A DNA stretch of 64,000 bases from Deltaproteobacteria bacterium (lineage in GTDB: Bacteria; Desulfobacterota; Syntrophobacteria; BM002). The stretch covers positions 1-64,000 of the forward strand of contig JAFDGZ010000002.1 in the NCBI GenBank assembly GCA_019309045.1, written 5' to 3'. A model generated the notes under the pieces. That model saw only the letters and a program-made list of their open reading frames with translations. It had not been told where the DNA came from and did not search any database. The position numbers were made by a program, and so were the translations under genes. Shown one piece after another: positions 1 through 64,000 of the stretch. The first letter of the stretch is position 1. Every line of letters starts with the position of its first letter.

Positions 1-197
1 GTGGGCGTTTCATCTTCGCTCATGATATAGGTGCCTTCCACAGTGAAGTCTCCGGTGGCTTCATATGGATTTACAGAGGGTTCGTCTATGGTGACCGTTC
101 CACTTGCGCCCCACACCTCAAGCGATGGCACCATCAAGATCAGGGAACATAAGATAATGGCGAGATATCCGATTTTCTTGGTCGCTGGTGCAGCCAT
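1..197 (-). CDS. Exported protein of unknown function, N-terminal part only
   Basis: Only the first 65 or so codons lie in the window; the gene continues past the left edge. The translation begins MAAPATKKIGYLAIILCS, followed by a hydrophobic stretch and a probable signal-peptidase region ending near VWGASG, so the product is probably secreted or periplasmic. The mature part begins with a short beta-rich stretch (GTVTIDEP, EATGDFTVEGTY) that could be an Ig-like or adhesin-type repeat; this is a guess. I chose the ATG at 197 over the in-frame ATG at 206 because a GGAAGGG ribosome site (207-213) lies 9 bases before the former and directly abuts the latter. It shares its strand and secreted character with the next two genes. 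Confidence 0.6.
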   Translation of the reverse strand, partial: MAAPATKKIGYLAIILCSLILMVPSLEVWGASGTVTIDEPSVNPYEATGDFTVEGTYIMSEDETP

Positions 198-324
198 GGC
201 TTTCATCCCTTCCGTGCAACGGGTTGTGTAACCTGCAGTGATGCGCCTTCAGAGTTTCGCTCCTTCGCTCGCGATACTTCGGGGTGCCATATCGGCTCGC
301 AGCCGCCGCTTCCCCTCGGAGTCG

Positions 325-1104
325 TCATTGAACGCCGGCGCTGAACTGGCTTCCCTGCTTTGCCTTGAATCCGGGGCCCAGGGAGATTCCGGTGCCGGCC
401 TGAAAACTGACAGCGGCGCTCGCTTCGATCACAAAATCGGGCCCCGCGGTGATCGAACATGCTGTGGTGTAATCGCGAGTGACCCCGGCTGAAATGGTGA
501 TATCGTGCAAGAGGTAATCACAATCGCTGGAATTGGGGTCCTGCTCGCCCGGATCCATGTTGCCGTTGTAGTTGACATCCTCCTCGCCATCAAATAAGCC
601 GTCCCCGTCACTATCTTCGAGCAGAGGATCGGTGACCGTTGCCGGGTCCGCATCGGCAATGAATACGGCCAGGTCAGTGCCTGTTCCCTCGGCGGCAGCA
701 AGACCCCGCTCGGTGCCGTCCTGAATGCCGTCACCGTCGGTATCTGTAAGACACGGGTCTGTTTCGTCGGCATCCAGGAGGCCGTTGTGGTTTGCATCTT
801 CATTGCCGTCCAGCAGTCCGTCGTCATCGGTGTCATCATCTGCTGGATCCGTGCACATGGACTGTTCTAGGATATCCGATAAGCCATCGTTATCGCTGTC
901 TGGCGGGGGATTGACTGATACGCTTTTTCTGTTGCCCACATTGTCGTAGCTAAACTCGATGGTCTTGCCATCCGGGTATTCCACCTTCCATAATCGATTC
1001 AGATCATCGTAGTAGTAGGTGAGTCCGTCGGCTAGGGCCTGGCCAATCCAGAAAAAACAGACCGCCCAAGACAACACGAGAAGAGAGAAAAAAAACCTTT
1101 TCAT
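325..1104 (-). CDS. Secreted YD-repeat / thrombospondin type-3 repeat protein with 3-coathanger C-terminus
   Basis: The 259-residue product starts with a signal peptide (MKRFFFSLLVLSWAVCFFW). Residues about 27-60 hold one RHS/YD-like repeat (YYYDDLNRLWKVEYPDG). Residues about 68-195 are a run of Asp-rich calcium-binding repeats (DSDNDGLSD, DTDDDGLLDG, DTDGDGIQDG, DSDGDGLFDG), the thrombospondin type-3/dockerin-like pattern. The last 65 residues (DITISAGVTRDYTTA to GPGFKAKQGSQFSAG) match the 3-coathanger stack found at the C-terminus of many secreted proteins. It is far shorter than a true RHS toxin and has no toxin tip, so I read it as a calcium-dependent surface or matrix protein. A GGAG ribosome site lies just before the ATG. 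Confidence 0.75.
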   Translation of the reverse strand: MKRFFFSLLVLSWAVCFFWIGQALADGLTYYYDDLNRLWKVEYPDGKTIEFSYDNVGNRKSVSVNPPPDSDNDGLSDILEQSMCTDPADDDTDDDGLLDGNEDANHNGLLDADETDPCLTDTDGDGIQDGTERGLAAAEGTGTDLAVFIADADPATVTDPLLEDSDGDGLFDGEEDVNYNGNMDPGEQDPNSSDCDYLLHDITISAGVTRDYTTACSITAGPDFVIEASAAVSFQAGTGISLGPGFKAKQGSQFSAGVQ

Positions 1105-1317
1105 GTCAGCGCTCCCTTCTGGTCGCAGTTATGGGTCTATTCTCATCCGGCAATGTCCGCGCCGGCCAAGAGATGCAAACAGGGAGTTCCCCTTTTCCGT
1201 CATGTTCTCTTCCTGCTGCGCAAAGCCCCCGGAGCCGGACCGGCGACCTCCTGCGGCGGCAGGTTCCGTCTCCTCACTTGCCGCCCGCTTACGTTCAAAG
1301 GAGCCGGCTCCGGTTCC

Positions 1318-2709
1318 TCACATGCGTTTTTCGACCCATCTGTCCACTGTGAACTGGAAGTCCTTGTCGGCGGCCGCCTCGGCTTCGGCCTCCGTGGGCA
1401 CCTTCAGGAGATAGAATTTGCCGGTCTCTGTATCGAAGCGCACCCCTTCCCGAAGCCGCCTTTGCTCCACCAGTTTCTTGGCGTAGACGGGTCTTCTCAC
1501 CTCTTTCACCTCTTCGCCCTCCAGCCGGTAGCTCACCTTTTCTCCCACCACCTTGCTCTCGTCATCCACTTTCACCCGCACGGTCTCGAAGGCCTCCCGC
1601 TTATCGATTTCAGCTTCAGCCGTGTGCTCGGCAATCCACTGTTCCTTCCACGCCTGCCGCTGCTGCTTCACTGCATCCACCTTGGGGATGTCCCGGTACC
1701 AGATGAAGCGCTCCTCGGGGAAAAGAGTCTGCAGCAGCCTCAGCGCCTTTCCCATATCGATCACCAGCTCCTTGCCGATCACCCGGTTGGAGCTTTTGTG
1801 AAAGAGCGGATAGGGATCGTCGGCCTCGGCCAGGGCGTCTATTTCCTCTGAGGGATGGGAGGAGAGCACTGTGTTGTTGCCATTGGCGTCAAAGACCCAT
1901 AACTTGCCTGCCGAGCAATAGAGTACCGCCGTATTGGCTGGAGCGTTGTGCGGAACGGCTGCGGCATCGCCCAGGGCCAGAACGCCTTTGCCGCCGCCGA
2001 AAAGGGTGGTGCCGATGCCCACACTGCCGCTCTCGTCTATCCGCATCATTTCCGTCAGGGTTTCCGTGCCTTTCGGAGTTGCATAAAACAACAGGCGAGA
2101 CCCCTTGTTGTTGTCATCCCAGGCGCCAACAGCCCTGGCCATTATGCGCGCCGTTACATACCTGCTGTTTGGGTCTGCCGGGTCCTCCTGGCCCGAAAAA
2201 AAGAGTTGTCCCAGATACGCGCCACCACCTATGTCATCGTCTATCTTCACAGTTTCAATAACAGGCGTCCCTGAACCCTTGGCCACAACAAGACTCTGCT
2301 GCGGCTCCAGGGTGCCTATGCCCACCCGCCCCGCCGAATCGATCAGCACCCGGTCAGTGCCGGCGGTCCGGAAGGTCATGTCATTGGTCGAGTGCCTGTA
2401 CTTTATGGCTCCCGCCTGGCTTCCGTTGGGGTCGCCGAAGACGATTTTTGCATTCTCACTGGATGGCGTGGCAAACTGCAGCACGGCTGCGCCGTCATCT
2501 TCTATGACAACATCCGCAGCGGAATCAAAGGTTGCTCCTGAACTGCCATTGGAGACATGCAGCTTCCTGGCTGGAGTAGTAGTGCCCACGCCCACTTTGC
2601 CCGTGGCATCCACATACAGACTGTCGTCTGCCAAGACAGGAGTGCTCAACAGGAAAAGCACGCCTGCTGCCACAAGGATCGTCCCGAAAGGCCTCAAGGT
2701 TCCCATCAT
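1318..2709 (-). CDS. Exported tail-fibre-like protein with VGIGT repeats
   Basis: The 463-residue product has a signal peptide (MMGTLRPFGTILVAAGVLFLLS). Residues 28-290 carry GKVGVGTTTP, GRVGIGTLEP and GSVGIGTTLF, the GxVGIGTxxP signature common in secreted proteins that share repeats with phage tail fibres. The C-terminal third is charged and helical (LLQTLFPEERFIWYRDIP onward). It differs from the repeat region and lacks the Ser-Lys peptidase S74 chaperone domain I would expect in a self-processing fibre. A strong GAGGGAGG site (2713-2720) precedes two adjacent ATGs (2709 and 2706). No other phage gene is near, so this is probably a host surface protein. Confidence 0.6.
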   Translation of the reverse strand: MMGTLRPFGTILVAAGVLFLLSTPVLADDSLYVDATGKVGVGTTTPARKLHVSNGSSGATFDSAADVVIEDDGAAVLQFATPSSENAKIVFGDPNGSQAGAIKYRHSTNDMTFRTAGTDRVLIDSAGRVGIGTLEPQQSLVVAKGSGTPVIETVKIDDDIGGGAYLGQLFFSGQEDPADPNSRYVTARIMARAVGAWDDNNKGSRLLFYATPKGTETLTEMMRIDESGSVGIGTTLFGGGKGVLALGDAAAVPHNAPANTAVLYCSAGKLWVFDANGNNTVLSSHPSEEIDALAEADDPYPLFHKSSNRVIGKELVIDMGKALRLLQTLFPEERFIWYRDIPKVDAVKQQRQAWKEQWIAEHTAEAEIDKREAFETVRVKVDDESKVVGEKVSYRLEGEEVKEVRRPVYAKKLVEQRRLREGVRFDTETGKFYLLKVPTEAEAEAAADKDFQFTVDRWVEKRM

Positions 2710-2736
2710 TTTCCTCCCTCTTGCCTTGCTTTCATC

Positions 2737-3056
2737 TCAGAAAGGCTTTTTGCCAAACAACACATATCCAGAACTCGAAAAACCAGAAGGCAAAGAGCCG
2801 GCCTCAAGATTCGCTCGCCCCCCGGTTGAACGTCTGGTGACAGAGCCTGTGACCTCAAAGGCCTCAACGGTTCTCTGTCGCTTTCAACGGCAGGCGCAGG
2901 GAAAGCTGCCGGCACCCGGAAAGGGTTGTCGGCATTCTCGCGAACGCAAGCCTGGGCTGCGGCCACAGGTACAGGTTCTTGCTGCAGGTCTGGGGGTATC
3001 TGATTATTGGCTTGCGGCTTGACTAATGCCTGAGGTGCCTTGAGGTACGCCGTCAA
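2737..3056 (-). pseudogene. Possible degenerate or frameshifted coding remnant
   Basis: On the minus strand an open frame begins at a TTG (3056) and reads a Pro/Ala/Gln-rich stretch (LKAPQALVKPQANNQIPP). Near 2870 the more protein-like reading moves to another frame, which continues through FEVTGSVTRRSTGG and ends SSSGYVLFGKKPF with a stop at 2737-2739. That stop lies just upstream of the ribosome site of the next gene. The unshifted frame instead runs to 2706 and overlaps the next start codon. I recognise no family. It may be a broken small secreted protein, a sequencing frameshift, or a chance ORF; support is weak. Confidence 0.22.
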
Positions 3057-3435
3057 TTGTGCGCCGAAGCCAACTTGAACTCTTGCGGTTGTCTGGCGTC
3101 AGTAAAAAAATCAGGGTTGGTAAATTTTCAGGGTGTCGGTGTCTTTGCAAGAACAACCTGATAGCAGCGGCTGCCGCTGGTGATCATGGTATGCAGACAA
3201 TTTGAAGCTTGCGCTTAACAATGCCAGTAAACAGTAGCTGGCTTTGGCAGCTTATGATTATAGGCTCGGTTTGGGCCTGACTTGCAGTTAGTGGCAACAA
3301 GTCTGCGATGTTGTGCGTCGCCGTAGATATTTACCTGTTCTTCCGAGGAGCTAGCAATATATGCACGCGTGAAGTGGATAAGATGCATTATGATCTGGTG
3401 GGCCTGTTTTTTCAGGTTCGTATGAAGTTAAATAC
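3057..3435. other. Intergenic stretch with no recognised gene
   Basis: About 380 bases separate the minus-strand surface-protein genes from the plus-strand promoter at 3436. Both strands lack a convincing coding frame. The stretch should hold the promoter of the surface-protein genes, but I could not single one out. Confidence 0.5.
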
Positions 3436-3465
3436 TTGACAGTGAGCAGGGAAAGCTGGTATACG
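3436..3465 (+). promoter_or_regulatory. Sigma-70 type promoter
   Basis: A perfect -35 box TTGACA (3436-3441) and a -10 box TATACG (3460-3465) are separated by 18 bases. The expected transcription start is about 3471-3473, immediately before the folded leader that precedes the hybrid sensor kinase gene. Confidence 0.65.
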
Positions 3466-3471
3466 AAAAAT

Positions 3472-3616
3472 TCGTAAGGACTGATTTCCTGTGTGGAGGT
3501 CAGTCGGGCCGCCAAACAACCGCACACCGCAGAATAAGGGCCTCTCGGCCGAATGCATGGATCTTGCATTGAGAGCCCTTAGTCTGAAGTGGGCGGTTTT
3601 TTTTCTGTGCGGTTGT
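3472..3616 (+). ncRNA. Structured RNA leader or small RNA with terminator-like end
   Basis: Downstream of the promoter lies an 11-bp hairpin (3479-3489 with 3495-3505, loop TGTGT). A second hairpin follows (GGGCCTCTC at 3538 with GAGAGCCC at 3571, capped by AATGCA/TGCATT). GGCGG at 3592-3596 is followed by eight T residues (3597-3604) and can pair with CCGCC (3509-3513), giving an intrinsic-terminator layout. A competing perfect 11-bp pairing joins 3516-3526 to 3606-3616, which lies past the T run and covers the GTG at 3615. This suggests either a free small RNA of about 130 nt or an attenuator/riboswitch controlling the kinase gene. I recognise no known riboswitch consensus. Confidence 0.45.
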
Positions 3617-3626
3617 GAGCTGGGCG

Positions 3627-6455
3627 ATGGAACGACACAACAGTTGCATAAACACCAAAGCAGTCATCGATTATGTGGAGGAGCATGCTCCGGAATCCCT
3701 GCCGCTGTTGCTGCAAGACCTGAGTCCAGAATTGGCAGGAGTGGAGGACCTGAAGGGCTTTCTGTCCGATCCAAATAACTGGGTTTCAACCGATGTTCTC
3801 ATTCGCCTGTATGAAAGAGTCAAGAGACTGTTCGACGACGAAAATGTTGTCTTTCAAATTGGCTTTGAATCCGTTGCCAGAAGACGTCTGGGCTATATCG
3901 AACGTATCTTTCTTTTGACCACGGGTAAATATGCCCGGGCACTCTACGGCTATCCGCTCACTCTCAAGCGCCTTCAGAGCCTCAATGACAAATTCAACCG
4001 CACCAAACGGGTGGAAATTACAGAGCTGCACAGAGACAGTGCCGTGGTCAGACTTCACTGGTATCAGGGCATCCCCATGACAGGTGATTTCTGCTTGATG
4101 AACAAAGGCATCTATACAGCCGCACCAGTGGCATGGAAAGAATCGCCATGTCAACTGGTAGAGCCAAAATGTTTTTTCAAAGGCGACGACTATTGTGAGT
4201 ACCACATTCAGTGGAAGCGGCCTCTTTCTTTCAAGCGCGCCTTGCTGCAGCTGGTGGCTCCCTGGAAGGTGGTCCGTGCCTCCATGGAAGAACTGGAGCG
4301 GGACAAGGAGCTCCTGAAAGAGAAATACGCCGAGGTTCATGCCCTCAACCTCGAGCTCAAGAGGCAGATAGACAGACTGCTGAGTCTGCAAGAGGCAAGT
4401 ACAGCCATTCTTTCCATTCTGGACATTGATGAACTCATGGGTCTCATCCTCAACCGCCTGGTCCAGGTTTCTGCTCTGGACCGGGCAGCTATTTTCCTTC
4501 TGGACGAGGAAAAAGGAGAGCTGCAACTTGCCCACGGCGTGGGTGTTGCGGCGAGTCAAATTGAGCAGGCAAAAGAATATGTGGTGCCAGTCGCCAAGGA
4601 GAACAATATTGTTGCCAGGGTGGCGCGCACCGGTGTTCCGGAGCTGGTAGAAAATCTCACCGAGTCCAGCATCAACAAAGAAAATCCGTTGATCAAACAG
4701 TTCAGCCCGAAGGCTTTCATTGCCCTGCCGTTGAAGGTCAGGGGGGATGTTGTGGGAGTGCTGGTTGGCGACAAGGAAAACCCGAGTGGCAACGAGCTCG
4801 GTTCTGAGAAGGAATTCCTTATCAGTTTTTCCAACCAGATCGCCATCGCCATTCACAATGCCAGTCTTTACCACAAGCTCGAAGAATCCGAGCGGCAGTA
4901 CCGGGAGCTGGTGGAAAATGCCCATGAAGGCATCTGGGTGGTAGATGAGCGGAATGTGATCACTTTTGCCAATCAGCGTCTTACTGAGATCCTGGGCTAT
5001 GAGAACATGATGGGCCGCAACATCAATTCTCTGGTGGCTCCTGAGAAAAAGGGGACGCTGTTTGATCTATTGATAAGCAACATGCAGGGTAGAGTTGTCC
5101 AGGAAGAACTGGAACTGGTGCGCCAGGACGGAGATACGGTCTCTGCCATTGTCAGCAGCGTGCCCATAATGGAAGGGGATCGTTACAAGGGCAGTTTTGC
5201 CATGCTCACAGATATTACCGAGAAGAAGCGCATGGAGAGCCAATTGCTCCACAGACAGAAAATGGAGAGCATTGGTACTATGGCAGGCGGCATGGCGCAC
5301 GATTTCAATAACATTCTCACAGGAGTTCTGGGGTATGCCAGCCTGCTGAAGCACCGGCTGAACGACAGGGTAGAGCTGCAGAAGTTTGCCCAGATCATTG
5401 AAACATCGAGCATTCGAGCTGCTGACCTGGTGCGGCAATTGCTGGCATTCAGTCGGGGCAGCCAGCCGGATGGTTTTCAGCTCATCTCCACCAACCGCAT
5501 CATTCGGGAAACCAACAAACTTCTCGAGAGCACCCTGCCCAAAAAAGTGGAGATCAAGCTGGAGCTCACATCCGCCCTGCCGCTGATCAAGGCGAACGCC
5601 ACCCAGATTCAACAGGCTATCCTCAATCTATGCCTGAATGCCAAAGACGCCATGCCCGACGGTGGCGAGATCAGAATTTCAACTGACATTGCTGAGATCA
5701 AACAGAACAGGTCGGGCCAATACGGTGATCTTGCTGCCAAACCAGGAAAGTACGTGCGGATCAAAGTGCAGGACACTGGCACGGGCATTCCCAGGGAAAA
5801 TCTCTCCAAGATTTTCGACCCCTTTTTCACCACCAAGGAAGTGGGCAAGGGATCTGGTCTGGGACTGGCCATGGTGTATGGCATTGTGAAGAACGCCAAT
5901 GGCTATATCCATGTGGAGAGTCGGGAAGGACAGGGATGTCTTTTTGAACTTTTCTTTCCTGTGGACGACAGGGAAGAAGAGCAGGTGGTTGAAGATCTCA
6001 GTTCTTCACCCATGGGGGGACACGAGGCCATATTGCTGGTAGACGATGAAGAACTGGTGCGAGAGCTGGGGAAACGCTTACTGGAGAGTTACGGCTATCG
6101 AATTCTCACTGCGGCCGATGGCGAGGAAGCTCTGGCAATCTGTAGAGATGAGGGCAAACCAATCGATCTGGTGGTGCTGGATCTCATCATGCCGAAGCTC
6201 AGCGGTAAAGAGACCCTGATTCGCCTGAAAGAACTGAGGCCAGAGGTCAGGGTGGTCATTTGCAGCGGCTGCACCCCTGAAGAAAATGATCTGGAAGCAG
6301 AGTTGGGCATGGAGCTGCCCATAATAGAGAAGCCGTTCAAGCTGGAAGAACTGGCTAGAGTTGTTCGGCAAACACTGGACAACAGGTTTGACAGCCGGGC
6401 CACTGAACGGGGAGGCGCACGAGCAACTGGTGGGGCCGGAAATTTTCCCCATTGA
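3627..6455 (+). CDS. Hybrid sensor histidine kinase (V4R-like, GAF, PAS, HisKA, HATPase, REC)
   Basis: This is a soluble hybrid kinase of about 940 residues with no membrane helix. The order is: a V4R-like sensor at about residues 60-205, ending with the Cys-containing CFFKGDDYCEYHIQW; a coiled segment; a GAF domain at about 265-415; a PAS domain at about 420-545; a HisKA H-box HDFNNILTGVLGYASLL at about 555; an ATPase with DTGTGIPRENL and GKGSGLGLAM; and a C-terminal receiver with phosphate-accepting Asp in VVLDLIMPKLSG. The output is presumably phosphotransfer to a partner encoded elsewhere. I prefer the ATG at 3627; the GTG at 3615 lies inside the 11-bp helix of the leader RNA. The ligand of the V4R domain is unknown. 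Confidence 0.85.
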   Translation: MERHNSCINTKAVIDYVEEHAPESLPLLLQDLSPELAGVEDLKGFLSDPNNWVSTDVLIRLYERVKRLFDDENVVFQIGFESVARRRLGYIERIFLLTTGKYARALYGYPLTLKRLQSLNDKFNRTKRVEITELHRDSAVVRLHWYQGIPMTGDFCLMNKGIYTAAPVAWKESPCQLVEPKCFFKGDDYCEYHIQWKRPLSFKRALLQLVAPWKVVRASMEELERDKELLKEKYAEVHALNLELKRQIDRLLSLQEASTAILSILDIDELMGLILNRLVQVSALDRAAIFLLDEEKGELQLAHGVGVAASQIEQAKEYVVPVAKENNIVARVARTGVPELVENLTESSINKENPLIKQFSPKAFIALPLKVRGDVVGVLVGDKENPSGNELGSEKEFLISFSNQIAIAIHNASLYHKLEESERQYRELVENAHEGIWVVDERNVITFANQRLTEILGYENMMGRNINSLVAPEKKGTLFDLLISNMQGRVVQEELELVRQDGDTVSAIVSSVPIMEGDRYKGSFAMLTDITEKKRMESQLLHRQKMESIGTMAGGMAHDFNNILTGVLGYASLLKHRLNDRVELQKFAQIIETSSIRAADLVRQLLAFSRGSQPDGFQLISTNRIIRETNKLLESTLPKKVEIKLELTSALPLIKANATQIQQAILNLCLNAKDAMPDGGEIRISTDIAEIKQNRSGQYGDLAAKPGKYVRIKVQDTGTGIPRENLSKIFDPFFTTKEVGKGSGLGLAMVYGIVKNANGYIHVESREGQGCLFELFFPVDDREEEQVVEDLSSSPMGGHEAILLVDDEELVRELGKRLLESYGYRILTAADGEEALAICRDEGKPIDLVVLDLIMPKLSGKETLIRLKELRPEVRVVICSGCTPEENDLEAELGMELPIIEKPFKLEELARVVRQTLDNRFDSRATERGGARATGGAGNFPH

Positions 6456-6501
6456 GATGAAGGTTTTTCCGGGAGAGGGAGCTTGAGAGAAGGGGGATGG
6501 C

Positions 6502-7563
6502 ATGAAGCGGTTGGTGGGGCATTTTCTGGCTGACATTGGCATCAGCCGCTATTTTCAATGGCGGTGCAATACATTTTTCATGAGCTGGCTGCCGTTTCAT
6601 GCAAGCAGGACTTACCTGAACTTGCTGGGGAAAATATATTTTTCCTTGAATCGTGGAGAAAAGCAAAAGATTCAGCAGAATCTCACGGCGGTAATGGAAC
6701 ACTTTCGCCCCCAGAAGCAACTGGACCTCGTCAGCCAGAGAGCTCTGCATGGCATGTTTGCCCATTATCACGAAAAGCTATTCACTGCTTATGGTGGTTT
6801 TTCCAGAGTTTGTCGATTCTTGCAGGAACACGTTTCTATCAAAGGCCGCCCGCTTCTGGACGAGGCCCTCGCCCAGGGCAGAGGGGTAATCCTGGTGACT
6901 GGCCATTATGGAGGGATAGAATTCTTGCCTTCTATTCTGGCACTCAGAGGCTACAGGGTCACAATGCTGGTGCGCTTCAATTCCAGGCGGCTCAAGCAAA
7001 TTCTCAATCAACACGCCCAGCGCGTGGGCATCTCCTTGCTTGATATGAATCAAAACGGCATGACTCCATTCAAAGCGTTGCAGTCTTTGAAAGCCAATAG
7101 AATTTTGATCACCGAGTGCGACGAGTTCAGATCCTGGAGACCTCACCGACACAGGCGGGCAACTTTTCTGGGATTTTCGACTCCCCTGGACCGCACTCTG
7201 GACCTGCTATATCGACGCTATCGCTCTCCGGTAATCACCGGCTTCATGGAGCGGCGGGCAGGGAATCGTTATGAACTCACTTTGGAGGCTGTGGATTGTC
7301 AAGAAAGCGGTTCCACGAGTGGTCCAATAGCAGAGCGTGTTTTGCAGGTCCTGGAGAGATATATCGGCAATGCTCCGGAGCAGTGGTACCTGTGGGGCGA
7401 AGTCAGGGCTATTCTGGGGCAGCAGATTCCCCTTTCTGGCCGGCCAGTGGCAGACCGCAGAAGTGGGAGCGATGCTTGTCGAGCTCCCGGGGGTGGCTGT
7501 GAGGGCGTTGATGTACGCAGCAATATAGACCCTCAACCCTCCTCGCTCTATCATTCCAAGTAA
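6502..7563 (+). CDS. LpxL/HtrB-like lysophospholipid or lipid A acyltransferase
   Basis: The 353-residue protein has the lipid A biosynthesis acyltransferase fold. It shows the catalytic H-x4-E motif in GHYGGIE at about residue 133, a conserved block with LVRFNSRRLKQIL, and QWYLWGE near the end. Family members transfer an acyl chain from acyl-ACP to a glycolipid at the inner face of the cytoplasmic membrane. The N-terminus is only weakly hydrophobic, so membrane attachment is probably peripheral. A GAAGGGGG ribosome site precedes the ATG, 46 bases after the sensor-kinase stop, so the two may be cotranscribed. The last 50 residues look poorly conserved. The exact acceptor cannot be told from sequence. 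Confidence 0.75.
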   Translation: MKRLVGHFLADIGISRYFQWRCNTFFMSWLPFHASRTYLNLLGKIYFSLNRGEKQKIQQNLTAVMEHFRPQKQLDLVSQRALHGMFAHYHEKLFTAYGGFSRVCRFLQEHVSIKGRPLLDEALAQGRGVILVTGHYGGIEFLPSILALRGYRVTMLVRFNSRRLKQILNQHAQRVGISLLDMNQNGMTPFKALQSLKANRILITECDEFRSWRPHRHRRATFLGFSTPLDRTLDLLYRRYRSPVITGFMERRAGNRYELTLEAVDCQESGSTSGPIAERVLQVLERYIGNAPEQWYLWGEVRAILGQQIPLSGRPVADRRSGSDACRAPGGGCEGVDVRSNIDPQPSSLYHSK

Positions 7564-7853
7564 CCTGGGGCTTCTAGCGAGCAGCAAGCAGCAATGACGT
7601 CTGTATGACGAATTCATGTCACTGCAAGCCTGTCAGGCTGAATGCCGGCCCGGATGCTGCTCGAATGTTACCGGCATGAGCCACCTGGAATGGGCCCAGG
7701 ACGGCTGGCGCTGGCAGGCAGCATGTCCGAGTTTCTGCTGTTACCCGGCGAATTCTTGCCTCATATAGCAAATATCTCTGCAGTTGCGAGCTCTCGGGCT
7801 GAAGGGCCGACAGCTGCAGGCAACGGCTCTCTGCAGTTGGGGAAACAGCAGCG

Positions 7854-9269
7854 CTATATCTGGCTCGAGGCTAAGCGAGGTGAGGGTTTGCCCGGCATGG
7901 GCGCAAGCAGATTGAGGAGAAGGTCTTCGATAATTATCCGGGCAGGCACTGCTGTGCTCTTGATGGCTAGATCCGCACGCTGGAGAGACAAGAGTGCCTG
8001 CACGAGGTCGGTGGCGGAGAAGCGGCAGCTCCGAGCCATGGTCTTGTAGAGGACGAAAGGATGCAGCTGCTTGAGGGGTGAATCTGCCGCTATATGCTTC
8101 TTGAGCAAAGGAGCGATTTTCCGCTGAAAGGTGTTGTACTGAGTTTCAGGAGCAAAGCGACCCTGCAGATGAATATCGATGATCTCGCGTGCCGCAATAA
8201 GGCGCCGCACTTCGTTTGCCAGGGTGGCCACAACCTGCAGTGGGTGATAGCCTTGATCTAGAAGGCGCTGGAGGATGGCAAGGGCTTGCAGGGTGTCGCC
8301 GGAAGCCAGAGCTGAATTCAATTCGTAGAGGGGTTCCTCGCGGCAATAGTCGCTTATGCTGGCCACGTGTTCTGTGGTGATAGTGGTCTGGTCGCCAGCG
8401 TACGATATGAGCTTTTCGAGCTGGCTCCTCAGGGCCCAGAGATTGAATCCCGTATGCTCCAATAACAGGGAAAGAGCTTGCTGCTGAATCCTTTTTCCTC
8501 CCTTCTCCAGAAGACTTGCGGCAACATCTTTGAGAAGGGTTTCTCTCGTCTTGCGAGCCTGGCGGTTGGTTCCTGTGGCCACGCTGAAATCCACTACTAC
8601 GCCCTGCTTTTCTATCTCCCTGTAGAGGGCACGCCTCTTGTCAACAGCATCGGTTGTGAGGACCAGGCAGTGGCCGGCGGGAAAGCCCTGCTGCAAAGCA
8701 GCTTGCAGCAGGGGGCCGTCGTCGCGGGCAGGTGGAATCTGCATGTCGTTTGCGGTGATATGAGAGAGCACCTGGTCGAGCCATGCCAGCGACTGTTCAT
8801 CCTTGTCCACCTTGAGGGTATGCTGCCAGAGGTTGGCCGGAACTGTCCGCCAGGCGCCTCCTGTCCATTGCTCCAGGGACCAACCTGCATAGGCCAATAT
8901 TTCGAGCAACAGGCGGGCCGCAGCTTCAACATCGCCAGATTCGTATTCATCCTTGCACTTGAGAAAAAGAGTGGAAAGATTGGCACGGGAATAAAACAGG
9001 CGGCAGTCCCGGACCACCACTGCCTTGCGCCCGGGGAAGAGGTTGAAGGTGTTGAGCCCCTGAAGAAGCTCAGCAAAATCAGCCTGTCTTCCCTCAACCA
9101 CCAGGAGATTGGTATCCCTGGTTGCTGGTGGAAGGAGTACCTGCAGAAACTGCTCCAGGGCAGTGCTCACCAGATAACTGTCTCCGTGAAACAGGTAGAC
9201 GGAGGCGATGCTGTCCTGCTGCACATCTTTGATGAGCAGGTCAAATTCTGCCCGACTGAGACAAGCCAT
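7854..9269 (-). CDS. holA: DNA polymerase III subunit delta
   Basis: HolA is the clamp-loader subunit that opens the beta sliding clamp. The N-terminal YLFHGDSYLV, the segment NLFPGRKAVVVRD and the later DKRRALYREIEKQG and CREEPLYELNSALASGD are typical of the family. At 471 residues it is about 120 longer than usual. The extra length lies between about residues 95 and 190, between the NLF-strand and the LVLTTDAVDKR block. A GAGGTG site precedes the ATG. The gene stands alone on the minus strand, divergent from the RND efflux genes. Confidence 0.9.
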   Translation of the reverse strand: MACLSRAEFDLLIKDVQQDSIASVYLFHGDSYLVSTALEQFLQVLLPPATRDTNLLVVEGRQADFAELLQGLNTFNLFPGRKAVVVRDCRLFYSRANLSTLFLKCKDEYESGDVEAAARLLLEILAYAGWSLEQWTGGAWRTVPANLWQHTLKVDKDEQSLAWLDQVLSHITANDMQIPPARDDGPLLQAALQQGFPAGHCLVLTTDAVDKRRALYREIEKQGVVVDFSVATGTNRQARKTRETLLKDVAASLLEKGGKRIQQQALSLLLEHTGFNLWALRSQLEKLISYAGDQTTITTEHVASISDYCREEPLYELNSALASGDTLQALAILQRLLDQGYHPLQVVATLANEVRRLIAAREIIDIHLQGRFAPETQYNTFQRKIAPLLKKHIAADSPLKQLHPFVLYKTMARSCRFSATDLVQALLSLQRADLAIKSTAVPARIIIEDLLLNLLAPMPGKPSPRLASSQI

Positions 9270-9604
9270 TCTGCACCTCGGTCCCGAGGCCTGGATGTTG
9301 CAAGATTGAGGGCTACCCCTGATGCCATGATATGCTGGGAACGCCAGCTGCGCTCAGAGGTGCATCATGAAAAGATCCGACTGATGCTGAATTGTTGCAC
9401 TGCCGGCCTTTGGAGCGAGGCCGAGAGAAGCCTGCCAGCTGAACTTGCTCAAAGCTGCGGCGGCAGTGCAGCAGCTATTATATATAACACATGTTCGCAT
9501 AAGAACACACTAACCTAATGGCACTGTTCATTGACAAGATCTTGCCCTAGAATAAAGTATAGCAGACGAGGTGAAGACTCCTATAGAACAGGAGGCTGTT
9601 GCTC
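9270..9604 (+). promoter_or_regulatory. Divergent intergenic region with probable promoter for the efflux operon
   Basis: The gap between holA and the efflux operon holds TTGACA (9531-9536) and TAAAGT (9553-9558) with a 16-base spacer. A GGAGG ribosome site follows at 9591-9595. I see no gene in it. Confidence 0.5.
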
Positions 9605-10885
9605 TTGACTGAGCCGAACGCGGAAAAAAGAAAATACAGGAAGAAGAGCTTTATTGTCATCGGCATTATCGCTGCTGTAACAGTGCTCGCTTCTGCCACG
9701 ATCATCCTGAGGCGTCCTACTGTGGAGCCTGTGAGGACGGTGGCGCCGCTGGTGCTTCCTGTGCGGGCAGTGCAAGTTCGCCAGCAGCCATTTCAACGGT
9801 CAATGACTCTTTACGGCAGCGCCGAGCCCCTGGTGGCAGCAGATGTTGCTGCAGAGATACAGGGGAATATTGTCTGGATCAGTCCCAGGTGTGAACCTGG
9901 CGAGAAGGTGAAGCAGGGAGAAGTTCTTGTGCGGCTCGACCCTGCTCTCTACGAGATTGCCCTGCAGCAGGCAGAAGCTGCTCTGGTTGAGGCTCAGGCA
10001 GGTTATGACCTGCAGAATATAGACAATGCCCTGCAGGAGCAGAAGCTGAGACAAAGAGAAACAGAATTGCGCATCAGCCGCAAAGAGCTGCAGCGGAAGA
10101 AGAAGCTGCGGGAGCGTTCTGCTATTTCCTCCTCGGCATATGATGAGCAGGTTTCTGCCCTGGCGCAGATGGAGAGCAGTTATCTGGAGCAGCGAGCCCG
10201 GGTGGAAAAATCCAAGGCTTTGCTGGCCAGGGCCGAGGCAGAGGTGAAATTAGCAAAAGCAAGGCGGGCGCAGGCTGCCCTGGACCTGGCCAGGACAGAG
10301 ATAAAGTCTCCCCTGGACGGCGTGGTTGCCAGGCGCTTTGTGGAGTTGGGCAACAGGCTGGCGGTAAATGAGGCCGCTTTCCGAGTTGTGGACTATCACA
10401 CGGTGGTGGTGGAAGTGCAGGTTCCCTCCAACAAACTGGACTTGCTGAGAAAGGGAGTTGAAGTGGAGGTCAGGGCATTGAACGGGGAGCTGCTCAGAAG
10501 GGGCGAGCTGCGGCACCTCTCCCCGCAAGCGGACCTGAGCACACGGCTCTTTGCCGCCAAGGTTTACGTGGAGAACCCCCCCGGGGCTGTTGCTTTGCTG
10601 CCGGGGCAATTTGTCACTGTGGTCATGAAAGAGAAGAGAGCGGCATCCTCTTTTGTCATTCCGGTGGCAGCAATAGGCCAGGACAATGAGGGCGAGTATG
10701 TTTTTGTAGTTGACAATAGCAGTGAAGCTCGAGCTCGAAAGGTCTATATCAAGAACAGCTGGCAGCAGGAAGAGGTCTGTGTGGTGCACGGCCTCAGTGA
10801 AGGTCAGGTGGTGGTGGTCCAGGGCCAGGAGAATCTGGTTGATGGTGCCCCAGTAAAGGTGATCTCTCTGGAGAAGGTGGGATGA
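9605..10885 (+). CDS. RND efflux periplasmic adaptor (membrane fusion protein)
   Basis: The product is a HlyD/AcrA-family adaptor that links an inner-membrane RND pump to an outer-membrane channel. An N-terminal membrane anchor (FIVIGIIAAVTVLASATII) is followed by a biotinyl-lipoyl-like half (VSPRC-type strand with GEKVKQGEVLVRLDP), a long coiled-coil hairpin (residues about 125-215), the second lipoyl half (TEIKSPLDGVVARRFVELG) and a beta-barrel/membrane-proximal domain. The GGAGG at 9591-9595 sits 9 bases before a TTG at 9605 and only 3 before a TTG at 9599, so I chose 9605. The stop overlaps the next start by four bases (ATGA), indicating translational coupling. Confidence 0.9.
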   Translation: MTEPNAEKRKYRKKSFIVIGIIAAVTVLASATIILRRPTVEPVRTVAPLVLPVRAVQVRQQPFQRSMTLYGSAEPLVAADVAAEIQGNIVWISPRCEPGEKVKQGEVLVRLDPALYEIALQQAEAALVEAQAGYDLQNIDNALQEQKLRQRETELRISRKELQRKKKLRERSAISSSAYDEQVSALAQMESSYLEQRARVEKSKALLARAEAEVKLAKARRAQAALDLARTEIKSPLDGVVARRFVELGNRLAVNEAAFRVVDYHTVVVEVQVPSNKLDLLRKGVEVEVRALNGELLRRGELRHLSPQADLSTRLFAAKVYVENPPGAVALLPGQFVTVVMKEKRAASSFVIPVAAIGQDNEGEYVFVVDNSSEARARKVYIKNSWQQEEVCVVHGLSEGQVVVVQGQENLVDGAPVKVISLEKVG

Positions 10886-13800
10886 ATCTGGCCCGCTTTT
10901 CAGTCAGAAATCCTGTATGCGTGAACCTGATAATGATCTGCATTCTGGTGATGGGGGTGGTTCTCTACAATACCCAGATGCCAAAGGAGATCTTCCCTGA
11001 ATTCAGCAAGAATCAGGTCATCATTACCACAATCTACCCGGGCGCTTCGCCGGAAGAAATAGAAAAAAACGTCACTATCAAGATCGAAGACGCCATAAAC
11101 GACCTGGACGATGTGGACGATATCTTCTCCATATCCCAGGAGGGCCGCTCCACAGTAAAATTGACGGTGTCGCCCGACGTCAAGAGCATGGCCAAGCTGC
11201 TTGGCGATCTGCAGCAGAAAATAGACCAGATTTCAGACCTGCCAGAAGACGCAGAGGATCCGAGCATTCGGGAGGTAGAGACCAATTATCCGGTAATCAC
11301 GGTGTCCATCTACGGCAATATCGATTTGCTGCAGTTGAAAGAGTTTGTCGAAGATCTCAAGGATAAAATTTCAGCCTTGCCCGGGGTGGCGGATGTGCGA
11401 ACCGTGGGCCTGCCCGAGCGGGAGCTCTGGATAGAGGTGGCTCCTGAGTCACTGGAGCGCTATGATCTCACCCTGGCTGACATAGCCCGGGCTGTGAGAT
11501 CCCAGAATTTCGATCTTCCAGGGGGCACATTTCCGACGAGCCGGGGAGAGTTTCTGGTCCGCACCGTGGGCAAGGTTTCTGAAAGCCGTCTGTTGAACAA
11601 TCTGGTGTTGAAAAGCACCCCTGATGGCGGCAGAGTGGTACTGGGAGATGTGGCCCGGATAAAGAACTGGTTCGAAAGGGAGACTTCCCTCGGCCGTTTC
11701 AATGGACAACGGGCTGTGAACCTCACTGTAACCAAGACCAAACGAGGCGATGCCATCAAGGTCTCTCGGGGCGTCCAGCGGCTGGTGGCCTTGTACCGCA
11801 CTCAACTTCCCGCCACTGTTAATGTGGGGGTGTTCAATGATCTTTCCATCTATATTCAAAACAGGCTTCACGTGCTGAAGCAGAATGGACTGCAAGGTCT
11901 GCTGGTGGTCTTCCTGCTGCTTTTTCTCATGCTCAATACCAGAGTGGCACTTCTGGTCACCCTGGGAATCCCAGTTTCCTTCCTGGGGGCGATCATCCTC
12001 ATGCACTATGCTGGGATGACCATGAACATGATCGCCATGTTTGCCCTGATTGTGGTGCTGGGCCTGGTGGTTGATGACGCCGTGGTGATAGGCGAGAATG
12101 TCTACCGGCATTACGAGGCAGGACTTTCCCCTGCTGAGGCGGCGGTAAAAGGAACCCAGGAGGTTGCCTACCCCGTGGTCTCCGCAGTGGCAACAACTGT
12201 AGCGGCCTTTCTGCCTCTGCTCCTTATGCCTGGAACGCTCGGAGTCTTTCTCGGGGTAATTCCCAAAGTGGTCACCTTTGCCTTGCTGGTGTCTCTCTTT
12301 GAAGCCCTGGTGATTTTGCCGTCACACCTGGCAGAATTCTTGCCCCGCCAGCCAAAGCCGCCTGGTCCATATCGCCACCGCCTCAACCAATGGATCAACA
12401 GCATCGTTGGCCAGTATGGCAGACTGCTGGAGAGGGTCCTCAACTGGCGCTATGTATTCGTTGTCCTGGCCCTGGCTGTCTCTTTACAGCTGGTGCTCTA
12501 TGCCCGCTATCATATTCCATTCGTGCTCTTCGGCCAGTTTGAAGGGAGCCAGTTTTTTGTCAATATGGAGACTCCCACGGTGAACTCTCTGGAGGATACA
12601 GAACAGCTGGTTGCCAGAGTGGAGGCAGCCATCAGAAGCAGCATCCCGGAGAGCGAGCTCACTTCCATGGTGAGTAATGTGGGTTACATCTTTGATGATC
12701 TCGAGAATGTGCGGCTCGGCAGCAATCTGGCCCAGACAATCGTGGAGCTCAAGGATCTGGACAAGGGGCGCAAGCGTCCCATAAAGGAAGTGATCGCCGG
12801 GGTGAGACAGGCAATTGAACCCTTGCGCTCTGAGGCTAGCATCCAGATCCGCGAAGTCAGTGCCGGACCAGGCGGCTCTCCCATATATATTCTTCTGTCT
12901 GGAAACAACAGGCAGACACTCAGATTTCTCGCCAATCAGGTAGAGGCATTCGTGGAGCAATTTCCTGGAGTGCATGATTTGAAAGACAACCTGGAAGCAG
13001 GCAAACCTGAGTTGCAAGTTCGCCTCAAACCTGTGGCCTATGCTCTCGGACTCGATGATCGTCAAGTAGCTGAGCAATTGCGCAACGCTTTCTGGGGGGC
13101 GAAGAGCTCCAAGTTTCAGACTGCCACTGAAGACATAGATGTGGTGGTAAAAATTCCAGAAAAACAAAAGAAGCGGCTGGCCGTGTTGTTGAATTTCAAG
13201 CTGACGCTGCCGGATGGCAGCAAGATACCCCTCACTGAAGTTGCCAACGTGGTGAAAGTTGCCGGAGCCAGCCAGATCATCAGGGACAACCAGAAGCGGG
13301 CCATTGTCATCACTGGCGAGCTCGAGCAGAACAAGACTACTACCAGCGAGCTGGCGGCAGCAGTGCGACAGCGCTTCCATGATATTTCACAGAAATACCC
13401 AGGCTACTCATTGAGCACAGAGCGGGGTGAAATGAAGGAGATCAATGAATCCTTGAGTGCACTCACCTCGGCATTTCTCCTGGGGCTTCTCCTTATTTAC
13501 TTCATACTAGGCACGCAGTTTCGCTCCTACCTGCAGCCTCTTATTGTCATGGCTGCCATTCCCTTTGGCATCGACGGGGTTATCCTTGGACACATAGTGA
13601 TGGGAAAGACAATTGGCATCATGTCCATGATTGGTCTGGTGGCCCTGTCCGGCATCGTGGTGAATGATTCACTGGTGCTGGTAGATTTTATCAACAAGAA
13701 GAGGGGTTCAGGACTTGACCGCCACACCTCTATCGTGCAGTCAGGCAAGGTGCGCTTCAGGCCAGTGGTGCTGACTTCGGTGACTACCATGGGCGGGCTC

Positions 13801-14007
13801 TTTTTTCTGGCCTTCCTGGCTAAAGGTCAGGCCAGATTTCTCTCACCCATGGCCATAGCCATTTTTTATGGCCTCATGGCTTCCACGGTGATCACCCTGC
13901 TGCTGGTCCCCTGCCTGTACGCGATTCTGGACGATGTGGTGCTGAAATGCCAAAGGCAGTCCAGCGGGCTGCGACTTCCTTCTGCCGGTGGGGAGAGGTC
14001 GGTCTGA
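10882..14007 (+). CDS. RND efflux transporter, inner-membrane subunit (AcrB/MexB superfamily)
   Basis: The 1041-residue length, two large periplasmic loops and twelve membrane segments fit the hydrophobe/amphiphile efflux RND family. The first helix block and helix 4 motif VVLGLVVDDAVVIGENVYRH carry the paired Asp residues that relay protons. The second half repeats the topology (MSMIGLVALSGIVVNDSLV). With the upstream adaptor it forms a proton-driven tripartite pump. No outer-membrane factor is encoded nearby, so a TolC-like partner must come from elsewhere. The substrate cannot be inferred. The gene overlaps both neighbours. Confidence 0.93.
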   Translation: MNLARFSVRNPVCVNLIMICILVMGVVLYNTQMPKEIFPEFSKNQVIITTIYPGASPEEIEKNVTIKIEDAINDLDDVDDIFSISQEGRSTVKLTVSPDVKSMAKLLGDLQQKIDQISDLPEDAEDPSIREVETNYPVITVSIYGNIDLLQLKEFVEDLKDKISALPGVADVRTVGLPERELWIEVAPESLERYDLTLADIARAVRSQNFDLPGGTFPTSRGEFLVRTVGKVSESRLLNNLVLKSTPDGGRVVLGDVARIKNWFERETSLGRFNGQRAVNLTVTKTKRGDAIKVSRGVQRLVALYRTQLPATVNVGVFNDLSIYIQNRLHVLKQNGLQGLLVVFLLLFLMLNTRVALLVTLGIPVSFLGAIILMHYAGMTMNMIAMFALIVVLGLVVDDAVVIGENVYRHYEAGLSPAEAAVKGTQEVAYPVVSAVATTVAAFLPLLLMPGTLGVFLGVIPKVVTFALLVSLFEALVILPSHLAEFLPRQPKPPGPYRHRLNQWINSIVGQYGRLLERVLNWRYVFVVLALAVSLQLVLYARYHIPFVLFGQFEGSQFFVNMETPTVNSLEDTEQLVARVEAAIRSSIPESELTSMVSNVGYIFDDLENVRLGSNLAQTIVELKDLDKGRKRPIKEVIAGVRQAIEPLRSEASIQIREVSAGPGGSPIYILLSGNNRQTLRFLANQVEAFVEQFPGVHDLKDNLEAGKPELQVRLKPVAYALGLDDRQVAEQLRNAFWGAKSSKFQTATEDIDVVVKIPEKQKKRLAVLLNFKLTLPDGSKIPLTEVANVVKVAGASQIIRDNQKRAIVITGELEQNKTTTSELAAAVRQRFHDISQKYPGYSLSTERGEMKEINESLSALTSAFLLGLLLIYFILGTQFRSYLQPLIVMAAIPFGIDGVILGHIVMGKTIGIMSMIGLVALSGIVVNDSLVLVDFINKKRGSGLDRHTSIVQSGKVRFRPVVLTSVTTMGGLFFLAFLAKGQARFLSPMAIAIFYGLMASTVITLLLVPCLYAILDDVVLKCQRQSSGLRLPSAGGERSV

Positions 14008-14674
14008 AGAGCTGCTGCTCGAGGCAACTGCTGCCGAGCAACAGAGTGTGACTCTGATGAAGAACAACCAGGAGCACATCTATGACGGCTGGATTTATCA
14101 TCTGGCCATAGATATGGCTATGGCCAGGGTGCGTCGTCTAATAAAGCTGCAGATAGATGCTGGCAGCACTTTGATCGACATAGGCTGCGGCACCGGAGAG
14201 CTGCTATTTTCTCTGGCCGACCGGTGCAGCAGGCTTGTGGGGGTGGAGCGCTCTAAAGGCATGTGGACCTATGCCAGTAGACGAGCCAGCAACTATCCGC
14301 GAGGGCGGCTGCAGTTTATCTTTGGCGACGGGGCCGATTTGGACTTCATTCCCTTTCATGCCTTCGATTATGCCACAGTGTGTATGGTTTTCCACGAAGT
14401 GACCCTCCATATGCGCCCCCTGCTGCTTCGTGAGGTGCGGCGCATTGCACGGACCACCATCATGGTGGACTATAGAGTGCCTTTCCCAAAGAGAAGTTTG
14501 AGAGCCCGCAGCATTCACCTCATTGAGCGACTTGCCGGCAGGCAGCACTACGGCAACTTCAGAAGTTTTCTCACTACTGGAGGATTGCCTGCCCTGGTCG
14601 CAGGAGAGAAGTTGTCTGTTTTGCAGGAAATCCCTTTGCAGGGCAACTGCCTGCATCTGCTGAGAGCTGAATGA
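13988..14674 (+). CDS. Class I SAM-dependent methyltransferase
   Basis: The 228-residue protein has a Rossmann methyltransferase core: motif I is LIDIGCGTGELLFSL, the acidic end of strand 2 is GVERSKGM, and a FIFGDGADLDF block corresponds to motif III. It resembles the Methyltransf_11/25 group. Its GTG start overlaps the end of the RND pump gene by 20 bases, so it is translated from the same message. An internal ATG at 14057 (MKNNQEHIYDG) is an alternative start that avoids the overlap. The substrate is unknown; a small hydrophobic or lipid acceptor would fit the context but this is a guess. Confidence 0.75.
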   Translation: MGRGRSEELLLEATAAEQQSVTLMKNNQEHIYDGWIYHLAIDMAMARVRRLIKLQIDAGSTLIDIGCGTGELLFSLADRCSRLVGVERSKGMWTYASRRASNYPRGRLQFIFGDGADLDFIPFHAFDYATVCMVFHEVTLHMRPLLLREVRRIARTTIMVDYRVPFPKRSLRARSIHLIERLAGRQHYGNFRSFLTTGGLPALVAGEKLSVLQEIPLQGNCLHLLRAE

Positions 14675-14943
14675 GGGGAACTGTCCAGTCAGGAGGCGAT
14701 GTGGCTGGCTGGCGCGCAGGCCTCCCCTGGGGCTTTACTGCCGGCTTGCAAGAGAAGAAGTATTACTTGAACGCCCGCCGCTGGAGACATGCCGCTCTCA
14801 CGACGCCGTCGGTTAGGCAGCAGCCGATGGCTGGATGAGGCTGCAGTGAAGGGCCGTCTGCTCGCCTAGGCCGAGCAGCTCTGCGCTGCCAGCGGTTGGT
14901 CACTGACTGCGGTGACGCCGCCTGCAAGGCACGAGGTGCTTTG

Positions 14944-16401
14944 TCAGCCTCTTTGCTGTTGCTCCTGCGAGCCTATTTCATCCTTTATCTGCTTCAAGGC
15001 TTCACGAATGGCATGCTGGCGTTCGGGGTTCTTGCTGTAACGGAGAGCCTCATTGTAGTGAAAAGCAGCGTTTTTCCATGAATGCTGCCGCTGATAATAA
15101 ATGCCAAAGTTGTAATGGGCATCCGCCAGCTGATTCAGCTTGCCAAAAGCCAGGCCCAGATAGTAGTGAATGGAAGGAAGCCTGTTGTCCAGATTCGCTG
15201 CCTGACTGAGATATTGGCATGCCTGGGAAACCTCGTCCTTTTCTAGAAATACCCGGCCGAGCATATAGAGCACTGTGGGGTTCTGGGCGTTAAAAGTCAT
15301 GGCAGACTGCAGGGTGGACTGTGCTTTGTCCAGTTCTCCCATTAGCAGATAAGTTCTTCCCAGCTCTATTAGAAAGGGCGCCAGGTCTGGTCGGAGAGAG
15401 ACTGCCTGTTTGAAGTACCGGGTGGCCTCCTTCAGGCGATCTTCGCGGCGGAGCAGCAAGCCCTCGGCGTAGAGCGCCATTGCACGGGTCCTGGGATGCT
15501 GCTCCCATTGCCGCAGTCTTGCTGCCGCTTGAGCTGGATCTGCATAACCACCCAGCAGCTTCGCCTGCATCAAAAGAAACTTTTCGGTCCTTTCCTTCGG
15601 TGCCTCGGCCGCCTCCAGTTTTTTTTCCTGTGAAAGCCTGGTGTCAATGGTGTTTTCGAGATACAAGATCCGTTCTGGAATCCCGGGGTGGGTGAGCAGA
15701 TAGGGGGGTGGCCGGCCTCCGGACTGCCAGCTCATCTTATTCATTTTCTTGAAGATGTCCACCATATCGATGCCGGGATAGCCAGCAGCCTCCAGATAGC
15801 GGAGACCTTTGCGATCTGCTTCTTCCTCATCCTGGCGACTGTTGGCTAGTTCGAAAGAGGTGGCGGCAGCTAGAGAACCGCGGGTAATGGCCTGACTGGC
15901 TACTGGTGATTTGCCGAGAAAGATACCAGCGAGCATGCCCCCCAAGACCGCAATGTTGAGCTTCTGCATGCGCGCCATCCGTTCAGCAATATGACGGGAC
16001 TGGACATGGCCTATCTCATGGCTGAGCACTGCCGCCAGTTCACCTTCGTTGTCCATGAGCTGCAGAAGACCGCTATTGATAAAGATGTGGCCTGCTGGTG
16101 CGGCAAAGGCATTGAGTGCGCTGCTGTCGATAACGTAGAAATGAAAGGGAAAGAAAGTATGGTCCAGTTTGTCTACGATCCGCTGACCAACTTCGTTCAC
16201 ATAGTCCACAACTTCGGGATCTTCAATGAAGCGAAAGTGGCTGAAGACTGCCTTCATGAATTTTTGGCCCATTTGCCGCTCTCTCTCGATGGTGAGCTCG
16301 GCCAGCGACTGACAGGGAGAAATCAGTACAAGCAAGAGAGCCGTCATGAGAGCGGTGACAATCTTGAAACATGGCCTTGTTGTCTTGTTCATGTCATTCA
16401 C
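14944..16401 (-). CDS. M48 metalloprotease with TPR repeats, BepA/YfgC-like
   Basis: A signal peptide (KIVTALMTALLLVLISPCQS) is followed by a zinc-protease domain with the motif HEIGHVQSRH at about residue 137 and a second glutamate region DEEEADRKGLRYLEAAG. The C-terminal half is a series of TPR repeats (about 285-470). BepA-type proteins work in the periplasm on outer-membrane protein assembly, degrading stalled barrel proteins and aiding LptD maturation. The length of 485 is as expected. It ends convergently with the efflux operon and lies downstream of rsfS on the same strand. Confidence 0.88.
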   Translation of the reverse strand: MNDMNKTTRPCFKIVTALMTALLLVLISPCQSLAELTIERERQMGQKFMKAVFSHFRFIEDPEVVDYVNEVGQRIVDKLDHTFFPFHFYVIDSSALNAFAAPAGHIFINSGLLQLMDNEGELAAVLSHEIGHVQSRHIAERMARMQKLNIAVLGGMLAGIFLGKSPVASQAITRGSLAAATSFELANSRQDEEEADRKGLRYLEAAGYPGIDMVDIFKKMNKMSWQSGGRPPPYLLTHPGIPERILYLENTIDTRLSQEKKLEAAEAPKERTEKFLLMQAKLLGGYADPAQAAARLRQWEQHPRTRAMALYAEGLLLRREDRLKEATRYFKQAVSLRPDLAPFLIELGRTYLLMGELDKAQSTLQSAMTFNAQNPTVLYMLGRVFLEKDEVSQACQYLSQAANLDNRLPSIHYYLGLAFGKLNQLADAHYNFGIYYQRQHSWKNAAFHYNEALRYSKNPERQHAIREALKQIKDEIGSQEQQQRG

Positions 16402-16486
16402 TCGGTTAGATCATTAGCAGATGATATTTCATATTTTAGCTCCAACCAGGGCGCTGTGTCCAGCAGTAAGCTCTCTGGCGAGGCTC

Positions 16487-16915
16487 CTATGTGTGGCCGT
16501 CAGAGTTCTTTTTGCCGCCAGTGGTTTTGACCTCCACCCTTGGAGCCTCCCGCCACAATCCTTCCAGATCGTAAAGGCTGCGTATCGGCTCGTAGAAGAT
16601 GTGTACTACCACGTCTCCTAGATCCAGGAGCACCCAGTGCCCCTCACGCATGCCTTCGATGCCCATGGGTTTCAATCTTTGCGCCCTGAGCTCCTGCTGC
16701 ATGTGTTCAGCAATGGCCTGGACGTGTCTGGTTGATCTGCCGCTGCAGATGACAAAATAGTCAGTAATGGAGACGATTTCGGCCACATGGAGTATTATGG
16801 GCTCTGTGGCTTTATGGTCAATGGCTACCTGGGCGCACAGCAGGGCTTTTTCCAGTGTTGCTTTTTGAACAGTGCCGCTGCCTACAGTGCCTTTCTTTTT
16901 TGAAATTGTCATCAT
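16487..16915 (-). CDS. rsfS: Ribosome silencing factor RsfS (Iojap family)
   Basis: RsfS binds ribosomal protein L14 and blocks subunit joining when nutrients are short. The product contains the family core, with SITDYFVICSGRSTRHVQAI and GHWVLLDLGDVVVHIF. I place the start at the ATG at 16915, five bases after the nadD stop, giving 142 residues; the upstream in-frame codons lie inside nadD. The first 15 residues (KKKGTVGSGTVQK) are an extra basic leader. The nadD-rsfS order is the usual bacterial one. Confidence 0.9.
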   Translation of the reverse strand: MMTISKKKGTVGSGTVQKATLEKALLCAQVAIDHKATEPIILHVAEIVSITDYFVICSGRSTRHVQAIAEHMQQELRAQRLKPMGIEGMREGHWVLLDLGDVVVHIFYEPIRSLYDLEGLWREAPRVEVKTTGGKKNSDGHT

Positions 16916-16919
16916 AGAG

Positions 16920-17579
16920 CTAACTTTTCCCGGAACTCCCATAAAGTGCATGCTGGTATATGTAGGCTTCCACTGCTGCTGGGATCAGATAGCGAACGGA
17001 GCGGCCGCTTGCCAGCAACTGGCGGATTTTAGAAGAGGATATATCCATGAGAGTCACCTGGCGATAGTACACCGGAAGATAATGAGGATGGCTGAACTTG
17101 CCCTCATGGTCGTCGTAGACGAAGTCGCTGGATATCTGTGCTGTGAGCATAGATTCCAGCTGTTCATGAGAGTAGCCTGGTCTGGCTACCACTACAAAAT
17201 GTGCCAGGGTGAAAAGCTGCCGGTATTTTCTCCAGGAAGGGAGATCCAGGAAGGCATCCAGGCCAACAATGAAGTACAGCAGTTCCTCTTCAGGGGAGTG
17301 GGAGGCGAGCCAGGTCAGGGTCTCCACCGAGTAAGATTTGCCCGACAGCTGACGTTCCAGGTCTGAAAGGGTGAAGAAAGGATTTTCTGCAACAGCAAGT
17401 TCGAGCATGGCATAGCGGTGTGAGAAAGAAACCAGACAGTGCAAATCTTTGTGGGGTGGATTTGCTGCGGGCATGAAAACTACCTCAGCCAGTTGCAGTG
17501 ATTCCGCCACCTCTTCAGCTGCCCGCAAGTGACCGAAATGCACTGGATTGAAGGTGCCGCCAAGAATACCCTTTTTCAT
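16920..17579 (-). CDS. nadD: Nicotinate-nucleotide adenylyltransferase
   Basis: NadD joins nicotinate mononucleotide and ATP to give deamido-NAD. The nucleotidyltransferase signature GGTFNPVHFGHLRAAEE opens the protein, and the second ATP-binding motif ISSSKIRQLLASG lies near residue 180. At 219 residues it is full length. It immediately precedes rsfS and is separated from proB by 405 bases, where proA would normally be found. Confidence 0.93.
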   Translation of the reverse strand: MKKGILGGTFNPVHFGHLRAAEEVAESLQLAEVVFMPAANPPHKDLHCLVSFSHRYAMLELAVAENPFFTLSDLERQLSGKSYSVETLTWLASHSPEEELLYFIVGLDAFLDLPSWRKYRQLFTLAHFVVVARPGYSHEQLESMLTAQISSDFVYDDHEGKFSHPHYLPVYYRQVTLMDISSSKIRQLLASGRSVRYLIPAAVEAYIYQHALYGSSGKS

Positions 17580-17984
17580 GGAGAAACCTTATGCAGAGTG
17601 TCAGTTGATTTCTGGCTGGCTTCGGCTGCCACTGCGGCCGTGGGCGTCCTTTGCTGCAAACTGCAACTGCAGGCTCATGATTGTCCAGACCTGCGGGCCG
17701 CGGGCTCACCTCGCTGTAATGCTGCTCGGTGCCAGGTGGTGTGCAGGTGCTGTTTATGGTTCGGCATTGAAGAACCGTGCCGCAGTCTGCAGGAGAGATA
17801 TCCCCTGCACTGGCTGGCCACAGGAGCTCTGGCAATAGCCGGGCTGGAGCAATTGAACCGCTGGAACCACCTGAGACCTTCTTTTCCTGCCCACTGCCGC
17901 TGTTTGTTATGCCTCATGTTAGCACATTCAGAAGGATTTGTGATCGTCGCCTTCTTGCTGGAAGGAAAAAGTAGAATGATCGAG
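17580..17984. other. Gene-free gap between proB and nadD
   Basis: This stretch of about 400 bases occupies the slot where related genomes usually carry proA. I read the minus strand in all frames and saw no glutamate-semialdehyde dehydrogenase motif. The short open frames present are rich in Arg, Ser and Trp and look non-coding. Confidence 0.6.
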
Positions 17985-19175
17985 TCAAGCAGGCGGTTTG
18001 GCGAGGGCCTTGCTGTCGCCAGGTTCCAGCAGGGAGCCGAGGACAAAATTGTCTCTATGGATGACTTCATCCGAGTGTTTGTATCCCAGAGTCCGCTCGA
18101 TCAGATTACTCCTCTTGCCTTTGATCAAATCGATCTCGGCAGCCGAGTAGTTTACCAGACCTATGCCCACGGTCTCCCCGAATTGATCGAGACAGCGCAC
18201 CGGGGCACCCACGCCGAACTTGCCAGTCACCGAGACAATACCACTTGGCAGAAGGCTCTTGCCCTGTGTCTTCAGTGCCTTGGCTGCGCCGTCATCCAGA
18301 ACGAGCTCGCCCTGGGGTTTCAAGGTGTGGGCGATCCATTGTTTTCTTCCCGGCAACCGCCTTTTTGCCGGCAGAAAGAGAGTGCCGATCTGCTTGCCGT
18401 CAAAAATTTGCTTGAGCACGTATCGTTTTCTGCCATTGGCAATGATCATAGGAATGCCGGCTGCGATTACTTTGCGAGCAGCTATGAGTTTGCTGCTCAT
18501 GCCGCCGGTACCCACACTGCCTGGAGTGTCGCTGGCGCACTGCTGCAGACGGCGATCGATGCGGCGCACCAGGTGAATAATGCTAGCGTTCTCATTTCGC
18601 CTCGGGTCACAATCGAAGAGCCCGTCGGTATCAGTGAGAGCCACCAGGAGGTCCGCTTCGGTAAGGTGCGCGATCAGGGCTGATAGATTGTCGTTGTCGC
18701 CGAAGCGAATCTCGTCCACCACAACAGTATCATTCTCGTTGACAATAGGGATAATGCCCCAGTCCAGTAAGGTCTGCAGGGTATGACGGGCATTCAGATA
18801 GCGGCGACGATGAGTGAGATCATCGCTGGTGAGAAGCACCTGGGCAACTTTGAGATCATAATGGTGGAAGGCCTCTTCATAGGCCTGAATTAGGCTGCTC
18901 TGGCCAACAGCAGCGGCAGCCTGCTTTTGAGGAATCGTTCTGGGCCACTCTCGAAGCCCCACCTTGCGCATGCCGGAGGCAATTGCTCCTGATGAGACAA
19001 TGACTACCTGGCGGTTCTGTTCTCGCAACAGGGATATTTCGTCGCAAAGGCGGTTGATTACCCCGAGGTCCAGACCACGGCTGCCTGTGAGCACGCCGCT
19101 GCCAACCTTGATGACAACGCGGTTTACCTCAGCCAGAATTCTTTGGCGTTCAGTTGATGTGAGCATGCCAGCCAT
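17985..19175 (-). CDS. proB: Glutamate 5-kinase with PUA domain
   Basis: ProB phosphorylates glutamate in the first step of proline synthesis. The amino-acid kinase domain carries VVIKVGSGVLTGS, IPIVNENDTVVVDEIRFGDND and GTGGMSSKLIAARKVIAAG. The C-terminal PUA domain (about 290-370) includes GALLEPG-type spacing and LIKGKRSNLIERTLGYKHSDEVIHRDN. The length of 396 residues is slightly above the usual 370. It follows obgE on the same strand. Confidence 0.93.
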   Translation of the reverse strand: MAGMLTSTERQRILAEVNRVVIKVGSGVLTGSRGLDLGVINRLCDEISLLREQNRQVVIVSSGAIASGMRKVGLREWPRTIPQKQAAAAVGQSSLIQAYEEAFHHYDLKVAQVLLTSDDLTHRRRYLNARHTLQTLLDWGIIPIVNENDTVVVDEIRFGDNDNLSALIAHLTEADLLVALTDTDGLFDCDPRRNENASIIHLVRRIDRRLQQCASDTPGSVGTGGMSSKLIAARKVIAAGIPMIIANGRKRYVLKQIFDGKQIGTLFLPAKRRLPGRKQWIAHTLKPQGELVLDDGAAKALKTQGKSLLPSGIVSVTGKFGVGAPVRCLDQFGETVGIGLVNYSAAEIDLIKGKRSNLIERTLGYKHSDEVIHRDNFVLGSLLEPGDSKALAKPPA

Positions 19176-19328
19176 TCAGCAGGATTCTTTCCGGTGCCAG
19201 TGTCCTGCTCGACTGCTCTCCTGGGAGGGGCTACCCTCTCGAATGGCTCCTCAGAGAATGACAATGGTGAGCAGGCCAGAGAACAAGATTTCGGTTTTAT
19301 CCAAACAAGCCAATATTGTTCGAGCACC

Positions 19329-20381
<1,053 letters not shown>

Positions 20382-20397
20382 TCAGACTTGCAGTTCA

Positions 20398-20658
20398 TCA
20401 AGAACCGGGGGCATAGACGCTGACTTTCAACCGTCTCTTGTCTTTTCTCTCGAAGCGAACAACGCCGTCTATTTTGGCAAACAGGGTATAGTCTTTACCC
20501 ATGCCCACATTTTGCCCGGGATGAAAACGGGAGCCAACCTGTCTTACCAGGATATTGCCGGCGCGGACAAACTGGCCACCGAAGCGCTTGACGCCTCGGC
20601 GTTGGGCGGCGCTGTCGCGACCATTTCGAGAGCTTCCTCCAGCTTTTTTGTGTGCCAT
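20398..20658 (-). CDS. rpmA: 50S ribosomal protein L27
   Basis: The 86-residue product begins [15 protein letters not shown] and continues through [21 protein letters not shown] and [17 protein letters not shown], the standard L27 sequence. Its N-terminal tail reaches the peptidyl-transferase centre. The N-terminus follows Met directly, without the cleaved Firmicutes-type leader. It lies 12 bases after rplU. Confidence 0.97.
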
Positions 20659-20670
20659 ATGCTTATTACC

Positions 20671-21000
20671 TCATGCGGAGGACATCTCTGGAGTTTGAAT
20701 GCCTTCAATGAGCAGCTCGGTGTATCTCTGACGATGTCCCTGCTTCTTGCGGTAGCCCTTGCGTCTCTTGTACTTGAAAACGATTATTTTGCGTCCCAAC
20801 ACCTGTGCTCGTACTCTTGCAGTTACTTGCGTGTTGCTGAGCGTCTCTCGGTCCACATGGAGCTTGTCGCCGTCATTGACCATCAGCACGTCGTCGAGAG
20901 GCACCATATCTCCTACGGCAGCATCGATTTTCTCTACGCGAATCACATCGCCGGGACTCACGGTATACTGTTTACCACCTGTGCGAACCACTGCGTACAT
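20671..21000 (-). CDS. rplU: 50S ribosomal protein L21
   Basis: The 109-residue product begins MYAVVRTGGKQYTVSPGD and contains VTARVRAQVLGRKIIVFKYKRRKGYRKKQGHRQ, the family signature. A GGAGG site (21009-21013) precedes the ATG. It is the first gene of rplU-rpmA-obgE-proB and appears to have its own promoter at 21030-21058. The last residues (LIEGIQTPEMSSA) form a short non-standard tail. Confidence 0.97.
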   Translation of the reverse strand: MYAVVRTGGKQYTVSPGDVIRVEKIDAAVGDMVPLDDVLMVNDGDKLHVDRETLSNTQVTARVRAQVLGRKIIVFKYKRRKGYRKKQGHRQRYTELLIEGIQTPEMSSA

Positions 21001-21029
21001 ATGTCATACCTCCAGAATGAGAAATAGTC

Positions 21030-21058
21030 AAATTAATGTAAAATCTTCCTTTTGTCAA
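21030..21058 (-). promoter_or_regulatory. Candidate promoter of rplU-rpmA-obgE
   Basis: On the minus strand a perfect TTGACA (21053-21058) is followed after 17 bases by TAATTT (21030-21035). The -35 is strong and the -10 weak. It lies about 30 bases upstream of the rplU start codon. Confidence 0.5.
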
Positions 21059-21188
21059 GATTCATCCGCCATTTTTGTGAAGTCCGCTCCGCTGCCATCA
21101 GGGGAGCTTTCTGTTGCCCTGTTCAGAGCATGTCCCAGCAGAAGAAGCATCAGGCCTGGCGAGGGGTCTCTGCTCAAGAGAGGCAACT

Positions 21189-22706
21189 TCAGGAAACCGC
21201 TGAGATTTCATATTGTTCGAGATGCAAGTGATTGTCTGTTTGCACAGTGATGCGGCCCTGCAGTTTTCGCTCCAGTTCTTCCAGATGCTGCCGTTCTTCA
21301 TCGTAGAGCAGGTGGGCCACTTCTGGATGTGCTGTGACCATAATGCTCCGGCCAAACAGGGTTTCGTGTTCCCGTTCGATTTCCCGGAAAATCTCATAGC
21401 AGATGGTAGTTTTTGATTTGAGACATCCCTCGCCTTCACAATAGAAGCACGGTTCGCAGAGAACTCTGGTGATGCTTTCTTTGGTTCTCTTGCGAGTCAT
21501 CTCTATTAGCCCGAGTTCGGACATCTTGAGAATGTTGGTCTTGCTCTTGTCCTTTCTGAGGGCCTCCTTGAGGCTGTTGAAGACCTTGTCGCGGTTTGAT
21601 TCTTTGGCCATGTCTATGAAATCAATGATAATGATGCCGCCAATATTGCGGAGGCGCAGCTGGTAGGCGATTTCTTTCACAGCTTCCAGGTTTGTCTTGA
21701 GGATGGTTTCTTCCAGATTTCGTTTGCCCACGTAGCGGCCCGTATTTACATCTATGGCAGTAAGGGCTTCGGTAATTTCAATAATGATATAGCCGCCAGA
21801 TTTCAACCATACCTTCTTGCCGAGAGCCCTCTGGAGCTCCACTTCTATGCCGTAGGCATCAAATATGGGTTCAGACTCTTCATAGAGCCTCACATCCGCC
21901 TTGAGGCTTGGCATAAAGGTGTCCACAAATTTGAGGATTTTGTTATATTCCTCCGGGGAGTCCACTATCAGTTTGTCCACCTCTTTGGTGAAAAGATCGC
22001 GTACCGCCCTCAGGCTGACATCGAGATCCTGATGGAGCAGGGCAGGAACCTGACAGTGATCATTTTTTCGCTGGATGCTGTTCCAGAGTTTCAAGAGGAA
22101 GTCCATTTCCGTCTTTATCTTGTCGCGCTCCACGCCTTCGGAGGCTGTCCGGGCAATGAAGCCGCAGGTGGGGGGCTTGATGCTGAGCAATAGATCCCGC
22201 AAACGTCGGCGTTCTTTGTCGTTCTCGATGCGCCGTGACACCCCAACATGATCTACAGTGGGCATGAGAACCAGATGCCGTCCGGGCAATGAAATATGAG
22301 AGGTAATCCTGGCCCCTTTGCTCCCCAGAGGCTCCTTGGCTACCTGCACCAGAATTTCCTGGCCCTCTTGCAGTCGATCTTCTATGTGTGCTTCAAATTC
22401 CAGCGGCTGTTCACATTCCAGTTCTTCTTCGTCGAGCTCTTCAGTAGCGGCTGCCATCATCTCTTCCATGCCATCGAGATTGTCTGAGACATCACTTACA
22501 TAGAGAAAGGCTGCCTTGTCCAGACCTATGTCCACAAAAGCGGCTTGCATGCCGGGCAGAACACGCACTACTCTTCCTTTGTAGATGTTGCCGGCAATGC
22601 TTCGCTCTCCGGCCCGCTCTATGTACAATTCGCTTACAGTACTGTTTTCCAGAAGAGCTACCCTTGTTTCGTAAGAGGTGGTATTGATAATCAGATCAGT
22701 AGACAC
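21189..22706 (-). CDS. rng: Ribonuclease G
   Basis: RNase G is a single-strand endoribonuclease for 16S rRNA 5' maturation and mRNA decay. The 505-residue protein has the S1 insert (GNIYKGRVVRVLPGMQAAFVD interrupted at KAAFLYVSD), the catalytic DNase-I-like region with TAIDVNTGRYVG and IIIIDFIDMAKESNRDKV, and a Zn-link type Cys cluster (CEPCFYCEGEGC). It lacks the long C-terminal scaffold of RNase E. An acidic insert at about 70-85 (EELDEEELECEQ) splits the S1 domain. It begins two bases after the upstream radical SAM gene ends. Confidence 0.92.
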   Translation of the reverse strand: MSTDLIINTTSYETRVALLENSTVSELYIERAGERSIAGNIYKGRVVRVLPGMQAAFVDIGLDKAAFLYVSDVSDNLDGMEEMMAAATEELDEEELECEQPLEFEAHIEDRLQEGQEILVQVAKEPLGSKGARITSHISLPGRHLVLMPTVDHVGVSRRIENDKERRRLRDLLLSIKPPTCGFIARTASEGVERDKIKTEMDFLLKLWNSIQRKNDHCQVPALLHQDLDVSLRAVRDLFTKEVDKLIVDSPEEYNKILKFVDTFMPSLKADVRLYEESEPIFDAYGIEVELQRALGKKVWLKSGGYIIIEITEALTAIDVNTGRYVGKRNLEETILKTNLEAVKEIAYQLRLRNIGGIIIIDFIDMAKESNRDKVFNSLKEALRKDKSKTNILKMSELGLIEMTRKRTKESITRVLCEPCFYCEGEGCLKSKTTICYEIFREIEREHETLFGRSIMVTAHPEVAHLLYDEERQHLEELERKLQGRITVQTDNHLHLEQYEISAVS

Positions 22707-22708
22707 GT

Positions 22709-25273
22709 CTACAACCCTTTCACAGGTACAGCCGAGGTTTTTACGATGCGAGCCGTGGCCACGACTTCTTCGGGCACCTCGAAGAGATGACAGAGGAGAT
22801 CGCGCACGCGTATGTTGCCGTTGATCCCTTCGAGCAGTCCGAATCTGAGGGTGTCAGGAGTCACCAGCACAAGATCTCTCAGACGGTTCTGCAGAGAAAT
22901 TTCTTTGTCGCCTTTTTTGGATTTCTGCCGCAAGGGGGCGAGGTCATTCTTGTTGAAACGGAGGAACCCTGCCATTGGCCAGCATTGCTCAGAAAGCACG
23001 GCCTCATAGGTGACCAGATATGCCCTGTTGGGCTGGTGCTTCTCTTTTCTGCTTACCTGGACGACCTCTAGGCCAGTGGGCAGCTGGCTGTTGAGGCGAA
23101 CAGCTATTTCCTCTGGTGGTAGAGCATCATAGAAGAGCACTTCCATCTCCTCTACCCGGCTTTCCATACCCAGCGGCAGGGCATTTCCAAAAGAAAGTCT
23201 GGGTACAGGGTGGTAGCCCTCACTGTAACAGAGCGGCAGAGCCGCCCTTTTGAGAGCCCGCCGAAAGACATTGACCGTTTCCAGATGGCTGAGAAAACGA
23301 GCAACACCTTGTTTGGCGTAGCGGATGACAAACCAGCAGCGTTTTTCATGAGGGTCTGACGGTTGGATTTGCCCGGGCATAGCTACTTCCTGACTCTCTT
23401 CTTCTTTGAGCAGCCGCAACTGGGGCCTCACCTGCTGGTGATCACAGACGCCGCAGGAGGTGCAGCCTTGTTGGCGGCAGTCCGGGGTGAGAGTTTGCTT
23501 CATGGCCTTCTGGTATTCTTTCCACAGGTACTCTGGATCGACGCCGCAATCCAGATGCTCCCAGGGCAGTACCTCTAGGCGGTCGCGGGGCCGCTCGCAG
23601 TAAAACTCGGGTTCGAGATGGTTTGCAGCGAAGGCCCTCTGCCAGAGCTCCGCACGAAGCTGGTCGCTCCAACCGTCAAAGCGGCAGCCCAGTTGATAAG
23701 CGGTGAGTAAAACATTGGCAAGACGACGATCACCCCTGGAAAAGACGCCTTCCAGCATGCTCTGGTAAGGTTGGTTCCATTTGAAGCTCAATCCTTTTCT
23801 GCGCAGCTGCTTTTTGAAAAACTGCAAACAGTGCCTCATTTCAGCGAGGCTCATCTGAGATTCCCATTGAAATGGCGTATGAGGTTTGGGAACAAAGGTG
23901 GAAATACTCACGTGCAGCCGGCGTGCAGGCCTGCAGCTGGCGGCCTGCTGCCAGACTTTCAGGGCCAGATCTACCAGAGCCTGCCGGTCCTCTTTTGTCT
24001 CAGTGGGCAAGCCCATCATGAAATAGAGCTTGAGCAGAGGCCAGCCAGCCTGGTATACGGCCTCGACCGTTTCCAGCAGCTCAGGTTCACTGATGGCTTT
24101 GTTGATGACATGGCGAAGCCTGTGGCTGCCCGCTTCGGGAGCCAGAGTAAAGCCGGTTTTCCTGACTCTGTCCACCTCAGCGATCATCTCTTTGTCGAGC
24201 GTGCCAACGCGCAGACTGGGCAGGGAAACTGCCAGGTGGTCGCTGCTGTATTTTTTCATCAGCAGGCGCAGAACCTGGTGAATACAGCTGTAGTCGCCTA
24301 TACTGAGGGCCAGCAGGGAGACTTCATCGTAGCCGGTGGCTGCCAGGGCCTGCTGCAAAGATGACAACAGATCTGCAGCAGATCGCTCCCTTACCGGGCG
24401 ATAGATGTAGCCTGCCTGACAGAAGCGGCAGCCGCGACTGCAGCCGCGAACAACTTCAAAACGCAGGCGGTCATGCACGATGGCAGTGGTAGGTACCAGC
24501 GGCTTGCCAGGAGGTCTGCTTGCTTCGAGCTGCGGCAAAATGCGCTTGTGCACGCGAACCCTGTGAGAAGAGCGGGGCACTATATGCGAAATTCTGCCGT
24601 CGGCCAGGTAGTGCGGTTCAAAAAAGGCAGGGACGTAGATTCCATCGAGCTGAGCCAGCTCTTCGAGAAGTTCGAAGCGGTTTGCAGAACTGTTTTTCCA
24701 CTGGCGCACTTTTTTCGCCACCTCGATCAACAGCTCTTCGCCGTCTCCAAGAGCAAAGGCGTCAAAAAAAGGGGCCACAGGCTCCGGATTGAAAGTGCAG
24801 GGGCCTCCTCCCAGTACGACAGGCATGGCTCTGTGGCGATCTGCCGAGCGAAGGGGAATGCCACCCAGCTGCAGCATATTGAGCACGTTGGTGTAGCTGA
24901 GTTCGTACTGCAGACTGAAGCCAACGATATCAAAGGCAGAAAGGGGCGTGGCGGACTCCAGAGTGACCAGCGGCAAGGAGTGCGCCCGCAGCAGGGCCTC
25001 CATGTCCGGCCAGGGTGCGAAGACACGTTCAGCAGCAGCCCAGTCGAGGCGGTTGACAATATCGTAGAGGAGTAAAATGCCGAGGTGCGACATGCCCACC
25101 TCATAGACGTCTGGAAAGGCCAGAGCTATACGAACCGGATAGGTGTCCCAGCTCTTTTCAGGTACATTGATTTCCAGACCAAGATATCTGCTTGGTCTGC
25201 GCACCAGAGGCAAAAGAGCCTCATACTTGCTCGAGGCGGCAGTAGCTTGTCTGTTCACTCTGGTGCTATTCAT
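22709..25273 (-). CDS. B12-binding-type radical SAM protein fused to DUF2344 (TIGR03960/TIGR03936)
   Basis: The N-terminal half contains the radical SAM motif RGCSRGCRFCQAGYIYRPV (CX3CX2C) after a Rossmann region (ALAFPDVYEVGMSHLGI) that resembles B12-binding relatives. The C-terminal 220 residues (WFVIRYAKQGVARFLSHLE, CYSEGYHPVPRLSFGNALPLG) are DUF2344. A Cys cluster (CRQQGCTSCGVCDHQ) between them could hold a further iron-sulfur centre. The protein regularly stands beside rng and rplU in many bacteria but its reaction is not known to me. I use the ATG at 25273 because the upstream start at 25306 is a TTG without a ribosome site. Confidence 0.88.
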   Translation of the reverse strand: MNSTRVNRQATAASSKYEALLPLVRRPSRYLGLEINVPEKSWDTYPVRIALAFPDVYEVGMSHLGILLLYDIVNRLDWAAAERVFAPWPDMEALLRAHSLPLVTLESATPLSAFDIVGFSLQYELSYTNVLNMLQLGGIPLRSADRHRAMPVVLGGGPCTFNPEPVAPFFDAFALGDGEELLIEVAKKVRQWKNSSANRFELLEELAQLDGIYVPAFFEPHYLADGRISHIVPRSSHRVRVHKRILPQLEASRPPGKPLVPTTAIVHDRLRFEVVRGCSRGCRFCQAGYIYRPVRERSAADLLSSLQQALAATGYDEVSLLALSIGDYSCIHQVLRLLMKKYSSDHLAVSLPSLRVGTLDKEMIAEVDRVRKTGFTLAPEAGSHRLRHVINKAISEPELLETVEAVYQAGWPLLKLYFMMGLPTETKEDRQALVDLALKVWQQAASCRPARRLHVSISTFVPKPHTPFQWESQMSLAEMRHCLQFFKKQLRRKGLSFKWNQPYQSMLEGVFSRGDRRLANVLLTAYQLGCRFDGWSDQLRAELWQRAFAANHLEPEFYCERPRDRLEVLPWEHLDCGVDPEYLWKEYQKAMKQTLTPDCRQQGCTSCGVCDHQQVRPQLRLLKEEESQEVAMPGQIQPSDPHEKRCWFVIRYAKQGVARFLSHLETVNVFRRALKRAALPLCYSEGYHPVPRLSFGNALPLGMESRVEEMEVLFYDALPPEEIAVRLNSQLPTGLEVVQVSRKEKHQPNRAYLVTYEAVLSEQCWPMAGFLRFNKNDLAPLRQKSKKGDKEISLQNRLRDLVLVTPDTLRFGLLEGINGNIRVRDLLCHLFEVPEEVVATARIVKTSAVPVKGL

Positions 25274-25484
25274 AGAAATATCCAGCAATTGCTGCTGTCT
25301 TCTCAACAGCGACGCAGCAATGGCGGCATATCTACAGCCGCCAGCAGGCTGCTTTGTCCAAGCCGGAGGCGCAGCCAGTATAATTGATGCCAGGATATCG
25401 CAAATACCGGCTTAGTTCAATGCAGGCGACCCATGCCGTACCTGAATGATGGCGGTCATACCTTGAATAAGGCAAATATACTGA

Positions 25485-25525
25485 TAAGAAAGGCGCTGCC
25501 AGCATATGTAATGCCAGCCAGCGCC
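25485..25525 (-). terminator. Probable intrinsic terminator of the HTH-membrane protein gene
   Basis: On the minus strand, just after the stop of the 25549 gene, a GGCGCTG/CAGCGCC stem (25519-25525 with 25492-25498) with an inner GCAT/ATGC pairing is followed by TTTCTTAT. Confidence 0.5.
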
Positions 25526-25548
25526 CGAAAGACGGAATAACCCGCTTG

Positions 25549-26751
25549 CTATTTGTGTTCTGCTGAGCCTTCAGCTGCTGCGGGTTTTTCGGTTTTTTCA
25601 CTCTGCATATGGTGACCTGCATGCCCTTGCCCTGGCGCTTGCTCCTCAATTTTCTCCTCTACAGCCGGGGCAGCGGCTTCAGGCAGCTCTTTTTTCTTGG
25701 GAGGCGCTTTCAAGCCTAGGGCCACTTCCATGGTGTCGATGCGAGCTTTGATGGCCGAAGGGTCTCCCAGACCGTAGCGCAGGGCTTTCTGATAGGCAGG
25801 CAGAGCCTTGCGGTAGGCATTTTGCAGAGCCATTTCAGCAACGGCCACCCGCTTCTCAGCCAGCTGGTACAGAGTGGCAACGGCCTGCTTTCCCGAACTG
25901 CCGCCGTTGGTAGATATGGCCTCAGCCTTTTCCAGCAGCTGTGCCATTCTGGCAATATCTGCATTGTCTCCTTTGGTTGACTCTGCATCTATTTGTTGCA
26001 TGAAAAAGCCGAACAGGGCCTTATACACTGCCTCCTTGCCCACATAACTCTTGTGGAGCAGTGGACTGACGTCAGCGTCGCCGATGGCCACTGGTTCAAA
26101 GGAATCGACCTTGGCCATGCCCCGAGGAGCAAATTTTCCTTTCCACAGGGTAATCTTGTTGTCTTCCACCTTGAGGCGATAGCTATTGGAGTTGCTGAAA
26201 CTGATAATGACCAGAAAACCTACCACCAGCAGGAATATGGCAATGAGGGCGTAGACTCCCATGCCTTTTTTCTGTTCGCTGCCACTGATTTGACCGCCTT
26301 GTCCTGACATACCCATCTCCTCTCTCGCTGTAGCTCCATGTGACTCGACATCATATGCAACTGGCTCCGCTGGCTCAGTCGGACGAGTCTGCTCTGTCTC
26401 CGTGGTGAACTTGGTGGGACTTTCCGCGGTAGCTTTCGCCGAATCGATGACAGAATCTTCTTCTGCCGCTTGTTCAGCCACACTTTCCACTTCGGTGGGA
26501 CCGGCTGCTGCTTTTTCCTCGGTTTCAGTTGACTTTGGTGAGGACCGGCTGTCTTTTAATCCCTCCATGCCGTGCTCTTCAAAGCGCTTCAACCAACTGT
26601 AATAAGTAGACCTGGAAATGCCCAATTCTTTCAAAATCGTTTTCGTTGGTAGGTTGGACTGTGCCACCTTATCCAAGATTTCCTTCTTCCGTCTTGCTTC
26701 AGCTTCAATTTCAGCCTCTGACTTCGCTCCCTTTCTAGTTGGGTTTGCCAT
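25549..26751 (-). CDS. Transposase-like HTH domain fused to a membrane-anchored protein
   Basis: The 400-residue product starts at the ATG at 26751, preceded by GGTGG five bases upstream. Residues about 18-65 form an HTH of the Hin/transposase type (TKTILKELGISRSTYYSWLKRFEEHG). A charged, disordered linker follows (to about 160). Then comes one membrane helix (GVYALIAIFLLVVGFLVIIS), a short beta segment (YRLKVEDNKITLWKGKFAP), a helical TPR-like region (about 250-350) and a Pro/Glu/His tail (GHAGHHMQ). The HTH would face the cytoplasm and the rest the periplasm. I do not recognise the whole; a membrane-bound regulator is possible but unproven. Confidence 0.6.
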   Translation of the reverse strand: MANPTRKGAKSEAEIEAEARRKKEILDKVAQSNLPTKTILKELGISRSTYYSWLKRFEEHGMEGLKDSRSSPKSTETEEKAAAGPTEVESVAEQAAEEDSVIDSAKATAESPTKFTTETEQTRPTEPAEPVAYDVESHGATAREEMGMSGQGGQISGSEQKKGMGVYALIAIFLLVVGFLVIISFSNSNSYRLKVEDNKITLWKGKFAPRGMAKVDSFEPVAIGDADVSPLLHKSYVGKEAVYKALFGFFMQQIDAESTKGDNADIARMAQLLEKAEAISTNGGSSGKQAVATLYQLAEKRVAVAEMALQNAYRKALPAYQKALRYGLGDPSAIKARIDTMEVALGLKAPPKKKELPEAAAPAVEEKIEEQAPGQGHAGHHMQSEKTEKPAAAEGSAEHK

Positions 26752-27172
26752 GATTACCACCTTTGCTCCTGAGGTGTTAATTTGTACTCTAGACAACCGT
26801 GTCCACAAGCAGAGTGAAGACAAAGCCTTCGAGCAGAGTCCCACACCAGATCGGCCCGATTATATAGATAGTGAAAATTGTTGTAAAGTGGTTTTTTTAT
26901 ATAGCAGGATCAAATTTTCCTGTGTCGGTGGAAGTGAGACAAGTCCAATACATCATTTCTGGACATGATCTTCAGGAGCTGTGGACATTCACCGGGACAG
27001 GGTTGCATGGTCCAATACCTGTAGGAAGTTGCTGGGCAGCAGGGTGGCAAAATTAGCTTGCAATCGCCAAGAGCCCATGGTATATGATGACCGTTTCTTT
27101 GTAATCTGAGCACAGCTAGAAGTCATCCCGTGGGAATTGAATATTGAAAGCGAAGAGAAGGAGGATAAGGGC
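26752..27172. other. Divergent intergenic region, AT-rich, probable promoters
   Basis: The gap between the minus-strand HTH-membrane gene and the plus-strand small membrane protein is AT-rich around 26860-26905 (TTATATAG, TTTTTTTATATAGC). It probably carries both promoters, though no pair of boxes stands out. No gene is seen. Confidence 0.45.
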
Positions 27173-27493
27173 ATGGCAGTATTTCTCGGTGGAATAATTG
27201 CAGCGGTAGTGGGTGTGATCTTGCTTATTGTGTGGTGGGTTCCATTCCTGCAGCTGTTGGCAGGAGCGCTTCCGGTGACCCTATTGCTCGGTGGCGCTGT
27301 GGCAGCCTATCTCGGGTTTGATGAAGTGAAGGACAAGCTCCCTTATTTCGGCAAAAAGCAGGAGGAGGCCGCGCCAACAGTTGACACGGATGATAGCAGT
27401 AAATACAAGGAAGAAGCTGAAAAATACAAGGCAGAGGCTGAGAAGCTCAAGTCCGAGCTCGAGGAAATGAAGAAGGCGGAAGACAAGGCCTAG
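27173..27493 (+). CDS. Small membrane protein with C-terminal coiled coil
   Basis: The 106-residue product has two membrane helices (VFLGGIIAAVVGVILLIVWW and LLAGALPVTLLLGGAVAAYLG), then a Lys/Glu-rich coiled coil (YKEEAEKYKAEAEKLKSELE). Strong AAGGAGG (27159-27165) precedes the ATG at 27173; the longer frame from 27137 lacks a ribosome site. A clear terminator follows. Its divergent neighbour is also a membrane protein with charged tails. The function is unknown. Confidence 0.7.
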   Translation: MAVFLGGIIAAVVGVILLIVWWVPFLQLLAGALPVTLLLGGAVAAYLGFDEVKDKLPYFGKKQEEAAPTVDTDDSSKYKEEAEKYKAEAEKLKSELEEMKKAEDKA

Positions 27494-27551
27494 TATGGGC
27501 AGTTGTCTTCTCTGAATGAACCTGCGCCAGGATCAGTGCCAAAGGAGATAA

Positions 27552-27578
27552 ACCACCTTGTTGGAGGTGGTTTTTTTT
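27552..27578 (+). terminator. Rho-independent terminator
   Basis: The stem ACCACC/GGTGGT (27552-27557 with 27566-27571) is followed by an uninterrupted T run to 27578. It ends the small membrane protein transcript. Confidence 0.85.
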
Positions 27579-27598
27579 ATGGAGGCCCAGCCATCCCG

Positions 27599-27909
27599 CA
27601 GCAACAGGCACAGAAACGTTGTGCGCCCAGGGTACCAGACCTCATGTCGCCCTCCGGCATGTCTGGTGATTGGTGTCCGGTCAGGCCGAACCCGCAGGAC
27701 TCTCGCGTCCAGAGCTGCGGGTTGTCTCTGGACGCAACCCCGCCCGCAAACGGTTGCAGCAGAGTGACGGGGGCTCACGCCGCAACCGGGGCCGGCAGGC
27801 GTTAAACACGCCTGCGCTTTAATGGCTCCGTAAGGCACGCCGAAGCGTGCGGTGCCGTCCATTCCTGATGGCACGGCAGCAGGAGGCGCCGTTTCTGTGC
27901 CTGTTGCTG
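27599..27909. repeat. Hairpin-rich element bounded by 20-bp inverted repeats (MITE-like)
   Basis: The 20 bases at 27599-27618 (CAGCAACAGGCACAGAAACG) recur as an exact reverse complement at 27890-27909. The 311-bp span is noncoding and packed with perfect stems: 27634-27640/27661-27667; 27689-27697/27715-27723; 27705-27714/27726-27735, which excludes the previous stem; 27751-27757/27782-27788; 27795-27801/27809-27815; and 27835-27840/27845-27850 with a CGAA loop. No transposase and no clear target duplication are seen. It could be a miniature transposable element, a REP/BIME-type element or a structured RNA. Confidence 0.55.
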
Positions 27910-28029
27910 TGGAAGATGCTTTTCCATCCGCTTATAAAGTCTAGTGCCGGCAGCCCACGTTGTCAATGGTTTCTCTCGAAAGAGTTGTGGCAGCCTCCGG
28001 ACAGAGAACATTGCTCGGGGGCCGGCACT

Positions 28030-30717
28030 TCAGTGGGCCTGATCCCAGTTGTCGCCATAGTTCGTTTTCACGCGCAGGGGCACTGAGAGTGCCACCACAG
28101 ACTCCATCTGTTCCCTTACCAGGGCAGTCACCTCTGTCAGCACCTCGGCAACCACTTCGAATACCAGTTCATCATGAACCTGCATGATCATGGTGGCTGG
28201 CAGCCTTCTGAACCGCAATTCCCTGTCTATACGGATCATGGCAATTTTGATGATGTCCGCGGCAGTTCCCTGGATGGGAGTGTTCACTGCTGTGCGCTCT
28301 GCGAAGCGCCGCACATTGCGATTGCGACTCTGCAGATCCGGCAGATATCGTTTGCGGCCGAACAGGGTAGTGACGAACCCCTGCTGGCGGGCCTCTTCGG
28401 TGACTTTTTCCAGGTAGCGGCCTACTCCTTTATGGCGCTGGAAATAGAGGTCTATGAGGTCTCTTGCTTCGGCCTGGGTTATGTGCAATTCCTTTGCCAG
28501 TCCATAAGGGCTCATACCGTAGATGATGCCGAAGTTGATGGTCTTGGCGCGCCGTCTCATGGACTCTGTTACTGCCTGCGGCTCTACGGAAAAAAGCTCA
28601 GCTGCTGTCTGTCGATGGATGTCCTGCTCACTCAAAAAGGCCTGTTTCAGGGCCTCGTCATCCGACAGGTGCGCCAGAATCCTGAGCTCGATTTGTGAGT
28701 AGTCAGCTGCGAGCAGGCAACTGCCCTCGGCAGCCACGAAGGCGCGCCTGATGGCACGTCCTTCCTGGGTGCGCACCGGGATATTTTGCAGGTTGGGGTT
28801 GCTGGAGCTGAGTCGCCCGGTGGCGGTCACCATCTGGTTGTAGGAAGTGTGGATTCGTCCGGTTGCCGGGTGGATCAAGCGGGGTAGTGAGTCCACATAG
28901 GTGTTTTTGAGCTTGAGTAGACTGCGATAGGTAATTACTTCCGCTGGCAGGGGATGCAGATGAGCAAGTGAAGACAGGACGCCCATATCCGTGGAGTAGC
29001 CCGTTTTGGTCTTTTTTCTAGTTGGCAGCCCGAGCTTGTCGAACAGAATAGCGGCCAGCTGTTGAGAAGAATTTACATTGAAAACTTCTCCGGCCATGCT
29101 GAAGATCCTTTCCTCAGAAAGGGCCAGTTTTTCGCTCAACTCCTGTGAAAGCCTCTGCAGTTGCTCAGTGGCCAGCCTGACCCCACGCAATTCCATCCTG
29201 GCAAGTACACCTGTCAAGGGCATCTCCACGTCATAGAAGAGCTGGGCCAACTGTTCGAGCTCCAGCTTGCGGTGCAAAACCTCCCTCAGACGCAAAGAGG
29301 CCTCTGCTTCAGCGGCGGCAGCCTGAACTATAGCTGGTGAGGCTGACACGGAGCCTGGCGCCTTTTGGCCAGGCCGATGAGATTCCTTTGCACTGGGCAG
29401 AGATACATTGAGATACTTGCTGGCAATGGTTCTGAGGGAATACCTCCCTTTGCCGGGATCCAGCAGATACGCTGCCAGCAATGGATCAAAATGGAGCCCC
29501 TGGCAGTCGATTCCCATTGTATGGAGAAGGAGCCAGGTGGTCTTGCTGTCAGGGCTCACCTTGAGGATTTTCTCATCTGTCAATACGGGAGCCAGCGACT
29601 TTCTGAAGACCTCCAGCGGCATCCGTGAACGTCGGTCTGCTGGGGAGCCAGTCAGCGGAATGTAGCAACCAGTTCGTGGTTGCCAGGAGACTGCCAATCC
29701 CCGGACTCTGGCCGACAGGGGACTTCGTCCTCTGGCTGAGGCGACGACGGCTATCTGTCTCTGGTGGCCTAGCCGGGAGGAAAGCTCTGTGAGCTCACTT
29801 TCTGTGGAGACACATGTGTAGGAGGTGCCGGCAGCGACTGCAGCAGGTTCATGAAGGTTGCCCTCCAGTTCCCTGAGAAATTTGTGGAACTCCAGCTCTC
29901 GAAAGATGGCAGCCAGGGCGTCGTTGTCCTTGCGGGCAACTTTGAATTGGCTCCAGTCTTTGGGCAGAGGCACCTGCGAGTCCAGAACAACGAGCTGGCG
30001 GGACAATCTGGCCTGATCAGCATAGGTCTCGAGTCTGGCTCTTTGTTTTGCTGAGGGAATCTTGTCCAGATTAGCCAGCAGGGATTCGATGCTGCCAAAC
30101 TCTTTGATCAACCGCCGGGCTGTCTTGGGTCCTATACCTGGGACACCAGGTATGTTGTCAGTGCTGTCGCCTGCAAGTGCCATTATTTCTACCACCCTGG
30201 AGGGTGGCACCCCGAAGAGCTCTTCCACTTCCGCTGGTCCGAGGCGACGGTCTTTCATAGTGTCCCACACCTGGATGTTGGCTGAAACCAGCTGCAACAG
30301 ATCTTTGTCGCCGGAGACAATGACCACTTCTGTGCCCTGGCCGGCTGCCCAGGTGGTGATGGTGGCAATGATATCGTCAGCCTCGTAGCCGGGGACCTCC
30401 AAGGCGGCAATGCCATAGGCAGTTATGATCCTTCGTATAAAAGGGAGCTGCGAGGCGAGTGCCTCCGGCATTTGCGGGCGGTTGGCCTTGTAGGCAGGAC
30501 TGAGTTCATGACGAAAGGTTGGTCCGGGTGCATCCAGGGCCACCGCCATATATTCAGGCTGCGTGACAGTCAGAACGCGCCTGAGCATGCCGAGGAAACC
30601 ATAGGCTGCGTTTGTTGGCAGGTCATGGGAGGTGCTCAGACTGGGGATGGCGTAAAAGGCGCGATATATATACGAACTGCCATCTATGAGATAGAGCGTT
30701 CTGGGGGAGTTGGCCAT
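28030..30717 (-). CDS. polA: DNA polymerase I
   Basis: Family A polymerase for Okazaki-fragment processing and repair. The N-terminal 5' nuclease domain is intact (IDGSSYIYRAFYAIP, EADDIIATITTWA, GIGPKTARRLIKEFGS). The polymerase domain has LLAADYSQIELRILAHLS (motif A), RRRAKTINFGIIYGMSPYGLA (O helix) and MQVHDELVFE (motif C). The middle domain has lost the 3'-5' proofreading acids: the DxE motif position reads IAVVASARG, and the later Asp region reads KTTWLLL. I place the start at the ATG at 30717, because the frame opens only with a TTG at 30723. The upstream gene overlaps it. Confidence 0.94.
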   Translation of the reverse strand: MANSPRTLYLIDGSSYIYRAFYAIPSLSTSHDLPTNAAYGFLGMLRRVLTVTQPEYMAVALDAPGPTFRHELSPAYKANRPQMPEALASQLPFIRRIITAYGIAALEVPGYEADDIIATITTWAAGQGTEVVIVSGDKDLLQLVSANIQVWDTMKDRRLGPAEVEELFGVPPSRVVEIMALAGDSTDNIPGVPGIGPKTARRLIKEFGSIESLLANLDKIPSAKQRARLETYADQARLSRQLVVLDSQVPLPKDWSQFKVARKDNDALAAIFRELEFHKFLRELEGNLHEPAAVAAGTSYTCVSTESELTELSSRLGHQRQIAVVASARGRSPLSARVRGLAVSWQPRTGCYIPLTGSPADRRSRMPLEVFRKSLAPVLTDEKILKVSPDSKTTWLLLHTMGIDCQGLHFDPLLAAYLLDPGKGRYSLRTIASKYLNVSLPSAKESHRPGQKAPGSVSASPAIVQAAAAEAEASLRLREVLHRKLELEQLAQLFYDVEMPLTGVLARMELRGVRLATEQLQRLSQELSEKLALSEERIFSMAGEVFNVNSSQQLAAILFDKLGLPTRKKTKTGYSTDMGVLSSLAHLHPLPAEVITYRSLLKLKNTYVDSLPRLIHPATGRIHTSYNQMVTATGRLSSSNPNLQNIPVRTQEGRAIRRAFVAAEGSCLLAADYSQIELRILAHLSDDEALKQAFLSEQDIHRQTAAELFSVEPQAVTESMRRRAKTINFGIIYGMSPYGLAKELHITQAEARDLIDLYFQRHKGVGRYLEKVTEEARQQGFVTTLFGRKRYLPDLQSRNRNVRRFAERTAVNTPIQGTAADIIKIAMIRIDRELRFRRLPATMIMQVHDELVFEVVAEVLTEVTALVREQMESVVALSVPLRVKTNYGDNWDQAH

Positions 30718-30719
30718 GA

Positions 30720-31220
30720 TCAATCTACTGTTTGCAAGGCAGCTGAGGCAGCAGCGGTAACCCGCGAGTTTAGCGCCGTTAGAGTGAGAAGCTCCAGTTT
30801 GTCCCTGAGTCTTTGGGATTCAACAGTTGAACGGCTGGGTGCCAGGTCCGTGAGGGCAGCAATGGCCTGGACTACCACCTTTTCTTCCTTGTAATCCAGA
30901 ATCATCATGAGAGTGCGCCAGTCGGAAGGCAAGCCGAAATTATTGAGATACTTTTTTACAGCTCCAGCAAATTTGGCAGTACCATGTGCCTTGTGTATAG
31001 CATTGAGGGCTTGCTGGTGCTTTTTGCTGCCCCGCTTTCCTTGAAAAAGCTTGTCAGCTTCCTTCAAATACTGTTCTTTGGCCCAGGTGGAGCGCAAGCT
31101 CCTCTCCCTGGCGCTCGGCGTGTCTCGGCTCACATGCCTGCTTCGATCACGGCGGCGATCGATCTCTCGCCAACTCGGGCGCTCCCTGCTATCATCATCA
31201 GAGCCGCGGGAGGGACTCAT
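30720..31220 (-). CDS. Conserved hypothetical protein cotranscribed with polA
   Basis: The 166-residue product has an Arg/Asp/Ser-rich disordered head (residues 1-40), then helical repeats (LKEADKLFQGKRGSKKHQQAL; DWRTLMMILDYKEEKVVVQAI) that look like two HEAT-type units. Its stop falls at the polA start, so translation is likely coupled. I do not recognise a named family. The position suggests a role near DNA metabolism, but nothing in the sequence shows one. Confidence 0.6.
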   Translation of the reverse strand: MSPSRGSDDDSRERPSWREIDRRRDRSRHVSRDTPSARERSLRSTWAKEQYLKEADKLFQGKRGSKKHQQALNAIHKAHGTAKFAGAVKKYLNNFGLPSDWRTLMMILDYKEEKVVVQAIAALTDLAPSRSTVESQRLRDKLELLTLTALNSRVTAAASAALQTVD

Positions 31221-31606
31221 AGATTACTCCTGTATTTCTGCTGAGACGAATCAGCTCGATTCACATCGGCTGACAAGGTGAATAGCTCAATAACTCTATC
31301 TTAAAAAAAGCCTTTTGATTTGGCAATGTAATTATGCAGCTGGCAGTTCCTCTAGAGAGCCTGTGCTGATCAGGACAGGAGGCCCACAGCAATGGTGTCC
31401 GCCCCTGGCAATACCTTGTCTTCTTTCAGAAGAAGCATTGTCGATGTACAATATTGCCCGCAAATTCACCCAGGCCTTTTGAGCGCTCCATGAGGTCCAG
31501 AGCAAACCGCTGGCAAGCATACCGTGAGTCTGGCCCGTTTTCCCTTGACTTTACCCTGGCAATTCAGTAACAGATCACATTTACGCGAGCAAGGCGGAGT
31601 TGAGCT
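31221..31606 (+). promoter_or_regulatory. Divergent intergenic region with candidate hisS promoter
   Basis: No gene is seen in this gap of about 390 bases. TTGACT (31545-31550) and TAACAG (31568-31573) with a 17-base spacer could be a weak promoter for hisS, and a GGAG lies before the hisS ATG. Confidence 0.35.
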
Positions 31607-32878
31607 ATGGCAATAAAGGCAATCAAGGGCATGAATGACATTCTGCCAGCCGAGGCATGGAAATGGCAGTTTGTGGAAAATACTGCCCGCCGGGTCTTTG
31701 CCAATTTTGGCTATGTGGAAATTCGGCCCCCCATTCTTGAAAAGACTGAGCTTTTTGCTCGAAGCATTGGTGAGACCACGGACATTGTGGAAAAAGAGAT
31801 GTACACTTTCCCTGACCGGAATAGTGAGCTTCTCACGCTTCGTCCTGAAGCCACCGCCTCAGTGGTGCGAGCGTACATAGAACATGCCCTGCATTTGCAG
31901 CCCACCATGCGTAAGTTATACACCATTGGGCCCATGTTTCGCCATGAGCGTCCACAAAAAGGCAGGTATCGGCAGTTTCATCAAATCGATGTGGAAGCTT
32001 TTGCCATAGACGATCCCATGATTGATGCAGAGGTCATTTACATGCTCGTCGCTTTTCTCGACGAGTTGGGCATAAGGCAAGTAGAGCTCCACCTGAACTC
32101 ACTTGGCTGCAGCAATTGTCGACAACCCTTCCGGGCCTCTTTGAGCAGCTATCTGGATGAGACACAGGAGTCCCTCTGTGCGGATTGCCGGCGAAGAAAA
32201 TTGAAGAATCCCCTCCGGGTTTTCGACTGCAAGGTTCCTGCATGCAGAGAGACTCTGGAGAGAGCTCCAAAGCTGCTGGAGTTTCTCTGTGAAGAATGTG
32301 CTGCTCATTTTCAGAGCGTCAGTGATTACCTGCGCTCTCTGGGGTTGGCTGCCAGGGTGGATCCATACATGGTGCGCGGCCTCGACTATTACACCAAGAC
32401 CACTTTTGAAGTTCTTGCGGAACATCTTGGATCTCAGAATGCTGTTGGTGGCGGCGGCAGATACGACGGCCTGATGAAGATGCTGGGCGGTCCCGACCTT
32501 CCCGGTATCGGATTTGCTATCGGTATGGAGCGGCTCATAATGCTTCTTCCCGGGGAGGGCGCCAGAGAGGTCAGGCAGGTGGATCTTTTTGTAGCCTGTC
32601 TGGGAGATGAGGCCAGGCGGTTCGGCTTTTCCCTGGTCCAGCAGATGCGCAGGGAAGACGTGCATGCTGAAGCTGACTACGGCAACAGAAGTCTCAAGGC
32701 GCAGATGCGCCTGGCAGACAAACTGCGGGCTCACTATGTGCTCATTGTCGGCGAAGATGAGATTGCCAGGCAGAAGGGTACACTGCGAGATATGCGACAG
32801 AAGACTCAGGTGGAAGTCCCTTTTGAGACAATGAAAGAACAGCTGCTCACTTTGTGTGGGCAATCATTGGCAGGGTAG
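31607..32878 (+). CDS. hisS: Histidyl-tRNA synthetase
   Basis: Class II synthetase that charges tRNA-His. The opening KAIKGMNDILPAEAWKW, the motif 2 region TIGPMFRHERPQKGRYRQFHQ, the histidine-specific YDGLMKMLGGPDLPGIGFAIGMERL and a C-terminal anticodon-binding domain (about 330-423) are all present. A central Cys pattern (CSNC, CADC, CEEC) may bind zinc. The length of 423 is standard. aspS follows on the same strand, as in many bacteria. Confidence 0.96.
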   Translation: MAIKAIKGMNDILPAEAWKWQFVENTARRVFANFGYVEIRPPILEKTELFARSIGETTDIVEKEMYTFPDRNSELLTLRPEATASVVRAYIEHALHLQPTMRKLYTIGPMFRHERPQKGRYRQFHQIDVEAFAIDDPMIDAEVIYMLVAFLDELGIRQVELHLNSLGCSNCRQPFRASLSSYLDETQESLCADCRRRKLKNPLRVFDCKVPACRETLERAPKLLEFLCEECAAHFQSVSDYLRSLGLAARVDPYMVRGLDYYTKTTFEVLAEHLGSQNAVGGGGRYDGLMKMLGGPDLPGIGFAIGMERLIMLLPGEGAREVRQVDLFVACLGDEARRFGFSLVQQMRREDVHAEADYGNRSLKAQMRLADKLRAHYVLIVGEDEIARQKGTLRDMRQKTQVEVPFETMKEQLLTLCGQSLAG

Positions 32879-32980
32879 ATACTGCTCTCTGATGACTCGT
32901 ATGACATTACAAGCGGAGCAGCTTCGCCAGAAGCCCACAAGAGGGACCAGGCGGCATAAGGCAATTTGGAAGGGCAGCGA

Positions 32981-34795
32981 ATGAAACTTGATAGCCTTGG
33001 GGAACTGAAAAGAACGCACGACTGCGGCACTCTTTGCTCTGACCATATCGGCGACACTGTGGTTCTCATGGGATGGGTGCAAAGACGACGGGACCATGGC
33101 GGCTTGATCTTCATCGATCTTCGCGATCGGGCAGGCATCACTCAGGTTGTCTTTGATCCACAGCGAAACAGGGAGGCACACCAGCGGGCACACTCACTTC
33201 GCTCGGAGCACGTAATCGCGGTGCAGGGGGTGGTTCGCCTCAGGCCGGAGGGAATGGCCAACCCCAAGCTGGCAACCGGAGCAATCGAGGTGATTGTGGA
33301 CGACTATCGTCTCCTGAATACTGCCTTGACCCCGCCATTTCAACTGGAAGAAAAGATCGATGCCAGTGAAAACCTGCGTCTCACCTATCGTTATCTCGAT
33401 TTGCGGCGCCCACATCTCTTCCGGAATCTTCTGCTCCGCCATCGAGCAGCGCAGGCAATGCGCCACTATCTTAATGAGTCCGGGTTCCTGGAGGTGGAAA
33501 CGCCGGTTCTGACCAGGAGCACCCCTGAGGGGGCGCGCGACTACCTGGTGCCAAGTCGGGTGAATCCAGGGAAGTTCTATGCCCTGCCCCAATCGCCGCA
33601 GCTTTTCAAACAGCTGCTCATGATAGCCGGCTTCGACAAGTATTATCAGATCGTCAGATGTTTTCGGGATGAAGATTTGCGCGCCGATCGTCAACCGGAA
33701 TTCACCCAGGTTGATATAGAGATGGCCTTTGTTGGAGAACAGGAGATCTTCCAACTTACCGAGGGCCTTCTGGGGCATCTCTTTTCAGAAGTGCTGGGTG
33801 AACAGCTGGAGATTCCCTTTCCAAGGCTCACCTACGAGGAGTCTTTGCATCGCTATGGCACGGACAAACCAGACACCCGCCTGCCTCTGGAACTGTTGGA
33901 TGTGACGGCAGTGTTTGCCGACAGTAATTTTCAGATCTTTGCCAGGCTCATCAAGGGCGGGGGGGTGGTCAAGGCCCTGCTGTTGCAGGGAATGGCTGAT
34001 CTTCCGCGCAGTGAGCTCGACAGGATGCAGGGTAAGAAAAACCTGGCTGACTATTATGACGTGCAGACTGGCGCCCAGGGTGTAGCCTGGATCAAAGTGC
34101 AGCAAAACGGCTGGCAGGGGCCGGTAGCAAAAAACCTCAGTGAGGGGGAAAAGCAGCTCCTGCAGAGTCTGACCGGACTCAGGGAGGGAGATCTCATCCT
34201 TTTCGTGGCCGGCGAGGTTCGCGTTGTCAATGCTACTCTGGACATTCTCCGACGCCATTTCGGCCGTCGGCTCGGTAATATCAGAGACAATTCTCATCAG
34301 TTTGTCTGGATTACCCACTTCCCGCTGGTGGAATACGATCAGAACGAGAAGCGTTACGTGGCGGTGCATCATCCTTTTACTGCTCCAGCAGAAGAAGATG
34401 TGGCCATGCTCCTCGAGGAGCCTGAAAAAGTTCGTGCCAGGGCCTATGATCTGGTGCTCAATGGCAATGAAATAGGTGGCGGCAGTATTCGAATCCACCA
34501 ACAGCCCTTGCAAGAGCAGGTGTTTGCGGTGCTGGGCATTGACAGAGAAGAGGCCAGGAAGAAATTTGGCTTCATGCTGGAAGCTCTTACTTACGGAGCG
34601 CCCCCTCATGGCGGTATTGCCCTCGGCTTCGACAGGCTGGTGATGTTGATGTGCGGCGCTTCTTCCATCCGTGATGTGATTGCCTTCCCCAAAACACAGA
34701 AGGCTACCTGCCCAATGACTCGCGCTCCGGCTGAAGTAAGTTTGGAGCAGCTCCTGGAGCTCTCCATCAAGGTGGATCTGCTGCGGCAGACGTAA
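32981..34795 (+). CDS. aspS: Aspartyl-tRNA synthetase
   Basis: Class II synthetase of the bacterial type. An N-terminal OB-fold anticodon domain ([18 protein letters not shown]) is followed by the catalytic core with [19 protein letters not shown] (motif 2) and [13 protein letters not shown] (motif 3). The bacterial GAD insertion lies at about 290-420. GGAAGGG sits just before the ATG at 32981, so the 15-base longer frame from a TTG is not used. Whether it also charges tRNA-Asn cannot be read directly. Confidence 0.95.
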
Positions 34796-34975
34796 AGGAA
34801 GCGAGGACGTTGCTATTCAGATAATGGCTTGGCCAGGAAGTGACCATCCTTTTATGAACAACAGGCAGGTATGGCGTCGAGGGCGGCTGTTGCTCCGGCC
34901 GCATTTCGACTGAGGGAAAAACCCTATTTTGCTGCAAGGGAATCCTCGAGACGGTTTCCCTGGTAAGGTGATGTC

Positions 34976-36805
34976 ATGGCTCGTTGGAACAAACGAAAAA
35001 AAGTGCTCGACCACCAGCACACCAAGTTCTGGGTATATCGCCTGCAGGATGTGCCCGAACCCAACCTGATGCGGGAAGTGTTTCCTTACGAGGAGATAAG
35101 CAGGATAGATTTTGACCACAAACTCATAGCCATCGATCCTGCAGACGAACCAATAATAACTGACACCACTTTTCGGGATGGCCAGCAGGCAAGGCCGCCC
35201 TACACCGTGCAACAGATCGAAACCATATTCGACTTTCTGCACCGCCTCGGCGGACCGCAGGGAATCATCCGGCAGTCAGAGTTTTTCCTGTACAGCAAGC
35301 GGGACAGGCAGGCGGTTGAACGTTGTCTCAGCAAGGGATATCAATATCCGCAAATTACAGCCTGGATCAGGGCGGTGGAAAAAGATCTGGACCTGGTGCA
35401 GGAGGTGGGTCTCTCTGAAACCGGCATCCTGACCTCTGTATCCGACTACCATATCTTTTTCAAATTCAACAGCAGCCGCGCCAAGATAATGGCCAAGTAC
35501 CTCAGCATTGTGGAGGCTGCTCTGTCCAGAGGCATCGTTCCCCGCTGTCACTTCGAGGATATTACCCGGGCCGACATCTACGGCTTTTGTGTGCCATTTG
35601 CCATAGAGCTGATGAAATTGAGAGAGCAGAGCGGCATCGACATCAAGATTCGCCTCTGTGATACTCTTGGATACGGGGTAACCTATCCCAGTGCCGCCCT
35701 GCCGCGCAGCGTGCCCAAGCTGGTGAGGGCCATGATAGATGATGCTGGCGTGCCTGGCTCTCTTCTGGAATGGCACGGCCACAATGACTTTCACAAGGTC
35801 TTGATCAACGCCACCACTTCATGGCTGTACGGCTGTGCCGCAGCCAACGGCACCCTGCTCGGTTTTGGCGAGCGCACCGGCAATGCTCCCATAGAAGGGC
35901 TCATTATCGAATACATCAGCCTGAGAGGACACAACAACGGCATTGACACCACGGTGATTACTGAAATTGCCGACTACTTCAGCAAGGAGCTCGACTACCA
36001 GATTCCGCCAAACTACCCATTTGTTGGCAGAGACTTCAATGCAACCAGTGCGGGGATACATGCCGATGGTCTGATAAAGAACGAGGAGATCTACAATATT
36101 TTCGACACCCGCAAGATCCTCAATCGGCCAGTTTCTATAACCATCACTGACAAGACTGGCGCTGCCGGGGTGGCCTACTGGGTGAACAACTATCTGGGAC
36201 TGGATGGTGAGGCGGCCATCCATAAACGGCATCCCGGCGTAATCAAGATACACAAGCGCATAATGCAGGAATATGCAGAAGGCCGAGTCACCAGTATCTC
36301 GAACAAAGAGATGGAGAGGTGGGCCCGCAGATATCTTGCCGAGTATTTTGTCAGTGAGTTTGATCTGTTGAAGCGTCAGGCTCATGCCCTAGCCGCCCAT
36401 CTGGTGGGAGAGGTGGTGGAATCCGAGGAGATAAAGTCCATGGAGCCAGCCCGGATGGAACCGGTGCTGCAGACCTTGCTGGAGCTCAATCCTTTCATCC
36501 AGTATGTCTACGTTACAGACAAACAGGGCACAAAGATTACCAGCAATATTACCCACATTGTGGATCGAGCCAAGTATGATCTGGCCAGAGTAGGAGAGGA
36601 TCTCTCCGACCGCGACTGGTTCGTAAACCCCATGAAAGACGGCAAAGTGCACGTCACCGATTTCTACAAATCGATCTATACTGGAGCTCTCTGTATTACG
36701 GTGTCAGCTCCAATTCGTGACGCCTCTGACGAAATAATCGGCGTCCTCGGCATCGACATCAGGTTCGAAGAACTGGCGAAACTGGAGGAAGCCAAGGAGT
36801 TGTAG
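34976..36805 (+). CDS. DRE-TIM acyltransferase (Re-citrate / isopropylmalate synthase-like) with C-terminal Cache domain
   Basis: Residues about 55-350 form a DRE-TIM barrel with DTTFRDGQQA near the N-terminus and the metal-binding WHGHNDFHK (about 264). A helical lid region follows, as in homocitrate, isopropylmalate and Re-citrate synthases. Residues about 480-600 (NPFIQYVYVTDKQGTKIT, DLSDRDWFVNPMKDG, SAPIRDASDEIIGVLGIDI) are a PDC/Cache ligand-binding domain, usually found outside the membrane in receptors. No signal peptide or membrane helix is present, so it is cytoplasmic here and might act as an allosteric module. The true acceptor (oxaloacetate or another 2-oxoacid) is not certain. 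Confidence 0.75.
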   Translation: MARWNKRKKVLDHQHTKFWVYRLQDVPEPNLMREVFPYEEISRIDFDHKLIAIDPADEPIITDTTFRDGQQARPPYTVQQIETIFDFLHRLGGPQGIIRQSEFFLYSKRDRQAVERCLSKGYQYPQITAWIRAVEKDLDLVQEVGLSETGILTSVSDYHIFFKFNSSRAKIMAKYLSIVEAALSRGIVPRCHFEDITRADIYGFCVPFAIELMKLREQSGIDIKIRLCDTLGYGVTYPSAALPRSVPKLVRAMIDDAGVPGSLLEWHGHNDFHKVLINATTSWLYGCAAANGTLLGFGERTGNAPIEGLIIEYISLRGHNNGIDTTVITEIADYFSKELDYQIPPNYPFVGRDFNATSAGIHADGLIKNEEIYNIFDTRKILNRPVSITITDKTGAAGVAYWVNNYLGLDGEAAIHKRHPGVIKIHKRIMQEYAEGRVTSISNKEMERWARRYLAEYFVSEFDLLKRQAHALAAHLVGEVVESEEIKSMEPARMEPVLQTLLELNPFIQYVYVTDKQGTKITSNITHIVDRAKYDLARVGEDLSDRDWFVNPMKDGKVHVTDFYKSIYTGALCITVSAPIRDASDEIIGVLGIDIRFEELAKLEEAKEL

Positions 36806-36902
36806 AGAAGGCATCGGCTCACCCGGGCAGATAGTCGAAGTGACAAGGTAGCAATTCAGCATTCACTTCCTTCGGACACGGTTGTCAGTGGATAATGCTG
36901 CC

Positions 36903-37712
36903 ATGCTCAGAATAGTGGTAACTGAGGCACGGAGTTCTCTGTTATTTTGGCTCATTATATGGGCTACAGGGCTCGGGGTGTATGGTTGCGGTGGCTCGGC
37001 AGTGTCTCCACCTCCGCAGAGACCACCTGCTGAAGGAAGCTATGGCAAGAGTAGAGAAGGCTCGGCGCCATATGTGGTCATGGGAAAGCGTTACTATCCA
37101 CTGGCCACCTCAGCGGGCTTTGTACAGCGGGGTCTGGCCTCCTGGTATGGCAGCGACTTTCATGGACGTTCCACCGCCAATGGCGAGCACTACAATATGT
37201 ATGCCCGCACGGCTGCTCACAAGACCCTGCCGTTCAACACCTATGTTGAAGTGACCAATCTGACAAATGGTAAGAAGACTGTAGTGCGCATCAATGACCG
37301 CGGCCCTTTCGTGAGAGGACGCATTATTGACCTGACATATACAGCAGCCAGGGACCTGGGTATGGCAGAGGAGGGCGTGGTACCGGTGCGCATCAGGGCC
37401 CTGGGCTACGACAGGAAAGAATTTCGCCGGGGAATGTGGGTGCATAAATACGTTCAGCCTCCGAGCTATAATGTGGGCGATTTTGCCATTCAGGTGGGCT
37501 CTTTCCTCCAGAAGGAGAATGCTTTCAGGCTCCGCAATACCCTGGCCCGCAGGTACAGCAGCGCCAGTGTTTCCATATATATCCAAGGGGCGAAGCAGTT
37601 CTACCGGGTGTGGGTGGGCAGATATTCGCGCTTGGACAAGGCCGAGGCTGCGGCCAGACGCTTGCAGGAAGACGGCTTTCCTGCAGCCTTTGTGATTGCC
37701 AGGGACAGATAA
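36903..37712 (+). CDS. rlpA: RlpA-type septal lipoprotein with DPBB and SPOR domains
   Basis: A hydrophobic leader ends in a lipobox-like GVYGCGG (about residue 27), so the mature protein is a lipoprotein. The double-psi beta-barrel follows with [19 protein letters not shown] and [19 protein letters not shown]. The catalytic-type Asp and the substrate-groove residues of RlpA lytic transglycosylases are visible. The C-terminal SPOR domain ([19 protein letters not shown] to [17 protein letters not shown]) targets denuded peptidoglycan at the division septum. I chose the ATG at 36903 over the TTG at 36882. Confidence 0.88.
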
Positions 37713-37751
37713 AACTCAATAATAATTCTACCCTAAAGAGATGAGAGGGTC

Positions 37752-39053
37752 ATGAAAATACTGCAATATCCCAGCAAGGCTGCCAACAAACGCCTGGAAA
37801 AAATAATCGAACGCCAGCTTTCTTTTTCGCCGGAGATTGAGGAGTCGGTAGCCGCCATGATCGAAGCGGTGAGAGCCGGGGGCGATGCTGCCCTGGTGCG
37901 CTATAATCGATCATTTGATGCTCCCGATTTCACGGCTGCTGACCTGCGGGTGAGCCAGGATGAGATAAACAGAGCCTGGCGGGCTGCCGACCCTGATCAT
38001 CTCGCCCTGCTCGGGCGCGCCAAAGATAATATCATGCGTTTTCACGGGCAGCAGCGGCGTCAATCCTGGTTCCTTGCCAGCGAGGACGGCAGTGTGGTCG
38101 GGCAACTGGTGCGGCCGGTTGCTGCTGCCGGGCTATACATCCCCGGGGGCGCAGGCGGAGAAACCCCGCTTGTCTCTTCTCTGCTGATGACCGCCATCCC
38201 GGCACTTGTGGCCGGTGTTGGCAGGATTCAGCTGGTCACCCCTCCCAGACGAGATGGCAGCATATCTCCACAATTGCTGCTGGCGGCTCACCTGCTGGGG
38301 CTCAAAGACATTTTCAAGGTTGGCAGTGCCTGGGCTGTAGCGGCTCTAGCCTACGGCACTGAGACAATTCCGCCTGTTGACGTGATCGCGGGGCCCGGCA
38401 ATGTTTACGTCACCGTGGCCAAGAAGATGGTAGCTGGCCGGGTGGGAATCGACATGACTGCTGGACCGAGTGAAATACTGATCATTGCTGATGAGAGCGC
38501 TGATCCGAGCCACGTAGCCGCCGACCTTCTCAGTCAAGCCGAGCATGATGTGCTGGCGAGCAGTGTGCTTCTCACTCCAGATGAAGCTCTGGCTCGGGAC
38601 ACGGCAGCAGCTCTCGAGGAACAGCTGCCATCCCTGCCGAGGAGAGAGATTGCCGAAAAAGCACTGGAGTCGTTCGGCGCCATTGTAGTAGTAGCCGATC
38701 TGGAGGTGGCAGTGGAGCTTGCCAACCGCATTGCTCCTGAACATCTGGAGCTGCTGGTGGTTGAACCGTTCCTGCTGATGGGCAAGATTCACAACGCAGG
38801 GGCTCTCTTCCTGGGACATCATTCTCCCGAACCTGTGGGAGACTATTTTGCTGGGCCCAATCACGTTTTGCCCACAGCTGGTTCGGCCCGTTTTTCCTCT
38901 GCCCTGGGCGTGGAGCACTTTGTCAAGAAAACCAGCATTATTTATTATTCAGCCGAAGCCTTCCAGCGAGATGCAAGTGATATCATACAATTGGCAGAAC
39001 TGGAAGGACTTGGAGCCCATGGCCGAGCAGTGCAGCTTCGGCTGGAAAAGTAG
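37752..39053 (+). CDS. hisD: Histidinol dehydrogenase
   Basis: HisD oxidises histidinol to histidine in two NAD-dependent steps. The protein carries VAGPGNVYVT-type sequence (IAGPGNVYVTVAKKMV), the zinc-site block DLLSQAEHDVLASSVLL and the catalytic Glu-His in RIAPEHLELLV. Length 433 is standard. A GAGAGGG site precedes the ATG. It is separate from other his biosynthesis genes in this window. Confidence 0.95.
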   Translation: MKILQYPSKAANKRLEKIIERQLSFSPEIEESVAAMIEAVRAGGDAALVRYNRSFDAPDFTAADLRVSQDEINRAWRAADPDHLALLGRAKDNIMRFHGQQRRQSWFLASEDGSVVGQLVRPVAAAGLYIPGGAGGETPLVSSLLMTAIPALVAGVGRIQLVTPPRRDGSISPQLLLAAHLLGLKDIFKVGSAWAVAALAYGTETIPPVDVIAGPGNVYVTVAKKMVAGRVGIDMTAGPSEILIIADESADPSHVAADLLSQAEHDVLASSVLLTPDEALARDTAAALEEQLPSLPRREIAEKALESFGAIVVVADLEVAVELANRIAPEHLELLVVEPFLLMGKIHNAGALFLGHHSPEPVGDYFAGPNHVLPTAGSARFSSALGVEHFVKKTSIIYYSAEAFQRDASDIIQLAELEGLGAHGRAVQLRLEK

Positions 39054-39397
39054 CTCGGCTCTTGCAGCACTCTGCCTGGCCACCGCTTTTTTTATGTCGC
39101 ACTTCCACAGCTGGGTTGCTGCTTTCAGCTAATTGCCGCACTATTTTGTTGCTAGATTATGGATTGCCAATCGAGATATACTCCGGTATATTTTTTATAT
39201 AAGAGATAATTGCCAGCTCCCAATTTGTACATCTCGAAACAGTATCTCACCTCACATTGAGCAGAAATCGGCGTGGGAGAAAATCTCGAGGTTCCGGTAG
39301 CTCCAAGTCTAAAGGGCGTTCGGCTGTAGAGCGAATACGGTAGCATCCCGCCTGTTCTCCCCGCCACCGTAAAATTTTTTCTGCATGGGAGTCGAGC
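39054..39397. other. Intergenic region before the two-component system
   Basis: No gene is seen. A run of seven T residues at about 39087-39093 follows a poor stem and may weakly end the hisD transcript. An AT-rich segment around 39184-39210 could hold a promoter for the PocR kinase, but no clear boxes are present. Confidence 0.4.
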
Positions 39398-41113
39398 ATG
39401 ACCTATGATATCCACCTGCTGGATCTAGTGGACAGACAAAAGTTGGATCAGATACTCAAGGGATTCACTTCTGTCACCGGGGTGGCCTCTATAATTGCAG
39501 ACCCTGACGGCTGGCCTATAACTAAACCGCACAATTTTACGGTTCTCTGCCAGAAGTATTGCCGCTCGACCCGGGAAGGACGACATAAATGTTACCAGAG
39601 CGACCGTTTTGGCGGTGCTGAATCGTGGCGCCTGGGAAAGCCACCGATTTATTCTTGTCTGAATGCGGGTCTGCTAGACTGTGCAGCCCCAGTGATTGTG
39701 GAGGGCTATCATCTGGCGACCATCTTGTGCGGCCAGGTCCTGGAGGAACGGCTTGACGTAGACCTGGCAGTGGCCAGAGCACGGTCCATAGGCATTACTG
39801 ATATTGAAGGATACTTGCAGGAACTGGAAAGAGTTCCTCTGATGAGCCGGGATCGTCTCTTTGACATCGTCAACCTGATGTCAGTCATTACGCAGACGGT
39901 CAGTGAGCTGGCCCTGGGCAAATATCTTCTGCAAAAGTACTCCAAACGGCATCTGAATAGGCTCATCAATAGTGTTTCAGATTGCATTGTATCAACTGAT
40001 CAAGATGGCATCATTACCATGATCAACGAATCTGGTGCCAACATGTTTGGCGCGGAGAGAGCAGAGATGATTGGCAAATCAATTGCCAAACTGTTTTGCG
40101 GCACTGAACTGGGGGGGATCTACCAGAAAGAGCCAGCGCCAAGGCGGCAAAAGAAATGGCGGGGTGAAACCATAGCGGTCAAGTCGGACAGAGAGGCATT
40201 TCCAGTCCAGGTCTCCATATCCGCCGTGACTACAGAAAAGGGAACAGGTTCTGACTATGTGGCAGTTATTCGGGATATTTCTGAAGAAAAAAAGATAGAC
40301 CGCATGAAGGAAGATCTCATCGGTATGGTTACTCATGACATGAGGAACCCGGTGCTCTCTTTGCAAAAGGCCCTGGAGCTGCTGGTGGAAGGAAACCTGG
40401 GGCCAATGAACGAAAGCCAGCAGGAGATCATGCGCATGGCTCTGGGCACCAGCCACCAGCTTTATGGCATGGCCAACGACTTGCTGGATGTATATCGGAG
40501 TGAAAGCGGCGAATTCATGCTTGTCAAGTCTCCCATTGATTTGAACCAGATTATTTACCAGAGCTTGAAGCAGCTGCGCTTTTTTGCTGAGGACAAGAAG
40601 ATTGCCATCCTTTTTAAACCTGCCGCGGAATCGATAAGATTCTTTGGCGACCAGAAGCGTCTCATAAGGGTATGTGTAAACCTGCTGGACAATGCCATCA
40701 AGTATAGCCCGGAGGGACGTGAAATTACTGTTGTCTCCGGGCTGTTCTCCAGCGGTGCAGCAATGAGGAGTCCTGTGAATATACCCGCCGAATATGAGAG
40801 GTTAATGCTGCCGCAGCAAAAATATGTTTTTGCAACGGTAGCAGATCAGGGTCTCGGTATTCCGCAGGAATTTCAGCAGCTGGTCTTTGACAAGTTCTTC
40901 AAGGTCAAATCGCGATATCAGGAAGGCAGAAAGGGAGTAGGCCTTGGCCTGGCCTTCTGCAAACGGGTGATAGAGGCTCATGGTGGCTGTATATTCATGG
41001 AGTCTCCAGTTAGTCGAGATGCCGCGGGTAAGGAGTGCGGCTGTAGATTTTCTTTTGTGCTACCGGCGACTACGGGCCGGGGAGACTTGTCGGCGATAAT
41101 GAAAGGGCGGTAA
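39398..41113 (+). CDS. PocR-domain sensor histidine kinase, probable regulator of the microcompartment locus
   Basis: Residues about 10-165 are a PocR domain (CQKYCRSTREGRHKCYQSD, YSCLNAGLLDCAAPVIVEG, ATILCGQVLEE), the sensor named after the propanediol regulator PocR. A PAS domain (about 185-300; VSTDQDGIITMINESGANMFG), a HisKA H-box (MVTHDMRNPVLSLQKAL) and an ATPase (NLLDNAIKYSP, DQGLGIP, GVGLGLAFCKRVIEAHGG) follow. There is no membrane helix, so it should sense a cytoplasmic ligand. PocR domains are held to bind diol-type small molecules, which fits the diol dehydratase genes 1.2 kb downstream. The response regulator gene starts six bases after its stop. Confidence 0.88.
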   Translation: MTYDIHLLDLVDRQKLDQILKGFTSVTGVASIIADPDGWPITKPHNFTVLCQKYCRSTREGRHKCYQSDRFGGAESWRLGKPPIYSCLNAGLLDCAAPVIVEGYHLATILCGQVLEERLDVDLAVARARSIGITDIEGYLQELERVPLMSRDRLFDIVNLMSVITQTVSELALGKYLLQKYSKRHLNRLINSVSDCIVSTDQDGIITMINESGANMFGAERAEMIGKSIAKLFCGTELGGIYQKEPAPRRQKKWRGETIAVKSDREAFPVQVSISAVTTEKGTGSDYVAVIRDISEEKKIDRMKEDLIGMVTHDMRNPVLSLQKALELLVEGNLGPMNESQQEIMRMALGTSHQLYGMANDLLDVYRSESGEFMLVKSPIDLNQIIYQSLKQLRFFAEDKKIAILFKPAAESIRFFGDQKRLIRVCVNLLDNAIKYSPEGREITVVSGLFSSGAAMRSPVNIPAEYERLMLPQQKYVFATVADQGLGIPQEFQQLVFDKFFKVKSRYQEGRKGVGLGLAFCKRVIEAHGGCIFMESPVSRDAAGKECGCRFSFVLPATTGRGDLSAIMKGR

Positions 41114-41119
41114 TCGGCT

Positions 41120-41773
41120 GTGAGCAGTCTCAAACCAATCCGGATTTTCCTCGCTGATGACCACCCTCTGTTCCGCATAGGCTTGCGTCTCAGCCTGGGT
41201 CAATATGAGCACATCGAAGTGATAGGCGAGGCGAGCGATGGCTTCAGTGCAGTTGAAAGGATTCAAAGCGATCCGCCGGACATTTCACTGATAGATGCCG
41301 ATATGCCCGGATTTTCGGGGATTTTGGCCATTAAAGTTTTGCGCCAGGCACTGCCTGATGCAAAAATTCTCGTGCTGTCTACCTATAGAGATGAAGCTTA
41401 TATTCGTGACGCCATGCGGGCGGGAGCCAATGGCTACGTTTCAAAGTCTGTTGAAGTCCAAGAGCTTGTTCGAATTATAACGTCCCTCTGCAAAGGTGAA
41501 GCGGTAATATCACCCTATCTGATGAACTTGACTGTAAGTTCTTTGCCCCAGCAGCAGGCTAATGGCGCTACGGATCTCCCACCGCTTACCCTCCGCGAGA
41601 CAGAGATTCTCCGAGCTGTCAGTGAAGGCAAGGGCAACAAAGAGATCTCCAGCTCCTTCAACATAAGCATTGAAACAGTGAAAAGTCACATCAAGAGCAT
41701 TTACAGGAAATTAGAGGTGAAAAATCGTGTCGAGGCCCTCATGGTTGCCAGGCAGCAGGGTCTTTTAGACTGA
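41120..41773 (+). CDS. NarL/FixJ-family response regulator
   Basis: A receiver domain (acidic pair in FLADDHPLFR, phosphate-accepting Asp59 in LIDADMPG, conserved Lys in GYVSKSVE) is joined to a LuxR-type HTH (LTLRETEILRAVSEGKGNKEI, ISIETVKSHIKSIYRKLEVKNR). Start is a GTG at 41120 six bases after the kinase gene, so the two form one unit. It should bind DNA as a dimer when phosphorylated; the microcompartment promoter region 41774-42364 is the obvious target. Confidence 0.9.
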   Translation: MSSLKPIRIFLADDHPLFRIGLRLSLGQYEHIEVIGEASDGFSAVERIQSDPPDISLIDADMPGFSGILAIKVLRQALPDAKILVLSTYRDEAYIRDAMRAGANGYVSKSVEVQELVRIITSLCKGEAVISPYLMNLTVSSLPQQQANGATDLPPLTLRETEILRAVSEGKGNKEISSSFNISIETVKSHIKSIYRKLEVKNRVEALMVARQQGLLD

Positions 41774-42364
41774 ATGGTCCGGTTGGCAAATGCCCTGACA
41801 TTCGGCCAGCAAAGCGTTGCTCTCAGCTGCCCGACTCCTCGCCTGAATATTTTCTGCTGGTGGCCCGCCACGGCCTTTACCCCTCGTGGAGATTTGCTGT
41901 CCTTTTCGATGCCTCACCGGCCAGCCAACTGCTGAGCTGACATACCAGCCAGCCCAGGTGCTTTTCCTTCCCTGGCCGATGAGGTGCAGGCCCAATTTTC
42001 TCTCGGATGTACGTCCTCCCCTAAAATTACCCAGGATGAGGGATCAATTCCACCCCTTCGAGGGATTTTAATAAGCTGCTACTTTTGTTTTCATGACTCA
42101 GACAGAAATGTCTGCTCTCAACAGCTACCACTCTGTGGATCGGTTCTCCAAATTGGCGTCTGACTAGTAATCACTTGTCCTCCTCAGCGGCATATTGGCA
42201 GAGGAAGGCGGTGTGAATTGATAGTGTCCGTCTGATTTAATGCTCAACCAAGGCCCCCTGCCTTCGTAGTGGCAATCAGGCCCTGCCAGGAGGGTGGGGA
42301 AAAATTTTTTCTACAGGTCAGGGTTTGTCCTGATCCTGGATTCCAACTAAGAGGGGGAAAACCA
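41774..42364 (+). promoter_or_regulatory. Regulatory region upstream of the microcompartment operon
   Basis: About 590 bases without a gene separate the response regulator from the first operon gene. A 6+6 palindrome CAGACA-GAAA-TGTCTG lies at 42099-42114, and CGTCTGA recurs in direct orientation at 42157-42163 and 42229-42235. These GTCTG-type repeats are candidate regulator sites. I found no sigma-54 promoter and no B12 riboswitch box. A GAGGGGG ribosome site closes the region at about 42350. Confidence 0.4.
42099..42114. promoter_or_regulatory. Inverted repeat, candidate operator
   Basis: A perfect 6-bp inverted repeat with a 4-bp spacer (CAGACAGAAATGTCTG) lies in the space between the regulator genes and the microcompartment operon. 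Dimeric LuxR-type regulators bind sites of this size, but binding here is an inference. Confidence 0.35.
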
Positions 42365-43471
42365 ATGAGCAGAATGTTGATTGCACCCGGTCGTTATGTT
42401 CAAGGAGCAGGCGCTATTGACGAGATTGGCATGCACACAGCCACCCTGGGGGGAAGCAAAGCACTGTTGACAGGAGGCAACACTGCCTTGTCTGCCGTGG
42501 CCGAGTCGATCAGGGCCAGCCTTGCTGATAAGAACATCGGCTGTCATCAGGAGGACTTCCATGGAGAATGCTCAGATCAGGAAATCAACCGACTAGTTGA
42601 GGCGGCCAAGTCTAATGGTGCTGACGTGATCATTTGTGCTGGCGGTGGCAAAGTGATCGACACTGGCAAGGCAGTGGCCCATGAGTTGAAAGTGCCGGTA
42701 ATTGTTGTGCCTACCATAGCTGCAACTGATGCGCCCTGTTCGGCGCTGTCGGTCATTTACACCGAAGAAGGGGTCTTCGACCGCTATCTGGTGTTGCCCA
42801 GAAATCCGGAGTGCGTTCTTGTGGATACGGCAATCGTGGCCAAAGCCCCGGTGCATTATCTGGTATCAGGCATGGGAGACGCGCTGGCCACTTTCTGGGA
42901 AGCCGACACCTGTGCCAAGAGCTGCAAGCCGAATGTGCTCACAGGGGCAACACCGCCGACCCTGTCCGCAATTACCCTGGCACGGCTTTGTTATGACACT
43001 CTGCTCGAACACGGGCTGGCAGCCAAGCTGGCTGTGGAAAAGGATGCAGTGACTCCAGCGGTAGAGGCAGTTGTAGAAGCCAATACCTTGCTCAGCGGGC
43101 TGGGTTTTGAAAGCGGCGGCTTGGCTGGCAGTCATTCTGTACACAACGGTTTTACTGTGCTGGAGGCCTCACACGGAAAACTGCACGGCCAGAAGGTTGC
43201 CTTTGGCGTTCTCACCCAACTGGTCATGGAAGGCCGTCCTGCGAGTGATGTCAATGAAGTGCTCGATTTCTGTCTAGATGTGGGTCTGCCGGTGTGCCTG
43301 GAAGATGTGGGACTGGTTGATCCGAGCAGGGAAGATATCAGGAAAGTGGCAGAAGCTACCACGGCAGAGGGTGAAACCATCCATGCTACCTGGTTTCCGG
43401 TGAATGCCGACATTGTCGAGGCTGCAATCTGGGCGGCAGACGCAATCGGCAGACAAGCAAAAGCTGGCTAA
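42365..43471 (+). CDS. gldA: Glycerol dehydrogenase-like iron-type alcohol dehydrogenase
   Basis: The 368-residue protein is of the GldA subgroup of group III alcohol dehydrogenases. It contains GGGKVIDTGKAVAHELKVP and PTIAATDAPCSALSVIYT, the metal-ligand Asp in GMGDALATFWEAD, and metal-ligand His residues in LAGSHSVHNGF and HGKLHGQKVAFG. Family members interconvert glycerol and dihydroxyacetone and also reduce short aldehydes or diols. In this first position of the operon it may replace PduQ by recycling NADH to NAD+ through alcohol formation. No encapsulation helix is visible at either end. Start is the ATG at 42365 after GAGGGGG. Confidence 0.88.
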   Translation: MSRMLIAPGRYVQGAGAIDEIGMHTATLGGSKALLTGGNTALSAVAESIRASLADKNIGCHQEDFHGECSDQEINRLVEAAKSNGADVIICAGGGKVIDTGKAVAHELKVPVIVVPTIAATDAPCSALSVIYTEEGVFDRYLVLPRNPECVLVDTAIVAKAPVHYLVSGMGDALATFWEADTCAKSCKPNVLTGATPPTLSAITLARLCYDTLLEHGLAAKLAVEKDAVTPAVEAVVEANTLLSGLGFESGGLAGSHSVHNGFTVLEASHGKLHGQKVAFGVLTQLVMEGRPASDVNEVLDFCLDVGLPVCLEDVGLVDPSREDIRKVAEATTAEGETIHATWFPVNADIVEAAIWAADAIGRQAKAG

Positions 43472-43486
43472 CAAGGAGGTGCAGTA

Positions 43487-43981
43487 ATGGCTCTACTACC
43501 CGTGTCCATAAGCATCGGCATATTGTGCGCACTCTGGTTTCAAATCACCATGTGGGTTCCCTGGCTCATTGCCTGGGTCGGCTATGCAGCCTGGGCCAGT
43601 TTCTATTATGCCGGTGGCAACAAGGATGCCCTGGTAAAGTCCATTGCAGCGAATGTGGCTGGCATGGTACAGGGTGCTCTCTTTTATTGGCTGTGGCTCA
43701 AATTTGGCGGCGGCAATGTGATCTTGCTCTCCATCTGGATCGGTGTCTTCTGTTTCGTCATGACAATAGAAGGAAATATTCCACTTCTTTCAGCCATTCC
43801 TGGACAGTTTGTGGGTGCTGCTGTCTTTTTTGGCAATTTGGGCGGTCACAAGGGTGAAATAGCGGTCACTCTCGTGAACACCTTTGTCTGTATGATCATA
43901 GGGAACTTGGCGGGTATCCTGTCGGCGAAACTTCCTGATGTTTTCAAGAAAAAGGAGGAAGCTGAGGAGGCTGCTACCTGA
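43487..43981 (+). CDS. DUF1097 (YcdZ-like) membrane protein
   Basis: The 164-residue product has about five membrane helices (SISIGILCALWFQITMWVP; WLIAWVGYAAWASFYYAGG; AANVAGMVQGALFYWLWL; VILLSIWIGVFCFVM; TFVCMIIGNLAGIL) and a charged tail. It resembles the DUF1097 family. A GGAGG site precedes the ATG 15 bases after gldA. Its place inside a diol-utilisation operon suggests a facilitator or transporter replacing PduF, but the family's activity is unknown to me. Confidence 0.75.
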   Translation: MALLPVSISIGILCALWFQITMWVPWLIAWVGYAAWASFYYAGGNKDALVKSIAANVAGMVQGALFYWLWLKFGGGNVILLSIWIGVFCFVMTIEGNIPLLSAIPGQFVGAAVFFGNLGGHKGEIAVTLVNTFVCMIIGNLAGILSAKLPDVFKKKEEAEEAAT

Positions 43982-43999
43982 CAGGGGACAACGGCTTGC

Positions 44000-44098
44000 A
44001 TGAGCAAGGTCCTTGATATCAATGCGCTGGCGGCTGAGGAAGCAGGTGGAGCTCAGCTGGCCAGCAAGCAAATGCAAAGGAGGTACAGGAGATGGTGA
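44000..44098 (+). CDS. Possible 32-residue leader peptide before the first shell gene
   Basis: A short frame ([17 protein letters not shown] start) runs across the gap between the DUF1097 gene and the shell gene, ending seven bases inside the latter. The AGGAGG site of the shell gene lies within it. The peptide is amphipathic at its start and Arg-rich at its end. It may be a coupling leader, a relic, or chance. Confidence 0.25.
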
Positions 44099-44379
44099 AA
44101 GAAGCATTGGGCATGATTGAAACCAGAGGCTTGGTCCCCAACATCGAGGCAGCCGATGCCATGGTCAAGGCAGCCAATGTGGTGCTGGTGGGACAGGTCA
44201 AGATTGGTGCTGGTCTCGTTACGGCCATGGTGCGAGGGGATGTGGGCGCGGTAAAGGCGGCTACAGATGCAGGAGCGGCTGCGGCGCAGAAGGTTGGCGA
44301 GGTCGTATCCGTGCACGTGATCCCGAGACCTCATCAGGACGTGGAGAGAGTTTTGCCAGAAGCCCCTGACAAGAAGTAA
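44092..44379 (+). CDS. pduA: Hexameric microcompartment shell protein (BMC-H, PduA/PduJ-like)
   Basis: A 95-residue single BMC domain: [20 protein letters not shown], pore loop VKIGAGL (KIGSG in PduA), then [18 protein letters not shown] and [11 protein letters not shown]. It should form the main facet hexamers. The pore loop has Ala in place of the usual Ser, a small change that keeps a narrow polar pore. An AAGGAGG site precedes the ATG. It could equally be called PduJ-like; the two cannot be separated here. Confidence 0.92.
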
Positions 44380-44436
44380 CAGGGGCCCATCCTGGATTAT
44401 CACCACGATTTGGCCCTAACCAGGAGGGAATATCCG

Positions 44437-45246
44437 ATGCAAGAAGAATTGATAAATAAAGTCTTGAAGGAAGTGATGAAAAGGGTTGGCTCGGCCTCCT
44501 CTGGGGCGGCTGGGTCTAAGGCACCTAAGAAGAATAATCCCTCTGCAGCAGCAAGTCTGGCGGAACTCACCGAATTTGTCGGCATTGGCCCAGGGGACAC
44601 TCAGGGAATCGTCATTGCCAATCTGGATCCCATAATCCACGAGATCATGGGCTTTGACAAGACCTATCGTTCTCTGGGAATCATTGGCGGCCGGGTGGGG
44701 GCTGGCCCACAACTGATGGCGGCTGACGAGGGGATCAAGGCAACCAATACAGAGATCCTCAGAGTTGAGATGCCTAGAGATACCAAAGGGCAGGCTGGCC
44801 ATGGCAATCTGATCATATTCGGGGCAGAAGACGTCTCTGACGCCCGCCGTGCTGTGGAGGTGACTCTGGAGGTACTGCCAAAGTTTTTCGGTGATGTGTA
44901 CGCCAACGACCAGGGCTATACCGAGAATCAGTATTCTGCCAGGGTAAGCAAGGTTCTGAACTTTGCCTTGAAAGTCCCTGAAGGACGGGCTTTCGGTTTG
45001 ATCCTTGGAGCCCCCGCAGTGGTAGGTATGCTCATGGTTGACACAGCTGTCAAGGCAGCCGATGTGGAAGTTCTCGGCTACGGTTCACCTGCCCATGGGA
45101 CCAGCCTGACCAATGAGGTTTTTATCTGGGTGACCGGTGACTCTGGGGCAGTGCGCCAGGCGGTAATTGCTGGTCGAGAAGTGGGCAACAAACTGTTGGC
45201 CGCCTGGGGTGAGGAACCGAAGTCATTGGGTACACCATACATATAG
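44437..45246 (+). CDS. pduB: Trimeric tandem-BMC shell protein PduB
   Basis: The product has two BMC domains (FVGIGPGDTQGIVIANLDP region and GRAFGLILGAPAVVGMLMVDT region) joined through VYANDQGYTENQYSARVSKVL, as in PduB/EtuB. The N-terminus (MQEELINKVLKEVMKRVG) is an amphipathic helix followed by a Ser/Ala/Lys linker, the form seen in PduB and in encapsulation peptides; it could bind cargo or the inner shell face. CAGGAGGG precedes the ATG at 44437. Length 270 matches PduB. Confidence 0.93.
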   Translation: MQEELINKVLKEVMKRVGSASSGAAGSKAPKKNNPSAAASLAELTEFVGIGPGDTQGIVIANLDPIIHEIMGFDKTYRSLGIIGGRVGAGPQLMAADEGIKATNTEILRVEMPRDTKGQAGHGNLIIFGAEDVSDARRAVEVTLEVLPKFFGDVYANDQGYTENQYSARVSKVLNFALKVPEGRAFGLILGAPAVVGMLMVDTAVKAADVEVLGYGSPAHGTSLTNEVFIWVTGDSGAVRQAVIAGREVGNKLLAAWGEEPKSLGTPYI

Positions 45247-45258
45247 GGAGAGTTCGCA

Positions 45259-46926
45259 ATGGCTAGAAGACAAAAACGCTTCCAAGTGCTTGCCGAACGA
45301 GCCGTCAACAAAGACGGCTTTATCAAGGAATGGATTGAAGTAGGTCTGGTCGCCATGGACAGTCCCAATGATCCAACGCCCGGAATAAAGATAGAAAACG
45401 GCAAGGTGATGGAACTGGACGGCAAGAGTCGTCGAGATTTCGATATGATCGATACCTGGATAGCAGACCACTGTATAGATACGTCCGTGGCTGAGGAGGC
45501 AATGGCCGTTGACTCCCTGAAATTCGCCCAGATGCTGGTGGATATCCACGTGCCCCGTTCTGAGATCGTCCGTCTATCTGTCGGCATGACCCCAGCAAAG
45601 ATCCTCGACGTTCTAAAGAAGATGAATGTGGTGGAGCTTATGATGGCCATGCAAAAACTGCGGCCCAGGCGGACGCCGTCCAACCAGGCTCACGTTACCA
45701 ATTTAAAGGATACGCCGGCCTTGTTGGCCGCGGATGCGGCTGAAGGCGCCTATCGGGGCTTCAGTGAGCTGGAGACCACGGTCGGTGTTGGTCGTTACGC
45801 CCCCATGAACGCCCTTTCTATTCTTGTGGGCTCCCAGACAGGGAGACCTGGCTCGCTCACCCAATGTGCCGTGGAAGAGGCCCTTGAACTCACCATGGGA
45901 ATGCGAGGACTGACAGCCTATGCTGAAACAGTTTCTGTCTATGGAACCGAACAGGTTTTTGTAGACGGCGATGACACCCCCTGGTCCAAGGCCTTCCTGG
46001 CTTCGGCCTATGCCTCGCGGGGCTTGAAAATGAGGTACACCTCAGGCACGGGCTCAGAAGTGCAGATGGGCTATGCCGAGGGCAAGTCCATGCTGTACCT
46101 GGAGATTCGCTGCGTAATGATCACCAAGGCTGCTGGAGTTCAGGGGTTGCAAAACGGCTCCATCAGTGTAATCGGCGTGCCAGGGGCAGTGCCAGGTGGT
46201 ATTCGGGCAGTGCTGGCAGAAAATGTGGCCACTGTTCTCATGGACCTGGAAGTTGCCTCGGGTAATGATCAGACTTTTACCCATTCACCCATTCGCAACA
46301 CGGCGCGTATGCTGATGCAGTTTCTTCCCGGTACAGACCTGATTTTTTCCGGCTACAGCGCGGTGCCCAACTATGACAACATGTTTGCCGGCTCTACCCA
46401 TGACTCGGACGATTATGACGACTATCTCGTGCTGCAACGTGATTTGCAGGTTGATGGCGGCTTGCGACCGGTAAGGGAAGATGAGGTGATAGCCGTGCGC
46501 AACAAGGCAGCCAGGGCGTTGCAGGCTGTATTCCAGGAATTGGGGCTGCCGCCGATTACGGATGAGGAGGTAGAGGAAGCCACCTATGCCCATGGCAGCA
46601 AGGAGATGCCAGATCGGCATGTTCCTGATGACCTGCGCGCCATTGATGAGATGATGAAGCGTGGGACTACGGGACTGGATGTGGTTAAGGCCCTGGCAAA
46701 ACATGGATTCAGGGATGTGGCGGAGGCGGTACTTGGCATGTTGAAGGCAAAGGTATCTGGAGATTACCTCCACACTTCGGCTATTTTCGACGACGATTTT
46801 GAAGTGCTGAGCGCAGTCAACGATCCTAATGATTATCAGGGACCTGGGACAGGCTATCGGCTCGAAGGCGCAAGATGGGAGCTCTTGAAGGATATCCCAC
46901 AGGCCATTAGTCCTGAAGACGTCTAG
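45259..46926 (+). CDS. pduC: B12-dependent diol/glycerol dehydratase large subunit
   Basis: The 555-residue alpha subunit dehydrates 1,2-propanediol or glycerol to the aldehyde by a radical reaction. It keeps His of SNQAHVTN, the Glu of FSELETTVG, the Glu of LTAYAETVSVYGTE, the Gln of GVQGLQNGSISVIG, and Asp-Gln of NDQTFTH, which correspond to the substrate and potassium ligands of the Klebsiella oxytoca enzyme. It aligns end to end with that protein, and no glycyl-radical motif is present. Sequence alone does not tell whether diol or glycerol is preferred. It follows pduB by 12 bases. Confidence 0.96.
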   Translation: MARRQKRFQVLAERAVNKDGFIKEWIEVGLVAMDSPNDPTPGIKIENGKVMELDGKSRRDFDMIDTWIADHCIDTSVAEEAMAVDSLKFAQMLVDIHVPRSEIVRLSVGMTPAKILDVLKKMNVVELMMAMQKLRPRRTPSNQAHVTNLKDTPALLAADAAEGAYRGFSELETTVGVGRYAPMNALSILVGSQTGRPGSLTQCAVEEALELTMGMRGLTAYAETVSVYGTEQVFVDGDDTPWSKAFLASAYASRGLKMRYTSGTGSEVQMGYAEGKSMLYLEIRCVMITKAAGVQGLQNGSISVIGVPGAVPGGIRAVLAENVATVLMDLEVASGNDQTFTHSPIRNTARMLMQFLPGTDLIFSGYSAVPNYDNMFAGSTHDSDDYDDYLVLQRDLQVDGGLRPVREDEVIAVRNKAARALQAVFQELGLPPITDEEVEEATYAHGSKEMPDRHVPDDLRAIDEMMKRGTTGLDVVKALAKHGFRDVAEAVLGMLKAKVSGDYLHTSAIFDDDFEVLSAVNDPNDYQGPGTGYRLEGARWELLKDIPQAISPEDV

Positions 46927-46951
46927 CACTGCTCAGGGGAGGTAGTTGCAA

Positions 46952-47596
46952 ATGGATATTTCTGAAGAGATGGTCAAAGAGATTATTATTGAAGTTTTGC
47001 AGCAGATGCAGGGAGAGAAAGCATCCACTGCCACCGCGGATGTAGAGTTCCCAGCTGTCGAGTTCAGGGAAATCGGCGAGGCCAAGCCTGGAACCGACAG
47101 AAACGAGGTAGTAATTGGCATTCCACCAGCCTTTGGCAGGGCAATGACAAAGACTATCATCGGTATACCTCATAAAGAGGTACTGCGAGAAGTAATGGCT
47201 GGCATTGAAGAGGAAGGCCTGAGAGCGCGCCTGGTCAGAGTGAACAAGACGGCGGACGTGGGATTCATTGCCCATGAAGCTGCCAAGCTTAGCGGCTCTG
47301 GCATAGGCATAGGCATCCTTTCCCGAGGTACCTCAGTCATCCACCAGAAGGACCTGGCTCCCCTGCAAAATCTGGAACTGTTTTCCCAATCACCCCTCGT
47401 TGAACTGGAAACCTTTCGTGCCATTGGCCGTAACGCCGCCAAGTATGCCAAGGGGGAGACCCCGGCGCCGGTGCCAGTACGGAATGATCCCATGGCGCGG
47501 CCCCGTTACCAGGGTCTGGCAGCACTGCTGCACAACAAGGAAGTCCAATATGTGAAGCCAGATATGGCGAGCACGGAAGTAAGTGTCGACCTCTGA
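46952..47596 (+). CDS. pduD: Diol dehydratase medium subunit
   Basis: The beta subunit helps bind adenosylcobalamin. [41 protein letters not shown] and [19 protein letters not shown] are typical. The first 19 residues ([19 protein letters not shown]) form the amphipathic helix that in Salmonella PduD targets the whole dehydratase into the shell. GGGGAGG lies before the ATG at 46952. Confidence 0.95.
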
Positions 47597-47677
47597 GTGG
47601 AGCACCGTCTCCAATAAATTGGACACGTGAGTAGGCCAAGATGAAGACGAATGGTACGAGGGTCAGGAGGTAGGTAT

Positions 47678-48208
47678 ATGGCTGATAAGGGAAACAATAT
47701 TTCGCCTGATATGATAGCTGAGGCAGTAAAGCGTGTCATGGCAGCACTGGGCGAACCAACAAAGAAAACGGCCCAAGCTAGTGGGCCGACAACAAGACTT
47801 GATGCCAGGAAGGACTATCCCCTGGCAAGCAAACGGCCTGATCTGGTGCGCTCAGCCAGCGGCCTTGGCCCAGAGGAAATAACAGTTGACAAAGTGGAGG
47901 CCGGGCAGATCACCTTTGATGACGTGAAGATTCGCGCCGAAACCTTGGAATACCAGGCGCAGATTGCTGAAAGCGCTGGACGGCCCCGAGTCGCCGCCAA
48001 TCTACGCCGAGCAGGAGAAATGACTAGGATTCCAGACGAGCGCGTCCTGGAGATCTACAATGCTCTGCGGCCCTATCGGTCAACGAAAGAGGAACTGCTC
48101 GATATCGCCAGGGAACTGGAAGCGAAGTACCAGGCGCGAGTTTGCGCGGCGCTGGTGTTGGAGGCGGCAGAAGTATACGAAAAGCGCGGCAGGTTGAAGC
48201 AGTCTTAG
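47678..48208 (+). CDS. pduE: Diol dehydratase small subunit
   Basis: The gamma subunit shows DYPLASKRPDLVRSASGLG, DDVKIRAETLEYQAQIAE and RVLEIYNALRPYRSTKEEL. Its N-terminus (NISPDMIAEAVKRVMAALG) is another amphipathic helix with a linker behind it. A GGAGG (47666-47670) precedes the ATG at 47678, giving 176 residues, the expected length. It completes the PduCDE set. Confidence 0.95.
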   Translation: MADKGNNISPDMIAEAVKRVMAALGEPTKKTAQASGPTTRLDARKDYPLASKRPDLVRSASGLGPEEITVDKVEAGQITFDDVKIRAETLEYQAQIAESAGRPRVAANLRRAGEMTRIPDERVLEIYNALRPYRSTKEELLDIARELEAKYQARVCAALVLEAAEVYEKRGRLKQS

Positions 48209-48223
48209 AGGAGCCTTGGGGGA

Positions 48224-50050
48224 ATGGTGTATATAGCCGGGGTGGATGTTGGCAACAATTCCACTGAGGTGGCCATAGGTGAGCTCAGAGATGGAGGGCA
48301 GGTATCTTTTCTCTCCAGTTCTCTGGTGCCCACGGTTGGGATCAAGGGAACTGTGCATAATGCCATGGGCATCATAGACGCCCTTGATATGGCTCTGCAG
48401 CCGCTTGCCATTGAGCGGCAGAGTCTCAGCAGTATTCTCCTGAACGAGGCAACGCCGGTAATTGGCGATGTGGCCATGGAGACCATCACCGAGACGGTGA
48501 TAACGGAGTCGGCCATGATCGGCCACAATCCGGCAACCCCTGGAGGTCTGGGCCTCGGACTCGGCACTACTATAAGACTGGAAGAGCTGCCTGGGGCTGC
48601 GAAACATGAACCGTGGATTGTTATAATTCCCGGTACAGTGGACTTCCAGGAGGCAGCGTCGCGACTCAACGAGGCAGCGGCAGCCGGCCTCAACCTGGCC
48701 GGGGCCATAGTCCAGAAAGACGACGCTGTGCTCATTAACAATAGGTTGCAGCGTGCTATCCCCATCGTGGATGAAGTCAGACACATTGAGCGGGTGCCAC
48801 TAGGAATGACGGCAGCCGTGGAGGTGGCCGGGCCAGGCAGGACCATTGAAAAGCTGGCCAATCCTTATGATATCGCCACGCTGTTCAATTTGAGTCCAGA
48901 GGAAACCAGGCGGGTGGTGCCCATTGCCAGGGCTCTCATGGGAACCCGCAGTGCTGTGGTCATCAAGACCCCGCGCGGCGACATAAGAGAGCGCCGAATC
49001 CCTGCCGGCAAGATCGTTTTGCTAGGTTCTAAAAGGAAGGCAGAGGTCCAGGTGGAGGCAGGCGCCGAGGCCATAATGAGACAGGTGGCTCACGTTTCAC
49101 CGCTGGTGGAAATCCAGGCCGAGCCAGGGACCAATGTGGGGGGCATGTTCGAGCATGTGCGTCAGGTAATGGCGGACCTCACAGATCAACCGGTCAGTGC
49201 CATCCGAGTGCAGGATATTCTGGCTGTGGACACCATGAAGCCGCAACAAGTTCTCGGAAGTCTGGCTGGCGAATATGCCATGGGCAATGCTGTGGGGTTG
49301 GCGGCCATGGTGGAAACTCAGAAACTGCCAATGCAGCGACTCGCCCGGAAGCTGGAACAGGAGGTCATGGTTCCCACAGTTGTTGCCGGAGTCGAGGCTG
49401 AGATGGCCATTCGCGGGGCCATGACTACACCCGGCACTTCGGCGCCCCTGGCCATATTGGATCTCGGCGGCGGCTCCACCGACGCCTCCTTTATTGACGA
49501 GGCCGGCAATATTCGCAGTGTTCATCTCGCCGGTGCCGGGGACATGGTCTCCATGCTCATCGACACGGAACTGGCTCTGGAAGACCGGGAACTTGCCGAG
49601 AACATAAAATGGTATCCCCTGGCCAAGGTGGAGACACTTTTTCACATGCGCCATGAGGACGGCTCAGTGCAATTTTTCCATGAGCCTCTTGATCCTCGCT
49701 CCTTCGGACGGGTTGTGGTGCTTACTGAACAGGGAGCGGTGCCGCTCGAGGTCAGGGAATCGCTGGCAAAGATTGCTGCGGTTCGCCAGGAGGCCAAAAA
49801 AAAAGTTTTTGTGCGTAATGCATTGCGAGCTCTGGAAAGGGTGGCCCCGGCCGGCAATATTCGCCTGATCAGTTTTGTAGTGCTGGTGGGTGGCTCGGCT
49901 CTGGATTTCGAAATTCCTCGGATGATCTCAGACGCCCTGGTGGAATATGGCGTAGTTACTGGGCGGGCCAATGTTCGCGGGCTCGAGGGGCCTCGCAACG
50001 CAGTGGCCACTGGCCTGATTCTGGCGCATGCCGAGAAGCAGAGAGGATAA
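48224..50050 (+). CDS. pduG: Diol dehydratase reactivase large subunit (DdrA)
   Basis: With PduH it removes damaged cobalamin from stalled dehydratase in an ATP-dependent exchange. The actin/Hsp70-like ATPase motifs are visible: AGVDVGNNSTEVAIGEL, ILDLGGGSTDASF and VLVGGSALDFEIPRM. Length 608 is that of the family. It starts 15 bases after pduE. No encapsulation helix is present in this subunit. Confidence 0.95.
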   Translation: MVYIAGVDVGNNSTEVAIGELRDGGQVSFLSSSLVPTVGIKGTVHNAMGIIDALDMALQPLAIERQSLSSILLNEATPVIGDVAMETITETVITESAMIGHNPATPGGLGLGLGTTIRLEELPGAAKHEPWIVIIPGTVDFQEAASRLNEAAAAGLNLAGAIVQKDDAVLINNRLQRAIPIVDEVRHIERVPLGMTAAVEVAGPGRTIEKLANPYDIATLFNLSPEETRRVVPIARALMGTRSAVVIKTPRGDIRERRIPAGKIVLLGSKRKAEVQVEAGAEAIMRQVAHVSPLVEIQAEPGTNVGGMFEHVRQVMADLTDQPVSAIRVQDILAVDTMKPQQVLGSLAGEYAMGNAVGLAAMVETQKLPMQRLARKLEQEVMVPTVVAGVEAEMAIRGAMTTPGTSAPLAILDLGGGSTDASFIDEAGNIRSVHLAGAGDMVSMLIDTELALEDRELAENIKWYPLAKVETLFHMRHEDGSVQFFHEPLDPRSFGRVVVLTEQGAVPLEVRESLAKIAAVRQEAKKKVFVRNALRALERVAPAGNIRLISFVVLVGGSALDFEIPRMISDALVEYGVVTGRANVRGLEGPRNAVATGLILAHAEKQRG

Positions 50051-50062
50051 CTTGGTGACGGT

Positions 50063-50548
50063 ATGAAATTTTCTGAGCCAGGCAAGAAACCCGCCGTGTT
50101 CATCCGGGTGGGGGGCAGCGCGGCCAGAGAGTTGCTAGCGCCGATCTTCTGGGGGCTCGAAGAAGAGGGTATTCCGGCTGAACTTCATGAGACAACAGCC
50201 GAGCCAGCAGTAGTGCTGGCCAAGGAGGCAGCTGACAGTTCACCTTTGAACGTGGGTATCGGCCTCAATGCAAATGAAGGTGTTGCTGTTCTGCACCATC
50301 GAGATCTGCCAGCCGACAAGCCTTTGTTCGAGTTTGCTGCTGGCGAGCTGCAGCCGCCACGTCTGCGGCAGTTAGGCCTCAATGCCGCCCGCCTGGTCAA
50401 AGGAGATCCACTGGTCACTGGTAGCCCCTCCAGTTCAGGGCTTGCAGCAGCGGAGCCGCAGCAGTGGACTCCGGGGGAACTGAACCAGCAACAACTGCTA
50501 GAGTTGATTCAGGGGATAGTGAGTGAACTTTTGCAGAAAAACAGGTGA
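50063..50548 (+). CDS. pduH: Diol dehydratase reactivase small subunit (DdrB) with C-terminal helix
   Basis: Residues 1-115 are the normal PduH/DdrB fold (FIRVGGSAARELLAPIFWG; GIGLNANEGVAVLHHRDLP). The family usually stops near 120 residues; this one has 161. The extra part is a Ser/Ala/Pro linker (GSPSSSGLAAAEPQQ) and a closing amphipathic helix (QQQLLELIQGIVSELLQK). The helix has the hydrophobic spacing of microcompartment encapsulation peptides, though at the C-terminus. This would carry the reactivase into the shell. pduG precedes it by 12 bases. Confidence 0.9.
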   Translation: MKFSEPGKKPAVFIRVGGSAARELLAPIFWGLEEEGIPAELHETTAEPAVVLAKEAADSSPLNVGIGLNANEGVAVLHHRDLPADKPLFEFAAGELQPPRLRQLGLNAARLVKGDPLVTGSPSSSGLAAAEPQQWTPGELNQQQLLELIQGIVSELLQKNR

Positions 50549-50553
50549 AACTC

Positions 50554-50997
50554 ATGGAAAAGCAGAGTCTAGGCCTCATTGAAACCTGGGGAATGGTAGC
50601 TGCTATAGAAGCGGCGGATGCGGGCAGCAAGGCGGCAAATGTTGCTTTTCTTGGTTTTGAGCAGGTGCCGACCGGTCTGGTCGTGCTGAGATTTGTAGGC
50701 GATGTGGCGGCAGTCAAGGCAGCGGTGGCAGCAGCAGAAGCCGCAGCGGTCAAGGTGGGCAGAGTGGTGGCCGTACACGTAATTCCCAGGCCGGACGAAC
50801 AGATACCTAGGTTCGAACCGCAGAAGCCGCCTCCTGTTGAGAAGCAAAAAACCGAGGCACCTCCCGAGGGGCCTCCACCTTCTCCCGCAAAGGAGAAGGC
50901 AGAGAAAACGCTGAAGCGAACGGCTCGCAAGAGGGGAAAAGGCAAAGCAGAAAGCGCCAAGGCAGTGAAGAAGAAAGGCAGGAAATCCCGCAAGTGA
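50554..50997 (+). CDS. Hexameric shell protein (BMC-H) with a long lysine-rich tail
   Basis: Residues 1-88 form one BMC domain (SLGLIETWGMVAAIEAADAG; GDVAAVKAAVAAAEAA; VVAVHVIPRPDEQ). The pore loop reads EQVPTGL, unlike the KIGSG type, so selectivity may differ. Residues about 95-148 are a Pro-rich spacer then a strongly basic tail (KRTARKRGKGKAES, KKKGRKSRK) that resembles histone H1 tails and has no Cys. PduK also has a tail, but that one is Cys-containing. The tail may bind acidic partners, nucleic acid or the lumen; none is shown. An ATG at 50554 is chosen over a GTG at 50545. Confidence 0.85.
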   Translation: MEKQSLGLIETWGMVAAIEAADAGSKAANVAFLGFEQVPTGLVVLRFVGDVAAVKAAVAAAEAAAVKVGRVVAVHVIPRPDEQIPRFEPQKPPPVEKQKTEAPPEGPPPSPAKEKAEKTLKRTARKRGKGKAESAKAVKKKGRKSRK

Positions 50998-51117
50998 GCA
51001 AGGCTGGTGACATCCCTGGCACCTAATGAGCTATAAACAGCCGAATTACCCTACTGCCGTTCCAACTGGGCGTTACCAGGGAAGCAAGCTCAGTGGATCA
51101 TTGAAGGAGGCAAGTCC

Positions 51118-51735
51118 ATGGCTGACCTTCGTTCTTATGTATACCTGGACCGGTTGCAGCCGCAATTTGCAGCGTATATCGGGGCCAATGCCAGAGGATA
51201 TATCCCGGTTGCAGGGATGGCTGCTCTACTGGTAGAGATCTCACCTGGAGTCCTGATCAATCAGGTGACTGATGCTGCTGTGAAAGCAGCCAATGTGAGG
51301 CCGGGCCTAATGGTTGTAGAACGCCATTTTGGCGTGCTGGAGTTCCATTCAAAAGCGCAGGCGGAGGTCAAACACGCTGGCAGTGCTGTACTCAAGAGCC
51401 TGGGCATGACCATCGAAGATCGGCTCAAACCAAAGATACTCAGCTCGCAGATCATCAACAAAGTCAACGCCTATCATGCACAAATGGTCAATGTCTCGCG
51501 CCTTTGTTCTATGCTGCTGCCAGGGCAGGATCTCTATATACTCGAAGTACAGCCGGCTGCTTACATCACTCACGCAGCCAACGAGGCTGAAAAGAACTCG
51601 AGGATCACCCTGGTGGACTGTAGAAGCTACGGTGCCGTAGGCCGCCTGTATCTCGGCGGCAAGCGCTCAGATGTGGAACGGGCTGCCGGTGCTGCCGAAG
51701 CCGCCGTCAAGAACATAAGCGGCAAGCAATCATGA
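51118..51735 (+). CDS. Tandem-BMC-domain shell protein (BMC-T)
   Basis: The 205-residue product begins ADLRSYVYLDRLQPQFAAYIG and has two BMC-like halves (PVAGMAALLVEISPGVLINQV; SMLLPGQDLYILEVQPAAYI). Such proteins form pseudohexameric trimers. It resembles the tandem shell proteins of other BMC loci more than PduB, with which it shares little sequence; its exact subtype is open. It lacks the Cys that binds an iron-sulfur cluster in PduT, as far as I can see. A strong AAGGAGG site precedes the ATG. Confidence 0.8.
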   Translation: MADLRSYVYLDRLQPQFAAYIGANARGYIPVAGMAALLVEISPGVLINQVTDAAVKAANVRPGLMVVERHFGVLEFHSKAQAEVKHAGSAVLKSLGMTIEDRLKPKILSSQIINKVNAYHAQMVNVSRLCSMLLPGQDLYILEVQPAAYITHAANEAEKNSRITLVDCRSYGAVGRLYLGGKRSDVERAAGAAEAAVKNISGKQS

Positions 51736-51745
51736 GCGGCTGGTT

Positions 51746-52588
51746 ATGAAAATCAAAGAAGCAGCAAACAAGCGGATTGCAGCATTTGCAGAGGCATTGA
51801 TATTGAACGGCAACAGCAGGCCGACTGGTGAACTCTACGCGGGCGTAGATCTTGGCACTGCCTACATTGTTACCGCTGTAGTAGACAGCCAGGGCACGCC
51901 TGTTGCCGGAGTGCTCACCCGCAGTGAATCCAGCGTTCGAGACGGTCTGGTACTGGATTATGTGGGCGCCATTGCCATTCTGAGGCGGCAATTGCAAAGG
52001 CTGCGGCAGGCCGGCCTGGCTGTTGGCCTGGCAAAAGCAGCCTATCCACCTGGAACTACGGGCCGCAATGCCTCGGCTTTCGGCAATGTGCTGACAGCCG
52101 TCGGTCTGGAGGTTCAGGGGCTCATAGACGAGCCCACTGCGGCCGCGCTGGTGCTGGAGATCACGGATGGGGCAGTGGTGGACATCGGCGGTGGTACAAC
52201 CGGCATCTCTGTCCTGGAGAATGGTGCTGTGATCTACACAGCAGATGAACCAACTGGCGGAGTGCACCTGGATCTTGTCCTTGCGGGCCATTTCAGGATG
52301 GAGCTTGCTGAGGCCGAGCGCTTGAAGAGAGATTCTTCCCGGCAGACTGAGCTTTTTCCTTTACTGAGGCCGGTGTTTCAGAAGATGGCGACTATTGTCC
52401 GGCAGCACTTGCAGGGACATCAGGTTGAGACCATATATCTGGTAGGAGGAACCAGTTCTTTTCCAGGCATAGAGGGTGTTATGGAGGAAGAAACGGGCTT
52501 GCCGGTGGTGCGCCCCACAAGTCCTTTACTCGTCACACCTCTGGGCATTGCCCTGAGCTGCCTGCAGAGCGCTGGCAGGGCAGAATAG
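51746..52588 (+). CDS. eutJ: EutJ-family actin-like ATPase
   Basis: Hsp70/actin-fold motifs are present: YAGVDLGTAYIVTAVVD, AVVDIGGGTTGISVL and YLVGGTSSFPG. EutJ proteins are thought to be chaperones for microcompartment enzymes. It follows the tandem-BMC gene by ten bases. Having both PduGH and EutJ in one locus adds a second possible chaperone. The client is unknown. Confidence 0.9.
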   Translation: MKIKEAANKRIAAFAEALILNGNSRPTGELYAGVDLGTAYIVTAVVDSQGTPVAGVLTRSESSVRDGLVLDYVGAIAILRRQLQRLRQAGLAVGLAKAAYPPGTTGRNASAFGNVLTAVGLEVQGLIDEPTAAALVLEITDGAVVDIGGGTTGISVLENGAVIYTADEPTGGVHLDLVLAGHFRMELAEAERLKRDSSRQTELFPLLRPVFQKMATIVRQHLQGHQVETIYLVGGTSSFPGIEGVMEEETGLPVVRPTSPLLVTPLGIALSCLQSAGRAE

Positions 52589-52600
52589 GCAAGTATTTTC

Positions 52601-53398
52601 ATGAGCACCGAACAGTTGCAGCAGATCGTAACCCGGGTCATCAGCAAGTTGGTCTCACGGCTCGAAGCAGGTGCCCAACAGGCCAGGGTGATTGCCGTGT
52701 TCAGCGCTGCTACGGTCAATTTCGAAGAGGCCATCCAGCAGGTGCTGTTGCTGCCTCTAGCCGGTTATGGCGTGGAAGTGGCCCTGTCAGCCGCAGCAGA
52801 ACAACTTTACGGCGGGGTGCTGCGCAAGCAGCTGGCAGGACTTCCACTGTTCGGCTGGATTGAGCCCGGAGAGTGGCTCGTTGCTCTGAGAAGGGCTCGT
52901 GCTGTTGTAGTTCCCCTGCTCAGTGTGAACACTCTCTCCAAGGTGTGCCTGCTGGTAGCTGATTCTCTGGCAAGCAATCTCATCCTGCATGGTTTGTTTA
53001 TGGGAAAAGAGGTCATTGCCGCCCGCAACGGCGCTGACCCCTTGAGCCAGGGTCGCCAGCTGCTCGGTTTCGCCGGGGGGACTGCAGCACTTGAGCAGGC
53101 CTTGCAGGAACGGTTGCAGACAATTGCAGACTACGGCTGCTATTTGACTGATATGCAGGAGCTCACAGCAACGGTTGCTGCAGTGCTTGGCAGCGTTGGC
53201 AAGTCGAGTTCTGCAAGAAGAGCCCCGGGAACATTTGCTGCGGGGCACAATTATGCCAGGAGGATCATATGTGCCAGCGACATTCTGCGGGCGCATCGCC
53301 AGGGTGAGGGTCTGTTGCTGGCAGGGGCATCACTGCTTACTCCCCTGGCTCGCGATCTGGCAAAAAGATACGGCATAGCCCTGGAAGACGACCTATAA
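52601..53398 (+). CDS. Dfp-like flavoprotein with N-terminal encapsulation-type helix
   Basis: The opening (MSTEQLQQIVTRVISKLV) is an amphipathic helix of the encapsulation type. Residues about 28-200 look like the flavoprotein (FMN-binding, phosphopantothenoylcysteine decarboxylase) fold: RVIAVFSAATVNFEEAI and the VVPLLSVNTLSKVCLLVAD block that corresponds to the family's PxSxNTxxK loop. It lacks the catalytic Cys and His pattern of CoaC as far as I can see. Similar flavoproteins occur in several BMC loci. A lumenal redox role is inferred. Confidence 0.7.
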   Translation: MSTEQLQQIVTRVISKLVSRLEAGAQQARVIAVFSAATVNFEEAIQQVLLLPLAGYGVEVALSAAAEQLYGGVLRKQLAGLPLFGWIEPGEWLVALRRARAVVVPLLSVNTLSKVCLLVADSLASNLILHGLFMGKEVIAARNGADPLSQGRQLLGFAGGTAALEQALQERLQTIADYGCYLTDMQELTATVAAVLGSVGKSSSARRAPGTFAAGHNYARRIICASDILRAHRQGEGLLLAGASLLTPLARDLAKRYGIALEDDL

Positions 53399-53427
53399 AT
53401 TAGCACTTTTATTGAAAGGGAAGCACC

Positions 53428-53703
53428 ATGTTGATTGCCCGAGTAATAGGAACGGTGGTCGCCACCCGTAAACACGAGCGGTTGGTGGGCAGCAAGATAC
53501 AGATAGTTCAACCCCTGGAACCCAGGACCCAGCGTGAAAAAGATGCTCCCTTTGTGGCGGTAGACGCCGTAGGCGCTGGTGTTGGTGAGCAGGTGGTAGT
53601 GGTCCTCGGCAGTGGTGCTCGGCAGGCACTGGACAACGAGCTGTGCCCGGTGGATGCTACCATCATTGGCATAGTCGATGAAATAGACGTGCAAAAAGGA
53701 TAA
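53428..53703 (+). CDS. pduN: Pentameric vertex protein (BMC-P, EutN/CcmL/PduN)
   Basis: The 91-residue protein starts MLIARVIGTVVATRKHERLVG and includes VAVDAVGAGVGEQVVVVLGSGAR, the signature of vertex-capping pentamers. A GAAAGGGAAG site precedes the ATG. It closes the icosahedral shell, and its presence shows the locus has all three shell classes. Confidence 0.95.
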   Translation: MLIARVIGTVVATRKHERLVGSKIQIVQPLEPRTQREKDAPFVAVDAVGAGVGEQVVVVLGSGARQALDNELCPVDATIIGIVDEIDVQKG

Positions 53704-53730
53704 TGACCGTTTCCAGGAAGAACCACGGCA

Positions 53731-54303
53731 ATGAAAATTTATAGCGGACGCGGAGATGGAGGACAGAGTCGTCTCCTGAGCGGCGAAAGGGTAGAAAAGG
53801 ATGATCCCCGGCTCAAGACATTCGGGGCCCTGGATGAACTCCAGAGCCACCTGGGGATGGCCCGGGCCATGACCAGGCAGGAGTTTCTGCGCCGCATTCT
53901 TTATGCTGTCCAGCAGGATACATTTGTGGCGAGCTCTGAGATTGCCTCCACTGGGGCTGCTCTTTCGAAGTTAGATAGGCGTCTGCAGGAGGTTGATATT
54001 GCCAAAGTGGAGAACTGGATCGATGAATTAACAGCGAGTTATGGTCTGCCCCGCGGTTTTGTGGTGCCGGGCAGGTCGCAGGACAGTGCCGCCGTCCATG
54101 TGGCCAGGGCTGTGTGCCGACGCTGTGAACGGTTGATCCTCGTGCTGAACCGGCAGGAGAGCGGTCTCTATGGCAGATTGCTGGTCTATTACAACCGCCT
54201 CAGCGACCTGCTTTTTGTCCTGGCATGGGTCCTGGAACTGAGAGCCATTGTCGAAGAGGCAGTGCGAAGCGTACTCGAGGTGAAGTCGGCGGAGGGCCAC
54301 TGA
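53731..54303 (+). CDS. pduO: PduO-type cob(I)alamin adenosyltransferase
   Basis: This enzyme makes adenosylcobalamin for the dehydratase. The N-terminal ATP loop YSGRGDGGQSRLL and the cobalamin/ATP block FVVPGRSQDSAAVHVARAVCRRCER with YYNRLSDLLFVLAW are conserved. It is only the N-terminal half of Salmonella PduO; the C-terminal HbpS-like half is encoded by the next gene, three bases on. Confidence 0.92.
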   Translation: MKIYSGRGDGGQSRLLSGERVEKDDPRLKTFGALDELQSHLGMARAMTRQEFLRRILYAVQQDTFVASSEIASTGAALSKLDRRLQEVDIAKVENWIDELTASYGLPRGFVVPGRSQDSAAVHVARAVCRRCERLILVLNRQESGLYGRLLVYYNRLSDLLFVLAWVLELRAIVEEAVRSVLEVKSAEGH

Positions 54304-54305
54304 TT

Positions 54306-54890
54306 ATGAAGATCTCCTATCCACTGGCAGCTACTCTGGCAGCAATTGCTGAAGCGGCAGCTCAGGCTGTGGGCGTGCCCATGGTAATTGCTCTGGTGGA
54401 CAGCGAAGGCTCTCTGCTCTTTTTTGGCCGCATGGACGGCTCCCTACCTGTAAGTATTGAACTGGCTGTGGGCAAGGCATATACCGCTGCTGCCCTGCGT
54501 CTGGCCACCCAGGAGGTGGGCAAACTCGCCCAGCCCGGCAAAGCGCTCTATGGTATCCAGCACAGCCACAGCAAGAGAATTGTCCTGTTCGGGGGCGGTC
54601 TGCCTCTGCGATTAAAGGGCAAGGTGGTTGGAGGGGTTGGCATCAGCGGCGGTACGGTTGAGGAGGATATCCAGGTTGCCGAGGCTGTGGTCAGAGCGCT
54701 GGAACAAATGGAGTCATTGTCTGAGCAATTAAAACCGGTGCTGGCAACGGCGGCCTACGGAATTGACACCATTGCGGAACTTTCGCAGAGAATCGAGGCG
54801 GAACTGCGCCGGTTGGATCTTACTCAGGCGGCTGGGAATGTTTCCCTATTGAAAGGAGCAGTACTGCTGGCCTTCGAGGGGCGCACCTGA
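54306..54890 (+). CDS. GlcG/HbpS-like protein, split-off PduO C-terminal domain
   Basis: Residues 1-140 match the GlcG/HbpS (DUF336) fold: VGVPMVIALVDSEGSLLFFGRMDG, GKAYTAAALRLATQEVG and FGGGLPLRLKGKVVGGVG. In Salmonella PduO this domain is the C-terminal half and binds heme. Here it is a free protein with an added helical tail of about 50 residues. The ATG at 54306 is used, since the earlier frame lies inside pduO. Its function is uncertain. Confidence 0.85.
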   Translation: MKISYPLAATLAAIAEAAAQAVGVPMVIALVDSEGSLLFFGRMDGSLPVSIELAVGKAYTAAALRLATQEVGKLAQPGKALYGIQHSHSKRIVLFGGGLPLRLKGKVVGGVGISGGTVEEDIQVAEAVVRALEQMESLSEQLKPVLATAAYGIDTIAELSQRIEAELRRLDLTQAAGNVSLLKGAVLLAFEGRT

Positions 54891-54962
54891 CAGTTGCTGG
54901 CAAACCTGATGTAGGTATGGCTCCACGAGGGTCCACAAAGCTCGACGAAGAGGGGGAGTGCA

Positions 54963-56363
54963 ATGTCGGTCAACAAGGAAATAATTGCCGACTTGGTGAA
55001 ACAGGTTATAGCCGAGCTCACAAAGGACGGAGAATCTCAGAGGCAGTCCGACCACTCTGGTCTTGCCGATACAGTTGAAGCCGCGGTAGTGGGCGCGGTG
55101 GCAGCCCAGAAAAGTCTCATTGCCCTGTCTCTCGAGAAGCGCAATGAGATTATTGCTGCCATGCGGCAGGCAGCCCTGGAAAATAATGAACAGCTTGCCG
55201 CCATGGCAGTAGAGGAAACTGGAATTGGCCGCTATGAAGACAAAGTCAGAGAGAACATTCTATGTGCCACCAAGACTCCGGGCACTGAGGATATTCGCCC
55301 CCAGGCGCTGAGCGGCGATGATGGTTTGATGCTTCTGGAGTTTGCCCCGGTGGGTGTCATTGGCGCCCTGACTCCCATCACCAATCCTACTGGAACAATC
55401 ATCAACAACAGTATCGGCATGATAGCCGCCGGCAATGCTGTGGTCTTCAATCCTCATCCCACAGCGACCAAAACCAGTACTAGGATGATTCAAATACTCC
55501 ATCAGGCCGTAGTGACTGCTGGGGGCCCTGCTGGTCTGATTTCCTCTGTGCGCAAACCAACCTTGGACACGGCAAAGCAAATTATTGAGCACCCCAAAGT
55601 CAACATGCTGGTGGCCACAGGCGGCAGGCCGGTAGTGAAAGTAGTGCTCAGCTCTGGCAAGAAGGCCATTGGTGCCGGCGCCGGCAATCCACCGGCACTA
55701 GTGGACGAGACAGCACATATTCGCAGAGCTGCCCGCTGTATTGTTGATGGGGCCAGCATCAACAACAACGTCTTTTGCACCTCTGAAAAAGAAGTGATAG
55801 TCGTGGACGAAGTGGCCAATTCACTGATCAAGTTCATGCAGGAAACCGGCAAGGTCTATCTGCTCGATGCGGAGGAGGCCAGCAGAGTGACGGATCTTGT
55901 GGTCACTCCTGAGGGCAAGGTCAATGTTGCCTACATAGGCAAAAACGTGCAGGTCATATTGCGCCAGATTGGCATTGAATTGGGCGAGGAATACCGCCTG
56001 GCCATTTTCGAGGCCGCCAAGGATCATCCCCTGGTATGGCTGGAACAGATGATGCCCATTATGCCCATAGTGCGCGTCCAGGATGTCCAGGAAGGAATCA
56101 GTTTCGCCGTAGAGGTGGAGCAGGGGAACAGGCATACTGCCATTATGCATTCAACAAACGTGGACAATATGACTGCCTTTGCCCGGGCTGTGCAGACGAC
56201 CATATTCGTAAAAAATGGACCTTCCTTTGCTGGAATAGGCCTCGGAGGAGAGGGACATACTGCCTTTACTATTGCCGGGCCCACAGGAGAGGGATTGACC
56301 TCTGCACGAACGTTCACTCGCCAGCGGCGCTGTACGCTGGTAGAGGGTTTCAGGATTATTTGA
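54963..56363 (+). CDS. pduP: CoA-acylating aldehyde dehydrogenase PduP
   Basis: PduP oxidises the aldehyde in the lumen to acyl-CoA with NAD+. The aldehyde dehydrogenase fold shows TPITNPTGTIINNSIGMIAAGN, GAGNPPALVDE and a nucleophile at Cys272 in NNNVFCTSEKEV. The N-terminus (SVNKEIIADLVKQVIAELT) is the classical encapsulation helix. Length 466 is normal. A GAGGGGGAG site precedes the ATG. Confidence 0.96.
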   Translation: MSVNKEIIADLVKQVIAELTKDGESQRQSDHSGLADTVEAAVVGAVAAQKSLIALSLEKRNEIIAAMRQAALENNEQLAAMAVEETGIGRYEDKVRENILCATKTPGTEDIRPQALSGDDGLMLLEFAPVGVIGALTPITNPTGTIINNSIGMIAAGNAVVFNPHPTATKTSTRMIQILHQAVVTAGGPAGLISSVRKPTLDTAKQIIEHPKVNMLVATGGRPVVKVVLSSGKKAIGAGAGNPPALVDETAHIRRAARCIVDGASINNNVFCTSEKEVIVVDEVANSLIKFMQETGKVYLLDAEEASRVTDLVVTPEGKVNVAYIGKNVQVILRQIGIELGEEYRLAIFEAAKDHPLVWLEQMMPIMPIVRVQDVQEGISFAVEVEQGNRHTAIMHSTNVDNMTAFARAVQTTIFVKNGPSFAGIGLGGEGHTAFTIAGPTGEGLTSARTFTRQRRCTLVEGFRII

Positions 56364-56384
56364 ACAGGGCCCAGGAGGAAACCG

Positions 56385-56801
56385 ATGAACATTAATCTTG
56401 AGCTGGCCCTGGAATTGATAGCTAGGGCCAGGGAAAAGGCCGGCGAGATTGGCGTGCCCATGGTAATAGCTGTGGTTGATGGCGGCGGCAATGTGGTGGC
56501 GCTGCAGCGCATGGACGGGGCTCTGCTGGTGAGCATAGACATTGCCATCAACAAGGCTTACACGGCTGTGGCAGTGAAGATCGCCACCGGGGAGCTGGCG
56601 GGGTTGGCTCAGCCGACGCAGCCGCTCTTTGGCATTCACAATGCTGACGGCGGCCGCATCATTATTTTCGGGGGCGGTCTTCCGTTGAAGCGCGGCCAGG
56701 AGATCATCGGCGGCATTGGTGTCAGCGGTGGTAGCGTGGAGCAGGACGTGCTATGCGCCGAAGCTGCTATCGAATATCTAGCGAGCTTGCCAGAGAGTTG
56801 A
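56385..56801 (+). CDS. GlcG/HbpS-like protein (second copy)
   Basis: The 138-residue product is a lone DUF336 domain (GVPMVIAVVDGGGNVVALQRMDG; IFGGGLPLKRGQEIIGGIGVSGG), closely similar to the first half of the 54306 gene. The two flank pduP. Family members bind heme or small oxidised metabolites. The pair suggests duplication, and perhaps a hetero-oligomer; neither is shown. Confidence 0.88.
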   Translation: MNINLELALELIARAREKAGEIGVPMVIAVVDGGGNVVALQRMDGALLVSIDIAINKAYTAVAVKIATGELAGLAQPTQPLFGIHNADGGRIIIFGGGLPLKRGQEIIGGIGVSGGSVEQDVLCAEAAIEYLASLPES

Positions 56802-56804
56802 GTT

Positions 56805-57101
56805 ATGAGAACAGAACTGATTCGCTCACCTACTGCAGCCTTCCTGCAGATGCTGCTGAACAACATAAGGCCGCAGGAACGCAAAAAAATCGAGGGGACG
56901 CGTTGGGGTGCGGTTGGCCTAGTGCAGGCCAGACTCATAGAGCTATACTGGGCGGCAGATGTGGCTGAGAAGGCGAGCAACGTGGTGCCGGTGCTGGTCT
57001 TGGGCAACTGCCCACAGCATATTCAGATGTTGGCAATTTTTGGACAACAGGCGGCAGTGCGGACCGCCCTGGATAAGATTCAGGAAAGTCGGCGCGAATA
57101 G
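56805..57101 (+). CDS. GrpU-like shell protein with GNCPQ pore motif
   Basis: The 98-residue protein keeps a divergent BMC core (WGAVGLVQARLIELYWAADVAEKASNV to AVRTALDKIQE). The N-terminal ELIRSPTAAFLQML resembles the permuted first strand of PduU/EutS. The pore segment reads LGNCPQH at residues 66-72. GrpU shell proteins of glycyl-radical propanediol compartments carry a GxCPQ motif and were shown to bind an iron-sulfur cluster in the hexamer pore. I infer the same here. The start is four bases after the previous stop. Confidence 0.75.
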   Translation: MRTELIRSPTAAFLQMLLNNIRPQERKKIEGTRWGAVGLVQARLIELYWAADVAEKASNVVPVLVLGNCPQHIQMLAIFGQQAAVRTALDKIQESRRE

Positions 57102-57142
57102 GATATAGCGGGCCGATAGCAGCGATAGAATTGGCGGTGGAC

Positions 57143-58069
57143 ATGAAGGTTTCAATCATAGGTGGCGGTGGGCGAGTGGGAGCCTGTGCAGCTTATGCGT
57201 TGCAGTGTGCTGGCATCGTATCTGAGATCATCTTGAATGACATTATGGAGGAGCTGGTTGAGGGAGAGGCCCTAGACCTGCTGCATGGCAGCGCTCTCCT
57301 GCACGACCAGCGCATAGGGGTGGCAGAGATGCCTGCTGCGGCTCAGGCCGAGATCATTATCATCACCGCCGGCCTGCGCCGAAAACCAGAGGAGTCGAGG
57401 CTGGATCTCATCAACAGGAACGTATCGTTGTTTCTCTCCATTTTGCAGGAGCTGAAAGAGGCACCTCTGCAAAAGGAGACCATACTGCTGGTAATCTCCA
57501 ATCCGGTGGACATTCTCACGCATCTGGCTGTTGAGCGCAGCGGTCTGCCTTCACAGCAAATCATCGGCCTTGGCACCTTGCTAGATACCTCACGATTCTC
57601 TTCCCTGATTGCCGCTGCCATCAAGGCGGCACCCACCCAGGTGAAAGGCTTGATTCTAGGTGAGCACGGCGATTCCATGGTGCCGATCTGGTCCTCGGCA
57701 ACCTGGAACGGCATTTCCCTGGACAATTACCCTGAGCTCAGCGCAGCCAGGAAAAATGAAATTTTCCAGCGCACCCGCCAGAGTGGGGCCGAAATGATCC
57801 GCTTGAAAGGTGGAGCAGGCTGGGCTGTGGGCACTGCCATAGCCACTCTGGTCCACTCCATTGCTCTGGACCAGAGGAAGGCCCTTCCTGTGAGTTCTCT
57901 GCAGACAGGCACATACGGCCTGCAGGGTGTCTGCCTCAGTGTGCCCACTGTGGTGGGGCGATGTGGTGTGGTGAGCCACCTCGAAGTGGAACTCTGGCCT
58001 CGCGAGATTCAGGCATTGAAACGCTCCGCCAAGACCTTGCAGAAGACTCTTGCAGACATTGAGAGTTAG
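57143..58069 (+). CDS. Lactate/malate dehydrogenase family oxidoreductase
   Basis: The NAD-binding N-terminus (KVSIIGGGGRVGACAAYAL, LNDIMEELVEGEALDLLHG) and the catalytic His in GEHGDSMVP mark the LDH/MDH family. The specificity-loop position held by Gln in lactate dehydrogenases and Arg in malate dehydrogenases is Arg here (AGLRRKPEESR), which argues for malate or another dicarboxylate. It is the last operon gene and has no encapsulation helix. The ATG at 57143 follows GGCGGTGG. It may connect the pathway's NAD pool to central carbon; this is inference. Confidence 0.85.
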   Translation: MKVSIIGGGGRVGACAAYALQCAGIVSEIILNDIMEELVEGEALDLLHGSALLHDQRIGVAEMPAAAQAEIIIITAGLRRKPEESRLDLINRNVSLFLSILQELKEAPLQKETILLVISNPVDILTHLAVERSGLPSQQIIGLGTLLDTSRFSSLIAAAIKAAPTQVKGLILGEHGDSMVPIWSSATWNGISLDNYPELSAARKNEIFQRTRQSGAEMIRLKGGAGWAVGTAIATLVHSIALDQRKALPVSSLQTGTYGLQGVCLSVPTVVGRCGVVSHLEVELWPREIQALKRSAKTLQKTLADIES

Positions 58070-58274
58070 TTCTGCAAGATATGAACCTTGCCGAGATAGC
58101 GGTATTACAGGCAGCCTAGAGGAGAGACCTCCTGTTCTATTCATTGTGGTACAAACAAATAAGTTGAGCCTTGTTGGCCAGAAAATTGACGAGTAGCGCG
58201 AGGATCGTCCTCTAGCGGACCTGGAAGTGGTCTAGTTGTTATTGCCTGACAAGCAGTCTGTGGGGAGTCATGAC

Positions 58275-58763
58275 ATGTGTACTCGGGGTACGAGTCCGGG
58301 TTTGGGCACGGCCAGAAAGAACGCGCCTTCTTTCATTTATGAGATATTGCACGGAGAAGCAAAACAGCTCTCCGGGCGAACTGAACACCACAGGCAAAAG
58401 ATGTGGAAAAACATAGCCGTTGATCAACATATCCCCACAGAGGCCCTGGATGGCCTGGACAAGATCGAAGAGATTGAACTGCGATCCTCTTGTGAGGGTT
58501 CTGGGCCAGAACGACCAACTTTTCTCATTGTCCGTTTTAGAAGTGAGGAGGATTTGCAGAAGATTGCCGATTTTGTCCAGGGAATGAACGCCTTCGAGGA
58601 TATCAGGTGTGGTGCGGAACGGGGCAATATGGGAATATATAGAATTGGTATAACAGCGCCCCTATGGTATGAAAAAGACAAGAGAGCCTTCGAGAAGTGG
58701 TGGTTAGAACTGCCGGTCAAGATCCAGGTGGTGCTGGCTGTTATTGAGAGTCTCTCGGAATAA
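58275..58763 (+). CDS. Hypothetical protein
   Basis: The 162-residue product has a disordered head and a compact domain at about 70-160 (PTFLIVRFRSEEDLQKIADF; GIYRIGITAPLWYEKDKRAFEKWWLELP). The domain looks like a small alpha/beta fold, perhaps ferredoxin-like. GGGAG lies seven bases before the ATG at 58275. I do not recognise a family. It stands before the ParA-like gene on the same strand, with 63 bases between. Confidence 0.5.
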   Translation: MCTRGTSPGLGTARKNAPSFIYEILHGEAKQLSGRTEHHRQKMWKNIAVDQHIPTEALDGLDKIEEIELRSSCEGSGPERPTFLIVRFRSEEDLQKIADFVQGMNAFEDIRCGAERGNMGIYRIGITAPLWYEKDKRAFEKWWLELPVKIQVVLAVIESLSE

Positions 58764-58826
58764 GAGTCCCCACAGGCGGCTACATTCGAGAACTGCTGGT
58801 GCAGGAACACCCGAAGGATAGGCAAG

Positions 58827-59600
58827 GTGATATGTCGAGCAATATTCAATCAAAAAGGTGGCGTGGGTAAATCAACCATTGCGTGTAACCTGGCTGCCAT
58901 GAGCGCCTGTGACAACAAACGAACTCTGGTGGTGGATCTTGATCCTCAGGGCAATTCCACCCAGTACCTGCTGGGAGTCCAGATGCAGGCCGCGGAAAGC
59001 ACGCTGGTGCAGTACTTTGAGGAACACCTTTACCTGACGGTCAACCCAAAGGGTCTGGAGGCCTGTATTCGACAGACGCCTTTCCCCCGACTGGATATCG
59101 TAGCTTCACATGCAGATCTGGAACATCTGGCCGAAAAACTGGAGACGCGCCGCAAGGTATATGTCCTGAAGCAAGCGCTGCAGTCATTGACCGATTATGA
59201 CTGCGTTTACATTGATACGCCACCGGCTCTGAATTTTTATACGCGGGCAGCGCTGACAGCCGCCCACAGATGTCTGATCCCATTCGATTGCGACTACCTG
59301 GCTCGGCATACTCTTGCGAAACTGCTTGGCTACATCGAGCAGGTCCAGAATGATCATAATCAAGATCTGCAGTTGGAGGGCATTGTGGTCAACCAGTTCC
59401 AGGTGAGAGCAAAACTGCCGCAAAGAATTGTTGGTGAACTGCAGCAGCAAGGTCTGCCAATTCTGTCAACCTACTTGTCTGCGTCGATCAAAATCCGTGA
59501 ATCTCGGGAAAAATCCACGCCCATGATATTTCTAGACCCACGCCACAAACTTACCAAAGAATTGCAGGCTCTATATCAGTTGTTGAACACTTCGTACTAG
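58827..59600 (+). CDS. ParA/Soj-family ATPase
   Basis: A deviant Walker A P-loop protein: [34 protein letters not shown] and [16 protein letters not shown]. The start is a GTG at 58827 (MICRAIF). Such ATPases position DNA or protein cargo on the nucleoid. No parB-like gene is adjacent. The nearest same-strand genes are the hypothetical protein and the microcompartment operon, 760 bases upstream. In carboxysomes a ParA-like McdA positions the shells, so a similar link is possible here but not shown. Confidence 0.85.
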
Positions 59601-60688
59601 GCAGCGGCGAGTTTTTCCAGTTCTGCATCGTAATGCTCTATCATGCTTTGCCAGGAAAACCTTTCCATGTGAGAGGCAAGAGACTTCCTGGCCTGCTCAA
59701 AGCTAGTTGGCTGTTGCAGAACAGCAGCAAGCAAGTTCAGCAAGTCTTGTTCGCTACTGTAGAGACACTGCCGGTGGAACCGCCGCGGAATGAGCTCTGG
59801 ATAAGAGAGCCTGTTTGGCAGCACCGGATAGCAGCCATAGCGAATCGCCTCCACCACTGAAATACCGAAGTTTTCCTGCAAGGCGGTACTCACCACGACT
59901 GTTCCTTTCTTGAGCCAATTTATATATTCGCTTTTGGAGGAGACATAGCCGTACTGCACAATGCGGCCGTCAAATTTCTCTCTGGCTTCGAGGAATTCTC
60001 TGGGCACAGTCTGGAAATTTTCTCCCAGCAGTGCCAGGCGGAATTCTATGCCGCTGTCTTGCAGGGCAGACAGTGTGCAAAAAAACATTTGCGGGTCCTT
60101 GTCAAACTCCCACCTGTGGTTCCAGATGATGAGAGGCGGCCTGCTGTAGTCCCAGGGTTGAAGATCAGGCGGCCCAGCAGGATAACGGCAGCCAGGATAG
60201 AGAAGAGCCGCCTTGGAGCGGATTTCCGTCACAACCCACGGTGTGCGGTATTCGGGCATCATCTTGATAAAATGGGAGAGGAGTTCGAAAAATGCCTCCA
60301 TATGGCTCTGCGAATTGAAGAGGATTCGTTGAGCAGCAAGAGCAGTAGTGATGTTAGTGAAGCCGAATTGGTAGTCCAACCGTTCTCCGGGAGGCAGGGG
60401 ATAGGAGAGCTGATTTTCGTGAAAGTAAACCAGGGCCTTGGGGCAGGCATCCCCCCAGATTGCCCTGAGATCAGCAAGACTCATGAGGTCTGTGAGGAGC
60501 AGGCCTGCGTAGGCAGCAGGATTGTCGACTTTGCGGGCAAAGTGGAGTGCAGCGCCGCGCATTCGCCACTTCCAGAAGCGAGCTGGCAGGGTCAAGAGCT
60601 GGAGGTGGTGACTGGAGTGGCTCAGCAAACCGTCAGCAAAATCCCGATGGGAGCCGCCATAAAAAGGTTCGAGGAAGAGAAACTTCAT
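59597..60688 (-). CDS. Glycosyltransferase, tRNA-queuosine alpha-mannosyltransferase-like (DUF3524)
   Basis: The opening [20 protein letters not shown] matches the DUF3524 head, and a GT4-type C-terminal domain follows ([46 protein letters not shown]). The human homologue of the family mannosylates queuosine in tRNA-Asp. The bacterial substrate is inferred by family. GGGAG lies before the ATG at 60688. The gene ends over the last four bases of the ParA gene, tail to tail. Confidence 0.8.
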
Positions 60689-61358
60689 AACTGATCTCCC
60701 GACAAGCATGGTGGAGCCAGCTGTCTTGCCTGGGTTGCCTGCTCGCTGGTTGTTGTGCCTGAGCGCTTATGGAAATTTTCCTGAGAACAGTTGTTTGCAA
60801 AATGCTTGAGTCCTGAAGGAAATTCGGCTAATTTATATAATAATAGTTTACGTTTTTCCAGCAAATGCCACTACCTCCACCGTGGGGTGACCGGCTGTCT
60901 GTCCAAAAGACCGGTCAGCAAAGTGATCTGCTGCACTTCCTGCTTTTTGCCAAGGGAGGAACTGCTGCCTTTTCGAACCTGCTTGTTTCATGAACCAGCA
61001 TGGTGTGACGTGGACATGGGTGGGGTCCAGGGACTCCGTGCAGTGCCACAGCAGGAATGAATCTCAGAGCATGGGCAAAGCGTGAGTGCGGTGGCTGTGG
61101 CGAGGAGCCCCGGCAAAAATCCACCCGTGGACGGCCAGCTGCCAGCGCCGCTTCCAGCCTGCAGGTCAGCAGACAGAGACTGCTACCTGGTGACAAGGAC
61201 GCTTTTGACTGGTGTCTTAGGCGTGCCTGGGCAGATTCATGAAATATCCAGGCAAGGCGAGGCAACGGCGAAGTCATAGTTGTTCACCAGTGCTCGCTTT
61301 TGGGTCAAATCACTGCCTTGAGTTGTAATGCTGTGCACAGGAGAGAGGGGATCTGCGG
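60689..61358. other. Long divergent intergenic region
   Basis: About 670 bases hold no convincing gene. A TATAAT box (60836-60841) preceded at 17 bases by a weak CTGAAG (60813-60818) may be a plus-strand promoter. A perfect TGACCGG/CCGGTCA stem (60888-60894 with 60911-60917) follows. If this promoter drives inositol-phosphate synthase it leaves a leader of about 500 bases. The rest shows no clear signals. Confidence 0.4.
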
Positions 61359-62525
61359 ATGGGAGCGGTGAGAATAGCAATTGTGGGAGTCGGGAATTGT
61401 GCCAGTGCCTTGATTCAGGGGACCCACTATTACAGGAATAAAGGAAGCAGTGAAGCCATTGGCCTGATGCACTGGGAAATCGGCGGCTACCGGCCTTTTG
61501 ACATCGAGGTTGTGGCTGCTTTTGATATTGACAAGAGAAAAGTGGGCCAGGACGTGGCAGAGGCAATTTTTGCCCCACCAAACTGCACCACACTCTTTTG
61601 CGCAGACATTCCTCGCAGTGGTGTCAAGGTGAATATGGGCCTAATTCTTGATGGACTTTCGGCTCATATGCGGGACTATGAGCCAAGATACACCTTTGTC
61701 CCTGCCTCTGAACCGCAGCCGGATCAGCAGGAAGTGGTCCAAGTTCTCAAGGATTCCGGCACAGAGATACTTCTCAACTATCTGCCGGTGGGATCCGAGA
61801 ATGCCAGCAAGTTTTATGCAGAGTGTGCCCTGCAGGCGGGAGCTGCCATGGTGAACAACATGCCGGTGTTCATCGCCAGCAACCCGGAGTGGGCCAGACG
61901 GTTTGCCGAGAGGCAGCTGCCCATCATTGGCGATGACATCAAGTCGCAGTTAGGGGCTACCATTACACATCGCATTCTGACGGATCTGTTCAGGAAGCGA
62001 GGTGTGAAGCTCGAGCGCACCTATCAACTGAACACCGGGGGCAATACTGATTTCTTGAACATGCTCAATCGAAGTCGGCTCATGTCCAAGAAGGAGTCCA
62101 AAACAGAAGCAGTCCAGGCTGTTGCAGGCCAGCGCCTGGACCCGGCCAACATCCATATCGGCCCGAGTGATTATGTTGCCTGGCAGAAAGACAACAAGGT
62201 ATGCTTCATTCGCATGGAGGGCAGGCTCTTCGGCGACGTAGCCATGCATCTGGAGCTGCGGCTTTCCGTGGAAGACTCGCCAAACTCGGCAGGCGTGGGA
62301 ATTGATGCCATCAGGTGCTGCAAACTCGCCCTGGACAGAGGCCAGGGCGGCGTACTGTACGGCCCTGCCGCCTACTTCATGAAACATCCCCCCAGACAGT
62401 ATTCGGATGATGAGGCCTGCCGACTTACGGAACTTTTCATCAAGGGAATAGAAGCAGAAGAGGCCGACGCCTGGGGTGAAGGTGATGAGGGCCTTGCAAG
62501 CCGGAGCGCGGCTCGGATACAGTAA
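61359..62525 (+). CDS. ino1: Inositol-3-phosphate synthase
   Basis: The 388-residue NAD-dependent enzyme converts glucose 6-phosphate to inositol 3-phosphate. VRIAIVGVGNCASALIQG is the NAD-binding motif. Family blocks NYLPVGSENASKFYAECAL, GDDIKSQLGATITHR and LNTGGNTDFLNML are intact. The short form matches the actinobacterial/archaeal type, not the 500-residue eukaryotic one. GAGAGGGG precedes the ATG. The likely product use is inositol lipids or di-inositol phosphate solutes, which the window does not decide. Confidence 0.93.
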   Translation: MGAVRIAIVGVGNCASALIQGTHYYRNKGSSEAIGLMHWEIGGYRPFDIEVVAAFDIDKRKVGQDVAEAIFAPPNCTTLFCADIPRSGVKVNMGLILDGLSAHMRDYEPRYTFVPASEPQPDQQEVVQVLKDSGTEILLNYLPVGSENASKFYAECALQAGAAMVNNMPVFIASNPEWARRFAERQLPIIGDDIKSQLGATITHRILTDLFRKRGVKLERTYQLNTGGNTDFLNMLNRSRLMSKKESKTEAVQAVAGQRLDPANIHIGPSDYVAWQKDNKVCFIRMEGRLFGDVAMHLELRLSVEDSPNSAGVGIDAIRCCKLALDRGQGGVLYGPAAYFMKHPPRQYSDDEACRLTELFIKGIEAEEADAWGEGDEGLASRSAARIQ

Positions 62526-62567
62526 CCTGGTGGTTGGCGGCACATTTTACTGCCGGAACTCGGCTTA

Positions 62568-62918
62568 TTAGGAAGTATGGCCAGGTTGCTGCCTGCCTCT
62601 AATGCCGGCAGTGTTTTGATCTATCCAGTCCAGATAAGGCTGGCTTCCTGCAACTATTGGTAGAGCAATGATCTCCGGCACCTCGTACGGGTGGATTGCC
62701 TTTATTCGGCGCTGCAATGCTGCAAAGAGCTCCTGGCGCGTCTTCATCATGCAAAGGACTTCGGAATCATCCTCTATTTCTCCCTGCCACCAGTAAATTG
62801 ATCTGATCTCCGGGGTAATGTTTACACAGGCCACTAAACGTTCCTCCACCAGTGTTCTGGCGATCCCGGGAGCCTGTTGGGCGGGTGTGGTTACGAAGAC
62901 GACAATGTGATTGGCCAT
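62568..62918 (-). CDS. cutA: CutA divalent-cation tolerance protein
   Basis: The 116-residue trimeric protein shows VVFVTTPAQQAPGIARTLVE, RLVACVNITPEIRSIYWWQG and HPYEVPEIIALPI. AAAGGAGG precedes the ATG at 62918; the longer frame to 63020 has no ribosome site. CutA is widespread and its role in metal tolerance is not firmly settled. Confidence 0.94.
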   Translation of the reverse strand: MANHIVVFVTTPAQQAPGIARTLVEERLVACVNITPEIRSIYWWQGEIEDDSEVLCMMKTRQELFAALQRRIKAIHPYEVPEIIALPIVAGSQPYLDWIDQNTAGIRGRQQPGHTS

Positions 62919-63047
62919 GGGTCCTCCTTTCCGCTCCTGCGCCTGTGAAAGCGCTGTCCTGGCATATTTTGCTCTGCTTGGATGGAAGCCTCTCGAGCAA
63001 GAGAAGCAATTGTTTGCCATCCAGCCGATGCTCCGCTGCTGTGGCGC

Positions 63048-64000
63048 TCAGATGTCAGGACGAAATGCAGCTATATAGCCTGTAAGTTCCACATATCCTG
63101 CACCTGTGACAGGCTTGCCGGCCAAGGTGCCCGTGACCTTGACGCTTCCCTCCCAGTAGGTGACCAGAGTACTTGTCGCGGTGGTGAGCTCCTGATTCTT
63201 GACGGTGGGCAGCAGGGTCAGCTGCAGCCTCTGGTGGGGCAGCTGCAGTAGCCAGCCGGAGGGATAAACAGCGCCGCTCTCCTTGCTGTGCCAGGTGCCG
63301 AGCTTTTTCACCTGGAGTGATGCCAGGGGGAGGTGCTCAAACTGAGAGTTCTGATAGATGATAGTGCCGCTAGAATTTGGGTCAGGCGTGCCATTGCGGT
63401 GGCGAATGATATAGAGCATGAGTTCGACGTTGTTGTCGAGCTGCACGCTGAACCAGTCCCAGCCCACCTGATATTCACGGAGTTGATTGGAGCCAAACTC
63501 GTGGTCCATCCAGGCGATTCCATTGACCGCATACCTCTTGCCTTGCCAGCTGAGTGTGCCGGCAGCCTGCAGCCGGGGAATAGAATAATAATACGAAGCA
63601 TAGCCTTCTCCGGCAGCTTTCTGGCTCAAGCCCTGCTCGCCATGGAGTATCGGCGGCTTGAGCGGCTGCAGTCGGAGATCAATGCTCATATCATCATCTC
63701 CCGCTTGCAGCTGGTGTACACCGTCTCGGAGCTCACTGCTCCAGTCGGCAATCCAGACCCGGTAGCGCTGCGGGTCTGTCCCAGCCAGGCCTAGAGATCC
63801 TCTGCTCACTTTCTCCAGAAAGCGAAAAGAGGCCTGCTGCTCGTCTGTGATGGCAAAATGGGCAAAATATATAGTGTGCAAGCTCCAGCGAGAGCGAGCC
63901 TTGCTCTCGGATGGGCGGAGGGCGTGACGAAAAAAGGTAAGCTGAAAGCCAAAGGTGCGCTGCTTGTGGCTGGTGAGATGTCCAGTGTAGTACCACCACT
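63048..64000 (-). CDS. Lipocalin-like hydrolase/isomerase-family protein (CrtC/AttH type), 5' end cut
   Basis: The open frame runs unbroken to the right edge of the window, so the N-terminus is missing. The first visible residues read WWYYTGHLTSHKQRTFGFQ and then HTIYFAHFAITD, hallmarks of the lipocalin-like CrtC/AttH family, and GIAWMDHEFGSNQL with WDWFSVQLDNNVELMLY follow. Family members include carotenoid 1,2-hydratase; many others sit beside lipoprotein exporters and have no known substrate. No carotenoid gene is visible here. The C-terminus (GYVELTGY) is the normal one. Confidence 0.82.
   Translation of the reverse strand, partial: WWYYTGHLTSHKQRTFGFQLTFFRHALRPSESKARSRWSLHTIYFAHFAITDEQQASFRFLEKVSRGSLGLAGTDPQRYRVWIADWSSELRDGVHQLQAGDDDMSIDLRLQPLKPPILHGEQGLSQKAAGEGYASYYYSIPRLQAAGTLSWQGKRYAVNGIAWMDHEFGSNQLREYQVGWDWFSVQLDNNVELMLYIIRHRNGTPDPNSSGTIIYQNSQFEHLPLASLQVKKLGTWHSKESGAVYPSGWLLQLPHQRLQLTLLPTVKNQELTTATSTLVTYWEGSVKVTGTLAGKPVTGAGYVELTGYIAAFRPDI

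Follow-up and report, generated by a model that had tools for sequence, protein, structure and literature searches.

The closest described relatives of the protein analysed here are the GrpU shell proteins of glycyl-radical compartments, two of which have been solved (PDB 4OLP from Pectobacterium and 4OLO from Clostridiales 1_7_47FAA). To our knowledge, no function is known even for characterised GrpUs. The grpU gene is almost exclusive to GRM loci (Ferlez 2019), and this near-exclusivity had suggested that the protein feeds the radical activating enzyme. An absorbance band of GrpU at ~420 nm disappears upon mutation of its Cys; the GrpU crystal structures leave the pores unresolved, and clusters of this kind are sensitive to oxygen (PMC6325248). 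Acetobacterium woodii has an orphan GrpU outside a GRM locus (Awo_c10540), where it adjoins a cobyrinate a,c-diamide synthase gene and has no other compartment genes nearby (PMC7593272). Among B12-dependent compartments, classic PDU shells rely on PduS to re-reduce the cofactor; PduS, a binding partner of PduT, can reduce both cob(III)alamin and cob(II)alamin (PMC2982820). PDU1D compartments are described in main-text passages that name a PocR-domain histidine kinase with its response regulator as their hallmark (Axen 2014, PMC4207490) and BMC-Tdp as a component (Sutter 2021, PMC8217296); in the available passages of both main texts, GrpU is not mentioned for PDU1D.

The window, a 64,000-nucleotide stretch of a Deltaproteobacteria bacterium genome (G000), encodes a genuine GrpU-family shell protein within a PDU1D-type operon for a B12-dependent diol dehydratase. 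The grpU reading frame spans exactly 56805-57101 on the + strand, begins 3 bases past the stop codon of the preceding HbpS-like gene, and yields a 98-aa permuted BMC-H protein whose translation includes LGNCPQHIQ. Its match to the Pfam BMC profile scores 21.3 bits (E 2.7e-4), under the 24.5-bit cut-off and indicative of a divergent BMC core. Residues 36-94 align to profile positions 1-59, an offset that points to a circular permutation in which elements from the C-terminal end now come first. Searched against the PDB with phmmer, the protein returned both solved GrpUs as the best matches (E 6.8e-16 and 4.4e-15 over residues 1-96, with 38-40% identity) and no other significant match. The AlphaFold2 monomer model, built from a 35-sequence alignment, has a pLDDT of 89.8 and the element order E-H-H-E-H-E-E-H. 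The top seven Foldseek hits to this model are all 4olp or 4olo chains, with 4olp the best (TM 0.78/0.87). PduU and EutS fall far below (E ~3e-3 vs 8e-8 for the GrpU chains), which rules out either identity, and an NCBIfam search of the protein gave no EutS match.

The motif G67-N-C69-P-Q-H (residues 67-72; codons at 57003-57020, +) aligns with the pore-lining loop of PduA and lies in register with the VCPG loop that carries the FeS Cys of PduT. GxCPQ is kept, with an invariant Cys, in 87 of 87 GrpU relatives, a count biased by the fact that part of the set came from a collection scan with CPQ-containing patterns; the relatives found by profile search agree with this invariance. The residue that follows is His or Asn in all but one of the 87, the exception being GHCPQL. 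In the expected hexamer, with which the alignment to the PduA and PduT loops agrees, six Cys69 residues at the pore may hold an oxygen-sensitive FeS cluster, as homologs seem to do. The first-pass annotation had described a GrpU-like protein with a BMC core and a GNCPQ pore motif, and had named structure prediction and a profile search against GrpU and PduU as checks. The core is indeed there, though divergent, with the motif Cys in the pore loop; the structure search places the GrpU chains well ahead of PduU and EutS, and the predicted monomer adopts a permuted BMC fold and not some other fold.

Upstream of the operon, a PocR-domain histidine kinase (PocR domain E 5e-46) and a LuxR-type response regulator are encoded at 39398-41773 (+). 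The operon itself opens with a glycerol dehydrogenase-like (GldA-like) Fe-ADH in the PduQ role (42362-43471, +). Between this alcohol dehydrogenase and PduA lies a DUF1097 protein (43487-43981) that is perhaps a membrane transporter or channel. The remaining genes all occupy the + strand, starting with the PduA/EutM-like major hexamer (44092-44379), the PduB trimer shell protein (44410-45246), and PduC, PduD and PduE of the B12-dependent diol dehydratase (45259-48208). The large and small reactivase subunits, PduG (48224-50050) and PduH (50063-50548), are assigned from gene order and sequence and are conserved in sister operons. A BMC-H protein with a long basic C-terminal tail (50545-50997) follows; the tail is rich in Lys and Arg, and every sister PDU1D operon has a relative of this protein at the corresponding position. 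Next come a CcmP-like stacked permuted trimer (BMC-Tdp; 51118-51735; 264 bits against the CcmP model), a EutJ-like ATPase (51746-52588), an accessory protein of FMN-flavoprotein fold (DmrB/UbiX-like) with a EutQ/PduM-like C-terminus (52601-53398), the EutN/CcmL-type BMC-P vertex protein (53428-53703), a PduO-type cobalamin adenosyltransferase (53731-54303), HbpS-like protein 1 (54306-54890, its start set at an internal ATG), and a PduP-type CoA-acylating aldehyde dehydrogenase (54963-56363). HbpS-like protein 2 (HbpS2; 56385-56801), of the DUF336/PduO C-terminal-like kind and retained in sister operons, directly precedes grpU. An L-lactate/malate dehydrogenase (LDH/MDH) family protein (57131-58069) directly follows it and carries an Arg (LRRKPEESR) at the LDH specificity-Gln position, without the MDH-type Met. 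PduCDE with its reactivase, the PocR-domain kinase with its response regulator, and BMC-Tdp identify the locus as PDU1D, and the gene content otherwise matches that described for such compartments in the main-text passages of Axen 2014 and Sutter 2021 (PduABCDEGH and PduP). No cobalamin riboswitch was matched in an Rfam search of the window.

The genome that contains the window is 96.9% complete, and a search of all of it for the glycyl-radical enzyme (PFL/GRE, PF02901) gave no match; nor did the same search of the two related genomes G407 and G400. PduS was likewise not found in the window's genome, where the sole relative is an RnfC inside a complete rnfCDGEAB-type cluster (contig C11, L119 5484-11722). 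That cluster is a possible source of low-potential electrons. PduT was also not found in this genome, which holds no BMC-T other than PduB and CcmP, and PduL was not found there either.

The window GrpU therefore resembles the solved GrpUs in whole-length homology, permuted BMC fold and GxCPQ[H/N] motif but differs from them in its B12 diol-dehydratase locus, in the lack of any GRE match across its genome, and in its separate clade. It differs from the A. woodii orphan in lying inside a complete shell operon. What is new is thus the B12 context, the protein itself being of a known kind. Among the best 80 GrpU loci of the named genome collection, a single one is a B12 locus (L011, from a Deltaproteobacteria MAG), whose GrpU is 83% identical and which is evidently the same locus as that of G400. 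All the others carry a GRE, its reading frame split in L050 and L056, save L085, which is cut by a contig end. With L011 counted, B12 PDU1D operons with GrpU occur in three further genomes: G407 and G400, from the window's family, and G720, from another family of the same phylum outside the window's class. The B12 context of GrpU thereby extends to four genomes in two families.

These operons and their sisters share one backbone and differ in their tails after PduP. The tail reads HbpS2-GrpU-LDH in the window's genome and G407, HbpS2-GrpU in G400, and HbpS2-GrpU-PduS-PduT in G720, where GrpU, PduS and PduT stand in a row (L150, 15215-17792) within the 20 kb read of a B12 PDU1D operon. That shell would combine two FeS pore proteins, GrpU and PduT. 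Sister operons without GrpU end in HbpS2-LDH (G642, G719), in HbpS2 alone (G422), or in PduS-PduT-Pta-Ack (G036, G796); the G036 PduS contains Nuo51, SLBB, Fer4_17 and RnfC_N domains, and the G036 PduT two BMC domains. Since five sister operons do without it, GrpU is dispensable to the pathway and is best described as a redox tile that B12 compartments may have or lack. Comparison of the window with G036 alone had suggested that GrpU simply replaces PduS-PduT, a reading that we dropped because G720 carries all three and GrpU is therefore compatible with them. A functional GrpU-LDH unit was dropped as well, given LDH without GrpU in G642 and G719 and GrpU without LDH in G720.

The gene is maintained. 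Its orthologs encode GrpUs with 86% (G407) and 83% (G400) identity to that of the window. Between the window's grpU and these two, synonymous sites are saturated while dN is 0.10-0.11, and between G407 and G400 dN/dS is about 0.10; the low dN under saturated dS, together with this ratio, indicates purifying selection. A tree of 36 GrpUs resolves into four groups that match genomic context. The B12-PDU proteins form their own clade on a long branch (support 99/96), beside those of PduB-containing GRM of Enterobacterales and Neisseriaceae (99/97), those of GRM1-like Bacillota (91/75), and those of a third locus type, one that lacks a GRE (99/97). Because the sequences are short and the branches long, the order in which the four groups join is uncertain.

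A selected GrpU in a B12 compartment, in three genomes without a detectable GRE (G000, G407 and G400), indicates that its role here is not GRE activation. These genomes separate GrpU from GRE and so offer a clean test system for the role of GrpU. We propose, with a probability of about 0.6, that GrpU is an electron port or relay of the PDU1D shell that serves B12 upkeep or the exit of surplus electrons and operates without a GRE. As a regular tile of the shell, a GrpU hexamer with six Cys69 at its pore would act as a one-electron port for low-potential electrons, supplied by ferredoxin or flavodoxin on the outside or by the FMN protein of the operon. The electrons would reach the corrin upkeep machinery, namely the adenosyltransferase, the reactivase and the HbpS proteins; alternatively, surplus electrons would leave through the same pore. 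We infer the bound cluster, the hexamer, the direction of electron flow and the corrin as beneficiary. A relay for the corrin is the most likely version, with electron export its main rival; the sequence itself is compatible with either direction of flow and with a service to NADH balance as much as to the corrin. The relay is favoured because a closed shell needs a redox path for B12 re-reduction, because PduS sets a precedent, and because HbpS2 is the neighbour. HbpS2, whose gene immediately precedes grpU, is a member of the PduO C-terminal family; the Salmonella representative of that family is a heme-binding protein on which good growth on propanediol depends (PMC4923194). In G720, moreover, GrpU adjoins PduS and PduT, two FeS proteins that take part in B12 upkeep. 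Like the window GrpU, the PduS-PduT pair presents an FeS-type Cys in a central pore loop, and in G036 and G796 it sits at the same operon end as HbpS2-GrpU does in the window. GrpU would provide six Cys per pore, whereas PduT provides three; the window's genome has neither PduS nor PduT, whereas G720 has both beside GrpU. More tentatively, FeS-pore GrpUs might serve catabolic compartments at large as electron ports, with no tie to glycyl-radical activation; GrpU would then be the only FeS pore of this B12 lineage, and B12 regeneration within the sealed shell would be powered through it instead of through PduS/PduT.

In the opposite direction, GrpU might vent reducing equivalents of PduP-derived NADH to cytosolic acceptors and have no corrin role, the LDH/MDH being part of a redox-balancing module. 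The LDH/MDH gene directly downstream of grpU in both the window's genome and G407, the lack of a PduS to feed the corrin, and the complete rnf cluster are all consistent with such export, as is the midpoint potential of PduT, a comparable FeS pore whose Em of +99 mV suits it to accepting electrons (PMC6325248). The separate occurrence of LDH and GrpU in the sister operons argues against a unit of the two, however, and the GldA-like alcohol dehydrogenase already allows internal recycling of NAD, so that we regard export as unlikely. It is also rather improbable that the cluster or Cys ring is structural, a pore plug or gate possibly opened by oxygen damage that transfers no electrons. The crystallographically unresolved pores and oxygen-sensitive clusters of this class (PMC6325248) would suit a plug, and GrpU has no dedicated electron partner that accompanies it at every locus; yet G-x-C-P is invariant in four clades, and redox proteins (GRE activase or PduS/PduT) also belong to their contexts, a pattern that a redox use fits better. 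That GrpU is a functionless hitch-hiker left over from a glycyl-radical compartment operon has only the slimmest chance. The PDU1D tail does resemble GRM loci, with PduP then GrpU and a EutJ-flavoprotein-BMC-P order, and many sister operons lack GrpU, but a leftover would not be expected to show a dN/dS of about 0.1 (or dN of about 0.1 under saturated dS), a constant position behind HbpS2 in four genomes from two families, and a separate clade on a long branch.

The flavoprotein at 52601-53398 bears on a further alternative, in which it and GrpU jointly replaced PduS/PduT, as the first-pass annotation had suggested. Its sequence-family matches are weak. A predicted structure (pLDDT 79) finds the FMN proteins DmrB, UbiX and PPC decarboxylase by Foldseek (E 1e-6, TM to target 0.68-0.71), and the protein has a conserved signature, P-x-L-S-x-N-[ST]-x-x-K, which we take to resemble the FMN-site motif of the UbiX/DmrB/PPC-decarboxylase fold. 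Joint replacement would account for the absence of PduS and PduT from the window's genome and for the FMN-protein fold of the partner. Relatives of the flavoprotein nevertheless co-occur with PduS in six loci (G036, G796, G720, G142, G047 and G431) and stand in operons with neither GrpU nor PduS in G422, G642 and G719, and the presence of GrpU with PduS/PduT in G720 refutes an evolutionary substitution; the joint version accordingly seems a poor prospect. The flavoprotein is therefore a standing accessory that did not arise to fill the place of PduS, and its identity as a PduS substitute is ruled out by the six co-occurrences. Reduced flavin, free or protein-bound, can reduce PduO-bound cob(II)alamin (summarised in PMC6325248), so it is plausible that the flavoprotein does the work of PduS in this PduS-less lineage. 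The first-pass interpretation was thus half right: its B12-dependent compartment is borne out by the diol dehydratase, reactivase and adenosyltransferase, no GRE was found genome-wide, in line with the absence that it had noted, the search for the PduS that it reported missing gave only the RnfC of the rnf cluster, and its flavoprotein label agrees with the predicted fold, but the stand-in for PduS that it proposed did not survive.

The pdu operons of G400 and G407 (L099, L117, L097, L118) are split, with about 1.9 Mb and 3.6 Mb between PduC and grpU; in these single-contig MAGs the splits are probably assembly misjoins. GrpU also occurs in a third context, a locus with neither GRE nor diol dehydratase (L101/L102 on G431 C46, L094 on G142 C256, and L095 on G047 C228); no GRE at all was found in G431. 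The gene order there is PduA-GrpU-BMC-P-PduS-PduT-EutJ-flavoprotein-two CcmP-like-AldDH, flanked by glutamine-synthetase-like, class II amidotransferase, glutamate-synthase-like (PF01645) and DAO-type FAD oxidase genes. This context looks like a compartmented amine pathway of the N-methylglutamate or gamma-glutamylamide type.
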